Part shown: in pieces, positions 1 through 64,000 of the stretch
How positions within the stretch are numbered: the first letter of the stretch is position 1
How the letters are laid out: each line of letters opens with the position of its first letter
Assembly: GCA_029551145.1 (NCBI GenBank)
Contig: JAKPGA010000069.1
Coordinates: forward strand, 44,051 to 108,050
Length of the DNA: 64,000 bases
Reading direction: 5' to 3'
From: Thermotogota bacterium
Lineage (GTDB): Bacteria; Thermotogota; Thermotogae; Thermotogales; DSM-5069
Notes under the pieces: model-generated
What the model was told of the DNA's origin: nothing
Databases searched by the model: none
Seen by the model: only the letters and a program-made list of their open reading frames with translations
Position numbers and translations under genes: made by a program

Positions 1-410
1 CCGTTCCACCACTGGCAAAGAGTGACGAATGGCTTGAAGAGAAAAGGGCTGCTTTTTGTGATTCGCTCGACGATGATTTCAACACACCGAAGGCAGTCGC
101 ATTGATCTTCGAAATGATAAACGATCTCAACAGAGCGATGGATGAAGCCAACGACGACATGGCTGTGAAAATATACCATTTGTTGAGAAGAGAGTTCTGC
201 CCTGTTTTGGGGTTATTCGAAGTGCCTTCTTGGGCAGCTAAGAACTCAATTGATGAAGTTCTCCAAATACTGATAGGTGTGCGAAATGAATTGAGATCAA
301 GAAAGGTGTACGATTTGGCAGATGAAATTCGTCTCAAATTGAGAGCAAATGGTATTGAACTTAAAGACAAACCAGAAGGGACTGATTATACATTTACCGG
401 GGAGGTGTGA
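1..410 (+). CDS. cysS: cysteinyl-tRNA synthetase, C-terminal part
   Basis: The 3' end of a gene whose start lies before the window. The frame is open from the first bases and reads through 'DSLDDDFNTPKAVALIFEM', the conserved start of the CysRS C-terminal helical (DALR-type) domain that contacts the tRNA anticodon arm. The enzyme charges tRNA-Cys in the cytoplasm. The catalytic Rossmann domain with HIGH and KMSKS motifs is outside the window. The ORF-track start at 102 is an internal alternative codon. The GGGGAGGTG at the end of this gene is the SD of glyA, 3 nt downstream, so the two are probably cotranscribed. Confidence 0.88.
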   Translation, partial: VPPLAKSDEWLEEKRAAFCDSLDDDFNTPKAVALIFEMINDLNRAMDEANDDMAVKIYHLLRREFCPVLGLFEVPSWAAKNSIDEVLQILIGVRNELRSRKVYDLADEIRLKLRANGIELKDKPEGTDYTFTGEV

Positions 411-413
411 TCG

Positions 414-1688
414 ATGTGGGAACATGTTAAGGTAATCGATCCAGAAATTTATCAAGTGATACTTGGCGAACTGAAAAGACAGGAATATGGAATTGAACTC
501 ATAGCATCCGAGAATTTCGCTTCCGTTGCGGTAATGGAAGCAATGGGGAGTGTCCTTACCAATAAATACGCCGAGGGATATCCGTCAAAGCGTTACTACG
601 GTGGCTGCGAGTGGGTCGACATGGCTGAAGAACTTGCAAGAGAGAGGGCAAAGCAGCTCTTCAAAGTGCAATATGCCAATGTTCAGCCACATTCTGGTTC
701 ACAGGCGAACATGGCTGCTTATCTCTCCGTGGCAGAAGCTGGGGATCTGCTTATGGGAATGAGTCTCTCACACGGTGGCCACCTCACCCATGGCGCAAAT
801 GTCAATTTCTCTGGCAAATTGTTTAAAGCGATTCAGTATGGTGTGGACCCAAAAACAGAAATGATAGATTATGATCAGGTTAGGAAACTTGCATTGGAGT
901 ACAAGCCTAAGATTATAGTGGCTGGCGGTAGTGCATACTCCAGAGTGATAGATTTCAAGAGATTTCGAGAAATAGCAGACGAGGTAGGTGCATACCTCGT
1001 AGTTGATATGGCTCATTTTGCTGGCTTGGTCGCAGCAGGTATCTATCCAAATCCATGCGATTACGCGCACATCGTCACATCGACAACCCACAAGACACTC
1101 AGAGGACCACGGGGTGGTTTGATTCTCACGAACGATCAAGAAATCTATAAAGCAATCAATAAGACAGTCTTCCCAGGCACTCAGGGAGGACCGCTGATGC
1201 ACGTGATAGCAGCAAAGGCGGTGTGCTTCAAAGAAGCGTTGACACCTGCCTTTGTGGAGTATCAGAAGCAGATAGTGTTAAATGCGAAGACCCTGGCTGA
1301 AGAATTGTCAAATCTTGGATTGAGGATAGTCTCGGGTGGCACTGATACACATCTGATGCTTGTGGATCTGAATCCACTCAATGTGACAGGTAAAGCAGCG
1401 GAAAAGGCGCTCGAAAGCTGTGGTATAACTGTTAACAAAAACACCATTCCCAACGAAACGCGTTCACCTTTTGTGGCGAGCGGTATAAGGATTGGCACAC
1501 CTGCCGTCACTACCAGGGGAATGAAAGAGCCTCAGATGAAACAGATAGCACATCTCATTCTCACAGTGCTCAAGAACATAGTCGATGAAGACGGCAAAGT
1601 TCGCGAATCTGTTCAGAAAGAAGTTCAAGAGGCTGTCAAGGATATGTGCGAGCATTTCCCTCTTTATGTCAACAAGATCGAATCGTAA
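414..1688 (+). CDS. glyA: serine hydroxymethyltransferase
   Basis: PLP enzyme that interconverts serine and glycine with tetrahydrofolate, the main source of one-carbon units. At 424 residues it has the usual bacterial length. Visible signatures are '[15 protein letters not shown]' near the N-terminus, 'QPHSGSQAN' for cofactor binding, and '[15 protein letters not shown]', where the Lys forms the PLP Schiff base. The ATG has a strong SD overlapping the end of cysS. A hairpin terminator follows, and hisS converges from the other strand. Confidence 0.97.
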
Positions 1689-1695
1689 CATATGC

Positions 1696-1727
1696 AAGGA
1701 GCGTATCTTGATCGATACGCTCCTTTT
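1696..1727 (+). terminator. rho-independent terminator after glyA
   Basis: A perfect 12-bp stem (AAGGAGCGTATC with GATACGCTCCTT) with a 6-nt loop, followed by TTTT, 7 nt after the glyA stop. It lies between converging genes (hisS stop at 1745). The T-tract is only on the plus side, so it chiefly ends the cysS-glyA transcript. Confidence 0.88.
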
Positions 1728-1744
1728 GCGTTTGGATCATATAT

Positions 1745-3007
1745 TTATCGCTTTTTCAAAATATCCAAGATATAATCCACAGCGTATTTTAGTTCAACTT
1801 CAGATTGAGTCTGATTTACAAGATCCTTGACCTGTATCGTTTCCTTTGAGAGTTCATCCTCACCTATTATGACTGAAATAACTGCATTGAGTCTGTTCGC
1901 GTGCTTCAACTGCATCTTGATCGGTCGAGCATTGATGTCACAAACGGTTATGATCCCTCGTTTTCTGAGTAGATCAGCCAACTCGAGGGCTTTGGCAGTG
2001 GCTTGTTCACCAATAGGAGCTACATAGACATCACACTTTGGTACTTGTGGTATCTGCAAGCCTTCCGATTTCACAGCCAGAATAAGTCTTTCAATTCCAG
2101 CTGCAAAGCCAAGCGCGGGGAGATCAGTCCCTCCGAGCTCTTTGCACAGACCATCATACCTTCCACCACCAAGAACTGCGCTCTGTGCGCCGAGCAAATC
2201 ATGCTTCACCTCAAAGACCGTGCGAGTGTAATAGTCCAGACCTCTAACCAAGCTTGCATCTTCATCAAATGGTATGTTGAGATGTACCAAGAGATCTTTG
2301 AATCTTTCATAATGTTTTCTACATTCATCGCACAGATAATCAACGGTCTTGGGAGCCCTCTTGGCTATTTCGAGGTCCTTTTTACAGTCAAGTAGCCTCA
2401 GAATATTTGTTTGGAAACGCTTCTTGCAGTCCTCACATATTTCATCATAATGTTGACTGTAGTACTGTCTCAGAGCGTTCTTATATTCCACCCGGCAATT
2501 AGGACAGCCTATCGAATTGACGAATATTTTGTAAGAGGTCAACCCCAGAAGATCTAAGAATGACTTCGCAAACTGTACAATCTCGGCGTCTGCCGATGGT
2601 TCAGCAGATCCTATCAGCTCCACACCAAACTGATGAAACTGCCGAAGTCTGCCAGCTTGAGGCCTCTCGTACCGAAACATAGGCCCGATGTAGTAGAATC
2701 TTTGGGGCAAACCATCGTTGATCATTGAATTCTCTATAAATGCCCTTATGGTCGGAGCGGTACCTTCTGGTCTGAGTGTCAGACTTCTGCCGCCTTTATC
2801 AACAAAGGTGTACATTTCTTTTTGAACTATATCGGTCTCTTCACCAACACTGCGCGTGAAGAGTTCAGTTGACTCAAAGATCGGTGTTCTTATCTCTCCA
2901 TATCCAAACAACTGAGAGATCTGTACTGCTTTACGTTCAACGAAGCTCCAATACCAGACATCTTGCCCGTAGATATCATTTGTTCCCTTGATGCGTTCGT
3001 ATTTCAG
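1745..3007 (-). CDS. hisS: histidyl-tRNA synthetase (non-canonical start)
   Basis: Class II synthetase that charges tRNA-His. Motif 2 region 'YYIGPMFRYERPQAGRLRQF', the histidine-specific 'LVRGLDYYTRTVFE' and 'LGGGRYDGL' are all present, with a C-terminal anticodon-binding domain. The ORF-track start (TTG at 2911) would remove the conserved 'KYERIKGTNDIYG' N-terminus. That sequence is in frame upstream, up to a TGA at 3011-3013. Between that stop and it there is no ATG, GTG or TTG, only ATT (3008-3010) then CTG (3005-3007), both behind GAGGAGGG. I place the start at CTG, giving 420 residues, which as I recall is the T. maritima length; ATT is the alternative. It is the last gene of the minus-strand run, 19 nt after the radical SAM gene. 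Confidence 0.92.
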   Translation of the reverse strand: MKYERIKGTNDIYGQDVWYWSFVERKAVQISQLFGYGEIRTPIFESTELFTRSVGEETDIVQKEMYTFVDKGGRSLTLRPEGTAPTIRAFIENSMINDGLPQRFYYIGPMFRYERPQAGRLRQFHQFGVELIGSAEPSADAEIVQFAKSFLDLLGLTSYKIFVNSIGCPNCRVEYKNALRQYYSQHYDEICEDCKKRFQTNILRLLDCKKDLEIAKRAPKTVDYLCDECRKHYERFKDLLVHLNIPFDEDASLVRGLDYYTRTVFEVKHDLLGAQSAVLGGGRYDGLCKELGGTDLPALGFAAGIERLILAVKSEGLQIPQVPKCDVYVAPIGEQATAKALELADLLRKRGIITVCDINARPIKMQLKHANRLNAVISVIIGEDELSKETIQVKDLVNQTQSEVELKYAVDYILDILKKR

Positions 3008-3026
3008 AATTCAGCCCTCCTCTAAT

Positions 3027-4676
3027 TCATGATACCACAGCACCGATCTTGTTGAGTACGTTCATGCATTCTTGATTGTTTTCCAAAACTTTCATCAGTT
3101 CCTCAAAAGATTTGAACGGTCTTGCGAGTAAGATCTTCTTGGCACGTCTTTCACCAATTGTTGGAATCTGAATCAATTCTTCATAAGATGCAGTGTTCAG
3201 GTTCAGTGGATATCGAACAGCTGTTATTGATCTTGGACCATGGTCAACTACGACTACATCACCTTTAGATGCAAATTCCCCGGCTACACCAGCCAAGACA
3301 GGGTAGCTTCCCAGTTGTCTTGCGAAGGTGATCTTGCCCTCTCTGTACTCTGGATACACGTTTCGCAAAATGGATCCAACTGGAAATACTCTTCTAATCA
3401 TTGGCAAATCGATTTGCTCCCTTATTTTCTCTTTATACTTTCTGAACAGCTCGCGGTTCAATCTGAGTTTTTCCCTCTGTGAGAACCTGTACAGAGCCGT
3501 ACCTGGCTCCACTATAACCTGTCTGAGGTTTATCCTTCTCAACAGAAGACCTTTGTCCAAAATCAATTTCAGCCATTTCAAATTCTCCTCATAGGTTTGT
3601 TTTGTTTCACCGATCAATCCGAACACCAAATTGATCCCGGGAAGCAGCTTTGGGACGCCATCGATTCTTACAGTTCCAATTTGATTTACCAGCTCGACTG
3701 CCCTCAGAACCTGCTGTGGAAAGTTCATTATGTTGTTCATTTTGACCACTCTGGGATCGAAACTCTCAACTCCAAAAGATAAGACATCACCCGTTGTGTT
3801 CCAGCTAACCATCGTTTCTACGATCTTTGCGCACTCTCTTTCGTAGTTTGCTATGAAAGCAGGATTGGCATTATCGTGGTGCAAGACTTCAATCTGAGGG
3901 CATCTGGTCCAGATGGTCTTGTACAGATCCTCAAAAACCGTGGGACAGGGTTTTCCATCTATGTCGAAATAGTAAGCCAGGACATTGGCAGATCTGCCGA
4001 ATCTAAAGGCTCTACAACCATTCTTGTACAGTTCGCAGATCTCATCTATCACATCTTCCACAGGTCTTGATGTGAACTTGGGATAGAAAATGGGTTCCGC
4101 ACAAAAACTGCAATGACCCTTTCTCTCACAACCACGAGACAGTTCTATCTCACAGATCACGTTTGGATATCTTGGATGTTGCTTGATTATCGAGGCACCA
4201 AGGACAGATGCCGATCTGACGATTTTCCAATTGTTGTTCCTTTCTTGCAGATCAAAAAGGTAGTTGTAGAGATCAACGGCTATATCTGGGCTAAGTGCGT
4301 AATCTGCACCCAGCTGAAGCTCCTTTGCCTTTGTTCCACCTTTGCGTGCCTGGAAAGAAGAAAAAGGTCCACCGATCAATCGAATACTTCTCTTGCAAGT
4401 TCCAAGTATCATTTCGAGTTCATCATGTGACATTGGCTGTCCGCCGACGTAATTGCCGGGGACGGTTATCCCACCTATCACCAAGATGAGGTCAAAATGG
4501 GGCAATTCATCCCAAAGCTTTTCGGTTCGAACTTGGTCTATGGTGTAGTAAGTCACCTGGTAATTTTTCATCGCAAGGATTCCTGCGGCATAACGAACAT
4601 AGTGACTTATGTAAGGAGGTACTCCAAAAGCGGCTGGCTCATCTATATAGCCATCGAGGATGAGTGCTCTGTTCAT
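3027..4676 (-). CDS. radical SAM protein with C-terminal helix-hairpin-helix
   Basis: A 549-residue protein of unknown substrate. The N-terminal ~170 residues resemble a B12-binding-like Rossmann region ('LVIGGITVPGNYVGG'). The radical SAM core follows with the cluster motif 'CERKGHCSFC', spaced CX5CX2C rather than the usual CX3CX2C. Later come 'SFGVESFDPRVV' and 'PGINLVFGLIGET', typical of the TIM-barrel core. The C-terminus ('LNTASYEELIQIPTIGERRAKKIL') is a helix-hairpin-helix of the ComEA/DNA-binding type. Its ATG overlaps the stop of the upstream gene (ATGA). The HhH suggests nucleic-acid binding, which is inference only. Confidence 0.8.
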   Translation of the reverse strand: MNRALILDGYIDEPAAFGVPPYISHYVRYAAGILAMKNYQVTYYTIDQVRTEKLWDELPHFDLILVIGGITVPGNYVGGQPMSHDELEMILGTCKRSIRLIGGPFSSFQARKGGTKAKELQLGADYALSPDIAVDLYNYLFDLQERNNNWKIVRSASVLGASIIKQHPRYPNVICEIELSRGCERKGHCSFCAEPIFYPKFTSRPVEDVIDEICELYKNGCRAFRFGRSANVLAYYFDIDGKPCPTVFEDLYKTIWTRCPQIEVLHHDNANPAFIANYERECAKIVETMVSWNTTGDVLSFGVESFDPRVVKMNNIMNFPQQVLRAVELVNQIGTVRIDGVPKLLPGINLVFGLIGETKQTYEENLKWLKLILDKGLLLRRINLRQVIVEPGTALYRFSQREKLRLNRELFRKYKEKIREQIDLPMIRRVFPVGSILRNVYPEYREGKITFARQLGSYPVLAGVAGEFASKGDVVVVDHGPRSITAVRYPLNLNTASYEELIQIPTIGERRAKKILLARPFKSFEELMKVLENNQECMNVLNKIGAVVS

Positions 4677-5485
4677 TTTTCCAACAACTGTTTGATCTGT
4701 CTCAGAACCTCGTCATCCTGAGTGATTATGTATATGAAGTATCCCTGACCATTACACTGCAGCATTTTCTCATTCTGTTCCGTATTGACGTTGACTTGCT
4801 TTGAAGCGTACACTATCTTCAAAATGGAGCCAGATTTATGATTTGCCATGATCAATATGACTTGTTCCTCACCAATTCTGAGGCGTGAAATCGTGTACCA
4901 GGAAACGGTTTGCAGAATCTCTTTGATTTCGTTTGGGAAGTTAACAGTCGTTTCGCTTGCGCGGATGTTGTATTTACTTGCAATATCCTCAAATTTCTGC
5001 GAAAGGGGTTGTACATCTTCGTATACCAGCTCAGTTGTTACACCTTGGAAAACCCGTGTTATTCTTTCGGGATATCCTTTCTCATTTATTATCGCTGTGA
5101 ACAGACCAGAGGGTGAATCAACAACAACCTTGTACTTACCGTCAACCTTCTCTGTCTTTGAGATACCCGTTTGCTTCATTTGCCTGATGAAAAGGTCTTC
5201 AAGGTCGAGGATTTCGAGTGGGGATACGCGAAGATTATTTGGCTCACCCATAACAAATGAACCAGAGTGTTTCGCCCAGATCAAGACCAGAGGAGATAAA
5301 ACCTGAACGATCTTATCCTCAGGCCATCTATAAACAAGTTCAATCCTGCTCTTGTTGCTGGCACCACGCTCTGTCACAACTCTTCTTCCAAAGTAGGAGT
5401 TGGTCAAAAAAAGATCAATAAAAGACTGACATAACGCGGCTACGGTAAATGCAATGATACAGACTAATATCAGGGTTTTTCTCAT
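4673..5485 (-). CDS. secreted RseB/LolA-like protein of the sigma operon
   Basis: A 270-residue protein with an N-terminal hydrophobic signal segment ('LILVCIIAFTVAAL') and no lipobox Cys in the expected place. The body is rich in short beta-strand patterns ('GKYKVVVDSPSGLFTAII', 'GYPERITRVFQGVTTELVY'), which resembles the LolA/RseB fold. It lies just downstream of an ECF sigma factor and a membrane anti-sigma candidate, the position RseB/MucB occupies in sigma-E operons. I infer it is an envelope sensor that modulates the anti-sigma factor. The fold assignment is by pattern and not certain. The ATG at 5485 follows AGGAGC. Confidence 0.55.
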   Translation of the reverse strand: MRKTLILVCIIAFTVAALCQSFIDLFLTNSYFGRRVVTERGASNKSRIELVYRWPEDKIVQVLSPLVLIWAKHSGSFVMGEPNNLRVSPLEILDLEDLFIRQMKQTGISKTEKVDGKYKVVVDSPSGLFTAIINEKGYPERITRVFQGVTTELVYEDVQPLSQKFEDIASKYNIRASETTVNFPNEIKEILQTVSWYTISRLRIGEEQVILIMANHKSGSILKIVYASKQVNVNTEQNEKMLQCNGQGYFIYIITQDDEVLRQIKQLLEK

Positions 5486-5509
5486 TCACTTCATCGCTCC
5501 TAAGCTGGC

Positions 5510-5863
5510 TCAGAAACCATCTCCAACTAACTTAACCAAACTGAGATAATCAAAAACCTCACTTACAGAAACTTGCTGTGTTTTGGCTGTAACCGGGATC
5601 TTGACTGGCATGACATTAAACACAATGAAAAACAGTGCAGCCACAACAGATGCAGCTATCAAAAGCTCCGAGAACAGCTCTCTCTTCTTGCGGACCTTCG
5701 ACATCACTCGCTCCTCAAGGACTGCACTCGGCTTGTAGTCATATCTCGCTTTCATCACTTGCATCGTAAGAGTGTAAGTCTTGACATCTTGCTTTGTCTC
5801 TTGATCCAACTCATCTTTTCCTATCTCACCATCGAGGAATTTCTGAAAATTCTCCTCGTTCAT
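5510..5863 (-). CDS. putative anti-sigma factor, single membrane span
   Basis: A 117-residue protein. The acidic/basic N-terminal ~65 residues are predicted cytosolic. One transmembrane segment ('LLIAASVVAALFFIVFNVM') follows, then a short outside tail. Its ATG overlaps the sigma factor's stop (ATGA), the usual arrangement for a cognate anti-sigma factor. The zinc motif HxxxCxxC of ZAS-type anti-sigma factors is absent, so it would belong to a zinc-free class. Function rests on position and topology. Confidence 0.6.
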   Translation of the reverse strand: MNEENFQKFLDGEIGKDELDQETKQDVKTYTLTMQVMKARYDYKPSAVLEERVMSKVRKKRELFSELLIAASVVAALFFIVFNVMPVKIPVTAKTQQVSVSEVFDYLSLVKLVGDGF

Positions 5864-6414
5864 CCATTCGCCTCCTCAAGTAACTTCTTGAGCCTTTTCC
5901 TTGCATAATGAAGACTGCTCTTAACGCTACCGACTGATTTATCGATTATCTGACTGATTTCCTCATAACTCAAACCATCTACATCCCTAAGTTTGATAAG
6001 CAACCTATCGTCTGCTGACAGTCTCTCTATCGCGTCCATGATCTTTTCGTAAGCTATCTCGCCGGTTGCTTGTAAGATTGTATCAGATTCTGACACTGGG
6101 TGTGGAATTGATCCTTCTTCATCTTCTGTGAAATCGGTGAGTACTTCGTTTCGCCTTTTGTATTTCGACAGATAGTCTTTGCATACATTTATTGCTATTC
6201 TATAAATCCATGTAGAAAGCTTTGAATCTCCTTTGAATCTTCTCACACCTTTGAAAACTCTTAGCATGACCTCTTGGACAACGTCATCAACATCGTCTGC
6301 TCCAAGATAAGTCCTTGCAACACTTCCTATCCTGCCAGCGTATTCTCTGTAAAGCCATCTATATGCCCAATCGTCACCGCGTCGCAATCCTCTGAGGAGT
6401 TCTTCATCTTGCAT
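5860..6414 (-). CDS. ECF sigma-70 family RNA polymerase sigma factor
   Basis: A 184-residue group 4 sigma factor. Region 2 reads 'DDVDDVVQEVMLRVFKGVRRF' and 'LSTWIYRIAINVCKDYL'; region 4 reads 'LSYEEISQIIDKSVGSVKSSL', the helix-turn-helix that binds the -35 element. I moved the start from the track's TTG (6450) to ATG 6414, which follows AGGAGGAAAAAG at proper spacing and begins 'MQDEELLRGLRRGDD', a normal ECF N-terminus. It directs transcription of an envelope or stress regulon, kept inactive by the overlapping anti-sigma gene. It sits 40 nt after the DUF501 gene, so it may also be read from the polyamine promoter. Confidence 0.93.
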   Translation of the reverse strand: MQDEELLRGLRRGDDWAYRWLYREYAGRIGSVARTYLGADDVDDVVQEVMLRVFKGVRRFKGDSKLSTWIYRIAINVCKDYLSKYKRRNEVLTDFTEDEEGSIPHPVSESDTILQATGEIAYEKIMDAIERLSADDRLLIKLRDVDGLSYEEISQIIDKSVGSVKSSLHYARKRLKKLLEEANG

Positions 6415-6454
6415 CTTTTTCCTCCTATTTTGACATTGAATGACTCTCAAAAGT

Positions 6455-6958
6455 TCACTTACACATTATCTCATTCGGTTCACATTCAATTGTACCAATT
6501 TCTCTCAGTACAGCTTCTCCAATGGGATTATCAACACCTGCAAGGTAGTCAGACAGATGTAAATGCAAACATTTGACTCTTTTCAAGTCCTTTATCCCGC
6601 CGCTGCCAACTTTGTCCAATTTCTCTCTTATGTTTTCATCGTTAATAAGTCTCGCCCTTCTTTCTCTGATAACCTTGTGTGCATTCAGATATCTCTCTTT
6701 GAAGACCAGATCGCATGCGATGCGCTCTTCAAGCTTGTGAATCCATCCTTGTGACTCCAAACGTGAAACGGCTTTCACCAAATATGGGCAGGTCAACCAA
6801 TACAACGTGGGAAATGGCTTTTCATCAATCACCGGGCAACTTTGTATCAGTACGGGATAACCATATCTACACCTTCTGACGATACCAGTTATTCCCTTTG
6901 GCCAGCGACCTATTTGCTGCTTGATTGTCAGCAGATCTTCACGGCAAATGCCTTCCAA
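6455..6958 (-). CDS. DUF501 family protein
   Basis: A 167-residue protein that I recognise as DUF501 by the N-terminal 'REDLLTIKQQIGRWPKGITG', the conserved Cys pattern ('RRCRYGYPVLIQSCP', 'PTLYWLTCPYLVKAVSRLES') and the typical length. Function is unknown; the clustered cysteines could bind a metal, which is inference. The start is TTG, inside the end of prmA (31-nt overlap), behind a weak GAGGGTGAG. That start gives the family-like N-terminus. Confidence 0.8.
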   Translation of the reverse strand: MEGICREDLLTIKQQIGRWPKGITGIVRRCRYGYPVLIQSCPVIDEKPFPTLYWLTCPYLVKAVSRLESQGWIHKLEERIACDLVFKERYLNAHKVIRERRARLINDENIREKLDKVGSGGIKDLKRVKCLHLHLSDYLAGVDNPIGEAVLREIGTIECEPNEIMCK

Positions 6959-7737
6959 TTTTGCATCTCACCCTCAGACATTATCTCGAAATTCCTGCTC
7001 CGCAGGTGTCTTTTGACAACTGTTTCATCCTTGGCGGGTATTCCAGATACAATCAATGTCGAACCCGCATTTGTTACTTTGTCAACCTGATCTATCAACT
7101 CGATTATCACAGGCGTCAATATGTTTGCAACCACAAGATCGTATCGACCTGTAATGTTGCTCAACAAATCAGATAGTATTACATCTACCTTCACTCGATT
7201 CTTTTTCACAAACTCTTTGGCAACCTCAACAGCAACCGGATCATTGTCCAAAGCCGTGACCTTCCTTGCGCCAAGCTTTGCTGCAATAATTGCCAGTATG
7301 GCCGTGCCACAACCAACATCAAGAACGCTGTAAGTGTTTTTCAAGTACTGGATCAACAATCTGGCTGCAAGGAGAGTTGTGGGATGATCACCGGTTCCAA
7401 AGGCCGCCGATGGCTTCATCTTAACAACCACAGCATTCCGCAACTTCAATCTGTCTGTTGGATCCACCCAGATACCATCGGCGATCTCAAAAGGTTCAAG
7501 TTTCATATACCTGAACCAGTCATCAACGCGAGAACTTCTCTTTTCAACAAGTTCGCTGTCAGTTCTTTTCAAAAGATCTCTGACGAAGTCTTCATCTTCT
7601 GTGTATAAAATTACTCTCGTTTCATCGGTCTTATGCTCTATTGCATATGCGAAAAATCCCCTTGAAATCAACTCTTCTTTAAGATCTTCCACACAATGAC
7701 TTTTCAGATGCCATTCTGTGGTACTTTTCAGCATCAT
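6928..7737 (-). CDS. prmA: ribosomal protein L11 methyltransferase
   Basis: SAM-dependent methyltransferase that trimethylates ribosomal protein L11. At 269 residues it is a short thermophile-type form. The family signature 'KPSAAFGTGDHPTTLLAARL' is followed by SAM motif I 'VLDVGCGTAILAI', motif II 'KVTALDNDPVAV' and the catalytic-loop motif 'LVVANILTPVI'. The ATG overlaps the speE stop (ATGA type), implying translational coupling. Thermotoga-type polyamine genes beside prmA suggest a growth/translation operon. Confidence 0.95.
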   Translation of the reverse strand: MMLKSTTEWHLKSHCVEDLKEELISRGFFAYAIEHKTDETRVILYTEDEDFVRDLLKRTDSELVEKRSSRVDDWFRYMKLEPFEIADGIWVDPTDRLKLRNAVVVKMKPSAAFGTGDHPTTLLAARLLIQYLKNTYSVLDVGCGTAILAIIAAKLGARKVTALDNDPVAVEVAKEFVKKNRVKVDVILSDLLSNITGRYDLVVANILTPVIIELIDQVDKVTNAGSTLIVSGIPAKDETVVKRHLRSRNFEIMSEGEMQNWKAFAVKIC

Positions 7738-8606
7738 GTTCTTCCTTCAAGCTCACGTCTAATGAAGTTTGGCAGTACAAAGGCAGCTTGGTGGATTTCC
7801 TCGTTGTAATACTTCAACTCCTTAGACATCTTCTGCGCATCTTCAACTCTGAAATCTTTCAGAGGATCTTTCCCTTTCGAAGCGAAAATGTACAACCAAT
7901 AACCTGAAGGGTACGTTGGAATAAAGCCTTGATATACTCGGACAACTGGGAATGCGTTACTGACTCTTCTATAGGCGATCTTGAGCCAGCCAAAATCGTA
8001 CAATGGATTTTCGGCTTCTGCTGTCATTACGCCGCCTTCTTTGAGGGCATCATAACACGACTTGTAAAAATCTTGGGTGAAAAGATGCCCGCCTTCACCG
8101 GCTGTCGGATCTGTTGAATCGATTATTATCACGTCAAATTCGTTTCGAATGCGTTTTATATATTCTGCGCCGTTCTCGAAAACAACCTCAGCTTTTTCGC
8201 TTTCAAAAGCCACACCTGTCTTCAAGTACTCTTTTGAGACTTCAACTACACGTCTGTCAATTTCACAGAGAACAGCCTTCTCAACTTGTGGGTGTCTCAG
8301 TACTTCGCGCAGAGTTCCGCCGTCACCGCCACCAACGATCAGCACTGATTTTGGATTTTCATGTGAAAACATCGCCACATGCGCGAGCATCTCATGATAC
8401 ATGAATTCGTCTACATCCGTTGTCATCGTGATGCCATCGAGTGCAAAAACTCTTCCCAGAGTTGGGTTGTCGAAGACATCTATTCTTTGATACTGAGTCT
8501 GCTCAGAATGAATCATTCGACTTATTCTCATCACAAGACCGACATCACCACCAGAAAAATAATCAAAGAACCATAGGTGCTTTCCTGGAACGACTTTTTC
8601 AAGCAC
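7734..8606 (-). CDS. speE: polyamine aminopropyltransferase (spermidine synthase)
   Basis: Transfers aminopropyl from decarboxylated SAM to putrescine or longer amines. The 290-residue protein shows '[18 protein letters not shown]' for the nucleoside cofactor, '[16 protein letters not shown]', and the gate loop '[16 protein letters not shown]' with the catalytic Asp. It resembles the T. maritima enzyme closely, as I remember that sequence. GTG start at 8606 after GGAGG, overlapping the end of speD by 8 nt. SpeD supplies the aminopropyl donor. In Thermotogales such enzymes also make long and branched polyamines; which products are made here cannot be read from sequence. Confidence 0.97.
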
Positions 8607-9012
8607 TGCATACTCCTCCCTTCACAGCCTTGTGTGGTGCAGTGGTTGGTATACCTATTGCTCTGTAATCACCACGAGTGTGCTCGAAAACTTGTGTTCT
8701 CTTTGCGTCAAAGGCCTTTTTCAAATAGTCAAAAGCCTTCCATGGATCTGTATCCTCTCCGCAGGTGAACAAGTCGATTGCGGCATAGCCATACTCAGGC
8801 CACGTGTGAATCGTTAGGTGCGATTCAGAAATGACAACTACACCGCTCACTCCGTAGGGGAGGAACCTATGGAACGAGCTACCGATTATTGTTGCTCCGG
8901 CAACAATAGCTGCATCTTTCATTTTTTGCTCAACAAGTTCTACGTCATCAAGGGCTCTTTGATCACAGTCATAAAACTCCGCAATCAAGTGTCTTCCCAA
9001 GCTTTTCTTCAT
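8599..9012 (-). CDS. speD: S-adenosylmethionine decarboxylase proenzyme
   Basis: Makes decarboxylated SAM for polyamine synthesis. This is the short class 1b form, which self-cleaves to give a pyruvoyl cofactor. The cleavage site is the Glu-Ser bond in '[19 protein letters not shown]', and the catalytic Cys lies in '[12 protein letters not shown]'. I moved the start to ATG 9012 (137 residues, '[13 protein letters not shown]'), which is 8 nt after GGGAGG; the track's TTG is two codons upstream. It lies 16 nt after the XRE-cupin regulator and overlaps speE. Confidence 0.97.
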
Positions 9013-9028
9013 TGCCAATCCCTCCCCA

Positions 9029-9559
9029 TCAATCGATTTCTATCCACAGAACTACTGCTTCCTTTTTCTTGCTCGGATTCTTCAAAAAATGCTTTTTATC
9101 GGCACGGTAGTAAAAACAATCTCCCTGGGACAGTTTGTACCTAACATCATCGAGCCACAGGTCTACCTTGCCTTGTAATACATAGCCAAACTCATCACCT
9201 TCGTGATAGTCTTCTTCCTCTGTTTGTGCACCTGGCTTCAAAGTCACTAAAATGGGATCTATTTTCTTTGTCTCGACGTCACTCATCAACAACTGGGACG
9301 AAACCCCGTCTGGTTCATCGTAGACCGGTATTCTATCCTCTTTTCTGAAGACTACTTTTCTCTCTTCCTCCGAGAAAAACGCCTTCAAATCAGTCCCAAG
9401 AGCGCGCAAGATCTTTTCCAAAGTGTCCACAGACAAAGATGTCTTGTTACTTTCAAGCTGCGAGATAAAGCTTCTTGAAAGATCTGTACGCATTGCCAGT
9501 TCTTCTTGTGTCAACCCTCGAGACATTCTTAGCCTCTTAACCTTTTCACCCAAATCCAC
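9029..9559 (-). CDS. XRE-family regulator with C-terminal cupin
   Basis: A 176-residue regulator. Residues 1-60 form an XRE helix-turn-helix ('[19 protein letters not shown]', '[13 protein letters not shown]'). Residues ~95-175 form a cupin barrel ('[19 protein letters not shown]'). This is the PuuR-like architecture, and it is first in the operon ahead of speD-speE, so I infer a polyamine- or SAM-responsive regulator. I chose GTG 9559 ('[11 protein letters not shown]'), 7 nt after GAGGTG; the track start at 9622 would add a tail that covers the likely operator. Autoregulation is suggested by the CAGTATACTG palindrome about 50 bp upstream. Confidence 0.85.
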
Positions 9560-9607
9560 CGAAAACACCTCAATCCATCTGTAGAAGCCATTATCCGAAC
9601 TTATGTC

Positions 9608-9617
9608 CAGTATACTG
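9608..9617. promoter_or_regulatory. palindrome CAGTATACTG, candidate operator
   Basis: A perfect 10-bp palindrome about 50 bp upstream of the XRE-cupin start. A related string (GATACTGAACAG) overlaps the candidate -10 of the divergent promoter near 9717. XRE dimers bind short palindromes, so this is a candidate operator serving both directions. No binding evidence. Confidence 0.4.
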
Positions 9618-9693
9618 TTCACATTGGGTCAACTTACATAGTCATTATATGCATGTCTTGCTCGAAAAAATACTAAGAAATCTTTAAGAGTAC

Positions 9694-9722
9694 TTTACAA
9701 AAGAGATTAAACTGGTGATACT
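9694..9722 (+). promoter_or_regulatory. candidate promoter for the dCMP deaminase/korBC operon
   Basis: TTTACA, 17 nt, GATACT. This is a fair sigma-A match in the 290-bp divergent region 9560-9849. The expected transcript start near 9729 would leave a leader of about 120 nt before ATG 9850, in which I see no clear SD or hairpin. A second -10-like TATATT at 9835-9840 could instead give a near-leaderless mRNA. Confidence 0.4.
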
Positions 9723-9849
9723 GAACAGTTTATTCACACGTCCTGGTTCATGCACAAATCTCGTTAACTATTGTGAACATTTCGAAGATGCCAAGGTAAC
9801 TCAGGGCAGATTTCATTTTTCATGTAAAGTGTTGTATATTATTAATGCT

Positions 9850-10377
9850 ATGAATGAATTGGATTTGATCACCTACTTGCAGAAGATCGAACTGAAACAG
9901 AATATCGACAGTAGAATCTCGTGGGATGAATATTTCATGAGAATATGCTGTATTGTGAGTGAAAGGTCCACATGCGTTCATAGGAAGGTAGGAGCAGTAA
10001 TTGTCAAAGAAAACAGAATTCTTGCCACAGGCTACAATCAACCACCATCGGGATTTCCGCATTGCGACTCGATAGGCTGTATACGCGATGATTTGAAGAT
10101 ACCTTCTGGCAGAAATCAGGAAATATGCTATGGCCTACATGCCGAGCAAAACGCGCTGATGCAGGCAGCCAGATTCGGCATATCAACTAATGGAGCCACG
10201 ATATACGTAACGGCAAAACCGTGCTCGGTATGCGCGAGGCTCATAATAAATGCGGGTATACTTAGAGTAGTGTATTTTTCAGATTATCCCGATCCACTGA
10301 CAGATTATTTCTTTAGAGCATGTAACATCAAAGTTGAATTGGTCAATATCACTGGAGGTGAATCTTTTGAAGGTTGA
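9850..10377 (+). CDS. dCMP/cytidine deaminase family protein (ComEB-like)
   Basis: Zinc-dependent deaminase, most like deoxycytidylate deaminase, which converts dCMP to dUMP for thymidylate synthesis. The family opening 'SWDEYFMRICCIVSERSTC' is present, then the zinc motif 'GLHAEQNALMQAA' (His ligand and catalytic Glu) and 'TAKPCSVCARLIINAGI' (two Cys ligands). The start is uncertain: the track's 9715 adds residues unlike the family and lies in the promoter, so I use ATG 9850 (175 residues), though no SD precedes it. It overlaps korB by 11 nt. Confidence 0.82.
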   Translation: MNELDLITYLQKIELKQNIDSRISWDEYFMRICCIVSERSTCVHRKVGAVIVKENRILATGYNQPPSGFPHCDSIGCIRDDLKIPSGRNQEICYGLHAEQNALMQAARFGISTNGATIYVTAKPCSVCARLIINAGILRVVYFSDYPDPLTDYFFRACNIKVELVNITGGESFEG

Positions 10378-11173
10378 AAAATTGACATCTTATCTACGTC
10401 AGGACCATTGGCCAACCATATGGTGCCCTGGATGTGGAAACGGAATAATACTGAAGGCCTTTTTGCAGGCGGTCGACAATCTTGGTATAAAACCTGAACG
10501 AATGGCTGTGGTGTCGGGTATAGGTTGTTCATCGAGAGCCACTGGCTATATAGATTTCAATACGCTACACACTTTACACGGAAGGGCTATTGCATTTGCA
10601 ACGGGTGTAAAACTCTCAAAACCAGATTTTCAGGTTGCGGTGCTCGGTGGTGACGGTGACATTCTCGCCATAGGTGGAAACCATTTCATTCACGCTTGTC
10701 GCCGCAACATAGACATCACAATAGTTGTTTTCAACAACATGATATACGGTATGACGGGTGGTCAGAATTCCCCTACCACTCCATTTGAAAAAGTCGCCTC
10801 GACAACGCCCTATGGTAATATCGAGAAACCATTTGATGTCGTTAAGATGGCCGTCGCTGCGGGTGCTACCTACGTTGCAAGGGCGACCGTTTACCATTAT
10901 CCACTATTGGTTCGCTACATATCGAAGGCCTTGAGTCACAGAGGTACGGCAGTTGTGGAAGCCGTTACAAACTGTCATACGTATTATGGGAGATACAACA
11001 GAATTGGCGATGCCCCACAGATGATCGACTATTTCAAGAAAAACAGCATCATGTTGGATAAAGCCAAGAGCATGCCTGAAGCAGAACTCAAAGATAAGAT
11101 AGTCATAGGAGAATTCCACGAAGAAGATAGACCCACCTTTCAGGATCTTTACAAAGCGGCAACATTGCATTGA
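10367..11173 (+). CDS. 2-oxoacid:ferredoxin oxidoreductase, beta subunit
   Basis: TPP-binding subunit of a KorB-type enzyme that oxidatively decarboxylates a 2-oxoacid to acyl-CoA and reduces ferredoxin. Signatures are 'WPTIWCPGCGNGIILKAF' (cluster/TPP cysteines), 'VAVLGGDGDILAIGGNH' (TPP Mg site) and 'FNNMIYGMTGGQNSPTTP', which favours the 2-oxoglutarate or broad 2-oxoacid branch over pyruvate. TTG start at 10367 behind GGAGGTGA inside the deaminase 3' end (268 residues). The gamma subunit follows. The alpha subunit, which completes the active site, and a ferredoxin-like delta subunit are not in this operon. Confidence 0.9.
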   Translation: MKVEKLTSYLRQDHWPTIWCPGCGNGIILKAFLQAVDNLGIKPERMAVVSGIGCSSRATGYIDFNTLHTLHGRAIAFATGVKLSKPDFQVAVLGGDGDILAIGGNHFIHACRRNIDITIVVFNNMIYGMTGGQNSPTTPFEKVASTTPYGNIEKPFDVVKMAVAAGATYVARATVYHYPLLVRYISKALSHRGTAVVEAVTNCHTYYGRYNRIGDAPQMIDYFKKNSIMLDKAKSMPEAELKDKIVIGEFHEEDRPTFQDLYKAATLH

Positions 11174-11187
11174 AGGAGGTGCACCAC

Positions 11188-11787
11188 TTGAGAATCAACG
11201 ACCCTTTGAGTGTGAGAGTAGCAGGAATCGGTGGTCAAGGGAATATACTCGCTGGGAAACTGCTTGCGCAGGCAGCAGTTTTCGACGGAAAATACGTAGT
11301 TCAGACACAGCTCTACGGTGCTCAAGTAAGAGGTGGTATAAGCCACTGTGACATCATAGTTTGTGATGAGTGGATAGATTTTCTCGAACCTTCTCAATTC
11401 GACATAATGTACATAATGCATCTGGATGCGCTGAAAGCATATCAGAAATTTCTAAGGCCAAATGGAGTCATCCTCATGGATTCAACGTTTGGTGAGATTT
11501 CACCACAGAGTCTCCACAGGACCAGAAAGATCCTGCTGATTCCACTTGAAAAACTCGCAATAGAGAAGTTCGAAACGCCCATTGTTAGTAACATGATAGG
11601 TCTTGGAGCTCTGGTGAAAGCCACTCAGATCGTCACGCTGAATTCTTTGATCAAATCTGTCTATGAACTGGTTTCTGAGAAGTACACGAAGATGAACATA
11701 GAGGCGATCAAATATGGCTACGAGACAACTAATAAGGAATTCAAGATCAGAGCCGAACAAAAGGTCAAAACGGTTGGCTTCGAATAA
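11188..11787 (+). CDS. 2-oxoacid:ferredoxin oxidoreductase, gamma subunit
   Basis: Gamma-domain subunit (199 residues), partner of the beta subunit 14 nt upstream. It opens with the typical 'VRVAGIGGQGNILAGKLLA' and continues with 'QTQLYGAQVRGGISHCDI', the CoA-side region of this family. TTG start at 11188 lies 6 nt after AAGGAGGTG; the track's 11170 start is the SD region itself. The end overlaps the DgkA-like gene. Confidence 0.9.
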   Translation: MRINDPLSVRVAGIGGQGNILAGKLLAQAAVFDGKYVVQTQLYGAQVRGGISHCDIIVCDEWIDFLEPSQFDIMYIMHLDALKAYQKFLRPNGVILMDSTFGEISPQSLHRTRKILLIPLEKLAIEKFETPIVSNMIGLGALVKATQIVTLNSLIKSVYELVSEKYTKMNIEAIKYGYETTNKEFKIRAEQKVKTVGFE

Positions 11788-12232
11788 CCTTTTTGATTCT
11801 TTTAGAAACGCAGTTGTGGGCCTTGTAGAGGCCTTAAAACGTGAAAGGAATCTTAAAGTACATTTTCTCATAGGAACTGTGGTTCTTGTCAGTTCGTATT
11901 TTCTTGATATCTCGAGTGGTGAAATGCTTTGGTTAACATTTGCTGTCTTCTCTGTGATCGGCATGGAATTGATAAATACTATGGTTGAGGGAATGATGGA
12001 TGTTTACAGTGAAAATCACGATCCACGCATCAAGTTCGTCAAAGATGTTGCAGCCGGGATAGTTTTGTGGTATTCTTTATTCGCAGTGGTTGTTGGTCTT
12101 ATAGTTCTTGGGCGAGCCTTGTTCAATTGGAAAGCCGATTTGGGGAGATTTCTTGCGTTGTTGTATGTTGTTTTCTTCCCAATAATTGTTTTGGGTGGAG
12201 GGTTGAAGAGGCGTGGCAAACGCAAAGATTAG
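11774..12232 (+). CDS. diacylglycerol/undecaprenol kinase (DgkA family)
   Basis: Small integral-membrane lipid kinase. The family signature 'GMELINTMVEGMMDVYSENHDPRIKFVKDVAAG' holds the catalytic Glu and the metal-binding residues. Three membrane spans match the DgkA core, and a fourth hydrophobic segment near the C-terminus ('LLYVVFFPIIVLGGG') extends it beyond the usual ~125 residues. In Gram-positive-like lineages the substrate is undecaprenol, for cell-wall carrier lipid; which lipid is used here is inferred. TTG 11774 ('MASNNLFDSFRNA') is the most likely start, inside the gamma-subunit gene. Overlaps cheB by 20 nt. Confidence 0.85.
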   Translation: MASNNLFDSFRNAVVGLVEALKRERNLKVHFLIGTVVLVSSYFLDISSGEMLWLTFAVFSVIGMELINTMVEGMMDVYSENHDPRIKFVKDVAAGIVLWYSLFAVVVGLIVLGRALFNWKADLGRFLALLYVVFFPIIVLGGGLKRRGKRKD

Positions 12233-13253
12233 CGTGGTGGTTGTCGATGATTCGGCTTTCATGAGAATGGTTCTCAAAGATATCATCGATAGTCAGCCAG
12301 ATATGCAGGTAGTCGGTATAGCAAAAGATGGTTTGGAGGCACTCCAGATCATTCAAGCAAAGAAACCAGATGTTGTCACGCTCGATGTGGAAATGCCCAA
12401 GATGAATGGCATAGAAACTCTGAAGAATATCATGGCGAAGTTTCCCACGCGTGTCATCATGGTGAGCAGTCTTACCGAGGAAGGTGCAGATATCACAATT
12501 ACAGCACTTTCAATAGGGGCCGTTGATTTTCTGACAAAACCTGCCGGATCTACATCTCTGAGCTTCAGAGAAGTCGCAGACATCTTGGTTCAGAAAATAA
12601 GAACCGCTTCTTCCATTGATCCATCCAGATTGATCGCAAAGTCTTCCCCATCAAAAGTTGTAGCTGGTCCGAGAAAGGTTTCTGCCTTTGAAAAAGCTAT
12701 CGTAATAGGCGCATCAACAGGAGGTCCAAGATCGCTCGATCAGATTATCCCGGCGCTGCCAAAAGATTTTCCAGCGCCTATCTTTTTAGTTCAGCACATG
12801 CCTCCCATGTTCACAAAATCTCTCGCGATGCGCTTGAATTCTCTTTCGAGTGTTCAAGTCAAAGAGGCTGAAGATTCCGAAGTTGTTAAAAAGGGTACCG
12901 TCTATGTCGCTCCAGGTGATTATCACATGGGTGTAAAGATTGAAGGCAGTGTGATCAAGATTTTGCTGGATCGATCCGAAAAGATAAACAACGTTAGACC
13001 TGCTGTTGATTTCACTCTCATGAAAGTTGCAGAGATTTACAAAGGTAACACCGTGGGAGTTATACTCACAGGCATGGGGAGAGATGGTGCGAAAGGCGCT
13101 TTCAAGGTAAAATATTATTCTGGTAAGATAATAGCTGAGGACGAGTCAACCTGTGTTGTCTATGGTATGCCAAAGGCCGTTGTGGAAGAAGGATACGCAG
13201 ATTTTGTTCTACCTGCTCACAAGATACCAGAAAAGCTTGTTGAACTTGTATAA
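12213..13253 (+). CDS. cheB: chemotaxis methylesterase/glutamine deamidase CheB
   Basis: Response regulator enzyme that removes methyl groups from chemoreceptors and deamidates receptor glutamines. Residues ~6-125 form the receiver domain ('VVVVDDSAFMR', phosphoacceptor Asp in 'VVTLDVEMPKMNG', 'VDFLTKPAG'). Residues ~155-345 form the esterase domain with the Ser of 'VIGASTGGPRSL', the His of 'LVQHMPPMF' and the Asp of 'TGMGRDGAKG'. GTG start after GAGG, within the upstream gene. No other chemotaxis gene is nearby. Confidence 0.96.
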   Translation: MANAKISVVVVDDSAFMRMVLKDIIDSQPDMQVVGIAKDGLEALQIIQAKKPDVVTLDVEMPKMNGIETLKNIMAKFPTRVIMVSSLTEEGADITITALSIGAVDFLTKPAGSTSLSFREVADILVQKIRTASSIDPSRLIAKSSPSKVVAGPRKVSAFEKAIVIGASTGGPRSLDQIIPALPKDFPAPIFLVQHMPPMFTKSLAMRLNSLSSVQVKEAEDSEVVKKGTVYVAPGDYHMGVKIEGSVIKILLDRSEKINNVRPAVDFTLMKVAEIYKGNTVGVILTGMGRDGAKGAFKVKYYSGKIIAEDESTCVVYGMPKAVVEEGYADFVLPAHKIPEKLVELV

Positions 13254-13270
13254 AAAAAGGGGAGATGAGA

Positions 13271-14092
13271 GTGAAAAGATTTTCTATCCTGTTTTCTCTT
13301 TTTCTTCTGTCCGTGGTGATCTTTGGGGGGTATCTAACCGTATCTTATGTGATTCAACCCGGTGATAATCTGTACGACATTGCCAAGAAGTTCAAAGTTT
13401 CTCCATCTACGATTCTTGACTGGAACAATCTGTCAAATCCGCTGAAATTAAAAACCGGACAACAAATTGTGATTCCACAACCAGAAGGTTTCATTTACAC
13501 TGTAAAACAAGGAGACAGCCTTTACACGATTGCACGTATGTTTTTCACGGTAGTCAGTGATATCATGTTAGCCAATGAATTGAGTAGCGACTTCATAAGA
13601 CCTGGTCAAAAACTGTTCATACCACAAAAGAGTGTTGGGAAAGCCTTTAATACTGAGAAGGGATATATCTGGCCGGTCTATGGAGTGATCTCCTCACCTT
13701 ATGGCTGGCGTATTCATCCGGTAACTAAGCAGATGTCGTTCCACTCCGGACTCGACATAGCGGCACCAGAAGGAACACCCATCTTTTCCTCGACTTCAGG
13801 TACGGTGTCCTTTACAGGGGAAAAGTCTGGATACGGCCTTATGGTCGAAGTGAAATCGGGCAACAATATCATTCGGTATGGTCATCTTTCAAAGATCACT
13901 GTGTACGTTGGTCAGAGAGTGGAGAGAGGCACTCTGGTGGGAAGGGTAGGGAGTACGGGTGTGAGTACAGGCCCTCATTTGCACTTTGAAGTACTTGCGA
14001 ACAGCGAGACTGTCAATCCTCTTGCTTTGCTGCCGTCCTCGAGCAAAGTCTACGTTCTAAAAGAAGGGGTGGAGGCGGCAGGTGGAGAGTGA
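13271..14092 (+). CDS. secreted LysM-M23 peptidase
   Basis: Predicted cell-wall endopeptidase (273 residues). After an N-terminal signal segment ('FSILFSLFLLSVVIFGG') come two LysM repeats ('YVIQPGDNLYDIAKKF', 'YTVKQGDSLYTIARMF') for glycan binding. The M23 lysostaphin-like domain follows, with zinc ligands in 'FHSGLDIAAPEG' and 'GPHLHFEV', so it should be active. GTG 13271 is 6 nt after AAGGGGAG; the track's ATG 13265 abuts the SD. The stop codon directly abuts that of the convergent hydrolase. Confidence 0.92.
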   Translation: MKRFSILFSLFLLSVVIFGGYLTVSYVIQPGDNLYDIAKKFKVSPSTILDWNNLSNPLKLKTGQQIVIPQPEGFIYTVKQGDSLYTIARMFFTVVSDIMLANELSSDFIRPGQKLFIPQKSVGKAFNTEKGYIWPVYGVISSPYGWRIHPVTKQMSFHSGLDIAAPEGTPIFSSTSGTVSFTGEKSGYGLMVEVKSGNNIIRYGHLSKITVYVGQRVERGTLVGRVGSTGVSTGPHLHFEVLANSETVNPLALLPSSSKVYVLKEGVEAAGGE

Positions 14093-14848
14093 TCAATGTT
14101 TTTTTATCCAGTCGATCAAGTCCTTCATGAAGATCGGACCGTTTTTTTCGTCCTCGAACAGTTCGTGAAAGCTACCTTTGTACACCTTCAGAGTCTTATC
14201 TGGTGAGCTGATCAAATCAAAAAGTTGTTTTCCGCCTTCTGGAAATGTGATCGAATCTTTCTCACCAAGCGCTACAAGACAAGGGACACTTATTTTGTTT
14301 GCTTCCTTCAGAGCAACTCTTGAATTGACAAACATGTCATGAGCAAGTTTTGCGCTGATCTTTTTATGTACTAACGGATCTTTAACGTATCTTTTCACAG
14401 CATCTTTGTTTGTCGAGAGGTTATTTGGATCTATACCGTTGTCAAAGGTGAGCCTTGGTGCTACCAGTGAAAAAAAAGATGCAACAAATCTCAACAAGGA
14501 ATTGTCCTTTGACAGCCTTAAAGCAGGTGAAGTGACTACTAATCCACGCAGATTTTCTCTCAGTTCAGCATACCTGACCGCGATGAGCCCACCCAGACTG
14601 TGACCCATCAGAAAGGAATTTGGATGTGATTCAAGCAATCTATCAAGAAAGTCAAAGATCTCCTCGAAGGTTGCATGTCCTCTTTTTCCTGAGCTTTCAC
14701 CATGGCCCGGCAGATCAAAAAGGATCAAGCCATAATCTTCTTTCTGAAGAAGTTCTGAAAGCCACAGATACCTTTTTGAGTGTTCTCCCAAACCATGAAC
14801 AAGTATTACGTGCCCCTTCCTACCTTGAAACTCTTTTATCCACAACAT
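14093..14848 (-). CDS. alpha/beta hydrolase, monoacylglycerol-lipase-like
   Basis: Serine hydrolase of 251 residues. The oxyanion region is 'VILVHGLGEHSKRY', the nucleophile elbow is 'LMGHSLGGLIAV', and the catalytic Asp and His probably lie in 'VALGEKDSI' and 'KGSFHELF'. 'DLPGHGESSGKRG' is typical of monoglyceride lipases and lysophospholipases. I use ATG 14848, 9 nt after GGAGG within the rnr 3' end; the track start adds 18 residues. It is the last gene of the long minus-strand operon. The natural ester is unknown. Confidence 0.88.
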   Translation of the reverse strand: MLWIKEFQGRKGHVILVHGLGEHSKRYLWLSELLQKEDYGLILFDLPGHGESSGKRGHATFEEIFDFLDRLLESHPNSFLMGHSLGGLIAVRYAELRENLRGLVVTSPALRLSKDNSLLRFVASFFSLVAPRLTFDNGIDPNNLSTNKDAVKRYVKDPLVHKKISAKLAHDMFVNSRVALKEANKISVPCLVALGEKDSITFPEGGKQLFDLISSPDKTLKVYKGSFHELFEDEKNGPIFMKDLIDWIKKH

Positions 14849-16979
14849 TGTTCTCATCCTCCACCAATTCAAAATCCACTTCACCAGAGATCTTGTTAGC
14901 ATTCGTTACCCTTGCTTTTATCACATCACCAATCTTGAATGTTCGCCCACTTCTTTCGCCAATCAGAATGTTCTTCTTCTCGTCGTAATTATAGTAATCA
15001 CTCAACGTAGATATATGTATCAAGCCAGATATAAGTTTGTCAGGGATTTCAACAAACAGTCCAAATCTTGCCACGTTAGTAACTACGACATCAAATACCT
15101 TGCCCATGTATCTGCTTATGTACTCGACCTTCTTTATACTGATCAAGTCCCATTCTGCCTCGTCTGCCACTCTTTCACGTTTACTGCAATGCTCTGCGAT
15201 CTTTGGAAGCAATTGTGAATACATCTCAATTTGCTCCGATTTGAACTTGCCACCCTGTTTGACGTACAGCTTCAAAAGTCTATGTACCATAAGGTCTGGG
15301 TATCTTCTGATCGGCGACGTGAAATGAGTGTAAGCAAAAGACGCGAGACCAAAATGGCCAACGTTGTAGGCAGAGTAAATCGCACGCTTCATTGAGCGCA
15401 CAAGTAATTTCTCAACGCTTGATCTCAAAGGATGATCCTTAACAGCTTCCAATACTTTTTGCAGAATGCTTGGATGAACTGTTTTGGGGAACTTTATCTT
15501 CAATCCCAGTGCCTCGACATATTCTCTGAGCTGAAGCAGAACCTCAGGATCAGGTTGTTCATGTATTCTGTAAACGAAAGGCAGTCCGGCGTTGTGAAAA
15601 ATCTCAGCTACTGTTTCATTAGCCTTTATCATGAACTCTTCGATTAGGATCTCCGCTTCACCTCTTTTGCGTGGAACTATATCAACAACGTGTCCTTTGC
15701 TGTCTGTTATCACATCAACTTCTCCACCTTCCACGTCCAGTATCGCACCTCTTCGCCTTCTGTTCTCTCTAAGGATCTTGGACAGGTCACGCATCAAATC
15801 GAGTGAATGGCATATCTTTTTTCCCAATTTCGCTTGAGCGAGTTTGTCACCTGCAAAATACTCATTCACCAGTGTATAGGTGAGACGCTTCTTACTCTTT
15901 ATCACACTCGGTGCTATTTCATAATCTATGGTGTTCCCTTCACGATCGATGGTCATCTGAACGGTAAATGTGAGTCTGTCTTCGCCTTCTACTAAGCTGC
16001 ACAAATTGTTAGACAATTTGAAAGGCAGCATCGGAATGACTTTGTCCAGTAGATAAACACTCGTACCTCTTGAAAATGCTTCTCTGTCAACTGCAGAACC
16101 TTCTTTTACATAATGAGATACATCGGCAATATGTATGGACAAGAGATATTTACTTTTGGAAAGCTTTTTGATCGAAACTGCATCGTCAAAATCCTTAGCA
16201 TCCTCGCCATCTATGGTGAACACGATCTGATCTGTGAAGTTCTTTCTGTCCTTTTTTTCCTCGTCCAATACTCTGTCTGGCAGACCTTGAATTTCTTCAA
16301 TGACTTGCGAAGGGAACTCATCTCTCAATCCATGCTTGGCTACAACACTTGGGATGTCAATTGCAGGGTCATCAATATCACCGAGTACGCTCACAATCTC
16401 AGCTTCGGGGTATCTGCCGTGGGTCGGCCATTTGGTGATCTTTGCTATCACTTTTTGTCCTGGCCTCGCACCGTGTATAGATTCCACAGGCACATAAAAA
16501 TCGTACACGATCTTTGAGTCATCTGGTACCACATAGGACAGCGATCTTTTGAGCTGAAGAACGCCGACAATCTTTTCTCTGCCACGTTCCAAAACCTTTA
16601 CCACTCTGCCCATAGGTAGGTTTCTCCATCTACCCATTATTTCAACCAATACCTTGTCACCATGGATGGCACCATTTGTACTGTCAAGGGGTACGGCTAC
16701 CTCTTTGCTGTTTTCAGTCATGACAAATGCCATGTTGCCCCTTCTTGTGAACTCTATTGTGCCAACGATCAAATCTTCACCGATCTTTCGATATCGGCCC
16801 CTGCCGTCTCTGACAATTATTCCTTCTTTGATAAACTCATTCAATACGGTCTTCACCTGTTTTCTCTGATTCTTATTCTTTACACCAAGGAGCTTGAGAA
16901 TCTCCTTTTGCGTCAATTTCACATCTTCAGCAAAAATCTGTTCCATCCTTTTCCTCAGATCAGTGGAAGATTGTGACAC
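14820..16979 (-). CDS. rnr: ribonuclease R
   Basis: Processive 3'-5' exoribonuclease of the RNB family (719 residues). Order: N-terminal winged helix, two cold-shock domains ('IVGTIEFTRRGNMAFVM'), the RNB catalytic domain with the acidic Mg site 'IDGEDAKDFDDAVSI', 'FTSPIRRYPDLMVHRLL', and a C-terminal S1 domain ('VARFGLFVEIPDKLISGLIHIS'). The short tail lacks the long basic extension of E. coli RNase R. The GTG start lies only 3 nt after GGGGAGG; ATG 16946 behind GAGG is a good alternative. It overlaps the GGDEF gene upstream and the hydrolase downstream. Confidence 0.96.
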   Translation of the reverse strand: MSQSSTDLRKRMEQIFAEDVKLTQKEILKLLGVKNKNQRKQVKTVLNEFIKEGIIVRDGRGRYRKIGEDLIVGTIEFTRRGNMAFVMTENSKEVAVPLDSTNGAIHGDKVLVEIMGRWRNLPMGRVVKVLERGREKIVGVLQLKRSLSYVVPDDSKIVYDFYVPVESIHGARPGQKVIAKITKWPTHGRYPEAEIVSVLGDIDDPAIDIPSVVAKHGLRDEFPSQVIEEIQGLPDRVLDEEKKDRKNFTDQIVFTIDGEDAKDFDDAVSIKKLSKSKYLLSIHIADVSHYVKEGSAVDREAFSRGTSVYLLDKVIPMLPFKLSNNLCSLVEGEDRLTFTVQMTIDREGNTIDYEIAPSVIKSKKRLTYTLVNEYFAGDKLAQAKLGKKICHSLDLMRDLSKILRENRRRRGAILDVEGGEVDVITDSKGHVVDIVPRKRGEAEILIEEFMIKANETVAEIFHNAGLPFVYRIHEQPDPEVLLQLREYVEALGLKIKFPKTVHPSILQKVLEAVKDHPLRSSVEKLLVRSMKRAIYSAYNVGHFGLASFAYTHFTSPIRRYPDLMVHRLLKLYVKQGGKFKSEQIEMYSQLLPKIAEHCSKRERVADEAEWDLISIKKVEYISRYMGKVFDVVVTNVARFGLFVEIPDKLISGLIHISTLSDYYNYDEKKNILIGERSGRTFKIGDVIKARVTNANKISGEVDFELVEDENNVVDKRVSR

Positions 16980-19900
16980 AGGCCTCCCCTTTCTTTGGAT
17001 GCGTATGTTGCTTTATCAGCAAGGGCAATCAGATCTTCAGGTTCGAACACCGTATGTTCTGGGTAACCAGCTACACCAAAGCTCATCGTCACACGAAAAT
17101 CGAAGGGATTCGTTTCTATAATTTGATACAGGATTTTTTCAGCAACTCTGGCTGCATTTTCTTCATTCGTGTTCGGAAGGATCAATATGAATTCTTCTCC
17201 ACCATATCTTCCCAGTATATCGCTTGCTCTTGTACTACTTCTAAGTACAGAAGCTATGAACTTCAAAACTTCATCACCCATTCTGTGTCCATACGTGTCG
17301 TTTATCTTTTTGAAATCGTCAATATCGCACATGATGACTGAAAAATGACCACCATATCTTTTTACTCTTTCGAATTCTTCGTGCAAACGTGATGTAAAAT
17401 ACCAGCGCGTGTGTAAACCCGTTAATGGATCGGTCACGCTTCTGTGATAGATTATGATATTTTTCAACGCGTAAACAATCACTTCTTGCAGATTCAAAAC
17501 CATCTTTGTGAGTTCATATCCTGATGAGTCATCAAGATGCAACGATCTGTTGGCAACATACAAAACAACGGTAAATCCATCGTATACTTCGATTTGACTG
17601 CACAATTCGAAAGGTGTGTATGTAACCTTTGTCTGCTTTGGCACCTGATCAACGTTGAAACCAACATATTCCAATACCTTACCTCGTGAATCTTGTAACA
17701 CGAGCCCTGCTGATGATATTGGCAGAAGGTTCATCATCTTTGATACTAAAAACTCCATAGCGGTATGAATTTCATCTTGCGGATCGGTGACCTTTAGAAT
17801 ATCAAGAACGTGTTGAACAAATTCGGAATTTCTCACGGTCCTTTCCATCTGCTCTTTTATTTTGATCAAGATTTGTTTTGAATACTCGTTGGATTGCGCT
17901 TGAAGTTCATCCATCATTTTGAGTGTGTCTACTTCTGATAAGTGGTTTATTTTCCTCTCAAGCCAGAGCGCAGCGTTCAAGAATGATCTGGTTCTGTAAA
18001 TCGAAATCGCTCTTTCAGCGTAATTAACCGCCAGCGGAATAGCATTGACAGACTTGTATGCGATGGCTTGGCTCTCATAAACCTGTGCAAGAGACAAAAA
18101 GGCACCGGCTTTGATTGCGTTTGCCTCAAGCTGCTTGGTAAGCTTCAGAAAACCGTCTTTATCAATTCTCATCAAACGTTCAGCGAATATCTGACAGGTT
18201 TCTTCAGCCCAGTAAGGACTATCTCTTTTGAGAAATCTCTGCCAGGCTTCCATAAATGTGGTGTCATTTTCGGCTAAGAATAAATCTCTGAACTGTACAA
18301 ATCCAGGGTAGTTCATAGCGGGATTCTCGATGTTTTCCAATATTGTCTGTCTTGCTTTGTCAAGATCTTCTGACATAGCATATGAACAGACAATACCCCT
18401 CAGGGCTCTTTCCTCTATGCCAAGATATCTTTCAATCGAGAGTTCGCGGGTGTAATCTTCCAGTGCCTCGTCAAGTTCGCGATTGTACATGTGGAAATTC
18501 GCTTCGAGAAAATAGCTGTACGCCTCAAGCTGGAGATTGCCAGTGATCCTGACAAACTGCCTTAATCTCTCAAGGTATTGGAACATCTTATTGACATCGC
18601 CTCTATAGAGACTTGTCCAAGTCATGTTGGACAGTGCAGTCAGCGCAAGACCATCTGATCCTATCCTATGCGCAATCTCAATAACATGCTCAAACAAACC
18701 TTCTGCCTCTGCAGTTGCAGCAAGCCTTGTACCAAGTTCATTCAGAATTGAAGCCAACACATCTAAGATTCCTTCGCTCTGAGCAATTTGTCTTGCTTGA
18801 TTGAGCAGTTCCAAGTTACTGATACTCGATCTTTGAACATTCTGTGCGATCAATAAGAGAGTTCGCGATCTCAGTGCCTTGTGAAGCTTTGTGTCTCTCA
18901 GATTGCTGAGCAAGACTTCAACTTCACTGAGTAATTCCTCAGGCACTTTCTCGCCAGAAAACAACATGCGCATCATTTTACAACACAACTTTGAGAGTCT
19001 TCCGTAGTTTGTCCTGGATTCAAAAAGTTTTGTCTGTTCTTCCATTTGCTTAGCAAGAGCCATCTTCGATGCGTGTACCAGAGCACTATACCTGAGAAAA
19101 TCGTGTTTCTTGCTAAGTGTCAGCGCATACCTTTCCAACGCGTTGGAGTCTTGTTTGATCCTTAGTGCTTTGAGTTTTAGGCTGTTGAGCGCATAACTTT
19201 CTCTTCCTTCCAGAAGCCTTTCAGCTTCTTCTAATAAGGACAAAGCCGTAGAGACATCGTGGTAGTTTGCAAGTTCCTTTCTGGCAATGAGTAGGTACAA
19301 AACAATCGCAGCGATCTTTCTGCCAAGCATCTTCAAATGCCAAGCCTTCTTTACTGGATTGTGAACAATGGCTGCCAACTTATCGTGTAGTTGAAGTCTC
19401 TGATTTGGTTCTATTTGCTCATAGAGAGATTTCCAGATATCATAAACTGTGAACCTGTATCTGCCTTCTTCCCAGTAAATCAAACCGTTATCGTTCAGTT
19501 GTGTCAAGTAAAGATTGATTCTGAAGATCTCTTGAGATGCAGCTGAGCAAAGGTGGTCAAGCTCCTGTATTTCAAACCTTTCACCGAGAATTGCCAAAAG
19601 GTGCGCCCCAGATTCGACGGTTTTCGCCAAAGACGGCAGCAGAATTTGGCTGAAATCTGTTTTGTTCAGGATTTCTTGCTTGATGATCACTCCATTTTCC
19701 TCGATTTGCAACGCTTTGCTCTTGAACATTATTCTGATCAGTTCGACCACACGACCGGGCAGTCCATGACTAATTGCATGAATCCATCTGCTGAATTCTT
19801 CGACCTGTCTTTCATCTGTGGCAAGCATCGCTGATATCATCTTTTTTGTCTTGAACAGATCGAAAGGTTTCAGTTCTATCAAATGATCATAGTTGAGGGA

Positions 19901-21016
19901 TATATCTTTGTGAAAGGATGCCAAGATCAAAGTATGCCCAGAAGAAAAGTTATACTTTTGTAACTGTTCAAGGACAGCTCTCAATGATACATCTATCTCA
20001 TGAGCATCATCAACAACTATCACAACAGGAGACAGGTTGTTCAATATTTTCGCAACTCTCAGTACAGTCTCTGAAGCGCTCAACTGGGAAGACAACACTG
20101 CGCTTTCAACCCATCTCTTATCTTGCTCATCGAGTTCAGGCAGCACCTTGTCATCCACAAACTGAAGTATACCGACGGTGAGGGCCTCCAAATCCGTTGC
20201 CCAGATCACTGGTATTCCTTCATTTCTGAGTTGATCAGAAACAGCACTCAGAAGCGTTGTTTTTCCTATTCTCTGAGGTCCGTAAACGAAAATCGTTTTC
20301 ACGCCTTCTTTGTGACTGCTTATAGCCTCCAATATCTCGTTTTCTTCCAGTCTATGGATCGTCGCAACGCGCAGGCCCATCAAACCCATGGAAGAATCTA
20401 CATCGCTTAAGAAATAAGTTGCGGTGGGAAAGTGTGTTTTTCTCTTATTTGGATCTTCATTGAGAAAATTAGCTACAAACTCCTTAACTTCTCTTGTATC
20501 ACTCACAGAATCTATCAATCTACCGAACACATAAACAGTTGATGCGACCGAGATCTTTTTCTTGTTGATGAACTCCGGTGCTGCGAAAACATACCTACCC
20601 TCTGGTGAACAATCCGGGTTAATCCAGCATGGTGGAAGCATAAAAAAACTTTCAGCTTCGAGAAAGTCCTCAACCGAGATTACTGGTATTGCGATTCCTC
20701 TATGCACAAGTTCGCGAAGCAAATTCAGCAAAAACAGTACGAAATTATCTCTCTCGGCTTTGTCTTCGAGATTCACCGGCTTGCCTTCAAGATAAGGAAA
20801 ATAGATTCTCGGGATATCCCTCAGATCGTAAGCCTCTGGCACCAGAATCCCGGGATGCTTGATGCGTGAAAATGAGGCCAATAGATTGGTCAGCTCTTGC
20901 TTTTTATCACCGATAGCCTCGGGTTTCACTATTCGCAATCTCATATACGTGTCTTCGTTGACAACCAGGTGTTCATCTCCGGTATATGTTTCTCTAAGGA
21001 ATTTAACCAGTCTCAC
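16955..21016 (-). CDS. pseudokinase-STAND ATPase-TPR-GAF-GGDEF diguanylate cyclase
   Basis: A 1353-residue soluble signalling protein. Residues ~1-210 look like a Ser/Thr kinase fold ('SRIKHPGILVPEAYDL', an APE-like 'FAAPEFI') but lack HRDxxxxN, so probably a pseudokinase. Residues ~230-500 are a STAND/AAA ATPase with Walker A 'FVYGPQRIGKTTLLSA' and Walker B 'VVIVVDDAHEID'. A long helical TPR-like region (~550-1020) is followed by a GAF-like domain, then GGDEF at ~1190-1353 ('DPLTGLHTRWYF', intact 'GRYGGEEFILILP'). It should make cyclic di-GMP under control of an unknown ligand. GTG start 6 nt after GGGGGG, overlapping nrnA. Confidence 0.88.
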   Translation of the reverse strand: MRLVKFLRETYTGDEHLVVNEDTYMRLRIVKPEAIGDKKQELTNLLASFSRIKHPGILVPEAYDLRDIPRIYFPYLEGKPVNLEDKAERDNFVLFLLNLLRELVHRGIAIPVISVEDFLEAESFFMLPPCWINPDCSPEGRYVFAAPEFINKKKISVASTVYVFGRLIDSVSDTREVKEFVANFLNEDPNKRKTHFPTATYFLSDVDSSMGLMGLRVATIHRLEENEILEAISSHKEGVKTIFVYGPQRIGKTTLLSAVSDQLRNEGIPVIWATDLEALTVGILQFVDDKVLPELDEQDKRWVESAVLSSQLSASETVLRVAKILNNLSPVVIVVDDAHEIDVSLRAVLEQLQKYNFSSGHTLILASFHKDISLNYDHLIELKPFDLFKTKKMISAMLATDERQVEEFSRWIHAISHGLPGRVVELIRIMFKSKALQIEENGVIIKQEILNKTDFSQILLPSLAKTVESGAHLLAILGERFEIQELDHLCSAASQEIFRINLYLTQLNDNGLIYWEEGRYRFTVYDIWKSLYEQIEPNQRLQLHDKLAAIVHNPVKKAWHLKMLGRKIAAIVLYLLIARKELANYHDVSTALSLLEEAERLLEGRESYALNSLKLKALRIKQDSNALERYALTLSKKHDFLRYSALVHASKMALAKQMEEQTKLFESRTNYGRLSKLCCKMMRMLFSGEKVPEELLSEVEVLLSNLRDTKLHKALRSRTLLLIAQNVQRSSISNLELLNQARQIAQSEGILDVLASILNELGTRLAATAEAEGLFEHVIEIAHRIGSDGLALTALSNMTWTSLYRGDVNKMFQYLERLRQFVRITGNLQLEAYSYFLEANFHMYNRELDEALEDYTRELSIERYLGIEERALRGIVCSYAMSEDLDKARQTILENIENPAMNYPGFVQFRDLFLAENDTTFMEAWQRFLKRDSPYWAEETCQIFAERLMRIDKDGFLKLTKQLEANAIKAGAFLSLAQVYESQAIAYKSVNAIPLAVNYAERAISIYRTRSFLNAALWLERKINHLSEVDTLKMMDELQAQSNEYSKQILIKIKEQMERTVRNSEFVQHVLDILKVTDPQDEIHTAMEFLVSKMMNLLPISSAGLVLQDSRGKVLEYVGFNVDQVPKQTKVTYTPFELCSQIEVYDGFTVVLYVANRSLHLDDSSGYELTKMVLNLQEVIVYALKNIIIYHRSVTDPLTGLHTRWYFTSRLHEEFERVKRYGGHFSVIMCDIDDFKKINDTYGHRMGDEVLKFIASVLRSSTRASDILGRYGGEEFILILPNTNEENAARVAEKILYQIIETNPFDFRVTMSFGVAGYPEHTVFEPEDLIALADKATYASKERGGLCHNLPLI

Positions 21017-21984
21017 TTGGTTCCCCCCTGCAAAAAGTCCCTTGTGAGATTCACAACCTCGGTCAAGACACTTTCTATTTGGGCGTTCTTAAAAGAGCAT
21101 CCAGCTGCTCTTGCATGACCTCCACCACCCAGAGTTGATGCTATCTTACTCACATCCAACCAATTCTTGGATCTGAAGCTGACGTGTATCTCACCCTTAG
21201 GGAACTCGGTTACCAAGATTGCAACTTCTATGTCCTTTAATGCTCTCATTTCACCGATAAATCCTGTGCTGTCATCATCAACACAATTATGCTTAAGGTA
21301 ATCTTCGTAGCTTATCCAAGAATAAGCCATTCTATCTTCAACAGTCATATGGTTGACCATCAAACAGTATAGTCTCATCTGTTCAGGTCGTCTATTCTCA
21401 AGTATTGCAGAAGCAACAAAGTAAGGTTTGGCACCTAATTGAACAAGCTCAGCCGCATCTCTGAAAACTCTCTCACTCGTGTTGGAGAATCTGAAAAACC
21501 CAGAATCAGTTGCTATGCCAACGAGATTTGTTGTTGCAAGTTCAGCATCGTATAGAACACCAAGTGCTTTGTTAAGATCATATACCATCTGGGCAGTCGC
21601 AGCAGCCGATACATCAATCCAGTTTATATCACCAAACAAGGTATTAGTAGCGTGATGGTCTATGACGATCGTTCTATATTTTGAAAGCATGGTCTGGAAG
21701 CGACCGACTCTGTCAGGAGAAGAGCTGTCAACCACAATAATTATTTGAGGTACAAAATCGCAGAGATCTTCATAAGCCTTCAGTTCATTTACACCCGCGA
21801 AGACTTTGTAGTATTCTGGTATGGAATAATCTATCGATCCAAAACAATTCTTGCCAAGTTGCTTCAATCCCAAGGTCAATGATGTGACACTGCTTATGTC
21901 ATCTCCATCTGGCATCACGTGACCTATTACGAGTATATCCTGCGTTTGATTTATCTGTGATACTATCGACGCAATCTTGTTCAT
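21013..21984 (-). CDS. nrnA: DHH/DHHA1 phosphoesterase, NrnA-like
   Basis: A 323-residue manganese phosphoesterase that degrades nanoRNA, linear dinucleotides or pAp. DHH motifs are present in order: 'VIGHVMPDGDDISS', 'IIVVDSSSPDR', 'IVIDHHATN', and C-terminal 'GGGGHARAAG' of DHHA1. It lacks the GGDEF-like and membrane parts of GdpP. It overlaps the diguanylate cyclase gene by 4 nt, so it may clear pGpG formed from cyclic di-GMP; that link is inference from position. ATG follows AGGGTGA. Confidence 0.9.
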   Translation of the reverse strand: MNKIASIVSQINQTQDILVIGHVMPDGDDISSVTSLTLGLKQLGKNCFGSIDYSIPEYYKVFAGVNELKAYEDLCDFVPQIIIVVDSSSPDRVGRFQTMLSKYRTIVIDHHATNTLFGDINWIDVSAAATAQMVYDLNKALGVLYDAELATTNLVGIATDSGFFRFSNTSERVFRDAAELVQLGAKPYFVASAILENRRPEQMRLYCLMVNHMTVEDRMAYSWISYEDYLKHNCVDDDSTGFIGEMRALKDIEVAILVTEFPKGEIHVSFRSKNWLDVSKIASTLGGGGHARAAGCSFKNAQIESVLTEVVNLTRDFLQGGTK

Positions 21985-21986
21985 CT

Positions 21987-22568
21987 TCAGTCACCCTGGA
22001 CCCACTTAGACAGGTATTCCTTCACCTGTCTTTCGTCGTGTAAGCGCTTCGTTGAAAAATCAGAAGTGACATACATGTCTGAACCCAAATAAAGAGTTGG
22101 AGCGATATTCAAGAAAGGCGAGAATGCATTTGGGTCATAATGTACTCCGACTATCTTGCCCACGAAGAAGGTGTGATCTCCTGTTTTGCGAAAATCGATG
22201 AGTTTGCATTCATAAGCTGCGTAAGCACTCTTGAGCACAGGTGCTTTCACGTTCTTACCGTCGAACAAATCTATTTCAAACACGTTGATCTTGTCGATAT
22301 CTCTGCCGGACGTCTTACCAACAAAGGCTGCCAAACGACTCTGGTCAAACCTGAGAAAATTAACTGTGAACTCCTTAGAAACCAGTACTAAGTCGTGAGT
22401 GAATCTTTTTGGAGAAACCGATATCCCATACAATGGAGGATCATGTGAAAGCTGTGTATGCCATGCTGCAGCCATGAGATTAGTTCTTTCTTCGTATCTA
22501 CAGCAAATGATCGCAACATTTGCCGGGTAGTGAAGGTTGTACTTTTCCAAGTTTTCCACAAAGATCAT
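21987..22568 (-). CDS. flavin reductase-like FMN-binding protein
   Basis: Split-barrel FMN-binding protein of 193 residues. Typical family features are 'ANVAIICCRYEERTNLMAAAWHTQLSHDPP', 'YGISVSPKRFTHDLV' and 'FTVNFL'. Such proteins reduce free flavin or act as FMN redox carriers. I use ATG 22568 (5 nt after GGGGGTGA) instead of GTG 22577, which lies within the SD. It starts 1 nt after the hemW stop and ends 2 nt before nrnA. The physiological partner is unknown. Confidence 0.85.
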   Translation of the reverse strand: MIFVENLEKYNLHYPANVAIICCRYEERTNLMAAAWHTQLSHDPPLYGISVSPKRFTHDLVLVSKEFTVNFLRFDQSRLAAFVGKTSGRDIDKINVFEIDLFDGKNVKAPVLKSAYAAYECKLIDFRKTGDHTFFVGKIVGVHYDPNAFSPFLNIAPTLYLGSDMYVTSDFSTKRLHDERQVKEYLSKWVQGD

Positions 22569-22569
22569 C

Positions 22570-23691
22570 TCACTCACCCCCAGTCACCCGTGAAAGGGTA
22601 TTTATATCGATTACTTCAGACAAAACAGCACAAGAGAAATCCATGCCCAATTTTGACATTCTCAGTCTGCCTCTATCCAAAATCAAATGAGCTGGAAACA
22701 TCCCAGCCAATCTCTGCACATCTATCGTCGGAGCAAGTTCTTTCAATTTCTCGATTTCCACACCCTCTGAGAGTCTTAACGACATGAACAGCGTCTCCCT
22801 GAGTTCATCCAAAGGTTCGTTTTCATGTGAATATTCGAACGGAAAGTGGTTGTTCTTGATTTTCTCAACATATCTGTGAAGATCCGAGACATTCACGTAT
22901 CTTCTTGATCCGATATGACCGCCTGCCGAGACCCCCACCCCTATGTAGTTGTCATTGTGCCAGTACTTCAAATTGTGCCTACATCTATAACCTGGTACAC
23001 AGAAATTGGATATCTCATACCTATCATATCCACGCCTTTCAAGTTCCTTTATGAAGATCTCATGGTGAATGGCTGTAATATCTGTATCTACATGTAATCT
23101 GTTCATGCTTTCGGAATGCGTTTCAAGGATGTAAACTGAAACATGTTTTGGTTTATAATCTTCAATGATTTCAAGATCCCTCTCGATCGTAAGATCTGTT
23201 TCCTGTGGTAATCCAACGATAAAGTCTACATTTATGTTGTCAAAGTAAGCAGACACAGTTTCATAAGTCCTTTCAAAATCAGCAACAGTATGTCTTCGCC
23301 TAACCGCTTTCAAAACAACATCATCGGCAGCTTGAAGCCCTATACTCAATCTGTTTACTCCAAGTTTCTTGAGATCTTCGGCACAAGAAGAATTTGGGTT
23401 TATTTCAACTGTGATCTCTGGATCTTTCAGATCGAAATCTCTGTGTAAAGCGCACATGACTCCACGGATATATTCAAGCGGAAGATCGCTGGGTGTACCA
23501 CCACCGATATACACAGAATCAACCTTTTGTCTGCCAAGAGTTTCAGACCACATTTCTATCTCTTTGTACAAACTGTTGAAGTAAGCTTCAAGATAAGAGA
23601 AATCTGTGTAAGAGACGAAATCACAGTATGAACATCTGCTTTTGCAGAACGGCACATGCACGTAAATCCCGAGATTCTCAGAACGAGACAC
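22570..23691 (-). CDS. hemW: heme chaperone HemW (radical SAM)
   Basis: Radical SAM protein of 373 residues with 'GIYVHVPFCKSRCSYCDF'. The CX3CX2C motif followed by D-F rather than the extra Cys of true HemN marks the HemW branch, which binds and delivers heme. Other HemN/HemW signatures are 'VYIGGGTPSDLP' and 'NRLSIGLQAADD', with a C-terminal HemN domain. GTG start 8 nt after AGGTG, within the end of the upstream gene. HemN coproporphyrinogen dehydrogenase activity is unlikely. Confidence 0.9.
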   Translation of the reverse strand: MSRSENLGIYVHVPFCKSRCSYCDFVSYTDFSYLEAYFNSLYKEIEMWSETLGRQKVDSVYIGGGTPSDLPLEYIRGVMCALHRDFDLKDPEITVEINPNSSCAEDLKKLGVNRLSIGLQAADDVVLKAVRRRHTVADFERTYETVSAYFDNINVDFIVGLPQETDLTIERDLEIIEDYKPKHVSVYILETHSESMNRLHVDTDITAIHHEIFIKELERRGYDRYEISNFCVPGYRCRHNLKYWHNDNYIGVGVSAGGHIGSRRYVNVSDLHRYVEKIKNNHFPFEYSHENEPLDELRETLFMSLRLSEGVEIEKLKELAPTIDVQRLAGMFPAHLILDRGRLRMSKLGMDFSCAVLSEVIDINTLSRVTGGE

Positions 23692-24436
23692 TGAAGAGCA
23701 CCTGCCTACCCGTGAACAGTAGATCTCCTCTAAGGTTTGGACCGGCTATCTCTGCCCTGACACCAAAAGAAACGGAGTCGCTTTTGATTATGACGAAGGG
23801 ATCTATGAAAGTTGAAACATCCTGTATTGCCCATCGACTTCTGAAGGAGAAGAAACCAGAGAAGCCATTCATCCAGCCGGCACCCATGAAAAATCCCTCT
23901 TCGCCTGTCTGTCCAATCATATATGGGAAAAAGCCCGCAAAAAGTCCCTCATTCAATCTGTATGCCCCGATCTCTCTATTTTGAAATCTCATGTAGATTC
24001 TCGAAAAACCGGCAGATAAATCACCAATTCTTTCATAGGTACTGAAATTCAAAACGTTGTTGGCGAAGAAGAATTTCTGGTTTATCTTCCAGTTCACATA
24101 ACTTCTTGCCGGACTGACCACAAAATCAAAGCTGTATTGCCCAGGGGTTAGACCATAGATATTGGCTTCAACCCTCATTAAAGCTGTCCAAGATTGCCCG
24201 ACCGCGCCACCGACAATTAGGGATGTATCTGAACTTTTGAATCTCAAGAAACCAATCTTGGTGAAATTGGTTCTGTTGTCTTTGTAGACGAAACCTATCT
24301 GTGAATCGTTTTCACTGAGACTGATGAGTAAATTACCAATATCTACAAAGTGCTGAATTTCGTTCGATAGATTGAGCTGGATCGCTGCACAAATCGATGC
24401 CACAAATAAGATCAAGATAAGCGATACGCGTTTCAA
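23678..24436 (-). CDS. putative outer-envelope beta-barrel protein
   Basis: A 252-residue secreted protein with an N-terminal signal segment ('SLILILFVASICAA'). The body alternates polar and hydrophobic/aromatic residues in strand-length blocks, e.g. 'WKINQKFFFANNVLNFSTY', and ends in 'GRQVLFSVSF'. A C-terminal Phe is the classic signal for outer-membrane barrel insertion, and Thermotogae have such proteins in the toga. I use TTG 24436, 6 nt after GGAGGG. It lies between gatB and hemW in the operon. I do not recognise a named family. Confidence 0.6.
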   Translation of the reverse strand: MKRVSLILILFVASICAAIQLNLSNEIQHFVDIGNLLISLSENDSQIGFVYKDNRTNFTKIGFLRFKSSDTSLIVGGAVGQSWTALMRVEANIYGLTPGQYSFDFVVSPARSYVNWKINQKFFFANNVLNFSTYERIGDLSAGFSRIYMRFQNREIGAYRLNEGLFAGFFPYMIGQTGEEGFFMGAGWMNGFSGFFSFRSRWAIQDVSTFIDPFVIIKSDSVSFGVRAEIAGPNLRGDLLFTGRQVLFSVSF

Positions 24437-24438
24437 TC

Positions 24439-25878
24439 TCATCCCTCCAGCAAGCGCTTAACGATTTCGTTAACCAGTTGTGGATTTGCAGATCCTCTTG
24501 TTTCCTTCATCACCTGTCCTACAAAATAACCGACGATGTTTGTCTTTCCAGACTTGTATTGTTCTACAGCCTTTGGATTCTGTTCCATTGCCCTTTTGAT
24601 TATCTGTTCTATGAGTTTTTCATCGCTAATCTGCTTCATACCCCTTTCGGATAGAACTTCGCTTGGCATCCTACCCGTTCTAAAAACTTCCGGGAAGATG
24701 TCTTTTGCCATTTTAATCGAGATTTCACCTTTTTCCATTAAAGAAAACAGTTCAAAGATATGTGCAGGTGTTATATTTATCTGTTCAGTCTCGAGCTGTT
24801 TCATTTCCCTGAGCATCTCGGTCATTATCCAGTTACTGACTTCCTTTGGTTTGTTCGTTTGTTTCACACAGGCTTCGTAAAAATCGGCTATCTCTTTGTT
24901 CATGGCGAGCACCGATGCGTCATACCTTGGTATTTTATAACGTTGGATGAACCGTTCTATTTTTTGATCAGGCAACTCGACCAACGATGATCTGATTTGT
25001 TCTATCCTATCCTTTGAAAGAATTACAGGCGGAATATCTGGTTCTGGGAAATATCTGTAGTCGCTTTCCTCTTCCTTACCTCGCATGGAGACCGTTGTTT
25101 TGGTGGACAGATCCCAGCCTCTGGTCTCTTTTTCAACATTTTGGCCATTTCTCAGGGAATCAATTATCCTCTGCTGTTCATACTCAAGGGCCTTTTCTAT
25201 GAACCTGAAGGAGTTCATATTTTTGACCTCTACTCTATTGCTTTGAATGTTGTTGGTTTCATCCACCACAGAGATGTTTGCATCACATCTCAGTGCACCC
25301 TTTTCCATGTCACCGGTGCTTACTTCCAAGTATCGCAGTATCGTCCGCAACTTCTCTACGAACGATCTTGCTTCTCTGGGTGAGGAAAGATCTGGTTCGG
25401 TAACTATCTCCACCAACGGGATACCACAACGATTCATATCCACAAAAGAATACTGTGCCTGGGTTATTGAGTCTCCCTCGTGTACCAATTTACCTGCGTC
25501 TTCTTCTATATGTAATCTTCTGATCCTGATTCTTTTTGTTTGATCATCTACGTCTATATCCAGATAACCTGATGTAGCGATGGGATAGAAGTACTGCGTG
25601 ATCTGATAGCCCTTCGGCAAGTCAGGATAGAAGTAGTTCTTTCTGTCAAATCTTGAATACTCGTGAATATCACAGTTCAAAGCAAGTGCAATCTTCACTG
25701 CGTAGTCTATCATTGACGAATTAACAATCGGTAATGCGCCAGGTTGACCTGTGCAAACTGGGCATATGGCTGTATTTGGTGGTAACTCGAATACATCTGC
25801 CTGGCACGGGCAAAAGGCCTTTGTTTTGGTCATCAACTGCACATGTATCTCGAGACCTATGACAGTTCTGTAACTCAT
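24439..25878 (-). CDS. gatB: Asp/Glu-tRNA amidotransferase subunit B
   Basis: Subunit of GatCAB, which converts misacylated Glu-tRNA-Gln (and Asp-tRNA-Asn) to the amide form. Clear signatures are '[20 protein letters not shown]', '[13 protein letters not shown]' and '[14 protein letters not shown]', the phosphorylation/tRNA core, with a YqeY-like tail ('[17 protein letters not shown]'). The 479 residues are full length. ATG overlaps the gatA stop (ATGA). gatC is not in the window. Confidence 0.97.
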
Positions 25879-27281
25879 ATTCTCACCACCGGTAATGGGA
25901 TTCTGCCGTTGTCGTTGTATGGAGATCTTTTCTCAAAGTTCCGTGCAATTCTCAAGACTTTCCCATCGTCAAACCTCTTCCCCATTATCTGTAATCCCAC
26001 AGGCATGCCACGTGCAAACCCAAATGGTATGCTTATCGCAGGGATTCCAACAAGGTTCGCAGGAACTGTGAAGATATCCATCAGGTAATATGTCAAAGGA
26101 TCTGAAACAGATCCGATCTTAAAGGCTGGCACGGGTGAAGTTGGTGTTAGGATGGCATCAAAGCGATCAAGAATCTGGTTCACATCGCTGGACAGTATTC
26201 TCCTGACCTTGAGGGCCTTGTTGAAATATGCTTCATAGTAGGCTGCACTGAGCGTGAATGTTCCAAGAACGATTCTCCGCCTTACTTCTTCTCCAAATCC
26301 GACATTTCGAGTTTTCATGTAGGTACCTTTGAGTCCCGTCTCTTCTATTCTCAAGCCGTACTTGACGCCATCGTATCGCGCGAGGTTCGAACTTGCTTCA
26401 GCAGGTGCGATCACATAATAGGTTGCAACGGCGTATTTCATGCTTGGAATGCGCACGCGCTTGACTGATGCTCCAAGTTTCTCGGCGGTTTTTAATGCTT
26501 CTTCAAATCTTTCAGCCACTTCATTGTCGAGTTGTTCGTATTCATAGACCTCTTCGGGAACTGCAAATTTCATCTTCTCGACGCCTTCCTCGATCTGGCT
26601 AAGAAAATCCACTTTCCTTGAGACCGTAGTCGAATCAAATGGATCCTTGCCAGCGATTATTTCCATTATCAAAGCGGCATCTTTGACGGACTTTGTTATA
26701 GGTCCAACCTGATCAAGTGAAGATGCAAAGGCTATCAGCCCGTACCTCGAAACCAATCCATAAGTCGGTTTGAATCCAACTACGCCGCAGAAAGATGCTG
26801 GTTGCCTCACAGATCCCCCCGTGTCGCTTCCCAAGGAAGCAATAACTTGACCACTTGCAACTGCTGCCGCGGATCCACCACTACTACCACCCGGCACACA
26901 GTCGATGTTCCATGGATTTCGAGTTGTGAAAAAGGCAGATCTTTCGGTGCTGGAACCCATTGCGAATTCATCCATATTCGTTTTACCAACAATTGCAAAA
27001 CCATAATCTTTTAACCTCTTGACACAGGTTGCGTCATAGGGTGCTATGTAGTTCTCAAGTATTTTAGAAGCACACGTTGTCTTCAAGCCCTTCGTTGTGA
27101 TGTTGTCCTTGATTGCTATTGGAATCCCCTTGTATGGGCCATCGTTAATCTGCACTTTCTCCGCGACGCTGATGAAGCTCTTGATAAGAGGATCGGTTGA
27201 CCGTATCCTTTCAAGTGATTGCTCAATCAATTCTTCTCTATTAGAGTTCAAACAATCCTCCACTGTCATCTTTTCAAACAA
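25875..27281 (-). CDS. gatA: Glu-tRNA(Gln) amidotransferase subunit A
   Basis: Amidase subunit of GatCAB that releases ammonia from glutamine. The amidase Ser-cisSer-Lys triad lies in '[14 protein letters not shown]' (Lys) and '[17 protein letters not shown]' with '[16 protein letters not shown]'. I set the start at TTG 27281 (468 residues), 6 nt after GGGAGGAG and 14 nt after the rhomboid stop; the track's upstream start runs into the rhomboid gene. The N-terminus 'EKMTVEDCL' aligns with my memory of T. maritima GatA. Confidence 0.96.
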
Positions 27282-27295
27282 CTCTAACTCCTCCC

Positions 27296-27991
27296 TCACC
27301 AGTAATAGGCCTTCCTTCTTCTGAAAAATCCCCAAACCATCCCAATGACAAATCCTCCGGCATGAGCCCAGTAGGCCACCCCAGAATTCACCGCGCTGTC
27401 AGCTATTCCACTTATTATCTGAAAAACGAACCACACCAGCAGATACACACCGGCAGGTATTGCGATCAAAAATGGAAGGAAAAACGTTGGTACAAATGAA
27501 ATGACCCGGGAGTAGGGAAACAAAACATAATATGCTCCCATGACGGCAGAAATAGCACCAGATGCACCAACCATGGGTACCTGAGATCCAAGATTGAAAA
27601 GAAAGTGTACCGTCGCAGCGAGCAAGCCACTTGAAATGTAAAAGATCGCGAATCTGAAATGTCCCATATTATCTTCAACATTATCACCAAAGATTCCAAG
27701 AAACCACATGTTTCCAATCAGATGCGACCACCCTCCATGCAAAAACATGTGGGTCACGAAAGAAAGCCATTTTGGCGAATAGAGATCCAGTCCAGTTCTC
27801 AAATGCCAGATCTGACTCCAGCGCTGAGAAGTAAACCGAGCTGGCACGAGGCCAAAGTTGTAAAGAAACTGAATTAGCTCAGGTCTCGAAAGAGTTTGCT
27901 GATAAATGAAAAAAATGACATTGACCAAGATCAAAACATACACAACATAGGGTTTTCTTCTGCTCGGTATTGTGTCATATAAAGGGAACAA
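27296..27991 (-). CDS. rhomboid intramembrane serine protease (first of two)
   Basis: Six-span membrane protease. The signature 'FVTHMFLHGGWSHLIGNMWFLG' is followed by the catalytic Ser in 'VGASGAISAVMGAYY' and the catalytic His in 'AHAGGFVIG'. An enlarged loop after the first span ('SQIWHLRTGLDLYSP') is usual in this subgroup. TTG 27991 ('MFPLYDTIPSRRKPY') is 6 nt after GAGGAG; the track's GTG is part of the SD. Lies between mnmA and gatA; substrate unknown. Confidence 0.92.
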   Translation of the reverse strand: MFPLYDTIPSRRKPYVVYVLILVNVIFFIYQQTLSRPELIQFLYNFGLVPARFTSQRWSQIWHLRTGLDLYSPKWLSFVTHMFLHGGWSHLIGNMWFLGIFGDNVEDNMGHFRFAIFYISSGLLAATVHFLFNLGSQVPMVGASGAISAVMGAYYVLFPYSRVISFVPTFFLPFLIAIPAGVYLLVWFVFQIISGIADSAVNSGVAYWAHAGGFVIGMVWGFFRRRKAYYW

Positions 27992-28031
27992 AGAATCACT
28001 CCTCACAGCAAAATCTCTTATTCTTTATATT

Positions 28032-29096
28032 CTAACACAAAACCTCATCAATGATTCCGGACGCCAGTACCATATCATCTTTGTAGAAGACAGCTACTTG
28101 CCCAGGTGTTATGGCAAAGATTGGTTTCTCGCTTTCCACGATTGCAAAATCATTTGTGATTGTTACTGTGCAAGGACTCTCGGGCGAATTTTTTCTCACC
28201 TTCACCGTCGAGATAAACCGATCACTCAAATCAGATAGAATGTTGAGTTTCTTAACCGAGAATTTCTTTGCGTAGACATCTTCCTCAGTTCCGACCATCA
28301 GTGCGTTTTTCTCAGCGCATATTTCAATTACATAGTTCTTCTGCCCAGTGGAAATGCCTATCTTTCTTTGACCAATTGTGTATTTCACAAGCCCTGTGTG
28401 TTCGCCTATCTTCTTTCCATTCTTGTCGACGATGGGTCCTGGCTTTATCGCGATACCATGCTCTTGAAAAAACCTTATCTGGTCTGAATCTGGGATAAAA
28501 CACAGATCCTGAGATTCATTCTTGTTGTGAACGTGTATCTTCGCTTTCTTTGCGATTTCTCGTATTTGATCCTTCGTTCTATCCCCGTTTGGGAAAACGA
28601 TTTTTCTGAGCCTTTCTCTGTCTATTGATGCCAAAAAATAGGATTGGTCTTTTTGCTTGCTAATCGCTTTATACAGCTTTCCATCAAGCACTCTTGCGTA
28701 ATGACCACTCGCTACAAGATCAACACCATCTTGAAGCATCAAGTCCATTACGTAGCCAAACTTTATCATCCGATTACAGAAATAGCAGGGATTTGGTGTT
28801 CTTCCGAGCGTGTATTCCTTCAGATAATAATCAATGATCGACTTTTTGAAAACATCTTGCAGATTCACTATTTTCAGAACAACTCCCAACTGTTTTGCTA
28901 TCATCTGAGCATCAAACGTATCAGATGGTGAGCAACACACTTTATGTTTCACCTGTCTTTCGACGTAGAACTCATCATACATCGTTTTCATGTGATATGC
29001 GATTACTTCATGTCCTTCCATCATGAGTGTATAAAGCGCAACCGCACTATCCACTCCTCCACTCAGTAGAACACCTATTCTCAGATTCTTCACCAT
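28032..29096 (-). CDS. mnmA: tRNA-specific 2-thiouridylase
   Basis: Thiolates U34 of Lys, Glu and Gln tRNAs. The PP-loop 'GVLLSGGVDSAVALYTL' activates the base; the catalytic Cys pair lies in 'TPNPCYFCNRMIKFG' and 'NESQDLCFIPD'. The C-terminal beta-barrel is present. An extra 'KVCCSPSDTFDAQMIAK' with paired Cys is typical of the thermophilic form. Sulfur arrives from IscS/Tus-type carriers; a TusA/DsrEFH set lies 3 kb away. First gene of the long minus-strand operon. ATG at 29096 sits directly after AAGG, so the exact start is uncertain. Confidence 0.95.
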   Translation of the reverse strand: MVKNLRIGVLLSGGVDSAVALYTLMMEGHEVIAYHMKTMYDEFYVERQVKHKVCCSPSDTFDAQMIAKQLGVVLKIVNLQDVFKKSIIDYYLKEYTLGRTPNPCYFCNRMIKFGYVMDLMLQDGVDLVASGHYARVLDGKLYKAISKQKDQSYFLASIDRERLRKIVFPNGDRTKDQIREIAKKAKIHVHNKNESQDLCFIPDSDQIRFFQEHGIAIKPGPIVDKNGKKIGEHTGLVKYTIGQRKIGISTGQKNYVIEICAEKNALMVGTEEDVYAKKFSVKKLNILSDLSDRFISTVKVRKNSPESPCTVTITNDFAIVESEKPIFAITPGQVAVFYKDDMVLASGIIDEVLC

Positions 29097-29173
29097 CCTT
29101 TCTTGCTTTCATATTAAATCAATTGTCAAAGTGTGGTAGAATCAATCTGCGTTCTTTAGCAAGGAGAAGATGC

Positions 29174-31186
29174 ATGAGAAAAATTGTCTTTGTTTTCCTA
29201 CTCGTTGTTTCGTTGACCTTTTCAACAAAGCTCATAGTTGTCACCGATATAGATTATCCTCCATTCACCTACATAGATCAAGATGGGAAGCTCGTCGGGA
29301 TTAGCACAAAACTGTGGGAGCTTTTCACTCAAAGAACCGGTGTCCAGGTGGAGCTGATCCCTATGAACTGGGGTGATGCTTTGCAAATGGCGCGAGAGAA
29401 AAAGGTAGATGTCATAGATCTTATTTTCGTGACCGACGAGCGAAGACAATTTTTGGATTACTCGATAGAAATCTACAAACTCACAAGCAGCATATACTAT
29501 CACGATCATTTGCCAGCTATAAGAAATCTCAAGGCTCTTACTCCTTATGTGGTCGGTGTCAAGAAAGGCGATGCACTCTATGATATTGCCAAAGCTGTAA
29601 ATCCTTCTATACAGTTCAGATTCTATGACACATACAGCGAGCTCTTCTTGGCTTTAAAGAACCATGAGATAGAAGTTCTTTTAATGGATGATGTACCTGC
29701 AGAATATTACCTGCACAGATTTGATATGGTCTACCAAGTGAAAAAATCCGAGCCTTTCACCGAAAATAGCTTGCACTGGGCTGTTCCAAAAGGAAAAGAA
29801 CAGGTTCTGAAGATATTGAACGATGGACTGCAAAAGATTTCACCAAAAGAAATAGACGAAATAGTTCATTCAATGATACCTCGTGCCGGTGTTGATCCAT
29901 CGGTAGTTGGAAGAATCCTGATCGTGTTGATGATCTTGCTTGGAATTGTGTTTTTGTTCATTGGACTGAACATCTATCTCAGAAGAATGGTGCAGAAAGC
30001 TACAAGAAAACTGGATCAGAAGAACGAAGAACTCAGAGCTTATAATGAAGAACTTGAAGCGCAGTCAGAGGAAATAAAGGCAATGAATGAGGAACTTGAA
30101 AGGGTGTTGAACGAGCTTGAAAAGACAAACGATAGATTTATCAACACACTCAACTTGATAGATGAAACCTTCAATCTACAAGAAAATGGTGAGAATTTCT
30201 TAAGGAAAGCCTTTTTACTGACGTGCGACCTGTTTCCTAATATGGATATCGGTAACATCGCATTATTTGAAAACCAAGTATGGCGAGTAGTAGAGTCTCG
30301 TGGTTTTGACAAAGAGTTGATCAACGCTTTGAAGATATCTTCTAACGAATTGTATGTGCCGGACAATGCAGTGATAGTAAGAGATATAAGATCCCTTGAT
30401 GCGAAAAAAATGCGTAAAGATGTCTTTGAGAAAATCGAAAGGATTATGCCAAAACCTTACTGTACTATGATCCTACCGATGAAAATCGGTGATAAAATCA
30501 TTGGCCAGATCGTGCTGGAAACAAAAGATGGTTCCAATAAGATCTTCACTGAACATGATCTGAAGATGGCTGAAAGTCTTGCAGAGATAGTAACTTCATT
30601 TTTCGTGATAAGGGAATATGTGACTGTGAAGGAGAAATTCAACAAAGAAGTGGTCTCAATGCTTGTCAGAACTCTTGAGTATTACGATAAATATACACAA
30701 GGACATTCTCAGCGAGTGGCAGAACTATGTAAAAAAATGGCTCAAAGATTGAATCTCTCGGAATCGGAATTGGAATTAGCTGCATTGTTACATGATGTTG
30801 GAAAGATCTATGTACCTCAGAATATTCTGAACAAGGAAGGTTATCTCAATGATGTGGAATTCGAATTCATCAAAAAGCATCCTGTCAAGGGGTATGAATT
30901 GGTCGGTTCAGTGGATGGAATGGGAAGGATCGCTAAGATCATACTTTATCACCATGAACGTTATGATGGAATGGGTTACCCAGCAGGACTGAGGGATGGA
31001 GAAATACCAATAGAATCCCAAGTGATATTCATAGCAGACAGCTTTGATGCCATGACTACCGCTCGACCATATCGAAAGATCCCCATGAGTGTTGAGAAAG
31101 CTGTAGAAGAAATCAAACGGTGCTCCGGAACGCAGTTCAATCCACAATTGGTGGAAATCTTCGTTGATGTAATTCGCGAACCATGA
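29174..31186 (+). CDS. SBP-sensor, GAF, HD-GYP phosphodiesterase
   Basis: Membrane receptor of 670 residues. A signal segment is followed by a periplasmic solute-binding family 3 domain (~20-255; 'VVTDIDYPPFTYIDQDGKLVG'), a transmembrane span (~270-290), a coiled coil (~295-345), a GAF-like domain (~350-490) and HD-GYP (~500-665). HD-GYP motifs are intact: 'LLHDVGKIYVP', 'KKHPVKGYELV', 'HHERYDGMGYPAGL'. It should hydrolyse cyclic di-GMP in response to an amino-acid-like ligand. ATG 29174 follows AAGGAGAAG; the track start at 29027 lies in mnmA. Confidence 0.92.
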   Translation: MRKIVFVFLLVVSLTFSTKLIVVTDIDYPPFTYIDQDGKLVGISTKLWELFTQRTGVQVELIPMNWGDALQMAREKKVDVIDLIFVTDERRQFLDYSIEIYKLTSSIYYHDHLPAIRNLKALTPYVVGVKKGDALYDIAKAVNPSIQFRFYDTYSELFLALKNHEIEVLLMDDVPAEYYLHRFDMVYQVKKSEPFTENSLHWAVPKGKEQVLKILNDGLQKISPKEIDEIVHSMIPRAGVDPSVVGRILIVLMILLGIVFLFIGLNIYLRRMVQKATRKLDQKNEELRAYNEELEAQSEEIKAMNEELERVLNELEKTNDRFINTLNLIDETFNLQENGENFLRKAFLLTCDLFPNMDIGNIALFENQVWRVVESRGFDKELINALKISSNELYVPDNAVIVRDIRSLDAKKMRKDVFEKIERIMPKPYCTMILPMKIGDKIIGQIVLETKDGSNKIFTEHDLKMAESLAEIVTSFFVIREYVTVKEKFNKEVVSMLVRTLEYYDKYTQGHSQRVAELCKKMAQRLNLSESELELAALLHDVGKIYVPQNILNKEGYLNDVEFEFIKKHPVKGYELVGSVDGMGRIAKIILYHHERYDGMGYPAGLRDGEIPIESQVIFIADSFDAMTTARPYRKIPMSVEKAVEEIKRCSGTQFNPQLVEIFVDVIREP

Positions 31187-31436
31187 GTTGAACCTGCAGC
31201 AATTTGCATTTGAACTTGAGTACAAAACAGAAAAAACTAACTTTGAGACTATTTGTTCAAAAACAAGCCAGACTGAGTGTTTATAAATCACCTTTGGGAC
31301 ATCCCTCACATTTATCCAGTATCTCCGCACTTTCTTAAGTTACCAAACTGGAACATACAGTAAATAGGTAGGTAATATCTCGGCGTTATCCTCATCGTGG
31401 AGATTGATACTTTTTTCACAATTAGGAGGTGAAACT

Positions 31437-31676
31437 ATGGCAAAGTATCAGGTTACAAAGTCAATTGATGTGCGCGGAGAAGTCTGCCCGGTACCCGATG
31501 TTGAAACAAAAAGGGCTCTGAAAGGAATGAAGAGTGGAGAAATCTTAGAAGTATGGATCGATTACCCTATGTCAAAAGAGCGAATACCAGAATCTGTGAA
31601 GCAGATGGGACACGAGGTTCTTGAAATCGAGGAAGTAGGAAAGAGCGAGTGGAAGATCTACATAAAGGTAAAATGA
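31437..31676 (+). CDS. TusA/SirA-family sulfur carrier
   Basis: A 79-residue sulfur carrier with the diagnostic 'DVRGEVCPVPDVETKRAL'; the Cys of CPxP holds the persulfide. ATG 31437 lies 5 nt after AGGAGGTG. It begins a five-gene run tusA-yeeE-dsrE-dsrF-dsrH, as I recall for the T. maritima TM0979-TM0983 region. Its sequence ('YPMSKERIPESVKQMG') is shared with the C-terminal half of the regulator at 33757, so the two are paralogous. The 250 bp upstream (31187-31436) hold no gene; I see no convincing promoter. Confidence 0.92.
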   Translation: MAKYQVTKSIDVRGEVCPVPDVETKRALKGMKSGEILEVWIDYPMSKERIPESVKQMGHEVLEIEEVGKSEWKIYIKVK

Positions 31677-31691
31677 GCGGAGGCTGATACG

Positions 31692-32687
31692 ATGGCATGG
31701 ACTGGACTTGTGATCGGTTTTGTCTTCGGCATCATTCTTCAGAAAGGTCGAGTCTGTTTCAACTCAGCTTTTAGAGATGTATTGATCTTCAAAGATAACT
31801 ATCTTATGAAACTTGCAGCTTTGGCACTCGCACTTCAGTCCATAACACTACTACTTTTTGCACAGTTTGGAGCGATACATCTGGCACCCAAGCCACTGAA
31901 TTGGATCGCCAACATCATAGGTGGCTATATCTTTGGACTTGGCATGGTTCTTGCCGGTGGATGTGCTTCTGGTGTCACGTATAGATCTGGTGAGGGTATG
32001 ACAACAGCATGGTTTGCTGCAATCTTCTATGGACTGACTGCCTATGCTACCAGCAGCGGTATTTTCTCAGGCTGGTCTAAATGGGTAAGCAAGTTCAATA
32101 TCACTATTCAGAGCACCAATCCAGTTTATGCGTCTAAGATCGGTCCAACTGTATCAACAGTTCTCAATGTAAGCCCATGGGTTGCTACTTTGGTTTTTGC
32201 TGCTCTTCTCATGTGGTATGCCTTTGGAACTAAGACAACCCAGAGACCAACGAAGTTCAATTGGGTAATTGCCGCGATTTTGATAGCGATACTTGCTCCA
32301 ATTGCTTGGTGGACAAGTGCAAAGAGCGGCAGAAATTATGGTCTTGGCATCACAGGCGGTTGGGTGAACCTGTTCTCAGTATACACTGCCAACAAACCCA
32401 TCAACTGGGAAGGCGCCGAGATTATTGGAATCATCCTTGGTGCACTGGTTTCATCTCTGGCATCCAAAGAATTCAAGTTCAGAATGCCAAAGGATCCGAA
32501 GACCTATTTACAAGTGATGGTGGGAGGCGCGCTGATGGGCTTTGGAGCGGCAACCGCTGGTGGCTGTAACATCGGTCACTTTCTCACTGGTGTACCCCAA
32601 CTTGCAATTTCTTCACTAATTGCATCCGTCTTTTTCATACTCGGGAACTGGACGATGGCTTGGTTACTCTTTGGCAAGGAGAGATGA
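31692..32687 (+). CDS. YeeE/YedE family sulfur-compound transporter
   Basis: A 331-residue membrane protein with about nine spans. The two-fold repeat of this family shows as 'LQKGRVCFNSAFRDV' with 'GMVLAGGCASGVTYR' in the first half and 'GFGAATAGGCNIGHFLTG' in the second. YeeE relatives import thiosulfate through conserved cysteines like these. Placed between tusA and dsrE, it probably brings in thiosulfate or another sulfane donor for the relay. Stop TGA overlaps a run of ATGs at the dsrE start. Confidence 0.9.
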   Translation: MAWTGLVIGFVFGIILQKGRVCFNSAFRDVLIFKDNYLMKLAALALALQSITLLLFAQFGAIHLAPKPLNWIANIIGGYIFGLGMVLAGGCASGVTYRSGEGMTTAWFAAIFYGLTAYATSSGIFSGWSKWVSKFNITIQSTNPVYASKIGPTVSTVLNVSPWVATLVFAALLMWYAFGTKTTQRPTKFNWVIAAILIAILAPIAWWTSAKSGRNYGLGITGGWVNLFSVYTANKPINWEGAEIIGIILGALVSSLASKEFKFRMPKDPKTYLQVMVGGALMGFGAATAGGCNIGHFLTGVPQLAISSLIASVFFILGNWTMAWLLFGKER

Positions 32688-32689
32688 TG

Positions 32690-33046
32690 ATGAAAATAAC
32701 TATACAGGTCATGGTACCGCCTTACACATATGAAGATCTCGACACAGCGATCAAGATTGCCGAAGCAGCTATTGAGAAGGGACATGAAGTTAGTCTGTTC
32801 TTGTTTGCAGATTCGGTCTTGTGCATAAACAAAAATGTGAAACCTATCAGAATTGACAGGAATATACCCCAAAAACTCAAAGAAATGATTGCAGCAGGCA
32901 AGCTAAGAGTTGATATCTGTGGAATATGCATGGATTATAGGGGTGTGACAGGCGAAATGATCGTTGAAGGAGCCAAGCCCAGTGGTCTTCCAGAACTTGC
33001 GCAACTGATTTACTCCAGCGATAGGTTCATCAGTCTTATGGCTTGA
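32690..33046 (+). CDS. DsrE/TusD-like sulfur relay protein
   Basis: A 118-residue DsrE-fold protein ('IQVMVPPYTYEDLDTAIKIAEAAIEKGHEVSLFLF'). The cysteines of 'LRVDICGICMDYRGV' occupy the position of the persulfide-carrying residue. Three consecutive in-frame ATGs (32684, 32687, 32690) follow AAGGAGAG; I chose the last for spacing. Likely forms a DsrEFH/TusBCD-type hexamer with the next two products. Confidence 0.85.
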   Translation: MKITIQVMVPPYTYEDLDTAIKIAEAAIEKGHEVSLFLFADSVLCINKNVKPIRIDRNIPQKLKEMIAAGKLRVDICGICMDYRGVTGEMIVEGAKPSGLPELAQLIYSSDRFISLMA

Positions 33047-33055
33047 GGTGAGATC

Positions 33056-33409
33056 ATGAAGAAACTCTTGTTTGTGGCATATCAATCCCCTGTTGGAAGT
33101 ATTTGGGTCAACGAAGCTTTCAGGACTGCCTTCGGGATGTACGGTGAAGACCTCGAACCTGCCGTGCTATTACTTGACGAAGCCTGTGTTGCTCTGTCAA
33201 AGAAAACAAAACCAGAGTCGCTTGGGCTTCTGCCACTCTCTATATGTCACAGATATATCAAAAACTATGGAACCCCGGTGTTCGCTGTCAAAGAAGATCT
33301 CGAACAATTCAAAGTCAAAGAGCTCGACGAGAATTTCTCGGCAAAAGTTCTGACAAAGCAGGATCTAAAAGATTTTATTCACCAATTCGATTATGTAATA
33401 TTCATGTGA
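33056..33409 (+). CDS. DsrF/TusC-like protein
   Basis: A 117-residue member of the DsrE/DsrF fold ('KKLLFVAYQSPVGSIWVNEAFRTAFGMYGEDLEPAVLLLDEACVAL'), the typical opening of TusC/DsrF. Nine nt after dsrE and 10 nt before dsrH. Structural subunit of the sulfur relay complex; no catalytic role known for this subunit. Confidence 0.82.
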   Translation: MKKLLFVAYQSPVGSIWVNEAFRTAFGMYGEDLEPAVLLLDEACVALSKKTKPESLGLLPLSICHRYIKNYGTPVFAVKEDLEQFKVKELDENFSAKVLTKQDLKDFIHQFDYVIFM

Positions 33410-33419
33410 GGTGAAGTCA

Positions 33420-33689
33420 ATGGCTCTTATTCTGATTAAGTTTGGTACTAATAATCCAGCTGAAAGGTTCAAACTTGCAAATGCGTCCTCTGACGATGAC
33501 GTTGTTTTGATTCAAAATGGTATTTACTGGGCTCTGAACGATGCCAAACAGTACACAGCAGCTCGGGTTTACGCCATAAAAGAAGATTTCTTAGCACGTG
33601 GATACGACGAGCCAGATTCCAAAGTTCCTCTGATCAATTATGCACAGTTCGTTGAATTGATTGAAAAACATCCAAAAACAATTTCCTGA
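33420..33689 (+). CDS. DsrH/TusB-like protein
   Basis: An 89-residue protein of the TusB/DsrH family ('DDDVVLIQNGIYWALND'), completing a DsrE-DsrF-DsrH set. ATG 33420 is 6 nt after GAGGTG; the track's GTG 33411 is part of the SD. Last gene of the sulfur run before a GC-rich hairpin. Confidence 0.82.
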   Translation: MALILIKFGTNNPAERFKLANASSDDDVVLIQNGIYWALNDAKQYTAARVYAIKEDFLARGYDEPDSKVPLINYAQFVELIEKHPKTIS

Positions 33690-33718
33690 AAAGTTGAGTT
33701 ATAATTTCAGTTGAAATA

Positions 33719-33737
33719 GCCGCGGTATGCCCGCGGC
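33719..33737 (+). terminator. GC-rich hairpin between dsrH and the ArsR-TusA gene
   Basis: GCCGCGG-TATGC-CCGCGGC, a perfect 7-bp all-GC stem with a 5-nt loop, 30 nt after the dsrH stop. The following ATTGCTTTTG is a weak T-tract, so it may be a leaky terminator or attenuator. A TATAAT at 33700-33705 lies just ahead with no good -35. Confidence 0.5.
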
Positions 33738-33756
33738 ATTGCTTTTGAGGTGAAGA

Positions 33757-34326
33757 ATGCCTGGCAAGATTGATTTGGTCGAGCTGTTCAAAATTCTTTC
33801 CAATCAAAGGCGTCTGGAGATACTGATGTTGCTTATGGATAGCTGTTTGACAGCAACTGAAATTGCCGATAAATTGAAGATCGATATTTCAACAGCCTAT
33901 CGTTATCTACTTCAGATGCAAAATTTCGGTTTGTTGAAAACCATTAAATCAAAAGACGGAGATCGTTTCGATCTTTCCACTCCACACATCTTACGCATGC
34001 TTGAAGAAGCTACGAGCGTGTTGAAGAGTTCAAAAGGACAGGTGGCTGTTGGTGGGAGATTCACTCTGTACTATCATTCTGCAAACGATTTGCCACAACC
34101 CCAGAAAGTACTGGACCTGCGAGGTGAAGTCTGTCCTGTGCCTGATCTTATAACCAAAAGAGAGCTTGAGACAATGCAACCTGGGGAGACTATACTTGTC
34201 ATTGTTGATTATCCAATTTCCAAAGAAAGAATCCCAAGCTACTGCAGACGTCTTGGGTATGATCTTTGGCTTGTAGACGCTGGAGCAGAGGCAAAAATCT
34301 ACATAAGAAAGCCCTATCAAGGCTAA
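33757..34326 (+). CDS. ArsR-type HTH regulator fused to a TusA sulfur-carrier domain
   Basis: A 189-residue two-domain protein. Residues 1-95 form a winged helix of ArsR type ('LFKILSNQRRLEILMLL', 'TATEIADKLKIDISTAYRYLLQM'). Residues ~115-189 are a complete TusA domain with the persulfide motif 'DLRGEVCPVPDLITKREL' and 'YPISKERIP', close to the stand-alone TusA of the same locus. I infer that persulfidation of, or partner binding to, the TusA half reports sulfur supply and controls the upstream tusA-yeeE-dsrEFH genes. ATG follows GAGGTGAAGA. Confidence 0.9.
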   Translation: MPGKIDLVELFKILSNQRRLEILMLLMDSCLTATEIADKLKIDISTAYRYLLQMQNFGLLKTIKSKDGDRFDLSTPHILRMLEEATSVLKSSKGQVAVGGRFTLYYHSANDLPQPQKVLDLRGEVCPVPDLITKRELETMQPGETILVIVDYPISKERIPSYCRRLGYDLWLVDAGAEAKIYIRKPYQG

Positions 34327-34485
34327 CCCTACTTCGTTTTTCAACACAATGACTCGTAGTTCCTCCTGATAAAACTAATCTTTTCTTCACAGTTATGCAA
34401 ATGTTTTGTACGCTATTCTTTCTGATTTCTATCAGTCACAAGTGGTATAAAGTAAGAAAAAGGTCTCTCAGGAGGCGGTAAGAAG

Positions 34486-36204
34486 ATGAGCAGAAGTGTG
34501 ATCATCGATGGATCGGTTATATACACAAACTACAGTCAAATAATAGCCCAAAAAAAGTTTGAGCAGCTTTTGAGAGAATTCGTAGATATCCTCAAAGATA
34601 GAGGCAGCCCACTGTTGAACGCACTCAATGCCTTCAAGGTCAACAGCGATTATGATTTGCATAGATTTGCAGAATACATTCATCTGTTGACAATGAGGAA
34701 TATTAAGGAAATTACGAACATAATCTATTATGTAAATCCTAAGGAACTCGAGCGTTTCATAGAAGCTTTCTATACCTTTTGGCGCTCGAAACACAGGTTC
34801 ATGGTGCGTCACGAAAAATACGTTGAAGACTACAACAGGAGAGCAAGTATTGAATACACCATGACCATGGCAGGGGATCAGTTCAAAGCTGTTGTGAAGA
34901 ATTTGTACAGAGAGGTCATGATGAATGTTTCGAACTCATTCCCAACGGTGATGAGACAGCTCCCAAGCGGGGCACAGGTGATGTTTTTGGTTGAAGAGCC
35001 AAATGGGGAAAGATACCAAGAACATCAATGGATGCTGAAGATACCGACCGTCTGGGGAGCGATCTTCGATCCTCCTGCGATATTCTACACAAAGTCCAAT
35101 AAGAGAAAAGGAGTCTTGCCAATAATCGAAGACGCAATACTCGACAAGATATCACTCGATTCAAATGAGTGGTACAGGTTCACGATCTTTGTTGGAGATT
35201 TGCTCTTCTACAACTTTGTCCATTCTGAATACCTCGCTCATGGTGCAGGACTTGCGAACTTGTTTGAGCTTGCCACTCCAAAGGACCTAAAGCACAGAGA
35301 GCCAGACGGTATTCTCATATTTGGTTTGCCGACAAACAGGATTCCAAATTACAACGAAAAATGGCGAAACGGTGTCATATTCAAGGACAAAAATCGATAT
35401 GTTGGTGTCATACCGGCACTCGATGAGAACGACTATTTTGGATATATGAAAAAAACCACCTTGACGATTCACAATTTGATAAAGATTGATCACGGCAAAC
35501 TTCCAATCCATGATTCAATGGCAAGGATTACTCTAAAGAGTGGTAGGAGTGTTGTTGCGATGTTTGTGGGTGACAGCGGCGCAGGAAAGAGTGAGACACT
35601 CGATGCGCTCAACAGACTTGAGGAAGTAGCCCAGGTGGATACCATTATCGACGATATGGGGAGCCTGTCCATAGCAGATGGTCATGTAGTTGCTTTTGGT
35701 ACAGAAACAGGTGCTTTCGTCAGGCTCGACGATCTGCCACCTGGATTTGCTTACTCAACAATGGACAGGAGTATATTCATGAACCCAGATCAGATCAACG
35801 CACGTGTGATAGTGCCATTCAACAATTACAATGAAGTCATCACTCCAACTCACATAGATTTCTTCCTATACGCGAACAATTACACCGAAGTGAGCAATGA
35901 CCAAGAGCGCATAGTATTTTTCGAAGACGTCGAAGACGCCCTGAAGGTATTCTCAGAAGGAAAAAGAATGAGTAAAGGTACGACCTCTGAGACGGGTTTG
36001 ACTACCTCCTATTTTGCCAATCCATTTGGAGCGGTTCAAAGGCAAAAGGAACACCACAAAATAGCGGAAAGCTTCATGAAGAAGATGTTCGAAACAGGGG
36101 TAAGAGTCGGGGAAATAAGAACAATGCTCGGTGTCGAGGGCTATGAAAAAGAAGGTACGATGTTAGCAGCTAAGGCGCTTCTGAAGGTTATCGAAGAGAT
36201 GTGA
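34486..36204 (+). CDS. PEPCK/HPr-kinase-fold protein of unknown function
   Basis: A 572-residue protein. The second half carries a P-loop 'AMFVGDSGAGKSETLDAL', close to the HPr kinase form (GxSGxGKSE) and the PEP carboxykinase form, followed by an acidic 'VDTIIDDMGSLSIADGHVV', 'GTETGAFVRLDDLPPGFAY' and 'RVIVPFNNYNEV', an order resembling ATP-dependent PEPCK. The N-terminal ~280 residues match nothing I know. It could be a PEPCK relative or a protein kinase; substrate cannot be decided by eye. ATG follows AGGAGGCGG. A 159-bp gap precedes it and a terminator follows. Confidence 0.65.
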   Translation: MSRSVIIDGSVIYTNYSQIIAQKKFEQLLREFVDILKDRGSPLLNALNAFKVNSDYDLHRFAEYIHLLTMRNIKEITNIIYYVNPKELERFIEAFYTFWRSKHRFMVRHEKYVEDYNRRASIEYTMTMAGDQFKAVVKNLYREVMMNVSNSFPTVMRQLPSGAQVMFLVEEPNGERYQEHQWMLKIPTVWGAIFDPPAIFYTKSNKRKGVLPIIEDAILDKISLDSNEWYRFTIFVGDLLFYNFVHSEYLAHGAGLANLFELATPKDLKHREPDGILIFGLPTNRIPNYNEKWRNGVIFKDKNRYVGVIPALDENDYFGYMKKTTLTIHNLIKIDHGKLPIHDSMARITLKSGRSVVAMFVGDSGAGKSETLDALNRLEEVAQVDTIIDDMGSLSIADGHVVAFGTETGAFVRLDDLPPGFAYSTMDRSIFMNPDQINARVIVPFNNYNEVITPTHIDFFLYANNYTEVSNDQERIVFFEDVEDALKVFSEGKRMSKGTTSETGLTTSYFANPFGAVQRQKEHHKIAESFMKKMFETGVRVGEIRTMLGVEGYEKEGTMLAAKALLKVIEEM

Positions 36205-36233
36205 ATATTCTCGATTGGCTCAACACTCACTTT

Positions 36234-36259
36234 GGCTCAGCACTGTGCTGAGCCATTTT
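36234..36259 (+). terminator. terminator after the PEPCK-like gene
   Basis: GGCTCAGCAC-T-GTGCTGAGCC, an almost perfect palindrome giving an 8-bp stem with 5-nt loop (10 bp if drawn tight), then ATTTTC. It lies 29 nt after the stop and just beyond the stop of the convergent rhomboid. Confidence 0.75.
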
Positions 36260-36264
36260 CATAA

Positions 36265-36954
36265 TCATCTTGTGGAAAATCCAACCAGCAGTATGAAACA
36301 AAGTACCACAAGGCCTGCACAAAGCAGAGCAACAGTTTTCCACACAATGGTGATTGATTTCTTCCAGAAACTGTAAGCAGGCCTTGGTGTCATGATGTAT
36401 CCAAGTGCCATACCTGTCACAAACCCACCTATGTGGGCAGCGTTGTTTATTCCGCTTCCAGGAATGAAACCGTAGACTATGTTGAAGATTATCATTGGTA
36501 GAAGCGTATAACCGGTGAACTGTCTCATGAAAAATGGTGTATCACGGCGGAATCCCAGAGCAAAGAGTACTCCAACAAGACCAAAGATGGATCCACTTGC
36601 ACCAACTGATATGGCTCGGTAGTAAAGAAATTGTGTTGCCAGGTTTCCAACCACACCGGTCAGTAGATATATAAAGACGAATTTCTCGACACCATATATT
36701 GATTCTACTATGTTCCCAAAATAGAAGAGTGCATAGGAATTGAAAAGCAAATGCAAAAGGCCACCATGTACGAAAATCGCCGTGATCACTCTATACCATT
36801 CACCATTACTTACCAAAGGTCCATACTGTGCACCGAATCTTATGTACAGATATGCCTGGTTTCGCAAACTCGAAAAACTTTGAACAAAAAACATGAGAAC
36901 AACGACTATAACGTTTATCGCCAAGATGAGGTACGTTACCTTCCAATGCTTCAA
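36265..36954 (-). CDS. rhomboid intramembrane serine protease (second)
   Basis: A 229-residue membrane protease, a different subgroup from the rhomboid at 27.3 kb. Motifs are 'ITAIFVHGGLLHLLFNSYALFYFG', the catalytic Ser in 'SVGASGSIFGLVG' and the catalytic His in 'NAAHIGGFVTG'. Two extra hydrophobic segments at the C-terminus. TTG 36954 follows GGAGG by 8 nt; the track's GTG is in the SD. Apparently monocistronic, with a TATAAT at 36974-36979 just upstream. Confidence 0.9.
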   Translation of the reverse strand: MKHWKVTYLILAINVIVVVLMFFVQSFSSLRNQAYLYIRFGAQYGPLVSNGEWYRVITAIFVHGGLLHLLFNSYALFYFGNIVESIYGVEKFVFIYLLTGVVGNLATQFLYYRAISVGASGSIFGLVGVLFALGFRRDTPFFMRQFTGYTLLPMIIFNIVYGFIPGSGINNAAHIGGFVTGMALGYIMTPRPAYSFWKKSITIVWKTVALLCAGLVVLCFILLVGFSTR

Positions 36955-36973
36955 CGAATGCACCTCCGTCTTG

Positions 36974-36979
36974 ATTATA
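36974..36979 (-). promoter_or_regulatory. -10 element candidate for the second rhomboid
   Basis: A perfect TATAAT on the minus strand, 20 nt before the chosen TTG start. No convincing -35 at 16-18 nt (TTGAAT lies 13 nt away), so the leader and promoter remain tentative. Confidence 0.35.
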
Positions 36980-37249
36980 ACCTATAAGCCAGATTCAAGG
37001 AAAAACATCAATTCAGCAATTGAAAACCATTGTTCTAAGGATTGACATAAAAGCTTTTGTTCAAGAAGATGTGATTTATTGTATGAGTTTTCGGATCATT
37101 AGCGTAAAGATTCATGAAGAACTTGCCAACTGAACGGATAGGCCATTAATTAGTACTTTAGCAGTTCATGAGTGATGGCTCAGCTGAAGAAAAGTGTTAC
37201 GTGCTTGATTAATCTCTCTAAACGCAATTTCCTCTAACTCAATGCTTTT
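36980..37249. other. non-coding region between rhomboid and the LIV operon
   Basis: Part of a 438-bp divergent gap (36955-37392). AT-rich with no credible reading frame, tRNA or strong hairpin. A TTGACA at 37042 has no matching -10. The functional promoter candidate for the LIV operon lies just after this stretch. Confidence 0.6.
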
Positions 37250-37278
37250 TTGACAACTTGAAACATGGATGATGTAAT
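37250..37278 (+). promoter_or_regulatory. promoter candidate for the LIV operon
   Basis: Consensus TTGACA, 17-nt spacer, TGTAAT. The expected start near 37285 leaves a leader of about 105 nt before ATG 37393, ending in the strong SD AAAGGAGGCGG. Confidence 0.6.
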
Positions 37279-37392
37279 CGAAACTGTTGAGAAAAAAATC
37301 ACACGTTTTTGGAAAGAAAGATCCTCAAAGTCGAGGCTGTTTTAACACAAGGTACAGAGATCACACTCTTTTGTAAAGGAGGCGGTAGAAGT

Positions 37393-38637
37393 ATGAGAAA
37401 GTTGCTTGTAGTCTTCGCGGTTCTTTTGGCATTCACAGTCTTCGCAGAAGAAGTCATAAAGATCGGTGCTATTTTTCCATTGACCGGCCCTGCAGCAGCG
37501 ACAGGGGTTAAGATCAAATACGCGGTCGAAGTGGCACAAGAGATCATCAACGGTGAACATCCAGAAATTGAACTGTTGCTTGGAAAGAGCGCAGGCCTGC
37601 CAAATCTCAATGGTGCTAAGATCCAGTTTGTTTTCGCCGATCACCAGGCGAATCCGGAATTGGCCATGGCGGAAGCCGAAAGATTGATCAGGAACGAGGG
37701 AGTTGTTGCTTTGATAGGTTGTTATCACTCGTCGGCTACGAAACCAGCGAGCCAGGTAGCAGAAAAGTATGGAATACCGTTTATCGCAGGTTCTTCGAGT
37801 TCTGCCGCACTTACTGAAAGAGGGTTGCAGTGGTTCTTCAGGATAGCACCGCACGACGGGATGGAAACTGTGTTCTTCTTTGAGTACCTGAAGTATCTGA
37901 ATCAGAAATACAATGCGAATGTAAAAAAGGTGGCTGTTGTCTACATAGACAATGAATATGGAGTTCATGCCGCTCAGATGGTGAAAGAGAAGATAAAAGA
38001 CTACCAGGCCGATGGTTTCAGCATCGTCGCCGATGTGAAATATCCAGCCGGCGCAACCAACGTGGATATCGAGGTTCAAAAGATTAAAGGTGCAAAACCC
38101 GACGCCATATTCCACGCATCTTACATTGGTGACATGACCATGTTTGTCAAGAAATACAAAGAGTTCAACGTTGTACCAAAGGTTGTGCTTTCTTACTGTG
38201 GTGGTTACCAAGACCCCCAGTTCGTGATCAACCTTGGAAAGGATGCCGATTACTTCGCTGGTCCAAATGCAACCACGTCAGCATTGTTCAAGAAAATGGC
38301 AATACTCGCCAAAATCAACGAGATGTACAAGGCGAAATCAGGCGTAGATATCGACGGACCAACACTTGAAGACTTTGCTTCGGCCATCGTCATTGCTGAA
38401 GCGATAAACCTCGCTGGTTCAACCGATCCCCAAAAGGTTCTGAACGTTCTCAAGACAGGGACTTTCATGGCTCCTTACTTTGTATCTGGAAGAATAAAAT
38501 TCGGACCAGACGGTCAGAATATCTACTCTGCATCAGTTATGACTCAGATTCTCGATGGTATCTACGAGGCGGTCTGGCCTGAACAGTATCAAACCAAAGA
38601 ACCTGTCCCGCAATTCCCTGACTGGAACAAGAGGTGA
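37393..38637 (+). CDS. branched-chain amino acid-type substrate-binding protein
   Basis: Periplasmic binding protein of type I fold (414 residues), receptor of the LIV ABC importer. A short signal peptide ('LLVVFAVLLAFTVFA') is cut before 'EEVIKIGAIFPLTGPAAATG', the family opening. Later 'VVALIGCYHSSATKPAS' and 'PFIAGSSSSAALTERG' contact the amino-acid head group in this family. ATG 37393 follows AAAGGAGGCGG. Leu/Ile/Val is the usual ligand; others such as amides or urea occur. Confidence 0.92.
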   Translation: MRKLLVVFAVLLAFTVFAEEVIKIGAIFPLTGPAAATGVKIKYAVEVAQEIINGEHPEIELLLGKSAGLPNLNGAKIQFVFADHQANPELAMAEAERLIRNEGVVALIGCYHSSATKPASQVAEKYGIPFIAGSSSSAALTERGLQWFFRIAPHDGMETVFFFEYLKYLNQKYNANVKKVAVVYIDNEYGVHAAQMVKEKIKDYQADGFSIVADVKYPAGATNVDIEVQKIKGAKPDAIFHASYIGDMTMFVKKYKEFNVVPKVVLSYCGGYQDPQFVINLGKDADYFAGPNATTSALFKKMAILAKINEMYKAKSGVDIDGPTLEDFASAIVIAEAINLAGSTDPQKVLNVLKTGTFMAPYFVSGRIKFGPDGQNIYSASVMTQILDGIYEAVWPEQYQTKEPVPQFPDWNKR

Positions 38638-38640
38638 ACT

Positions 38641-38663
38641 AAGGGGGGCGAAAGCCCCCTTTT
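38641..38663 (+). terminator. GC hairpin between receptor and permease genes
   Basis: AAGGGGGGC-GAAA-GCCCCCTTTT, a stem of about 9 bp with a GAAA tetraloop and T-tail, 3 nt after the receptor gene. In ABC operons such hairpins act as partial terminators or 3' stabilisers, so that the receptor is made in excess over the permease. Confidence 0.75.
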
Positions 38664-38688
38664 ACACATTTCACTGAAGAGGGGATGA

Positions 38689-39546
38689 ATGATGTTCTTA
38701 CAGGTTGTTCTCACCGGTGTACTTGTAGGCTCTGTTTATTCTCTCGTTGCCGTTGGGTTGACTCTTGTGTGGGGTTTGATGGATATCATAAACTTTGCCC
38801 ATGGTGATATGATGATGATATCCATGTACACGGTCTTCTGGCTATACACTCTTCTAAAATTCGACCCGTTCGTCTCCCTGCCGATATCCGCCGGCATCAC
38901 AGCTTTGCTTGGTATTGTGATCTATAAACTTGTCATCAAACGAGTTGTCAACGCGCCTGGTTTGATGGCATTACTCGCAACTTTTGGGTTGAGCTTGTTC
39001 ATAAGGAATTTCGCGCAGTTTCTCTGGACACCGAATTATAGGTTTGTTGGTGAATCGATCCTGTCAGGCAAAAGGATCCTCATAGCAGATATAGTCATTG
39101 GATTACCACAACTGATAGCAGCTCTGGGAAGCATTTTGATGACGTTGCTAATAGCCTTGTTCATAAAGAGAACGAAAACTGGTAAGGCTATACAGGCAAC
39201 CGCTCAGAGCAGGGATATAGCAGAGTTGATGGGTGTGAACACCGAAAAGGTCTACGCAGTAACTTTTGCACTCTCTGGTATATGCGTTGGCGTTGCTGGG
39301 ACACTTCTTTCAGGAATCTTTCCGGTCTATCCGGAAGCAGGTGCGATGTACGGATTACTTGCGTTTGTAATAGTCGCTCTTGGAGGTTTTGGGAACATCT
39401 GGGGTGCTTTCTACGCCGGTATTCTCATTGGCTTGACGGAAGCCCTTGGAGGTTTCTACTTAGGAACACAGTTCAAATACGCTTTGGCTTTTCTGATATA
39501 CCTTCTGGTCCTTCAGTTCAGGCCTAAGGGCTTATTTGGGTGGTGA
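38689..39546 (+). CDS. livH: LIV-type ABC permease, LivH
   Basis: First membrane subunit of the LIV importer (285 residues, about eight spans). Family opening 'VGSVYSLVAVGLTLVWGLMDIINFAHGD' and the loop 'RDIAELMGVNTEKVYAVTFALSG' (the coupling motif) are clear. ATGs at 38689 and 38692 both follow GAGGGG; either may be used. Stop lies 8 nt before the LivM ATG. Confidence 0.94.
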   Translation: MMFLQVVLTGVLVGSVYSLVAVGLTLVWGLMDIINFAHGDMMMISMYTVFWLYTLLKFDPFVSLPISAGITALLGIVIYKLVIKRVVNAPGLMALLATFGLSLFIRNFAQFLWTPNYRFVGESILSGKRILIADIVIGLPQLIAALGSILMTLLIALFIKRTKTGKAIQATAQSRDIAELMGVNTEKVYAVTFALSGICVGVAGTLLSGIFPVYPEAGAMYGLLAFVIVALGGFGNIWGAFYAGILIGLTEALGGFYLGTQFKYALAFLIYLLVLQFRPKGLFGW

Positions 39547-39554
39547 ACGAGATA

Positions 39555-40523
39555 ATGAAAAATCGCATGCTTTATCTGATCTTCGCAATTATCTTGATAC
39601 TTCCCTTTGTCTTGCAAGATGTGAATTTCCAACATATCACGATAATGTTTCTAATCTTTGCTGGTCTCGGTGAAGGTTGGAATATAATCACCGGTTTCAC
39701 AGGTCAGACTTCCTTTGGCCACGCAGCCTTCTTTGGAATAGGCGCGTATACTTCAACGATAATGTTCTACAAATTTGGCATCTCACCATGGATAGGTATG
39801 ATCTTAGGTGCCCTGTTTGCCGCAGGAATATCTGCTGTTGTCAGTTACCCTTGTTTTCGTTTGAAGGGACATTACTTTGCAATAGCGACACTTGCCGTCG
39901 CAGAAATCATAAAACAACTTTTTGTGAGCTGGGATTATGTCGAAGGCGCAACTGGAATATCGATTCCCGTCAAACCCGACAGTTTTTGGATGATGCAATT
40001 TCACAAATCAAAGATACCTTACTTCCTAATTGCATACGTGCTCTTTATCGTGGCAACTCTTGTTGCCGTTGCGGTGGAGAAAAACAAAATGGGATACTAT
40101 CTGAAAGCGATACGTGAGAGTCACGAAGCCGCAGAGGCATTAGGAATAAACACGACACGATACAAACTTTATGCAATGATGATAAGTTCCGCCGTTACTG
40201 CCGTATTTGGTACACTATATGCGCAATATATCCTCTACATAGATCCGTTCATGGTTTTTGGGCTGGACATATCTATGAAAATAGTGTTATTAACGGTTCT
40301 TGGAGGTCTTGGTAGTGTCTACGGTCCAATCATTGGAGCTGCGATTTTGATACCACTTTCTGAATACACACGCGTCTTTCTTGGTGGGACAGGTAAGGGT
40401 ATAGATCTTATGATCTACGGCGCTCTGATAGTGATAGTTGCTTGTTTTGAACCCCGTGGCGTGCTTGGGCTCTTTCGAAGAACAAAAAAGAGGGGTGCAC
40501 AATATGCCAAGACCACTGCTTGA
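39555..40523 (+). CDS. livM: LIV-type ABC permease, LivM
   Basis: Second membrane subunit (322 residues). 'GFTGQTSFGHAAFFGIGAYTS' and the coupling loop 'RESHEAAEALGINTTRYKLYAMM' identify the family. I use ATG 39555; the track's GTG 39540 lies in the end of livH and no SD clearly separates the options, so translational coupling is likely. Overlaps livG by 20 nt. Confidence 0.93.
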   Translation: MKNRMLYLIFAIILILPFVLQDVNFQHITIMFLIFAGLGEGWNIITGFTGQTSFGHAAFFGIGAYTSTIMFYKFGISPWIGMILGALFAAGISAVVSYPCFRLKGHYFAIATLAVAEIIKQLFVSWDYVEGATGISIPVKPDSFWMMQFHKSKIPYFLIAYVLFIVATLVAVAVEKNKMGYYLKAIRESHEAAEALGINTTRYKLYAMMISSAVTAVFGTLYAQYILYIDPFMVFGLDISMKIVLLTVLGGLGSVYGPIIGAAILIPLSEYTRVFLGGTGKGIDLMIYGALIVIVACFEPRGVLGLFRRTKKRGAQYAKTTA

Positions 40524-41259
40524 AGTTCAAAACCTGACGATGAAATTCGGAAGTCTTGTTGCGAATGACGATGTTTCTTTTGTGGTGAATGAAGGAGAAA
40601 TAGTCAGTCTGATAGGTCCTAATGGTGCTGGCAAGACAACACTTTTCAACTGCATTAGCGGATTCTACAAGCCTTTTTCTGGTAAGGTCATTTTCGATGG
40701 AAAAGATATCACTGGCAAGAGTACACACCAGATCACATCCATGGGTTTGACAAGAACCTTTCAGATAGTGAAACCATTGAAAGATATGACTGTAAAGGAA
40801 AATGTCCTGACAGGCGCCTTTCTTCATGCAAACAGCAAAAGGGAAGCCGAGAATCTAACAGACCAAGTTCTACGTATGACACATCTTTGGGATAAGAAGG
40901 ATATGCTGGCTGGAAGCTTGACAATAGCCGATAAGAAAAGACTTGAAGTTGCAAGAATGCTTGCAACAAAGCCAAAGATGATTATGCTTGATGAGGCGAT
41001 GGCAGGGTTGAATAAGACAGAGATCAAGGAAGCCATGGAACTTTGCGTGAATCTGAATAAGAATGGTATGACACTTCTAATAGTGGAACACGTAATGGAA
41101 GCCATCATGCCTATCTCAAACAGGGTTGTAGTACTCAATGCTGGTAGAAAGATCGCCGAAGGTAGTCCACAGCAGATAATAAATAACGAGGAAGTCATAA
41201 AGGCCTACTTAGGGGAGAGATACTATGCTAAGAGTCGACAAATTAATGGTGGGATATGA
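40504..41259 (+). CDS. livG: LIV-type ABC ATPase, LivG
   Basis: ATP-binding subunit (251 residues). Walker A 'SLIGPNGAGKTTLFNC', Walker B 'PKMIMLDEAMAGLN' and switch His in 'LLIVEHVMEAI'. The ABC signature reads 'GSLTIADKKRLEVARML' rather than LSGGQ; this form occurs in some LivG lineages. ATG 40504 follows AGAGGGGTG; the track's 40438 start lies within livM. Overlaps livF by 35 nt. Confidence 0.94.
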   Translation: MPRPLLEVQNLTMKFGSLVANDDVSFVVNEGEIVSLIGPNGAGKTTLFNCISGFYKPFSGKVIFDGKDITGKSTHQITSMGLTRTFQIVKPLKDMTVKENVLTGAFLHANSKREAENLTDQVLRMTHLWDKKDMLAGSLTIADKKRLEVARMLATKPKMIMLDEAMAGLNKTEIKEAMELCVNLNKNGMTLLIVEHVMEAIMPISNRVVVLNAGRKIAEGSPQQIINNEEVIKAYLGERYYAKSRQINGGI

Positions 41260-41932
41260 CAGCGTGCCTGTCATCTTCGATGTATCCTTCACTGTTGAAG
41301 AAGGAGAACTGATTTCAATAGTCGGTTCCAACGGTGCAGGAAAGACAACCATTCTGCGAACCATCTCAGGGCTCTTGAAACCCTTCTCTGGGACGATAGA
41401 GTTCATGGGCAAAAGGATAGACAAACTCCCAGCCCATCAGATAGTCAAACTCGGCATAGCACACGTACCAGAGGGCAGACATGTCTTTGGAAAGATGTCA
41501 GTCAGAGATAATTTGTTAATGGGCGCATACACGATAGATGATCCGAATGAAGTCAAAAGACTGCTCGATGAGATGTACGAACTGTTTCCAAAGCTTGCGG
41601 AAAGGGAAGATCAGAAAGCCGAGACAATGTCCGGTGGAGAACAACAAATGTTGGCCATTGCAAGGGCGCTGATGGCAAAGCCGAAGTTGCTTTTAGTCGA
41701 TGAGATGTCCTTGGGATTAATGCCCTTAATGGTTGACAAGGTTCTTGAAACTCTCAAAGAAGTGAATGAGAAAAAGGGTGTGACTATACTCATGGTGGAA
41801 CAAAAGGTTCAGGAAGCCCTGGAAATAGCAGACAGAGGATATATACTGCAAACGGGGAGGATTGTTGCCGAGGGAACTGGCAAAGAATTACTTGAAAGTG
41901 ACCTTGTGAAAAAAGCGTACCTTGGGATGTAG
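41225..41932 (+). CDS. livF: LIV-type ABC ATPase, LivF
   Basis: Second ATPase (235 residues). Walker A 'SIVGSNGAGKTTILRT', a canonical signature 'ETMSGGEQQMLAIARAL', Walker B 'PKLLLVDEMSLGL', and the LivF-specific 'HVPEGRHVFGKMSVRDNLLMG'. ATG after GGGGAG inside the livG 3' end. Closes the five-gene importer; gnd follows after 35 nt. Confidence 0.94.
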   Translation: MLRVDKLMVGYDSVPVIFDVSFTVEEGELISIVGSNGAGKTTILRTISGLLKPFSGTIEFMGKRIDKLPAHQIVKLGIAHVPEGRHVFGKMSVRDNLLMGAYTIDDPNEVKRLLDEMYELFPKLAEREDQKAETMSGGEQQMLAIARALMAKPKLLLVDEMSLGLMPLMVDKVLETLKEVNEKKGVTILMVEQKVQEALEIADRGYILQTGRIVAEGTGKELLESDLVKKAYLGM

Positions 41933-41967
41933 AATACGAATGTAGAATTGTGTAGGGAGGCGAGAAT

Positions 41968-43374
41968 ATGAAAGCCGATGTCGGGGTTGTTGGCCTTGCA
42001 GTGATGGGCCAAAATCTTGCTTTGAATATTGCCAGGAACGGCTACGCGGTAGCTGTTTACAACAGAACAGCAGAACGAACTAAGAAGTTCATCGAAGAAA
42101 GAGTCAAGGCAGAGAAAATTATTCCATCTTATGACATTGAACACTTTGTGGCATCCATCGAAAGACCAAGAAAAATAATACTCATGGTAAAGGCAGGTAC
42201 ACCCGTAGACGAGATGATTGAAGAATTACTTCCACACCTTGAGAAGGGTGATTTGTTGGTTGATGCAGGTAATTCTCACTACGCGGACACGAATCGAAGA
42301 CTTGAGAAGCTATCCCATCACGGAATTCTTTATCTTGGAATGGGTGTTTCCGGTGGGGAATATGGTGCACTGCATGGCCCATCGATAATGCCCGGTGGAA
42401 GTTTGGAAGCTTACAGGATGTTGCAAGATGTCTTGACGAAGATAGCTGCGAAAACAGAAGATGGACCTTGTTGCACTTATGTTGGAAATAGTTCGGCTGG
42501 TCATTTTGTCAAGATGGTACACAACGGGATTGAATACGCCATAATGCAGTCGATTGCTGAGATCTATGATATTATGAGAAAGATTCTAAGAATGAGTACC
42601 TCAGAAATTGGCCAAGTCTTCGAAGAATGGAACAAAGGTGAACTCTCTTCTTTTCTTGTGGAAATAACCTACAAAATCATGGAGTACATGGACGAAGAAA
42701 CCGGGAAACCATTGGTCGAATTGATATTGGACACTGCTGAACAAAAAGGCACGGGTAAGTGGACAGCTCAAGCAGCCCTCGATCTTGGTGTTCCAACACC
42801 TTCGTTGAACGTTGCTGTCTTCGCAAGAACCATCTCCCATTTCAAAGAACACAGAAGAGAACTGTCGAGAGTTTTTGGAGAGAAATCGAGGGTTACATCA
42901 GACAAATCACTCATCAAAGACCTTGAGAAATCACTGCTTCTCACAATGTTTCTTTCATTTTCACAGGGACTGTGGCTTATTCACGAGGCTTCAAAGGCTT
43001 ACAATTATAACATAGATCTGCCTGAAGTCTTGAGGATCTGGAAGGGTGGATGCATCATAAGAGCCAGGCTTCTAAACTATCTGGGGGCTATACTCAAAGA
43101 AAATCCAGAGAATATCAACCTGCTTGCAAGCAACAACGCAATGGACTTTGTTAAGGAAAAACTTTCTTCGGCACTGAAAGTAAGCTCAATAGCAAGGGAA
43201 TCGGGACTACCGACTCCTGTTTTGAACAGTTCAATCGACTATCTATTCAGCCTTACTGAGGAGAACCTACCCGCGAATTTGATACAGGCACAGAGAGACT
43301 TTTTTGGTGCTCACACCTTTGAACGTGTTGACAAAGAAGGTACCTTTCACGTAGAATGGCAGAAATTAGAATAA
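41968..43374 (+). CDS. gnd: 6-phosphogluconate dehydrogenase, decarboxylating
   Basis: Converts 6-phosphogluconate to ribulose 5-phosphate, CO2 and reduced nicotinamide. The 468-residue long form opens with the Rossmann 'VGVVGLAVMGQNLALNIARNGYAV' and has 'GMGVSGGEYGALHGPSIMPGG', the catalytic Lys in 'GHFVKMVHNGIEYA', and the all-helical C-terminal half. 'YNRTAERTKKF' after the glycine motif favours NADP. It feeds pentose phosphate, the pool also reached by the sugar kinase converging from the other strand. Confidence 0.97.
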   Translation: MKADVGVVGLAVMGQNLALNIARNGYAVAVYNRTAERTKKFIEERVKAEKIIPSYDIEHFVASIERPRKIILMVKAGTPVDEMIEELLPHLEKGDLLVDAGNSHYADTNRRLEKLSHHGILYLGMGVSGGEYGALHGPSIMPGGSLEAYRMLQDVLTKIAAKTEDGPCCTYVGNSSAGHFVKMVHNGIEYAIMQSIAEIYDIMRKILRMSTSEIGQVFEEWNKGELSSFLVEITYKIMEYMDEETGKPLVELILDTAEQKGTGKWTAQAALDLGVPTPSLNVAVFARTISHFKEHRRELSRVFGEKSRVTSDKSLIKDLEKSLLLTMFLSFSQGLWLIHEASKAYNYNIDLPEVLRIWKGGCIIRARLLNYLGAILKENPENINLLASNNAMDFVKEKLSSALKVSSIARESGLPTPVLNSSIDYLFSLTEENLPANLIQAQRDFFGAHTFERVDKEGTFHVEWQKLE

Positions 43375-43379
43375 CGAAT

Positions 43380-43403
43380 AAGGTGAGGCGATTGCCTCAC
43401 CTT
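43380..43403. terminator. bidirectional terminator between gnd and the FGGY kinase gene
   Basis: AAGGTGAGGC-GATT-GCCTCACCTT, a perfect 10-bp stem with 4-nt loop between convergent stops at 43374 and 43409. T-rich on the minus side (TTATTCGTTATT) and weaker on the plus side. Confidence 0.75.
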
Positions 43404-43408
43404 TGCCC

Positions 43409-44929
43409 TTACAGTCTTTTCATCAAAGATGCCGTATTATTGTACAACTCAAGGAAAATCTCGTAGTATTTGTCATATATCTTTTTTGACTCCTGATTTG
43501 GCTCAACTGCTTGCCTAAACTTGACCCAATCTTTGATTTTCTCCGGCTTGTCAATAACTCCTGTTCCAAGTCCTACCAGAAATGCATCACCAAACGGAGC
43601 TTCCACCAAACTCGCAACTTGACGCATCTTGAAACCAGTGACATCAGCGAATATCTTCACCCAGAGATTTGATTTGGCGACACCACCGACAATCCAACAC
43701 TCATCATTGAGTCTCAATCCTGCTTTCAAACCTTCTTCCATATTGTGTCTCAAAGCATAGGCTGCGCCTTCCATCAGGGCCCTGTAAACGTGAGCTCGAG
43801 TGTGGAAAAGGCTCAAACCAAAAACAGCACCCTTGGCGAATGGATCCCAAATTGGTGATCTTTCACCCATGAAATACGGAAGCACAACTATGCCGTCACT
43901 TCCTGGTGCAATTCCCTCGGCTTCCTTATCGAACAACTGATAAGGAGATGTGTTCACTCTATCAGCTACCACAGTCTCAGATTCTCCGAATTGTTCCTTG
44001 AACCACCTTGCAAGCGCACCTGTTGTCGCCGAGCCACCGAAGGTGTAGATTCTTTCGGTGTCATATACGACATATGGATAGCTCACCAAATTGAAGGCGA
44101 GTTTGCTTCCATCGTGAACTGTACCCCAACACGTCGAAGTTCCCACCATTGCCACATGCTCGCCTTCTTCAAGAGCACCTGCCGAGAGTTGTGCAACGGG
44201 CGCATCGATACCTCCAGCTATAACCGGTGTACCTTCCAATAGTCCACAGAGTGCTGCTGCTTTGCTTGTAATCTTACCAACAATGTCTGAGGATTTCACG
44301 ATTCGTTCTGGCAGATAATCAATCGGTATGCCAAGTACCTTGCACATGTGATCAGACCAGGTGAGTTTTCTGATGTCAAACAAACCACCAATGTTTCCAG
44401 CCGAAGAGTAATCGATAGCAAGCTCGTTCGTCATTTGGTAGATCACGTAGTCCTTTGGCGTGACAAACTTGTAGATCTTTTTCCACACCTCAGGAACATT
44501 GTTCTTTATCCACATCATCTTTGGAAAGCCAAAATACGAGTCCACATAATTTCCGGTTATGCCAAATATCTCCTCTTTCGGTATATTTCTTTTGACCCAT
44601 TCTGTTTCTTGCACCGCGCGCCTGTCCATCCAGATCAAACAAGGATAGAGTGGAGTCATCTCTTTGTCAACAGGTATACCCGCACCACCAAACAGACCAC
44701 TTATGGCAATACCGGCGATCTTCTCTTTGGAGATCTTTGATTTTTCGACTACCTGTTTTACCGTCTCAAACACAGCCTTTGTCCATACATCTGGCCACTG
44801 CTCGGCCCAGTTGGGTCTTGGCTTGATGACATCGTACTCTGCCGAAGCTTCAGCTATCACTGAACCCGATTCATCCACAATCACAGTCTTTGTTCCTTGA
44901 GTGCCAATATCACTACCCATGAGATACAT
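43409..44929 (-). CDS. FGGY-family pentulose/sugar kinase
   Basis: Sugar kinase of 506 residues. N-terminal phosphate loop 'GSDIGTQGTKTVIVDESG', the sugar-binding 'WAEQWPDVW', and the C-terminal ATP site 'VLPYFMGERSPIWDP' with 'EGAAYALRHNMEEG' and 'VGGVAKSNLW'. It resembles xylulokinase more than the longer L-ribulokinase. Its gene follows a FucI/AraA-type isomerase and an arabinofuranosidase, so the likely substrate is a ketopentose such as L-ribulose. ATG 44929 lies 8 nt after GGGAGG; the track start is upstream. Confidence 0.88.
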   Translation of the reverse strand: MYLMGSDIGTQGTKTVIVDESGSVIAEASAEYDVIKPRPNWAEQWPDVWTKAVFETVKQVVEKSKISKEKIAGIAISGLFGGAGIPVDKEMTPLYPCLIWMDRRAVQETEWVKRNIPKEEIFGITGNYVDSYFGFPKMMWIKNNVPEVWKKIYKFVTPKDYVIYQMTNELAIDYSSAGNIGGLFDIRKLTWSDHMCKVLGIPIDYLPERIVKSSDIVGKITSKAAALCGLLEGTPVIAGGIDAPVAQLSAGALEEGEHVAMVGTSTCWGTVHDGSKLAFNLVSYPYVVYDTERIYTFGGSATTGALARWFKEQFGESETVVADRVNTSPYQLFDKEAEGIAPGSDGIVVLPYFMGERSPIWDPFAKGAVFGLSLFHTRAHVYRALMEGAAYALRHNMEEGLKAGLRLNDECWIVGGVAKSNLWVKIFADVTGFKMRQVASLVEAPFGDAFLVGLGTGVIDKPEKIKDWVKFRQAVEPNQESKKIYDKYYEIFLELYNNTASLMKRL

Positions 44930-44946
44930 TTCCTGCGCCTCCCTCG

Positions 44947-46371
44947 CTAATGACAATCGCAGTGACCTGCCGAGAAGATCTCCCAGCCCATGTATTTCTC
45001 AAGTGCTTCTTTCACTGCTTCTTTGACGAGATTCTTGTTGACAGCCACGTGATGTTCAAATCCATACTGCGTGATTATTCTCAACAACTGTCTGAGATCT
45101 GGAATATGGGCGACACCGTACCCTCCAAAGGTCTTCGGATCGTCATCGGTGAATTCTCCCTCTGCTATGACACCAACTATTGTGCCCTGTGTGTCAAAGG
45201 AAGAAAGCCTCAGGAAAGTTGCCGGCCCTTTTGCCACTTTGCCCACACACGTGCCATAAGTATTTTCTTTTCCAACTGTGCCTGCGATAATTTGTTGATA
45301 AGACATCTTACACTTATCAAAGAAACAAATCGGGAAATTGCTACAGTGGAACATGATTGCCTTTTCAGGGTCGTTGCCATAGTTGTTATTCCAGTCCATC
45401 AAAGCAGACGGTGTTCCCGATGCAAGCTGCAGAACATACATCGACAACGCACCCATGACATCCATCTCACAGGCACTTGGAATTAATGATTCGGAGAACA
45501 TGCTCATCACAGCACATGGGACAATGCCATATATTGCCTCCAAGGCTGTCCAGCACTGAAAGGCAAGAGCCTTTATCTTGTTATTTTCTACCCACATTCT
45601 CATGGCTGCAGCCAAGCGTGCCATTTTCTCCAAGGCCTGTGCCGGTATTCCCTTAGGCTTGAATGTGTTTGTGAGTTTCTCGAGCTCGCGAGTAACCTCT
45701 TTTGATTTTGAATCAAAGGCATTGGCGAGTGCTATGATTTCGGAAAGATCTATAGTTTCAACACTTATGCCATACTGTTCCAATATCTTTTCACTGAACC
45801 GCACAGTATTGAAAGCAGCCGGTCTTGCTCCAATAGCTCCTATTTTGAGGTTTTTCAACCCTTTCACTATTCTGCACACTGCCAAGAATCGCTCGAGGTC
45901 TTGTTTGAATTCATTACTCTCTGGATCCTCTACATGCAACGTCGTGTCTGAAAAGTTGATGCCGTACTGTACAAGATTGTTGCAAAGAGAGATCTTCCCA
46001 CAGAAAGAATCTCTCCTACTCTCGACGCCAAGCTTTGTGAGATCATCGGCAAAGGCGTGGACCAAGACGGGGACATTCAATCCGGAGAGTCTTAACGCAG
46101 TTGCGGCTGATCGCTCATCGCCGAAATTTGGAAGAGTCACAATAATGCCATCAATTTCGTCGGCGTGATCTTTGAATAGCTCGGCGCACTTTTCCGCGTC
46201 CTGAAGGCTTTCAACCGCTCCATATTTCGTATCCTGCGTCGAAAGCGCTATTACCTTTATCCCCATCCCTTCAAGGACGGAAATCATACGCCTGCGTCCT
46301 TCCTCCACCAACGAACCGGGGAAAAAACCTCTGTTACCAACTACCAAACCGATATTCATTTGCTTATTCAT
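44947..46371 (-). CDS. FucI/AraA-family sugar isomerase
   Basis: A 474-residue member of the L-fucose/L-arabinose isomerase superfamily (COG2407-like). N-terminal 'IGLVVGNRGFFPGSLVEEG', middle 'KIGAIGARPAAFNTVRFSE', metal-site region 'FQCWTALEAIYGIVPCAVMS' and 'IPSACEMDVMGALSMYVL', and His in 'FHCSNFP'. Not the classical AraA I recall from T. maritima, so the aldose (arabinose, fucose or other) is open; neighbours favour L-arabinose. The C-terminal 'GHCDCH' is an unusual Cys/His-rich end. ATG 7 nt after AGGAGGG. Confidence 0.82.
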   Translation of the reverse strand: MNKQMNIGLVVGNRGFFPGSLVEEGRRRMISVLEGMGIKVIALSTQDTKYGAVESLQDAEKCAELFKDHADEIDGIIVTLPNFGDERSAATALRLSGLNVPVLVHAFADDLTKLGVESRRDSFCGKISLCNNLVQYGINFSDTTLHVEDPESNEFKQDLERFLAVCRIVKGLKNLKIGAIGARPAAFNTVRFSEKILEQYGISVETIDLSEIIALANAFDSKSKEVTRELEKLTNTFKPKGIPAQALEKMARLAAAMRMWVENNKIKALAFQCWTALEAIYGIVPCAVMSMFSESLIPSACEMDVMGALSMYVLQLASGTPSALMDWNNNYGNDPEKAIMFHCSNFPICFFDKCKMSYQQIIAGTVGKENTYGTCVGKVAKGPATFLRLSSFDTQGTIVGVIAEGEFTDDDPKTFGGYGVAHIPDLRQLLRIITQYGFEHHVAVNKNLVKEAVKEALEKYMGWEIFSAGHCDCH

Positions 46372-46398
46372 TAGTAATCCCTCCTGTAGTTGTTGTTT

Positions 46399-46428
46399 AC
46401 TATACTCTTATCTGTTTCAAAAAGCCAA
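46399..46428 (-). promoter_or_regulatory. promoter candidate for the isomerase-kinase pair
   Basis: Minus strand TTGGCT, 18 nt, TATAGT, ending 28 nt before the isomerase ATG in a 197-bp gap (46372-46568). It could let the two genes be expressed apart from the upstream transporter-GH51 unit. I see no strong terminator after the GH51 gene. Confidence 0.4.
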
Positions 46429-46568
46429 TATATTCATCTTTGACAACTGTGAGCACAAATCTCCATTCCTAATATCACTAACACCTAAGTTATATTTTAA
46501 GACACAAATCATCTCAAACTTCCTTTTGAATGCTTTCAAAACAAAAAAGTTCTATCTCTGAAAAGACT

Positions 46569-48023
46569 TCAACGGTCAGTTAATTCAATTTCGACCACTG
46601 TACAGGAAAATGGTTTCATCACGATTTTGAACTCCGTACCCACAGTTACTGGTTCACTACAGATATCCACAGTATTTGGTTTATCAATAGTATTTGTTGA
46701 GCTCACGTCTGGTCCACTAAGAGTATAGGCAACTGCCTTTTTGCTTGCCAAACCTTCTATTCGAATTGGAATCGATATTTCTTCTTTCTTGTAGTTGACT
46801 ACCGTGACAAAAAGTTTCTTCCCATCTTGGGAGACTGTTGCCACTGCGTCCATGTAGGGTACATTAGAGATAGAAAACGGCATTCTGCTGAAGAACATGG
46901 TACCTGTCATATCATAAGTTTCAGTTTCCAAATGCGTTTGTACCAGTTTTTCGCCGGAGTGATTTACAATCAGTTCAAAAGCTTTGTATACCGGTGTGAG
47001 ATACAGGCCATTCTTTTCAGTGTGTATTGCGCCGAGGGCATTAACCAACTGGGCAAGATTTGCTATCGGCACGATATCGCTCATCCTCTGAAGCAGAATT
47101 AGTACGCCACAAGCGAATATTCCGTCTTTCAGGTTGTAAGGTTCTTCCAGTTTGTTGTCCATTACTCTGTGCCATACATTCCATTCGTCGAGAACAATCT
47201 TTATTCCTTTCTTGGCCACACTGCTCATATCTATCAGTTTCTTAACTCCTACGAGTCTCTCCTTGAGCAAATAGACAGTGGAAACCGTTTCATAATAGTC
47301 CTCCGAACCAGTGTAGAAGTGATAAGATATGTAATCCATGACATCGCCTGCGGTATTTAGGACCCGTAGATTCCAATCAGGATCATCACAACCGACCGCG
47401 ATAGTTTTTATAGACGGATCCAAGACCTTCATCCATTTTGCGTATTCTCTGGATTTTCTGGCATATTCATCTGCGGTCATGTGACCAACTTGCCATTCAC
47501 CGTACATTTCGTTTCCAATTCCCCAGAACTTCACGTTGTATGGTTCTGGATGACCATGTTGTCTTCGCAGTTTGGCGTAATACGTATTCCCGTTGCTGTT
47601 GCAATACTCCAACCAATGCAGCGTTTCGTCTAAATCTCCGGTGCCCATATTCGTGCACAGGTATGGTTCTGCCCCGATTTCATTGCAGTATTCAATGAAT
47701 TCATCTGTTCCAAATCTGTTGGTTTCTTCCTGTTGCCAAGCAAGATCGAATCTTGTGGGCCTTTCATCCTTAGGTCCAATACCATCTTTCCAATGATAAT
47801 TGGACACGAAATTGCCACCTGGCCACCTCAGGATAGGAACTTTGATCTTCTTGACAGCATCGAGTACATCCCTTCTGAAACCTCTCTGGTCAGAAAGAGG
47901 AGAATTCTCCTCGTATAAGCCACCATAAATGCACCTTCCAAGATGTTCTGTGAAATGTCCATAGATGTATTTGCTAATCGTCATCAGAACTTTTCTTGGG
48001 TTAACATAGATACTGAATGCCAT
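46569..48023 (-). CDS. abfA: alpha-L-arabinofuranosidase, GH51
   Basis: Removes alpha-L-arabinofuranosyl residues from arabinan or arabinoxylan oligosaccharides. The 484-residue protein opens 'SKYIYGHFTEHLGRCIYGGLYEE', includes 'VPILRWPGGNFVSNYHWKDGIGP', the acid/base Glu of 'FWGIGNEMYGEW' and the nucleophile Glu of 'IVLDEWNVW', with a C-terminal beta-sandwich. No signal peptide, so it acts on imported oligosaccharides. It follows the Opp-type transporter genes by 47 nt and precedes isomerase and kinase, a linear arabinose route. Confidence 0.95.
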   Translation of the reverse strand: MAFSIYVNPRKVLMTISKYIYGHFTEHLGRCIYGGLYEENSPLSDQRGFRRDVLDAVKKIKVPILRWPGGNFVSNYHWKDGIGPKDERPTRFDLAWQQEETNRFGTDEFIEYCNEIGAEPYLCTNMGTGDLDETLHWLEYCNSNGNTYYAKLRRQHGHPEPYNVKFWGIGNEMYGEWQVGHMTADEYARKSREYAKWMKVLDPSIKTIAVGCDDPDWNLRVLNTAGDVMDYISYHFYTGSEDYYETVSTVYLLKERLVGVKKLIDMSSVAKKGIKIVLDEWNVWHRVMDNKLEEPYNLKDGIFACGVLILLQRMSDIVPIANLAQLVNALGAIHTEKNGLYLTPVYKAFELIVNHSGEKLVQTHLETETYDMTGTMFFSRMPFSISNVPYMDAVATVSQDGKKLFVTVVNYKKEEISIPIRIEGLASKKAVAYTLSGPDVSSTNTIDKPNTVDICSEPVTVGTEFKIVMKPFSCTVVEIELTDR

Positions 48024-48070
48024 AATAAATCATCCCTTTCAACCGAAATTCATCGGTGTTTTCTCACCTA

Positions 48071-49036
48071 TCATTTGTAAAGCCAGCATGCAACTTCGTG
48101 CCTACCAGACCCAACCTTGATCATATTTGGTCTGGAGTTCTCGCATGTATCAGTTTTGTTGGGACATCTTGAATGAAACCTACAACCTGATGGAGGATTT
48201 ATCAAGCTAACTACCGCACCGGGTATAGGTTTTTTCTCGGTTTTGTCACCTATTCTGGGAATAGAAGAAAGGAGGAATTTAGTATATGGATGCAAAGGCT
48301 TAGAAAACACCTCGTCGACAGGACCATACTCGACGATACATCCACAATACATCACAGCCACAGAACTTGCCAAACCAGGTATCAAAGATATATCGTGCGT
48401 GATGAAAACAAAACTGATCTGCTTTGACAGATGAAGAAAACTGAGAAGCCACAAAATATCTCGCTGAGTCACAACATCAAGAGCGGATGTGGGTTCGTCA
48501 GCGATTATCATCCGAGGATTCAAAAAGGTTGCCAACGCCATTACAACTCTCTGTTTCATACCTCCCGAGAGTTCGAAAGGGTACATTCCCAAAACTTGTT
48601 CTGACAGATTAACCAATTTCAAATGATTCTCAACATCTTTGATTTCGAATGGTACGTTGTGCGATGACAGAAGGTCACGAAAGATCTGGCCCACCTTTCT
48701 TATGGGATTCAAGGCACTCAATGAGCCTTGTGGAATGTATGAAATCTTTTTCCACCATGCCTTTGGCAAGGTATTCTGAACAGGAGAAATCTCGAATTCA
48801 CTGTCATCAAAAGCATAGTGCACGCTCCCAGAGACTATCGATAGCACAGGATCTAAAGCTCCGTATAGCACCTTGGCGAGAGTGGTTTTTCCACACCCTG
48901 ATTCACCCACTATAGCCAGAAAATCATGTTCCTCTATCTCAAAAGACACGCCATCTACAGCTCTAATGTTCTTGGGAAGTCCATTCTGTTCAACCGTATA
49001 GTATGCTCTCAGATCATTCACTCTCATATGAGTCAT
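48071..49036 (-). CDS. Opp/Dpp-type ABC ATPase (OppD-like)
   Basis: ATP-binding subunit of 321 residues. Walker A 'LAIVGESGCGKTTLAKVL', signature 'FELSGGMKQRVVMALA', Walker B 'PRMIIADEPTSALD', and the C-terminal oligopeptide-type FeS/Cys segment 'GCRFHSRCPNKTDTC'. ATG 49036 is 7 nt after GGGGAGG and overlaps the permease stop. Works with OppF encoded at the other end of the transporter set. Confidence 0.92.
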   Translation of the reverse strand: MTHMRVNDLRAYYTVEQNGLPKNIRAVDGVSFEIEEHDFLAIVGESGCGKTTLAKVLYGALDPVLSIVSGSVHYAFDDSEFEISPVQNTLPKAWWKKISYIPQGSLSALNPIRKVGQIFRDLLSSHNVPFEIKDVENHLKLVNLSEQVLGMYPFELSGGMKQRVVMALATFLNPRMIIADEPTSALDVVTQRDILWLLSFLHLSKQISFVFITHDISLIPGLASSVAVMYCGCIVEYGPVDEVFSKPLHPYTKFLLSSIPRIGDKTEKKPIPGAVVSLINPPSGCRFHSRCPNKTDTCENSRPNMIKVGSGRHEVACWLYK

Positions 49037-49908
49037 CGGCTGACCTCCCCAGCATTAACAGTTCTCAAACGTGGATTTATGAAAGATGTGATACTGGTGA
49101 AAAGGAGATACAGAGAGGTGAAAAGCAGAACGATAAAGATTATCGGGAACAATATCCACCACCACGCACCGGTAACCATTGCCTGTTGCTGTATAGCCCA
49201 ATAGGTTACAGTTCCCATGGTTGGAATATCCAGAGGTGATAATCCCAGAATAGATAGAGTTATCTCCAAACCCAGGGACCAGAGCATGTTGTTTATCGTA
49301 GTCGCAAGTACGATAGGCAATATATGAGGAAAATACTCGGAGAAGATCAAGCCAAAAATGCCCCTTCCGGAAAACACAGCGGTCACAGTGTATTTTTGCT
49401 CTCTCAAACTCAGCACCTGGGATCTTATCAACCTTGCATCCCAAGGCCAACCAAACAATGCCAGAACTATTGCCAACGTGGAAAAGCTCATGCTGCGTGC
49501 GATAAGGCGCAAGAAAACCAGTATGGGAAAGATTGGAAGAACAACAAATGTATCACAGAAAAGCATCAATGCATTATCAACCAGCCCCCCACCTTTGTAT
49601 CCAGCAATCACACCTATGACTATCGCCAATACGCGAGACAAAAGCGCAACTTCCAGACCGAATATCAACGAATTCTTCAAGGCAAAGGTAAGCAACCAGA
49701 AAAGGTCTTGGCCTCTGCCGTTTGTTCCAAAGAAATGTTTTAAGGAAGGAGGACGACTTATGGGTGCATAGTAACTTGAACGGGGGTCATAAGGTGAAAA
49801 AAAAGACAGTACTACAAAAGCCAGCAGAAATGCGAGCGTAATTATGGCAAACCTGAATCTCATATCATTTTTGAACATCTTCTTGAAAGCGTTTATAAAC
49901 GAATTCAT
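49033..49908 (-). CDS. Opp/Dpp-type ABC permease (OppC-like)
   Basis: Membrane subunit of 291 residues with about six spans. The N-terminal OppC region ('FFSPYDPRSSYYAPISRPPSLKHFFGTNGRGQDLF') precedes the transmembrane core, with the coupling segment 'LFGWPWDARLIRSQVLSLREQKY'. It partners with the OppB-like permease upstream. Confidence 0.9.
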   Translation of the reverse strand: MNSFINAFKKMFKNDMRFRFAIITLAFLLAFVVLSFFSPYDPRSSYYAPISRPPSLKHFFGTNGRGQDLFWLLTFALKNSLIFGLEVALLSRVLAIVIGVIAGYKGGGLVDNALMLFCDTFVVLPIFPILVFLRLIARSMSFSTLAIVLALFGWPWDARLIRSQVLSLREQKYTVTAVFSGRGIFGLIFSEYFPHILPIVLATTINNMLWSLGLEITLSILGLSPLDIPTMGTVTYWAIQQQAMVTGAWWWILFPIIFIVLLFTSLYLLFTSITSFINPRLRTVNAGEVSR

Positions 49909-49944
49909 CCTGTTTGATCTCCTTCCTGTCGGAACAATTTCTTT

Positions 49945-50973
49945 TCACCCAGATACGTATTGAATTCTGGGGTCAATGAAGGGCAACAAAAGATCAACGA
50001 ACAAGGTTGCAAAGGCTACAGCTACGATCGAAAACAAAGTCGTTCCCATCACCAAGTTGTAGTCTGACTGCATTATGGCTGTATAAATCAAAGTCCCTAA
50101 GCCGGGATAATTGAAGACAATTTCGGTTATTATCGTGCCGTTGAAAATAAATCCGAGTTGCAGAGCTAATCCCGTTAATTGCGCAGGCATGGCAAGCCTT
50201 ATGACATAGCTTCTGAGTATGATTGAGTCTCTCAGTCCCATCTGATGTGCAAAAGTCACAAAATACTCGCTTGTAATGTTCGATACAAGGTTCCGCATAT
50301 TCAAAAACCATGCTCCTATGCCAATAATTATCAGTGAGAGTGCCGGTAGAAAACCGTATTTTACAACGCTCTTGACAAAAGTCCAACTCAACGTTGGTGT
50401 TAATCCAATCTGGTATGCACCGCCCGTTGGAAACCAATGCAGCACGTAGGCAAACAGTATCAACAGTAATAAAGCGAGAATATAGTACGGGATAGGTCTC
50501 ACAGCGTTGGAGATTATTTCGAGAACTCGCACCCACAATCCTTTGTTTCTGTAACCAGCAATTCCACCAAGAACCGTTCCGAAAACCCAAGATATCAGTG
50601 CCGTCAGTGCAAGTAATCCAACGGTCCACGGGAGGGATCGAGCTATAAGCGTCATAACAGGCGTTGGGAAGGATGCGAAAGAAGGTCCTAAGTTCCCTTT
50701 CAACAATTCTTTCCAAAACGTTGTGTACTGTTTCAAAAGCGATCCTTCCAGACCATACAGTTTCAGCAGCGCCTGTTTCATTTTCTCAATGCTATCGGCT
50801 GGCAGGTAAGCCCCCGACATCTGCAACCGCCTGATTGCCATTTCTGCAGGATTTGCACCCGGAACCAGCCGAGGAATCAAAAAGATAATCGAGACGCCTA
50901 TGAAGATGACGAGCAAACTTATTAGCAATCTTGTTATGAAGTACCTTACAATGAATCTCAGAAAATCTTTCAC
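49945..50973 (-). CDS. Opp/Dpp-type ABC permease (OppB-like)
   Basis: Membrane subunit of 342 residues. Opens with the OppB form 'FITRLLISLLVIFIGVSIIFLIPRLVPG'; 'MRNLVSNITSEYFVTFAHQMGL' is the coupling helix region. GTG start 5 nt after GGGAGGAG. Lies 72 nt after the binding-protein gene. Confidence 0.9.
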   Translation of the reverse strand: MKDFLRFIVRYFITRLLISLLVIFIGVSIIFLIPRLVPGANPAEMAIRRLQMSGAYLPADSIEKMKQALLKLYGLEGSLLKQYTTFWKELLKGNLGPSFASFPTPVMTLIARSLPWTVGLLALTALISWVFGTVLGGIAGYRNKGLWVRVLEIISNAVRPIPYYILALLLLILFAYVLHWFPTGGAYQIGLTPTLSWTFVKSVVKYGFLPALSLIIIGIGAWFLNMRNLVSNITSEYFVTFAHQMGLRDSIILRSYVIRLAMPAQLTGLALQLGFIFNGTIITEIVFNYPGLGTLIYTAIMQSDYNLVMGTTLFSIVAVAFATLFVDLLLPFIDPRIQYVSG

Positions 50974-51045
50974 ACAATCTCCTCCCGTGGACTTTTAAGG
51001 AGTTACCAATTATCTAATCACAGTTTAGCGATGCAGTTCTCATGG

Positions 51046-52959
51046 TCACTTTCTTCCAGTTGGTTGCAGCTTTATGAACATGAATCTCGTATTTCCCCAG
51101 TTTGGTACAGGATCTGTGTAAGGATCTTGTGCCGTTGGATAGCCAGTCCAATAGTATCCGTCGCAAACTGTGAACACGTTATATGAAAAGACAGGAATTA
51201 TGGGCATGTCTTCTACACAGGTTTTTATGTATTCCAAGCCCAGATCGATCATTTTATCAGTGTCCTTGAAGAAGTCTGTCTGTCTCAACGCATCTATGAT
51301 TTTGTCGATTTTCTCGCTCTTATACCTCATTGGGTTCTTGGCGACAACGGTCTGACCGGTTGGTCTGTAATAATCGGAATGCCAGGACTCGAGGAACCAG
51401 AACAGATCAGGATGTCCACCCCACGTTTCGATACACCATGCCCAGTAGATCGTATCCTTATCTTCTCCGTAATTCATCCTTGTCCACAGCATTGAAGATT
51501 CTACTGCTTCTATTTGGGCATCTATTCCGAATTTCCGCCACTGCTCAGCAACTGCAGCTGCTGCTCTCGTCATGACAGATCTGGTTGCAGCCTCACAGAG
51601 TATGGAGATCTTCCATGGTTTACCGTCTGGCAACAACCACTTTCCTTTTTCTTTCTTGAACCCTACACTCTTCAGAAGCTTTTCAGCTACATCGGGTGAA
51701 TACTTCCACCAACCGTAACCGACCATCTTCCTGATCTCTGCGGGATCGTCCGGCACTTTATAACCATAGGCATACTTGACCGCATCAGCTATCTTTGTTG
51801 GTATCGTTGGATCGTATGGTTTGAATGTCTCAGAACCAATCTTGATTGTAAAGTCTTTTAGCCATGGTTCTATCTTGTCAAAATACCACTCCGGGTCTTT
51901 ACCTGTTGGTGGAACGTGAATTGGTGATATTGTCGCGCAACCATTGTAGGATTGCAGCACAACTTGGACGATATCGATGGCGAGCGTCAGAGCCCAGCGA
52001 ACTTCTTTCAAATTGTATGGGAATTGTTCGTGATTCATGATCAGAGACGGCAAAGTAGGATCTGGATGTGCCCATGGCCAACCATCGAACCAGGTGACAC
52101 AGTATGGGTTATTTTGATGCAGAGTTATTGCTCCCTCGGGTGGTAAGTCGTGGATTATATCAAGTTGATGTGCCATCTGATCCATAACCTTTTTCTCGGG
52201 AGACGCGAGACCTTTGTACAAAACGAATTTTGGACCAGGTTTCTTGCCGAATGCAACGCCAAGATCTGACCTTTCCCAATCCTGTCTCAGTTCCCATAAG
52301 AACCAGTAACCGTTTGGATCGTATGACTTCAAGACATATGGGCCAGTTCCCACTGGTGGATAAAACTCGTATGCAACGGGATCTTCAACTTTTTCAAAGA
52401 TATGCTTTGGCATGATATAACATGCAGACCATCTCACAGTAAAGATCGTATGAAACCTTCCGTTTGGCTTAACAAGTTTGAACACAACAGTATAATCGTC
52501 GACCTTTTTCACTTCCTGAACATTGACCTGCATGTACGCGCCCCATGTCATCTCGGGGTGATTCTTCAAGGTTTCAACGGTGAATATTAAATCATCTGCC
52601 GTAAATGGTACTCCGTCGCTCCAATAGATCCCTTTTCTCAATTTCACCGTCATCTCAGTCTTGTTGTCATTATACAAAGGTGCATCAGCCGCCAACAGAT
52701 TGATCCATGGTTCCCCTTCAATACCAGCATCGGGGTCGATGTACCACAGGGCTCCCAAGCACAGTTGCTGAATACCTGTCGACCAACTTGAAACTCCGCC
52801 TCCCCAGAGATTAAACCTGGTAGGATTCAGAGAACGTCCAGTTGGATCCTCAATGATGATAACTTCATTACGAGGAACACCAGGAAGAACTTCTTCTGCA
52901 AAACCGATTATCCCCGCGATTGTCAGAACTACCAGAACTACCCACTTGAGATACCTCAT
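51046..52959 (-). CDS. Opp-family substrate-binding protein, probably oligosaccharide-specific
   Basis: Receptor of 637 residues with a signal segment cut before 'EEVLPGVPRNEVIIIEDPTGR'. SBP family 5 features are present ('VKLRKGIYWSDGVPFTADDLIFTVE'). In Thermotoga several Opp-type receptors bind glucan, xylan or mannan oligosaccharides rather than peptides; the C-terminus 'DGYYWTGYPTAQDPYTDPVPNWGN' resembles those by memory. With GH51 in the same unit, arabino-oligosaccharides are the best guess. Peptide or glycopeptide binding cannot be excluded. Confidence 0.85.
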   Translation of the reverse strand: MRYLKWVVLVVLTIAGIIGFAEEVLPGVPRNEVIIIEDPTGRSLNPTRFNLWGGGVSSWSTGIQQLCLGALWYIDPDAGIEGEPWINLLAADAPLYNDNKTEMTVKLRKGIYWSDGVPFTADDLIFTVETLKNHPEMTWGAYMQVNVQEVKKVDDYTVVFKLVKPNGRFHTIFTVRWSACYIMPKHIFEKVEDPVAYEFYPPVGTGPYVLKSYDPNGYWFLWELRQDWERSDLGVAFGKKPGPKFVLYKGLASPEKKVMDQMAHQLDIIHDLPPEGAITLHQNNPYCVTWFDGWPWAHPDPTLPSLIMNHEQFPYNLKEVRWALTLAIDIVQVVLQSYNGCATISPIHVPPTGKDPEWYFDKIEPWLKDFTIKIGSETFKPYDPTIPTKIADAVKYAYGYKVPDDPAEIRKMVGYGWWKYSPDVAEKLLKSVGFKKEKGKWLLPDGKPWKISILCEAATRSVMTRAAAAVAEQWRKFGIDAQIEAVESSMLWTRMNYGEDKDTIYWAWCIETWGGHPDLFWFLESWHSDYYRPTGQTVVAKNPMRYKSEKIDKIIDALRQTDFFKDTDKMIDLGLEYIKTCVEDMPIIPVFSYNVFTVCDGYYWTGYPTAQDPYTDPVPNWGNTRFMFIKLQPTGRK

Positions 52960-52983
52960 ACCTACATCCCTCCCTTAGAAAGG

Positions 52984-53949
52984 TTATTGATAAAGCCAGC
53001 ACCTAACTGCAACGCCATCAGCTGTGATGTTAGGTGGGGCCTCTTTTTCACATATGCCTTTCTTGTGGGAACATCTGAAAACGAACTTGCAGAGATCTTC
53101 TGAGTATTCTGGTGAAGATTCCACACCTCGACTAACCGGGCCGGGCATTTTCTGTCTTGCTGTGTCCAGTAAATCAGGAACAGATTCTTTCAGTAATTTC
53201 GTATAGGGATGCAATGGAGATGTCAGAACCTTGTCTGCTGGTCCCGATTCAACGATGCTGCCCTTGAGAATCACCGCTATATAGTCACTTATGTAATAAG
53301 CGGTGGCAAGGTCATGAGTTATGTAAAAAACATGAAGTAGTCTTTCATCACGCAGTTTTCGGAAAAGATTCAGGATCGATATTCTCAAAGAAACATCCAG
53401 CATCGAAACAGGTTCATCGGCCACAAGGATTTTGGGATTCACCAATAGAGACCTGGCTATCGACAATCTTTGCAACTGTCCACCGGACAGTTCGTGTGGA
53501 TACCTTCCTTTGATGTCTTCAACTGTCAAGCCAACTGAGCCAAGGGATTCTTCAAGCAAAGAGTAGTTGCCAACCTTTTTCCCAGAGTTTGCTATTTTCT
53601 TTAGCATTATTTGGAAGTATCCCTCTAATTTCTTCAAAGGGTTGAACGTTTCAAAAGGATCTTGGAAGACGGGTTGAATCTGCTTTATGAACTCCGATCT
53701 CGGGTAACTCTCTATGTTCCTACCCATGAACCAAATGGTACCCTTGGTCGGCTTGATAATTCGCAATAGAAGGTTTGCGATCGTGGTCTTTCCGCTGCCA
53801 CTCTCTCCGACTAACGTAAAAACAATAGGATCGCTCTCTATTTTGAAATTCGCATCCCAGACAGCGTGTATTTTATTTGTTGAGAAAAGATGTCCAAGGC
53901 GAAAGGTCTTGTGTACTCCCTCAAAGTGCAGTAGAACATTACTCACCAC
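52984..53949 (-). CDS. Opp/Dpp-type ABC ATPase (OppF-like)
   Basis: Second ATPase (321 residues). Walker A 'FTLVGESGSGKTTIANLL', Q-loop 'QPVFQDPFETFNP', signature 'HELSGGQLQRLSIARSL', Walker B 'PKILVADEPVSMLD', and the C-terminal Cys segment ending in 'RCWLYQ'. The track begins in non-coding DNA; I use GTG 53949, 6 nt after GGGGGG, with GTG 53946 as the alternative. It is the first gene of the transporter-GH51-isomerase-kinase unit. Confidence 0.9.
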   Translation of the reverse strand: MVSNVLLHFEGVHKTFRLGHLFSTNKIHAVWDANFKIESDPIVFTLVGESGSGKTTIANLLLRIIKPTKGTIWFMGRNIESYPRSEFIKQIQPVFQDPFETFNPLKKLEGYFQIMLKKIANSGKKVGNYSLLEESLGSVGLTVEDIKGRYPHELSGGQLQRLSIARSLLVNPKILVADEPVSMLDVSLRISILNLFRKLRDERLLHVFYITHDLATAYYISDYIAVILKGSIVESGPADKVLTSPLHPYTKLLKESVPDLLDTARQKMPGPVSRGVESSPEYSEDLCKFVFRCSHKKGICEKEAPPNITADGVAVRCWLYQ

Positions 53950-54903
53950 TGAATGCCCCCCATTTGCAACATACGTACATATCATCAGATGCGCAAGAAG
54001 GAAAAGCCTGCAAAAAATCATGAATCACGAAATTGCGTGTAATAGTTTCACCTATTTGTACATACATATATCCACTTATATAAATACGCCTCAGCAACCA
54101 GCACAGTCAAGTTCAGAAGAAAGTCGTTATTCACAAACGCAAGCGCATAATCCAATGAAAATGCCGAATACTCAAATTCTCGTTTGTTTTCTCTGTTTTT
54201 CTCCTTATTTTGTATCGAGTTAACAAAACCAACGGCAAGACTAATCACTCTCAGATCTCTTTGTACATCTGCTTTCGATGTACAGAAAAAGTGGAATATG
54301 CCAAAAACGGTATTGATCATTTTGATCACTTGTGCTCGTAACAATCGCAGAATAATTTGCTTTGCTCTTACTTACGATTTGGTCTATCGAGTGCGGTCAA
54401 ATCGGCAGAGACATCTTAGATTCTTTCGAAATTCGCAAGCTGATTTCTCAGATCATCAGCATTGAAAATATGTGTGTCGACTCTAATGATATCAATTGGT
54501 GCCTGTTGATCTATCAATACGAGCAAGTCAGTTGTTTCTCAAACAACTCCGCTCGCACAAGTTTCCAGCATTTGAAATATCATCATTCCTAAGGTCACAA
54601 GTACCAACCTTAAATGGTACGATGATACTGGTCAGTACACAAAAACAGGTACAGCGTACAGCAACCACAATCTTTCAGCTATGTACACACACAATTCATG
54701 TGCCGACAAAATTACCTACACGTAGTAAGAAGCTGAGAAGTCATCTTTTCATAGGTACGTACATATTATGAGAACAAAAATCAGTCTCCCAACTATTCAC
54801 CGTCATTTTTGTTTATCACTATCACACAAAAAGAATTTGAACACTTTCGCACTTTCCTGGATTTTTTTCGTTCTTCTGCATCCCACTCAAGATTTATATA
54901 GTC
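53950..54903. other. 954-bp non-coding region with GTAC-rich cluster
   Basis: No convincing gene on either strand, while the rest of the window is almost fully coding. I count 12 GTAC sites, 8 of them between 54601 and 54762, including inverted pairs GTACCA...TGGTAC and GGTACGTACA. A separate 8-bp inverted repeat lies at 54262-54284. It must hold the promoter and probably operators of the downstream Opp unit. A decayed regulator gene is possible; I could not identify one. Confidence 0.6.
54262..54284. repeat. inverted repeat TGTACATC-7-GATGTACA
   Basis: Perfect 8-bp arms separated by TGCTTTC, inside the non-coding region about 310 bp upstream of the OppF-like start. No T-tract on either side, so a terminator is unlikely; a protein-binding site or RNA hairpin is possible. 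Confidence 0.5.
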
Positions 54904-55800
54904 TTAGCCACCTATTTTCACTTTCAGCCCATTCATTTGTAACTTGTTCTTGATTCTGAGCACGGCTTCATCAAGATCTTTAGTAATGGCATTTCTTGTT
55001 TTTTTCCACAGCGCTTCATATTTCTCTGAGACATCGTGGTAAGGTAGTAGATTCACTTCGATATCGTCGTTCAGAGATTTTAGGAATACTATGAATTCAT
55101 CAGTATCACTCTTTGAATCGTTAACACCTGGTATCACGGGTATACGGATTATTACATGCTTTTTCTTTGAGATCAGCGATCTCAGGTTTTCCTTTATGAT
55201 GTCGTTCTCTACACCCGTATTCTCTTTATGCTTTGCTCTATCAACCATCTTTAGGTCGTACAAAAACAAATCAACGTAAGGAAGAATCTTTTCCAGATCT
55301 TCCTTCGTCGTGTAACCAGAGGTATCGATGGCAACATGAATTTGGTGTGATTTGATTTTCGGGAGAACTTGCAACAGGAAATCAGTTTGAAGAAGTGGCT
55401 CACCTCCAGAGAAGGTGACGCCACCATCAGACTGATCAAAGTACATCATATCCTTTTCGATTTCCCTAAAGATATCCTCCTCTTCTACCCATTTTCCAAC
55501 TACTTTCAATGCAGTTGTTGGACATATTTGCGCACATTTGCCACAGAAAGTACAACGAGTTCTGTCGAGCATTAACCTATCTTCATCAAAGGATAGGGCC
55601 CGGTTTGGGCAAATATCGACACATGATTGGCAGTGAATACATTTGTATCTTGTCCACATGAGTTCAACCGATGGGCATATGCCTTCCGGATTATGACACC
55701 ACCAGCAAGATAAGGGGCAGCCTTTCATGAAGATCGTTGTTCTTATCCCGGGACCGTCATGGATGGCAAACCTCTGTATGTTGAATATCAATCCTGACAT
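54904..55800 (-). CDS. glycyl radical enzyme activase (radical SAM)
   Basis: Activating enzyme (298 residues) that abstracts hydrogen from the glycine of its partner encoded 1 nt upstream. Canonical motif 'FMKGCPLSCWWCHNPEG' binds the SAM cluster. Two ferredoxin-type clusters are inserted ('CIHCQSCVDICP', 'CTFCGKCAQICP'), as in activases of dehydratase-type glycyl radical enzymes but not of pyruvate formate-lyase. 'VTFSGGEPLLQ' and 'HVAIDTSGYT' complete the fold. By context this is the hydroxyproline dehydratase activase. Confidence 0.93.
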   Translation of the reverse strand: MSGLIFNIQRFAIHDGPGIRTTIFMKGCPLSCWWCHNPEGICPSVELMWTRYKCIHCQSCVDICPNRALSFDEDRLMLDRTRCTFCGKCAQICPTTALKVVGKWVEEEDIFREIEKDMMYFDQSDGGVTFSGGEPLLQTDFLLQVLPKIKSHQIHVAIDTSGYTTKEDLEKILPYVDLFLYDLKMVDRAKHKENTGVENDIIKENLRSLISKKKHVIIRIPVIPGVNDSKSDTDEFIVFLKSLNDDIEVNLLPYHDVSEKYEALWKKTRNAITKDLDEAVLRIKNKLQMNGLKVKIGG

Positions 55801-55801
55801 A

Positions 55802-58213
55802 TCAAAATTCTCCCTGTTCCGTTCTGGCGACTATCTCATCCTGCAGTCCCTTTGGAAGACTTACAAAATAATCACTGTACCCAGCTACACGCACCATCAA
55901 ATCTTCAAAATCTGTTGGTCGCTTTTGAGCTTCTCTTAGCAGTTCAGATGAAACCACATTGAATTGTACATGATGACCGCCCATTCTGAAATAGGTTCTT
56001 ATCAACTTACCGAGCTTTTCCAGATTGTCTTTCTTCTTAACCAAATCTGGTGTGAGTTTTTGATTCAACAATGCTCCACCCGTTTTGTCCCAATCGCACT
56101 TGCAAACAGACCTAAAGACTGCTGCGATACCCTTTCTGTCAGCACCTTGAACGGGTGAGATACCTTCTGAAACAGGCATACCAGCCTTTCTGCCATCGGG
56201 TGTTGCACCCGTAACACTCCCAAAATAGACATGGACCGTTGTCGGCAAGAAATAGCATCTTCTCGATGCCTTTCTGACAGGTGTGACAGGGTAGGATTCA
56301 ACCATCAGAACGATTTGATCGACAAGTTTTTTGGCGATGCTGTCAGCATAATCGTCGTCATTACCAAACTTCGGAGTTTTGTTCAGAAATACTTGTCTCA
56401 TATATTCATAGCCTTCAAAGTTTGACTTGAGTGCCTTCATGAGATCGGGGTAACTGAACATCTGTTTGTCAAACACGTTCCACTTTATCGATGCGAGGCA
56501 GTCAGATACCGTGCCAAAACCTACTAATTGGATATATTGTGTGTTGTAACGCGTTCCACCTGCGTTGTAATCTTTTGCATTTTCTACACAATCTTCAATC
56601 CATAAGGACAGAAATGGAACTGGTAGGTACTTGGCATAGAGAGTTTCAATTACATCGTTACCTCTCATCTTAATATCCAGAAAGTGCTTCAATTGTTTCA
56701 CAAACGAGTCGCACAGTTCTTCAAAATTCGCCGGTTCCTTTGTCTCGATTCCTATACGCTTGCCTGTTCTGGGATCAAAACCGCAGTTCAGGGTTATTTC
56801 AAGTATCTTAGGTAAGTTCAAATAGCCAGTCAAAATGTAGGCTTCTTTCCCAAGCGCACCTGTCTCAACGCAACCACTTACTCCTGATTCCCTGGCATCT
56901 TCGAGGGTTTTCCCTTGGCGTAGCATCCTGAGAATGATCCTGTCGTAATTGAACAACGGAGGCTCGCCAAAACCAGGCGAAAGAACCTGCAGAGCCTTTA
57001 CAAGGAACTCATCCGGATTCTTATCGCTCAGCAGCACCGCGGTGTTGGGTTGCAGCGTTCTCATTTCGTCAAGCACTTCAAGTATCAGATAAGATAGATC
57101 GTTAACCGCATTGGACCCATCGGTTTTCAGACCGCCTATGTTGATCTTTGAGAAGTCGTTGTATGTGAAACTTTCTTCTGCCGTTATCTTCACCTTTGGT
57201 ACCGAGGGTTGATTGTTGAATTTGAGCCAAAAAGCCTGAAGCAGTTCTTTGGCTTTCTCCCGTGTAAGTCTACCTGAAGCCATATCTGTGCAGAAAAATT
57301 TGTAAATATGCTGGTCTAATCTCCCTGGAGTGAAAGAGTCCCATGGATTTGTCTCGTAAGTTATTCCAACGTGAATGAACCAGTAATGTTGAAGTGCTTC
57401 CCAAAAGGTTTCAGGTGCATGAGCGGGCACTTTTTCACAGATCTTGGCCATTTCTATGAGTTCCTTCTTTCTTTCATCATCTGTCTCGTTGTCAGCAAGA
57501 TCTCTGAGTTTCTGAGAATATCGATTGGCATATATCAATATGGCATCAGCAGCTATGTTCATCGCTTTGAGTTCCTCACATTTCTCAAAATATTCTGGAT
57601 CTGAAACGGATAATTTCTGCATCTGCTCTCTTATTTTCTGTTTTATATCGAGCACGCCAGTTTTGAAAATCTTGCCACCACCAGAGGTGTGGCCTGGTGC
57701 TCTCTGCTCCATAAACTCTGTCCAAATTCCTGCTTCATATGCGTCTTTCCAATCTTGAGACATGTTTTCAAAGATCAGATCTCTCATAGCCTGTCCCTGC
57801 CAGAATGGGATAACTTCCTTTTCATACGTGCTGCGGGTTTCATCGTCAACTTGAAATGGCATGTTTTTCCTTGTTGCCAGCGTCTGAAGATCCTCCAAAG
57901 TATGAACACATATCTCTGGATAAGTCGGGACTTCCTTTGGTCCAGTTCCTCTAATGCCTACTATGAGCTGCCCTTCTTCTACGGGAAGCGTGCAGTTTTC
58001 CATTACGTACTTGAAGGCCAGGGCACGCAAGACAGGATAAGAGACATTTTTCGGTGCTTTGTATTTGTAGAAATCTGTTATCAATTTTGCACGCTCAACG
58101 GATATCCTTTCCTTGGATTTGATACTTTCTTCTCTTAGTCTTTTTATTCGATCGTTTATGGGTTTCACACTCGAACGTCTTTGTTCAATTTCTTCATAGA
58201 TTCTTGTTTCCAA
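55802..58213 (-). CDS. hypD: glycyl radical enzyme, probable trans-4-hydroxy-L-proline dehydratase
   Basis: An 803-residue glycyl radical enzyme. The glycine loop 'RVAGYSDYFVSLPKGLQDE' holds the radical Gly (~778). The thiyl Cys is in 'GVSGCVETGA' (C448, E450): a C-x-E dehydratase, not the Cys-Cys of pyruvate formate-lyase. Compared with the C. difficile hydroxyproline dehydratase residues as I remember them (D278, S334, D339, F340, C434, E436), this protein has D292, S348, D353, F354, C448 and E450 with identical spacings; F167 and H175 match F152 and H160 with a one-residue shift. It would convert hydroxyproline to pyrroline-5-carboxylate. TTG start 8 nt after GGAGG. No proC is in the window. 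Confidence 0.82.
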   Translation of the reverse strand: METRIYEEIEQRRSSVKPINDRIKRLREESIKSKERISVERAKLITDFYKYKAPKNVSYPVLRALAFKYVMENCTLPVEEGQLIVGIRGTGPKEVPTYPEICVHTLEDLQTLATRKNMPFQVDDETRSTYEKEVIPFWQGQAMRDLIFENMSQDWKDAYEAGIWTEFMEQRAPGHTSGGGKIFKTGVLDIKQKIREQMQKLSVSDPEYFEKCEELKAMNIAADAILIYANRYSQKLRDLADNETDDERKKELIEMAKICEKVPAHAPETFWEALQHYWFIHVGITYETNPWDSFTPGRLDQHIYKFFCTDMASGRLTREKAKELLQAFWLKFNNQPSVPKVKITAEESFTYNDFSKINIGGLKTDGSNAVNDLSYLILEVLDEMRTLQPNTAVLLSDKNPDEFLVKALQVLSPGFGEPPLFNYDRIILRMLRQGKTLEDARESGVSGCVETGALGKEAYILTGYLNLPKILEITLNCGFDPRTGKRIGIETKEPANFEELCDSFVKQLKHFLDIKMRGNDVIETLYAKYLPVPFLSLWIEDCVENAKDYNAGGTRYNTQYIQLVGFGTVSDCLASIKWNVFDKQMFSYPDLMKALKSNFEGYEYMRQVFLNKTPKFGNDDDYADSIAKKLVDQIVLMVESYPVTPVRKASRRCYFLPTTVHVYFGSVTGATPDGRKAGMPVSEGISPVQGADRKGIAAVFRSVCKCDWDKTGGALLNQKLTPDLVKKKDNLEKLGKLIRTYFRMGGHHVQFNVVSSELLREAQKRPTDFEDLMVRVAGYSDYFVSLPKGLQDEIVARTEQGEF

Positions 58214-58238
58214 ATAAATCACCTCCGCGCAGGAATTT

Positions 58239-59324
58239 TCAAAGTGCGATAAGTTCCTCAGTTAGTGCTGTGATTTTCTCAAAACAGCGATCTCGTACGA
58301 TCACGTCATTCTCTATCCGTATGCCGAACTTTCCGGGAATATAGATGCCCGGTTCAACTGTTATTACTGCCCCTGATGGTAAAGGTTCATCAAAGATTGG
58401 TCCCATTCTCGGCGATTCGTGAACCTCAAGACCTATTCCATGGCCCAAACCGTACTTAAAACAGTATTCAGCGTATTTACTCTGGAGAATGACCTGTCTT
58501 GCCACCTGATCCACATGCCTTGCAATCACTCCGGCTGCACCTTCATTTGTTGCCTTCTCAAGAGATTCTCTTACAAGATCATAGCACTCGATGATTTCCT
58601 CTGTGGGCTTCCCCAGAAGCGCCATTCTTGTTATATCACAACAGTAACCATCGATTCGAGCACCGAAATCAAACAAGATCAGTTCGCCGTTCTGTATCTT
58701 TTTCTCTGTGGGTTTCACATGAGGTTTAGAAGTACTTGCCCCAGATCCAATTAGAGTCTCAAAGCCCACTTGAGCTCCAAGTTTCTTGATTCTATATTCC
58801 AACTCAGCACATATCTCAATTTCCGAGACACCATCTTTTACACAAGAAAGCGTTTCCATAAAAGCTTGTTCGGCGATTCTACTGGCTTTACGTATTTTAT
58901 CAATCTCTTCTTCCGATTTCGTCGATCGCATCTTGTAAAGTGTCTGATCAATTGGAACAAACCTGACGTTGAGCATCTTGCTCAGTTCGTCGTAAGTCTT
59001 AAAGTCAAGCCTCTCAGCCTCAAAACCTACAACTTGCGCTGATAGCTCTTTCAAAAAGTTTACCACTGTGTTTGCGAGCCGACCTGTTGTATGTCTCACC
59101 AAGATAAAATCCGTTTCCTGTTCAGCTTGTTCGAAATATCTGGAATCGGTGATTATATAATTGGATTTATCATGGATTATCAGGATGCTACAAGAGCCTC
59201 GAAAACCTGACAAATAAAAGGTGTTGGCGGTTGATGAACTTTCATAGTTCCAAATCATTACTGTATCTACATCTTTACAAACAGAAGATCTAACAGCTTC
59301 CATCAGTTCTTGTGTCCTGTTCAT
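58239..59324 (-). CDS. M24 Xaa-Pro peptidase (prolidase-like)
   Basis: Metallopeptidase of 361 residues that cleaves the bond before proline or hydroxyproline. The five M24 metal ligands are visible: two Asp in 'FDFGARIDGYCCDITR', His in 'GLGHGIGLEVHESP', Glu in 'VEPGIYIPGKFG' and Glu in 'RIENDVIV'. Length and creatinase-like N-terminal domain fit prolidase or aminopeptidase P. ATG 59324 is 7 nt after GGGAG and 14 nt after the GH127 stop. No signal peptide. Between GH127 and the dehydratase it would free hydroxyproline from small peptides. Confidence 0.93.
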   Translation of the reverse strand: MNRTQELMEAVRSSVCKDVDTVMIWNYESSSTANTFYLSGFRGSCSILIIHDKSNYIITDSRYFEQAEQETDFILVRHTTGRLANTVVNFLKELSAQVVGFEAERLDFKTYDELSKMLNVRFVPIDQTLYKMRSTKSEEEIDKIRKASRIAEQAFMETLSCVKDGVSEIEICAELEYRIKKLGAQVGFETLIGSGASTSKPHVKPTEKKIQNGELILFDFGARIDGYCCDITRMALLGKPTEEIIECYDLVRESLEKATNEGAAGVIARHVDQVARQVILQSKYAEYCFKYGLGHGIGLEVHESPRMGPIFDEPLPSGAVITVEPGIYIPGKFGIRIENDVIVRDRCFEKITALTEELIAL

Positions 59325-59338
59325 ATGTGTTCTCCCTT

Positions 59339-61231
59339 CTACACCAATCTTATCCATACGACCATCGGTCCCGCATCTCTGTTTGCCCATAGGCAATATG
59401 GAATGAGTGTAAATTCGACAGGCTTATCGGCCTCTATTTTGCTAACTGGCACGTAAAGTTTGCCTTTCCAATAGTCCATATCGTAGGCAAATCCCTTACC
59501 ATGGATCGAAGTCACTGCACCAAGAGCATCAATGTTCCCGTATTTAGTCTCCAGTTCTGGCTGCTCATAATTTACCCTCAAGGCACGAACCTCGAAATTG
59601 TTATCAGCAGCTTCTGCACAATACACAACTGGGCCTCTCTTAACAGCAGCTCTGCCTCTGTTTTCTTCTACAAAAGGATGACTTCGAACCAGTTCAACTG
59701 GCATTGAGAAAGATAGATCCACTGAATCACCTGTTTTCCATATTCTTCTCAGTTCAACGTAACCATTCTTTGGCTTAACATGTACACTCTCACCGTTCAA
59801 TCTAACTGAGAAATCTTCAGTCCAACCTGGTATTCTCAAAAAGACTGATATTTCTTCTGTGGGGTCACATCTGTCAAAATGAATTCTCACTTCCTCAGAC
59901 CAGGGATAATCCGTTTCCATAGTTATTCGTAGGTGCCCAAAACGCGTATTGAAATCCGCTTTACTTTCTTCATAAAAGTTCACGAACACCTTCGACTCAT
60001 CCTTTGCCAGTGAATATATGTACCCGGGTAGGGAAGTGATGAGCCTTGCTATATTCGGTGGGCAACAGGCGCACTCAAACCATTCTTTTCTTCTGTGTGT
60101 GCCATCACTTTCCAGTGGATTGTCGTAGAAATAATGCCTTCCATCCAAAGAAATGCCTGAGAGCAACCCGTTGTAAAGCACCTGCTCCATCGTATCTACG
60201 TATTTACCATCAGCGGTTGCCAAGAACATCCTGTAATTCCACATAAAGCTTGCGATTGCCGCACAGGTCTCTGTATATGCTCTTTTGTTTGGCAGTTCGT
60301 ATTCTTTACCAAAAGCCTCCCACTCGGATCGAGAGCCACACCCGCCTGTGATGTGCATCTTCTTTTGCACAAGATCGTTCCAAAGTCTTTCAAGGGCTTT
60401 CCAGAGGTCTTTAGCACCTGTCTCAAGATAAACATCAGCGGCACCGCAGCATAAATACAGCATTCTGACCGCATGCCCAGCAAGTTCGTCGAGTTCGACA
60501 AAAGGTTTGTGATCGACAAAATACTCTGGTGTTATACCTGGGTATTTCGAACTGCTTGCGTAACCTTTTCCCCGCGCACGCACAAAATAATCTGCGAGCT
60601 TCAGGTATCTTGAATCTCCTGTTTCTCTGTACAATTCAACAAGTGCCATCTCAACCTCGGGATGACCATCGAGTTCTGGTCTTTTGTTCGGTCCAAAAAC
60701 GCTATCTATGTGATCGGCAAATCTTCTTGCCACTTCAAACAAAGTGTCCTCGCCGGTTAGTCTTTTATTTGCAATCGCCGCTTGAATTAGGTGACCAGCA
60801 CAATACATTTCATGAGACCAACCAAGATCTGTCCACCTTTCGCTTTTTTTGTCCTTCGGATAATAACTGTCGATATAGCCATCGTCATCCTGTGCAGCCT
60901 TGATCTCCTGAATGGCAAACTTGAGAGCTTGTCTGAGTTTTTCATTTGCTTTTGTTGCAAGAAGAAAGGAAACTGCTTCAGCCCATTTGTGAACATCGGT
61001 ATCATTGAAACGAAAACCTTGGAAAGATCCCTTCTTCTTACCGGATGCAAATCTCAGGTTATCCATCCGTCCTGTTTTTTCCAAAAGATCATACATCGTT
61101 GCAAGTGTTACTCGATCTGCCCTTTCAAGATAATCCCCTAAAAAACCAAAGATTCGAACACTGGATATTTCCACGCCTTTCAAGACTGCAAAAGGACTTC
61201 TCTGCACATCAACGGGTAATCTTTCACCCAT
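59339..61231 (-). CDS. beta-L-arabinofuranosidase, GH127
   Basis: A 630-residue (alpha/alpha)6-barrel glycosidase like Bifidobacterium HypBA1, which cleaves beta-L-arabinofuranose on hydroxyproline in extensin-type glycans. The zinc-thiolate site is present: E321 and C323 in 'YTETCAAI', C389 and C390 in 'WFECACCPPN' (one is the nucleophile), and acid/base E305 in 'SEWEAFG'. The 16-residue and 2-residue spacings equal E322/E338/C340 of HypBA1 as I remember them. No signal peptide, so it acts in the cytoplasm on imported substrate. ATG follows GGGAGG. Transporter genes precede it and a prolidase follows. Confidence 0.93.
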   Translation of the reverse strand: MGERLPVDVQRSPFAVLKGVEISSVRIFGFLGDYLERADRVTLATMYDLLEKTGRMDNLRFASGKKKGSFQGFRFNDTDVHKWAEAVSFLLATKANEKLRQALKFAIQEIKAAQDDDGYIDSYYPKDKKSERWTDLGWSHEMYCAGHLIQAAIANKRLTGEDTLFEVARRFADHIDSVFGPNKRPELDGHPEVEMALVELYRETGDSRYLKLADYFVRARGKGYASSSKYPGITPEYFVDHKPFVELDELAGHAVRMLYLCCGAADVYLETGAKDLWKALERLWNDLVQKKMHITGGCGSRSEWEAFGKEYELPNKRAYTETCAAIASFMWNYRMFLATADGKYVDTMEQVLYNGLLSGISLDGRHYFYDNPLESDGTHRRKEWFECACCPPNIARLITSLPGYIYSLAKDESKVFVNFYEESKADFNTRFGHLRITMETDYPWSEEVRIHFDRCDPTEEISVFLRIPGWTEDFSVRLNGESVHVKPKNGYVELRRIWKTGDSVDLSFSMPVELVRSHPFVEENRGRAAVKRGPVVYCAEAADNNFEVRALRVNYEQPELETKYGNIDALGAVTSIHGKGFAYDMDYWKGKLYVPVSKIEADKPVEFTLIPYCLWANRDAGPMVVWIRLV

Positions 61232-61254
61232 CTTTCTTACCTCCCTTCAATCGA

Positions 61255-62103
61255 TCACTTCATACCTGTCATGACAATGCCGCGTTGGAAATAATTCTGC
61301 CCTATGAAATAAATAACAATCGGAGGAATCATAATCACCGAAGATGCTGCCATCAAAAGGTTCCATTTCGTGCTGTAAGCCCCTCGAAATATAGTCAATC
61401 CGACAGCCAAAGTATATTTTTTCGCATCATTCAGGTAAATAATGGGTCCCATCAGGTCTCCCCAAACACCAAGAAAAGTGAATACAGCTACGGTTATAAG
61501 TGCAGGTTTAGACAAAGGTACAACGATCTTCCATAAGACTTGCCATGGTGTTGCTCCATCAAGATAAGCAGCCTCATCAAGTTCGATTGGCAGACCCGCG
61601 AAAAATTGTCTGAGCATGAAAATGTAATAAGCACTACCACCGAACCAAGCTGGGACCGTCAATGGTAGGTAAGTATTTACAAAACCAAGTGATTTCCAAA
61701 GAATGAAGGTTGGGATTAGCGTAACGGCATACGGTATCATCAAAGAAGTCAAGATTATGAAGAACAAAAGATCTCTGCCACGCCAACGAAGTCTGGAAAA
61801 TGCAAATGCAGCCATTGGTGCAGTTAATAGCGTACCAGCCTCGACAAACACCAATACAATCAGTGTGTTGAAAAGATATCTGAAAAACGGCATAGCAGTC
61901 AAAGCTTGAGGATAGTTCTGCCAGCGAAATGGTTTTGGGATCCACTCCAGTGGCATCCTGAAAATCTGACCAGTAGACATCAATGAACTTCTAACCAGCC
62001 ACAAAAAAGGCATGAGATATATTACCGATCCCAGAACCAACACGATGAATGTAACAGTCTTTCCTGTTAGAAAAGTTGTCCTCCTTCCTCCAAGACTTGC
62101 CAC
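61255..62103 (-). CDS. CUT1 sugar ABC permease (MalG-like)
   Basis: Membrane subunit of 282 residues with six spans and the coupling motif 'PIELDEAAYLDGATPWQVLWKIVVPL' (EAA motif of sugar importers). C-terminal hydrophobic end typical of MalG-type permeases ('YFIGQNYFQRGIVMTGMK'). Pairs with the MalF-like permease 18 nt upstream; GH127 follows after 23 nt. Confidence 0.93.
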   Translation of the reverse strand: MASLGGRRTTFLTGKTVTFIVLVLGSVIYLMPFLWLVRSSLMSTGQIFRMPLEWIPKPFRWQNYPQALTAMPFFRYLFNTLIVLVFVEAGTLLTAPMAAFAFSRLRWRGRDLLFFIILTSLMIPYAVTLIPTFILWKSLGFVNTYLPLTVPAWFGGSAYYIFMLRQFFAGLPIELDEAAYLDGATPWQVLWKIVVPLSKPALITVAVFTFLGVWGDLMGPIIYLNDAKKYTLAVGLTIFRGAYSTKWNLLMAASSVIMIPPIVIYFIGQNYFQRGIVMTGMK

Positions 62104-62121
62104 TTTTTACACCTCCAGGAA

Positions 62122-63003
62122 TTATTTTCTCAGTGCTTCGTAATAAACCCAGTACCGTGATGTCCTAAATATGATGACGGTTAAGCATATAATTATCGCG
62201 AAGATTATCACCGACAAAGCGCATGCGTACCCCATTTTTCCATACTGAAATCCTGTGAGAAAGATATAGTACGTGTAGAACATACTTGAGTAATTCGGAC
62301 CACCGCTGGTCATAATATATGCCTGTGTAAATCCACCTTGCAATGCACCTATAACACCCATGAGCAGGTTGAAGAATATGGTAGGTGTCATCATGGGTAT
62401 GGTCACGTGACACAATTTGTGCCACCAGGTTGCGCCGTCAAGCATGGCTGCCTCGTAAAGATATTCTGGTATTCCCTGTAGTCCAGCAAGGAAAATCGTT
62501 ATTGTGTAACCTATGGTCCAGGTACTCATCACAATAAAGGCTGGTATCACTTGTTTCTCATCGTATATCCATCTGAGTGCCGGCAATCCTATCGATTTGA
62601 AAATATGGTTCAATAAGCCAAACTGTGGGTGGTACAGCGTCAACCAAACCATTGCGACCGCAACAGATGGTGTGATCGATGGTATAAAGAAGAATGTTCT
62701 AAACAGTGATCTTCCAGGGACTTTCACATTCAACAGTAGTGCCCAGAAAAAACTAACAAGCAAGCCAGCGACTACACTTCCAATGGCGTAATAGAAAGTT
62801 ACGAAAAGCGACTTTTTGAATATGAAGTCATTGAAGAGTTTTGCGTAGTTTTCCCATCCTATCCATTGAGGTTTACCTGCGAGTGACCAGTTCGTGAAAC
62901 TCATAAAAATCGCCGCGATTGTTGGACCCAAGACCCACAAAAAGTATCCAACAATTCCAGGAAGAGCAAGCATAATACCCCATTTTGTCTCGAATTTCTT
63001 CAA
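62122..63003 (-). CDS. CUT1 sugar ABC permease (MalF-like)
   Basis: Membrane subunit of 293 residues, short form without the large MalF periplasmic domain. EAA motif 'IPEYLYEAAMLDGATWWHKLCHVTIPMM'. N-terminal 'GIMLALPGIVGYFLWVLGPTIAAIFMSFT' is typical of the UgpA-like group. No ATPase gene is in the unit; CUT1 systems commonly share an MsmK/UgpC-type ATPase encoded elsewhere. Confidence 0.93.
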   Translation of the reverse strand: MKKFETKWGIMLALPGIVGYFLWVLGPTIAAIFMSFTNWSLAGKPQWIGWENYAKLFNDFIFKKSLFVTFYYAIGSVVAGLLVSFFWALLLNVKVPGRSLFRTFFFIPSITPSVAVAMVWLTLYHPQFGLLNHIFKSIGLPALRWIYDEKQVIPAFIVMSTWTIGYTITIFLAGLQGIPEYLYEAAMLDGATWWHKLCHVTIPMMTPTIFFNLLMGVIGALQGGFTQAYIMTSGGPNYSSMFYTYYIFLTGFQYGKMGYACALSVIIFAIIICLTVIIFRTSRYWVYYEALRK

Positions 63004-63030
63004 AGGACTTCACACTCCTTGTATGAAATG

Positions 63031-63056
63031 AGAGGGGGCAATGACTCTCCCCCTCT
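63031..63056 (-). terminator. GC hairpin between sugar receptor and permease genes
   Basis: AGAGGGGG-AGAGTCATTG-CCCCCTCT on the minus strand, 22 nt after the receptor stop, with CATTTCAT after it and no real T-run. It looks like a receptor-mRNA stabiliser or partial terminator, in the same position as the LIV hairpin. Confidence 0.6.
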
Positions 63057-63078
63057 GATCAAGTTGTGATGAAAATGA

Positions 63079-64000
63079 TCATTTGTCGTATCTTCCAGCC
63101 AAGAGCGGTTTAATCTTGGCAGCAGCTTCTTTACAGACCTTTGATATATCCTCTTGACCGTAGAATATCCTACTCATTTCCTGGACAACAATTGTATTTA
63201 TCTCTGCAACATTCTTTAGATAGGCATTAGGATATGGTTTTGCATACCCATAGTAGTTGACAACGGCTTCCTTATACTCTTTGGGATGTACCTGCGGGTT
63301 CAACCATTTGTTGATGTATTCCTCTTTTGTGTACCAGTCAAGCGTTGTAGGTTGCCACAGACCGCTTCTGATCACTTCCACGACTTGATCTGGGTTTTCA
63401 ATGAACTTGTAGAATTCCCAAGCAGCTTGCAACACCTCAGGGTCATTCTTAACTGCATCTTTGAATATTCCAATGGGAGCACCTTCCACACCAGTCACCG
63501 GATTCTTCATGTACGGCAATGGTGCTACACCAAATCTCATGCCCTCTTCTTTGGCGATTTGAGCGGCTTCCTGCATTGCCCACTGACCGTCAAGGACCAT
63601 TGCAACCTGCCCTGTTTGCAGCGCAACATTCAAGCTTGGGAAGGCATCGGCTGCCGCAGGGGCTATCGCAGCGTAGTCCTTGTAGATCAGGTTGTATATC
63701 TTTTGAATTGCTTCAATGGTTGCTGGCGAATCAAGCATCACCTGTTGCCCGTTTTCGTCTACTATGTCTCCCCCGTTGGACCAGAGCAGAGGGTACAAAA
63801 CCCATGGACTCGTTCCCCCACCACCGATTGCTGCTCCGTACTGCACGATGTTCTTGGCGTCAAATCCTGGGTCGCCTGGTCTTCTGCCTTTGTTATCAAA
63901 TGTCAGTTTCTTTGCAGTCTCAACAAACTTATCCCAGGTCCATTCTTCTGGTTTTGTTGGAGGATATGGCACCTTTGCCTTGTCGAACAAATCTTTGTTG
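63079..64000 (-). CDS. CUT1 extracellular sugar-binding protein (C-terminal part)
   Basis: Gene enters from beyond the window; the frame stays open to base 64000 ('NKDLFDKAKVPYPPTKPEEWTWDKFVETAKKL'). SBP family 1 features are 'VPYPPTKPEEWTWDKFVE', 'VQYGAAIGGGG', 'FPSLNVALQTGQVAMVLDGQWAM' and a C-terminal lobe. It is the receptor for the two permeases downstream; signal peptide and first lobe start are outside. The ORF-track TTG at 63990 is internal. Ligand by context: arabinosylated hydroxyproline or short beta-arabinosides. Confidence 0.92.
   Translation of the reverse strand, partial: NKDLFDKAKVPYPPTKPEEWTWDKFVETAKKLTFDNKGRRPGDPGFDAKNIVQYGAAIGGGGTSPWVLYPLLWSNGGDIVDENGQQVMLDSPATIEAIQKIYNLIYKDYAAIAPAAADAFPSLNVALQTGQVAMVLDGQWAMQEAAQIAKEEGMRFGVAPLPYMKNPVTGVEGAPIGIFKDAVKNDPEVLQAAWEFYKFIENPDQVVEVIRSGLWQPTTLDWYTKEEYINKWLNPQVHPKEYKEAVVNYYGYAKPYPNAYLKNVAEINTIVVQEMSRIFYGQEDISKVCKEAAAKIKPLLAGRYDK

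Follow-up and report, generated by a model that had tools for sequence, protein, structure and literature searches.

Does the operon at the end of this contig tie the use of arabinose to the breakdown of hydroxyproline, or do genes for the two only lie side by side? The window that we analysed, a 64,000-nucleotide stretch of DNA from a Thermotogota bacterium (G000:C43:44051-108050), ends on the last base of its contig, and relatedness suggests that its source is a thermophile of the genus Pseudothermotoga. The initial annotation had described seven minus-strand genes with gaps of 1-75 nt at 54904-64000; all seven are present and belong to the families it assigned, in the order CUT1 solute-binding protein (SBP), two permeases, GH127, M24 peptidase, trans-4-hydroxy-L-proline dehydratase (HypD) and activase (Table 1). 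The intergenic gaps are 1 nt between activase and HypD, 16 nt between HypD and M24, 14 nt between M24 and GH127 (with the corrected M24 start), 23 nt between GH127 and permease, 18 nt between the permeases and 75 nt between permease and SBP.

The extent of the operon had to be redrawn on both sides. The SBP is incomplete because the contig stops within it, at window base 64000. Relatives with complete sequence have one more gene at the start of the operon, a second SBP that is 71 per cent identical to the first. The arabinose locus runs downstream to 43409. Contig C58 of the same genome, beyond the assembly gap, bears at 1-6347 the second-SBP start, a CUT1 set, an AraD-type aldolase and a regulator, which places the contig break within the duplicated SBP genes.

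Table 1. Features of the arabinose and hydroxyproline locus (window coordinates).
Feature	Coordinates	Strand	Remarks
CUT1 solute-binding protein, 5' end missing at contig end	63079..63999	-	G002 full-length ortholog 450 aa, matches 6RJY
CUT1 permease 1	62122..63003	-	
CUT1 permease 2	61255..62103	-	
GH127 beta-L-arabinofuranosidase-family enzyme	59339..61231	-	CACCP and ETC motifs kept
M24 proline peptidase (prolidase / aminopeptidase P type), extra paralog	58239..59324	-	
Predicted trans-4-hydroxy-L-proline dehydratase HypD (glycyl radical enzyme)	55802..58222	-	
Predicted radical SAM activase of HypD	54904..55800	-	Best family NF043069, under its cut-off
Putative AraR-type operator, matches WATGTACGTACNWW	54752..54765	-	Where relatives hold a CUT1 and GH10-family block, likely lost here
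AraR-type operator-like site, 2 mismatches to palindrome	54055..54068	-	Just upstream of Opp operon
Opp-family ATPase	52984..54021	-	ORF maximum; G002 ortholog 323 aa
Opp-family solute-binding protein	51046..52959	-	
Opp-family permease	49945..50973	-	
Opp-family permease	49033..49908	-	
Opp-family ATPase	48071..49036	-	
GH51-type alpha-L-arabinofuranosidase	46569..48023	-	
Sugar isomerase, L-fucose isomerase C-terminal family (PF02952)	44947..46371	-	
FGGY pentulose kinase, likely ribulokinase role	43409..44956	-	

In G002 and G003, both complete chromosomes from the genus, the block has the same order, namely second SBP, SBP, permeases, GH127, M24, HypD and activase. Identities to the G002 and G003 orthologs are, respectively, 80 and 65 per cent for GH127, 82 and 66 per cent for M24, 88 and 83 per cent for HypD, and 74 and 62 per cent for the activase. 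Around the block in these chromosomes lie a GntR/LacI regulator, an L-ribulose-5-phosphate 4-epimerase-type aldolase (AraD), more CUT1 transporters, a GH10-family protein, GH51-type arabinofuranosidases, a PF02952 isomerase and an FGGY kinase. The genome of the window has no PF02610 AraA, so the PF02952 isomerase is likely a replacement L-arabinose isomerase. The HypD module would sit inside a locus for the use of L-arabinose that is controlled by an AraR-like regulator. Two further observations concern this region. A copy of the isomerase (44947-46371) with 73 per cent identity occurs in the arabinose locus of genome G009. Between the activase and the Opp operon, the gap at 54022-54903 contains decayed fragments with 75-78 per cent identity to the end of the G002 GH10-family region and is flanked on each side by an operator-like site; a recent deletion of a CUT1/GH10 block is likely.

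The regulator (L028:4177-5250) combines a GntR DNA-binding domain with a LacI-type sugar-binding domain, and its ortholog in the genome of the window is found at C58:5229-6299. For a first operator scan we used the Bacillus subtilis AraR consensus, which returned GTACGTAC palindromes in gaps preceding transcription units. A stricter pattern, WATGTACGTACNWW, derived from these same loci, was then scanned over four whole genomes and matched four sites in the genome of the window (C43:98802, which is window position 54752, and C58:676, 4202 and 6303), four in G002 and two in G003, every one of them in the arabinose/HypD locus. There were no sites genome-wide in G001, which lacks HypD, and the reversed pattern, used as a control, gave one match over the four genomes together. 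Upstream of the HypD operon, the site at C58:676 precedes the first gene by approximately 160 nt; in G002 the corresponding distance, from site 1475661, is approximately 150 nt. Arabinose is the inducer of the AraR regulon in Thermotoga maritima (PMC3750489). The HypD operon and the arabinose genes apparently share one arabinose-type switch, at whose putative operators the regulator would bind and induction would take place.

HypD scores above its cut-off in 11 of 103 genomes of the phylum. The GH127-M24-HypD synteny for which the initial annotation had suggested searching Thermotogae genomes is found in G002, G003 and G084, the last from another family. One minus-strand run in G084 encodes GH51, GH127, M24, HypD, activase, a GntR/LacI regulator and an Fe-ADH_2 protein, from the family to which AraM belongs. 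The GH127 and HypD of G084 are 52 and 69 per cent identical to those of the window, and its M24, of 593 aa, is of the three-domain aminopeptidase P type, unlike the M24 of the window. G099 has the same block minus GH127; its HypD-side M24 (L156:1975-3423) is split among several reading frames, in what is apparently a decaying operon. In the HypD tree, G084 and G099 group with Acetomicrobium, apart from the group of the window HypD, with high support. Since HypD lies on another branch and the M24 is of a different type, the operon of G084 and G099 is most simply read as the same set of genes having been brought together a second time; alternatively, single genes may have been replaced within one ancestral operon.

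All three GH127 family domains (PF07944, PF20736 and PF20737) are present in the operonic enzyme, its CACCP (cysteine nucleophile/zinc) and ETC motifs align with those of HypBA1, and its N-terminus has no apparent signal peptide. Aceric acid hydrolase was rejected as its identity (NF049879, 484.9 bits, far under the cut-off of 950). The enzyme scores higher against the Geobacillus GH127 4QJY, its best solved relative (456 bits), than against HypBA1 (346 bits), and the arabino-oligosaccharide-binding protein 6RJY of Geobacillus arabinan use is one of the two best solved relatives of the operon SBP. The Geobacillus system serves arabinan use and is not known to include hydroxyproline genes. The background in the initial annotation, that HypBA1 takes arabinose off hydroxyproline, is too simple: HypBA1 is described as cleaving the Araf-beta1,2-Ara released by GH121, and cleavage of Araf-beta-Hyp is ascribed mainly to GH146 (PMC10850190, PMC7263609). 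The models used covered families other than GH121, and it is to those families that the annotated genes of the locus were assigned. Elsewhere in the genome, at C7 223-4063 (L037), a second GH127, 51 per cent identical to the operonic one, adjoins a very distant GH127-like protein that had no match among solved structures; the pair lies near a CUT1 importer and also occurs in G001, G005, G007 and G010.

GH127s with 57-58 per cent identity to the operonic enzyme occupy Thermotoga-type AraR arabinose loci without HypD, so the GH127 of the window need not act on Ara-Hyp. TM0280 of T. maritima is a member of the GH127 family. It is strongly induced by arabinose within an AraR regulon that has no HypD (PMC3750489). 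Together with the affinities of the SBP and of GH127 to Geobacillus proteins, these observations favour a reading in which GH127, GH51 and the transporters serve pectic arabinan and other arabinosides, and the hydroxyproline module is under AraR control only because hydroxyproline, free and in peptides, occurs together with arabinose in plant debris, with no Ara-Hyp enzyme involved. We consider this reading unlikely, if worth keeping in mind, because in a second family, with a HypD from another branch, M24 and HypD again stand beside GH127 and GH51, a recurrence that points to a closer tie than general co-occurrence. There is good support for the connection of arabinose with hydroxyproline, but not for the exact bond cut by GH127; that the enzyme would cleave the Ara–Hyp bond is less certain.

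The identity of the glycyl radical enzyme is much firmer. It passes the cut-off of the HYPD equivalog in a full-length match (1127.1 against 1100 bits), and its best solved relative is the HypD 6VXC (920 bits, the next reaching 506). In the alignment with 6VXC, the Gly radical loop and the CXE motif are present, and the equivalents of R156, H160, D278, K326, S334, D339, F340, C434, E436, Y450, T645 and G765 are all kept. These residues bind hydroxyproline or are essential, and D278 and D339 are strictly conserved in HypD and not in other eliminases (Backman et al., PMC7077986). Hydroxyproline lyase (HplG), which scores far lower, and other glycyl radical activities were ruled out by score and residues. 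The activase, encoded directly after HypD, reaches 383.6 bits against NF043069, below the cut-off of 425, which is still its best match among 88 families. As the superfamily is functionally diverse and only about half of the positions are identical to 6VXC, one might suppose a diol or amine as substrate, or a hydroxyproline lyase; with the equivalog cut-off passed and every hydroxyproline-contacting and catalytic residue in place, including D278 and D339, this is highly improbable. The evidence supports the call of the initial annotation, HypD, with a predicted conversion of trans-4-hydroxy-L-proline to pyrroline-5-carboxylate (P5C).

The M24 peptidase starts at ATG 59324 and not at TTG 59396 of the longest open reading frame, since its orthologs in the two other species have 361 aa. 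It combines PF00557 with the prolidase N-terminal domain PF01321, can be aligned over its length with T. maritima 2ZSG and has the metal-ligand motifs, in agreement with the prolidase originally proposed. All 31 genomes of one comparison carry a housekeeping-type M24 that is 38-49 per cent identical to the operonic one, and the operonic type is limited to G000, G002 and G003, exactly the HypD carriers among the 31. Against 2ZSG the C58 copy scores 373 bits and the operonic M24 284 bits, which makes the latter an extra, diverged paralog and excludes it as the sole housekeeping prolidase of the genome. The results support a dedicated extra peptidase with predicted Xaa-Pro/Xaa-Hyp cleavage. Among the matches listed for other phyla, M24 is found no further than 5 kb from HypD at 16 of the 59 loci with usable flanks, often directly after it; M24 beside HypD is a recurrent theme in this sample.

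The HypD operon contains no dedicated P5C enzyme. The initial annotation had suggested a search for proC, and the gene is found, over its cut-off, at C58:34484-35254. With one model for P5C dehydrogenase, nothing in the genus passed the cut-off, and the genome of the window and the genus yielded sub-threshold aldehyde dehydrogenases only; a search for the glycine/proline reductase family gave no match in any control genome. P5C is likely reduced to proline.

The neighbours of the window HypD in the tree are from Thermococcaceae, Bacillota and Synergistota, and the gene was probably gained horizontally. Its near relatives, among the matches listed, include a Thermococcaceae metagenome-assembled genome (MAG), Desulfofundulus, Tepidanaerobacteraceae and Acetomicrobium, and the assertion that none occurs in a thermophile was too strong for HypD itself. 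HypD with an adjacent activase was also seen in archaeal MAGs of Thermococcaceae and Thermoplasmata (L043, L053 and L054), and the Thermococcaceae copy adjoins an Opp-type transporter. Arabinose genes, GH127 included, were found near HypD in none of the 59 informative loci of other phyla among the matches listed (at least 80 HypD loci, a sample in which G084-type loci are not included). Probable horizontal acquisition notwithstanding, chance juxtaposition of a mobile HypD module with no functional tie to arabinose is scarcely credible, because the full order is kept with small gaps in the window and two other species, an operator-like site precedes the operon, and the series GH51-GH127-M24-HypD-activase is found again in another family, there with an M24 of a different type.

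The gene content, its conserved order, the HypD residues, the operator-like sites with their positions, and proC are observed directly. Locus conservation, the operators, the HypD-restricted M24 and the recurrence in another family indicate that arabinose and hydroxyproline use are genetically joined, and the coupling first suggested is upheld by the order kept in G002 and G003, the distribution of M24 and the G084 operon. We judge it probable that this is an L-arabinose locus under an AraR-like repressor with a built-in hydroxyproline-destroying module (M24, HypD and activase), which would work as follows. The CUT1 and Opp-type transporters may import arabinosylated fragments of plant hydroxyproline-rich glycoproteins, from which cytoplasmic GH51 (alpha) and GH127 (beta, if its bond is the one presumed) would strip off arabinose. 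M24 would liberate hydroxyproline from short Xaa-Hyp peptides; the activase would put the glycyl radical into HypD, which would turn trans-4-hydroxy-L-proline into P5C; and chromosomal ProC could reduce P5C to proline, as both a biosynthetic gain and an electron sink. The isomerase, FGGY kinase and AraD would together convert arabinose to xylulose-5-phosphate, and arabinose is the likely inducer of the whole gene set. Of the initial interpretation, the HypD identity, the coupling and the dedicated M24 stand; the account of HypBA1 was too simple and the claim about thermophiles too strong for HypD itself. The wider arabinose locus with its putative operators is an addition to that interpretation.

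The literature search found no paper joining GH127, prolidase and HypD, nor hydroxyproline with Pseudothermotoga, consistent with the earlier remark that no such operon had been described. The T. maritima AraR regulon (TM0276-TM0284; PMC3750489) shares with the locus a GntR-family AraR, an arabinoside transporter, an alpha-arabinofuranosidase, arabinose catabolic genes and TM0280. As described, however, it has no M24, HypD or activase, all three of which are in the window operon, and the isomerases differ, that of T. maritima being a classical AraA (PF02610) and that of the genome of the window belonging to the PF02952 family. The Hyp-glycan system of Bifidobacterium longum (HypAA GH43, HypBA2 GH121, HypBA1 GH127 and an ABC importer; PMC7263609) likewise pairs a GH127 with an ABC sugar importer, there for beta-arabinose of hydroxyproline-rich glycoproteins, but removes the disaccharide extracellularly, and its described cluster is without a hydroxyproline enzyme, whereas the window operon has a peptidase and HypD. 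Gut Clostridiales have the same glycyl radical enzyme and activase and can likewise reduce P5C to proline (PMC7077986); there HypD lies near a P5C reductase gene, whereas in our genome it lies in an arabinose operon with proC elsewhere. The novelty would lie in a new combination of known modules, for which the genomic evidence is strong.

We lean, by a modest degree, toward a dedicated anaerobic intracellular pathway, assembled at least twice in the phylum, that uses plant hydroxyproline-rich glycoproteins for their sugar as well as for their hydroxyproline, with HypD under an arabinose-sensing repressor. HypD is best known from gut Clostridiales, and in that setting collagen is the main source of hydroxyproline under discussion. 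The locus suggests that plant cell-wall glycoproteins are a natural source of hydroxyproline for HypD and that a glycyl radical enzyme may be controlled by a sugar. It would provide an anaerobic route, open to test, by which hydroxyproline from extensins and arabinogalactan proteins is consumed, as well as thermostable candidate enzymes for the Ara-Hyp linkage, and is a case in which a recurrent gene association predicts function.
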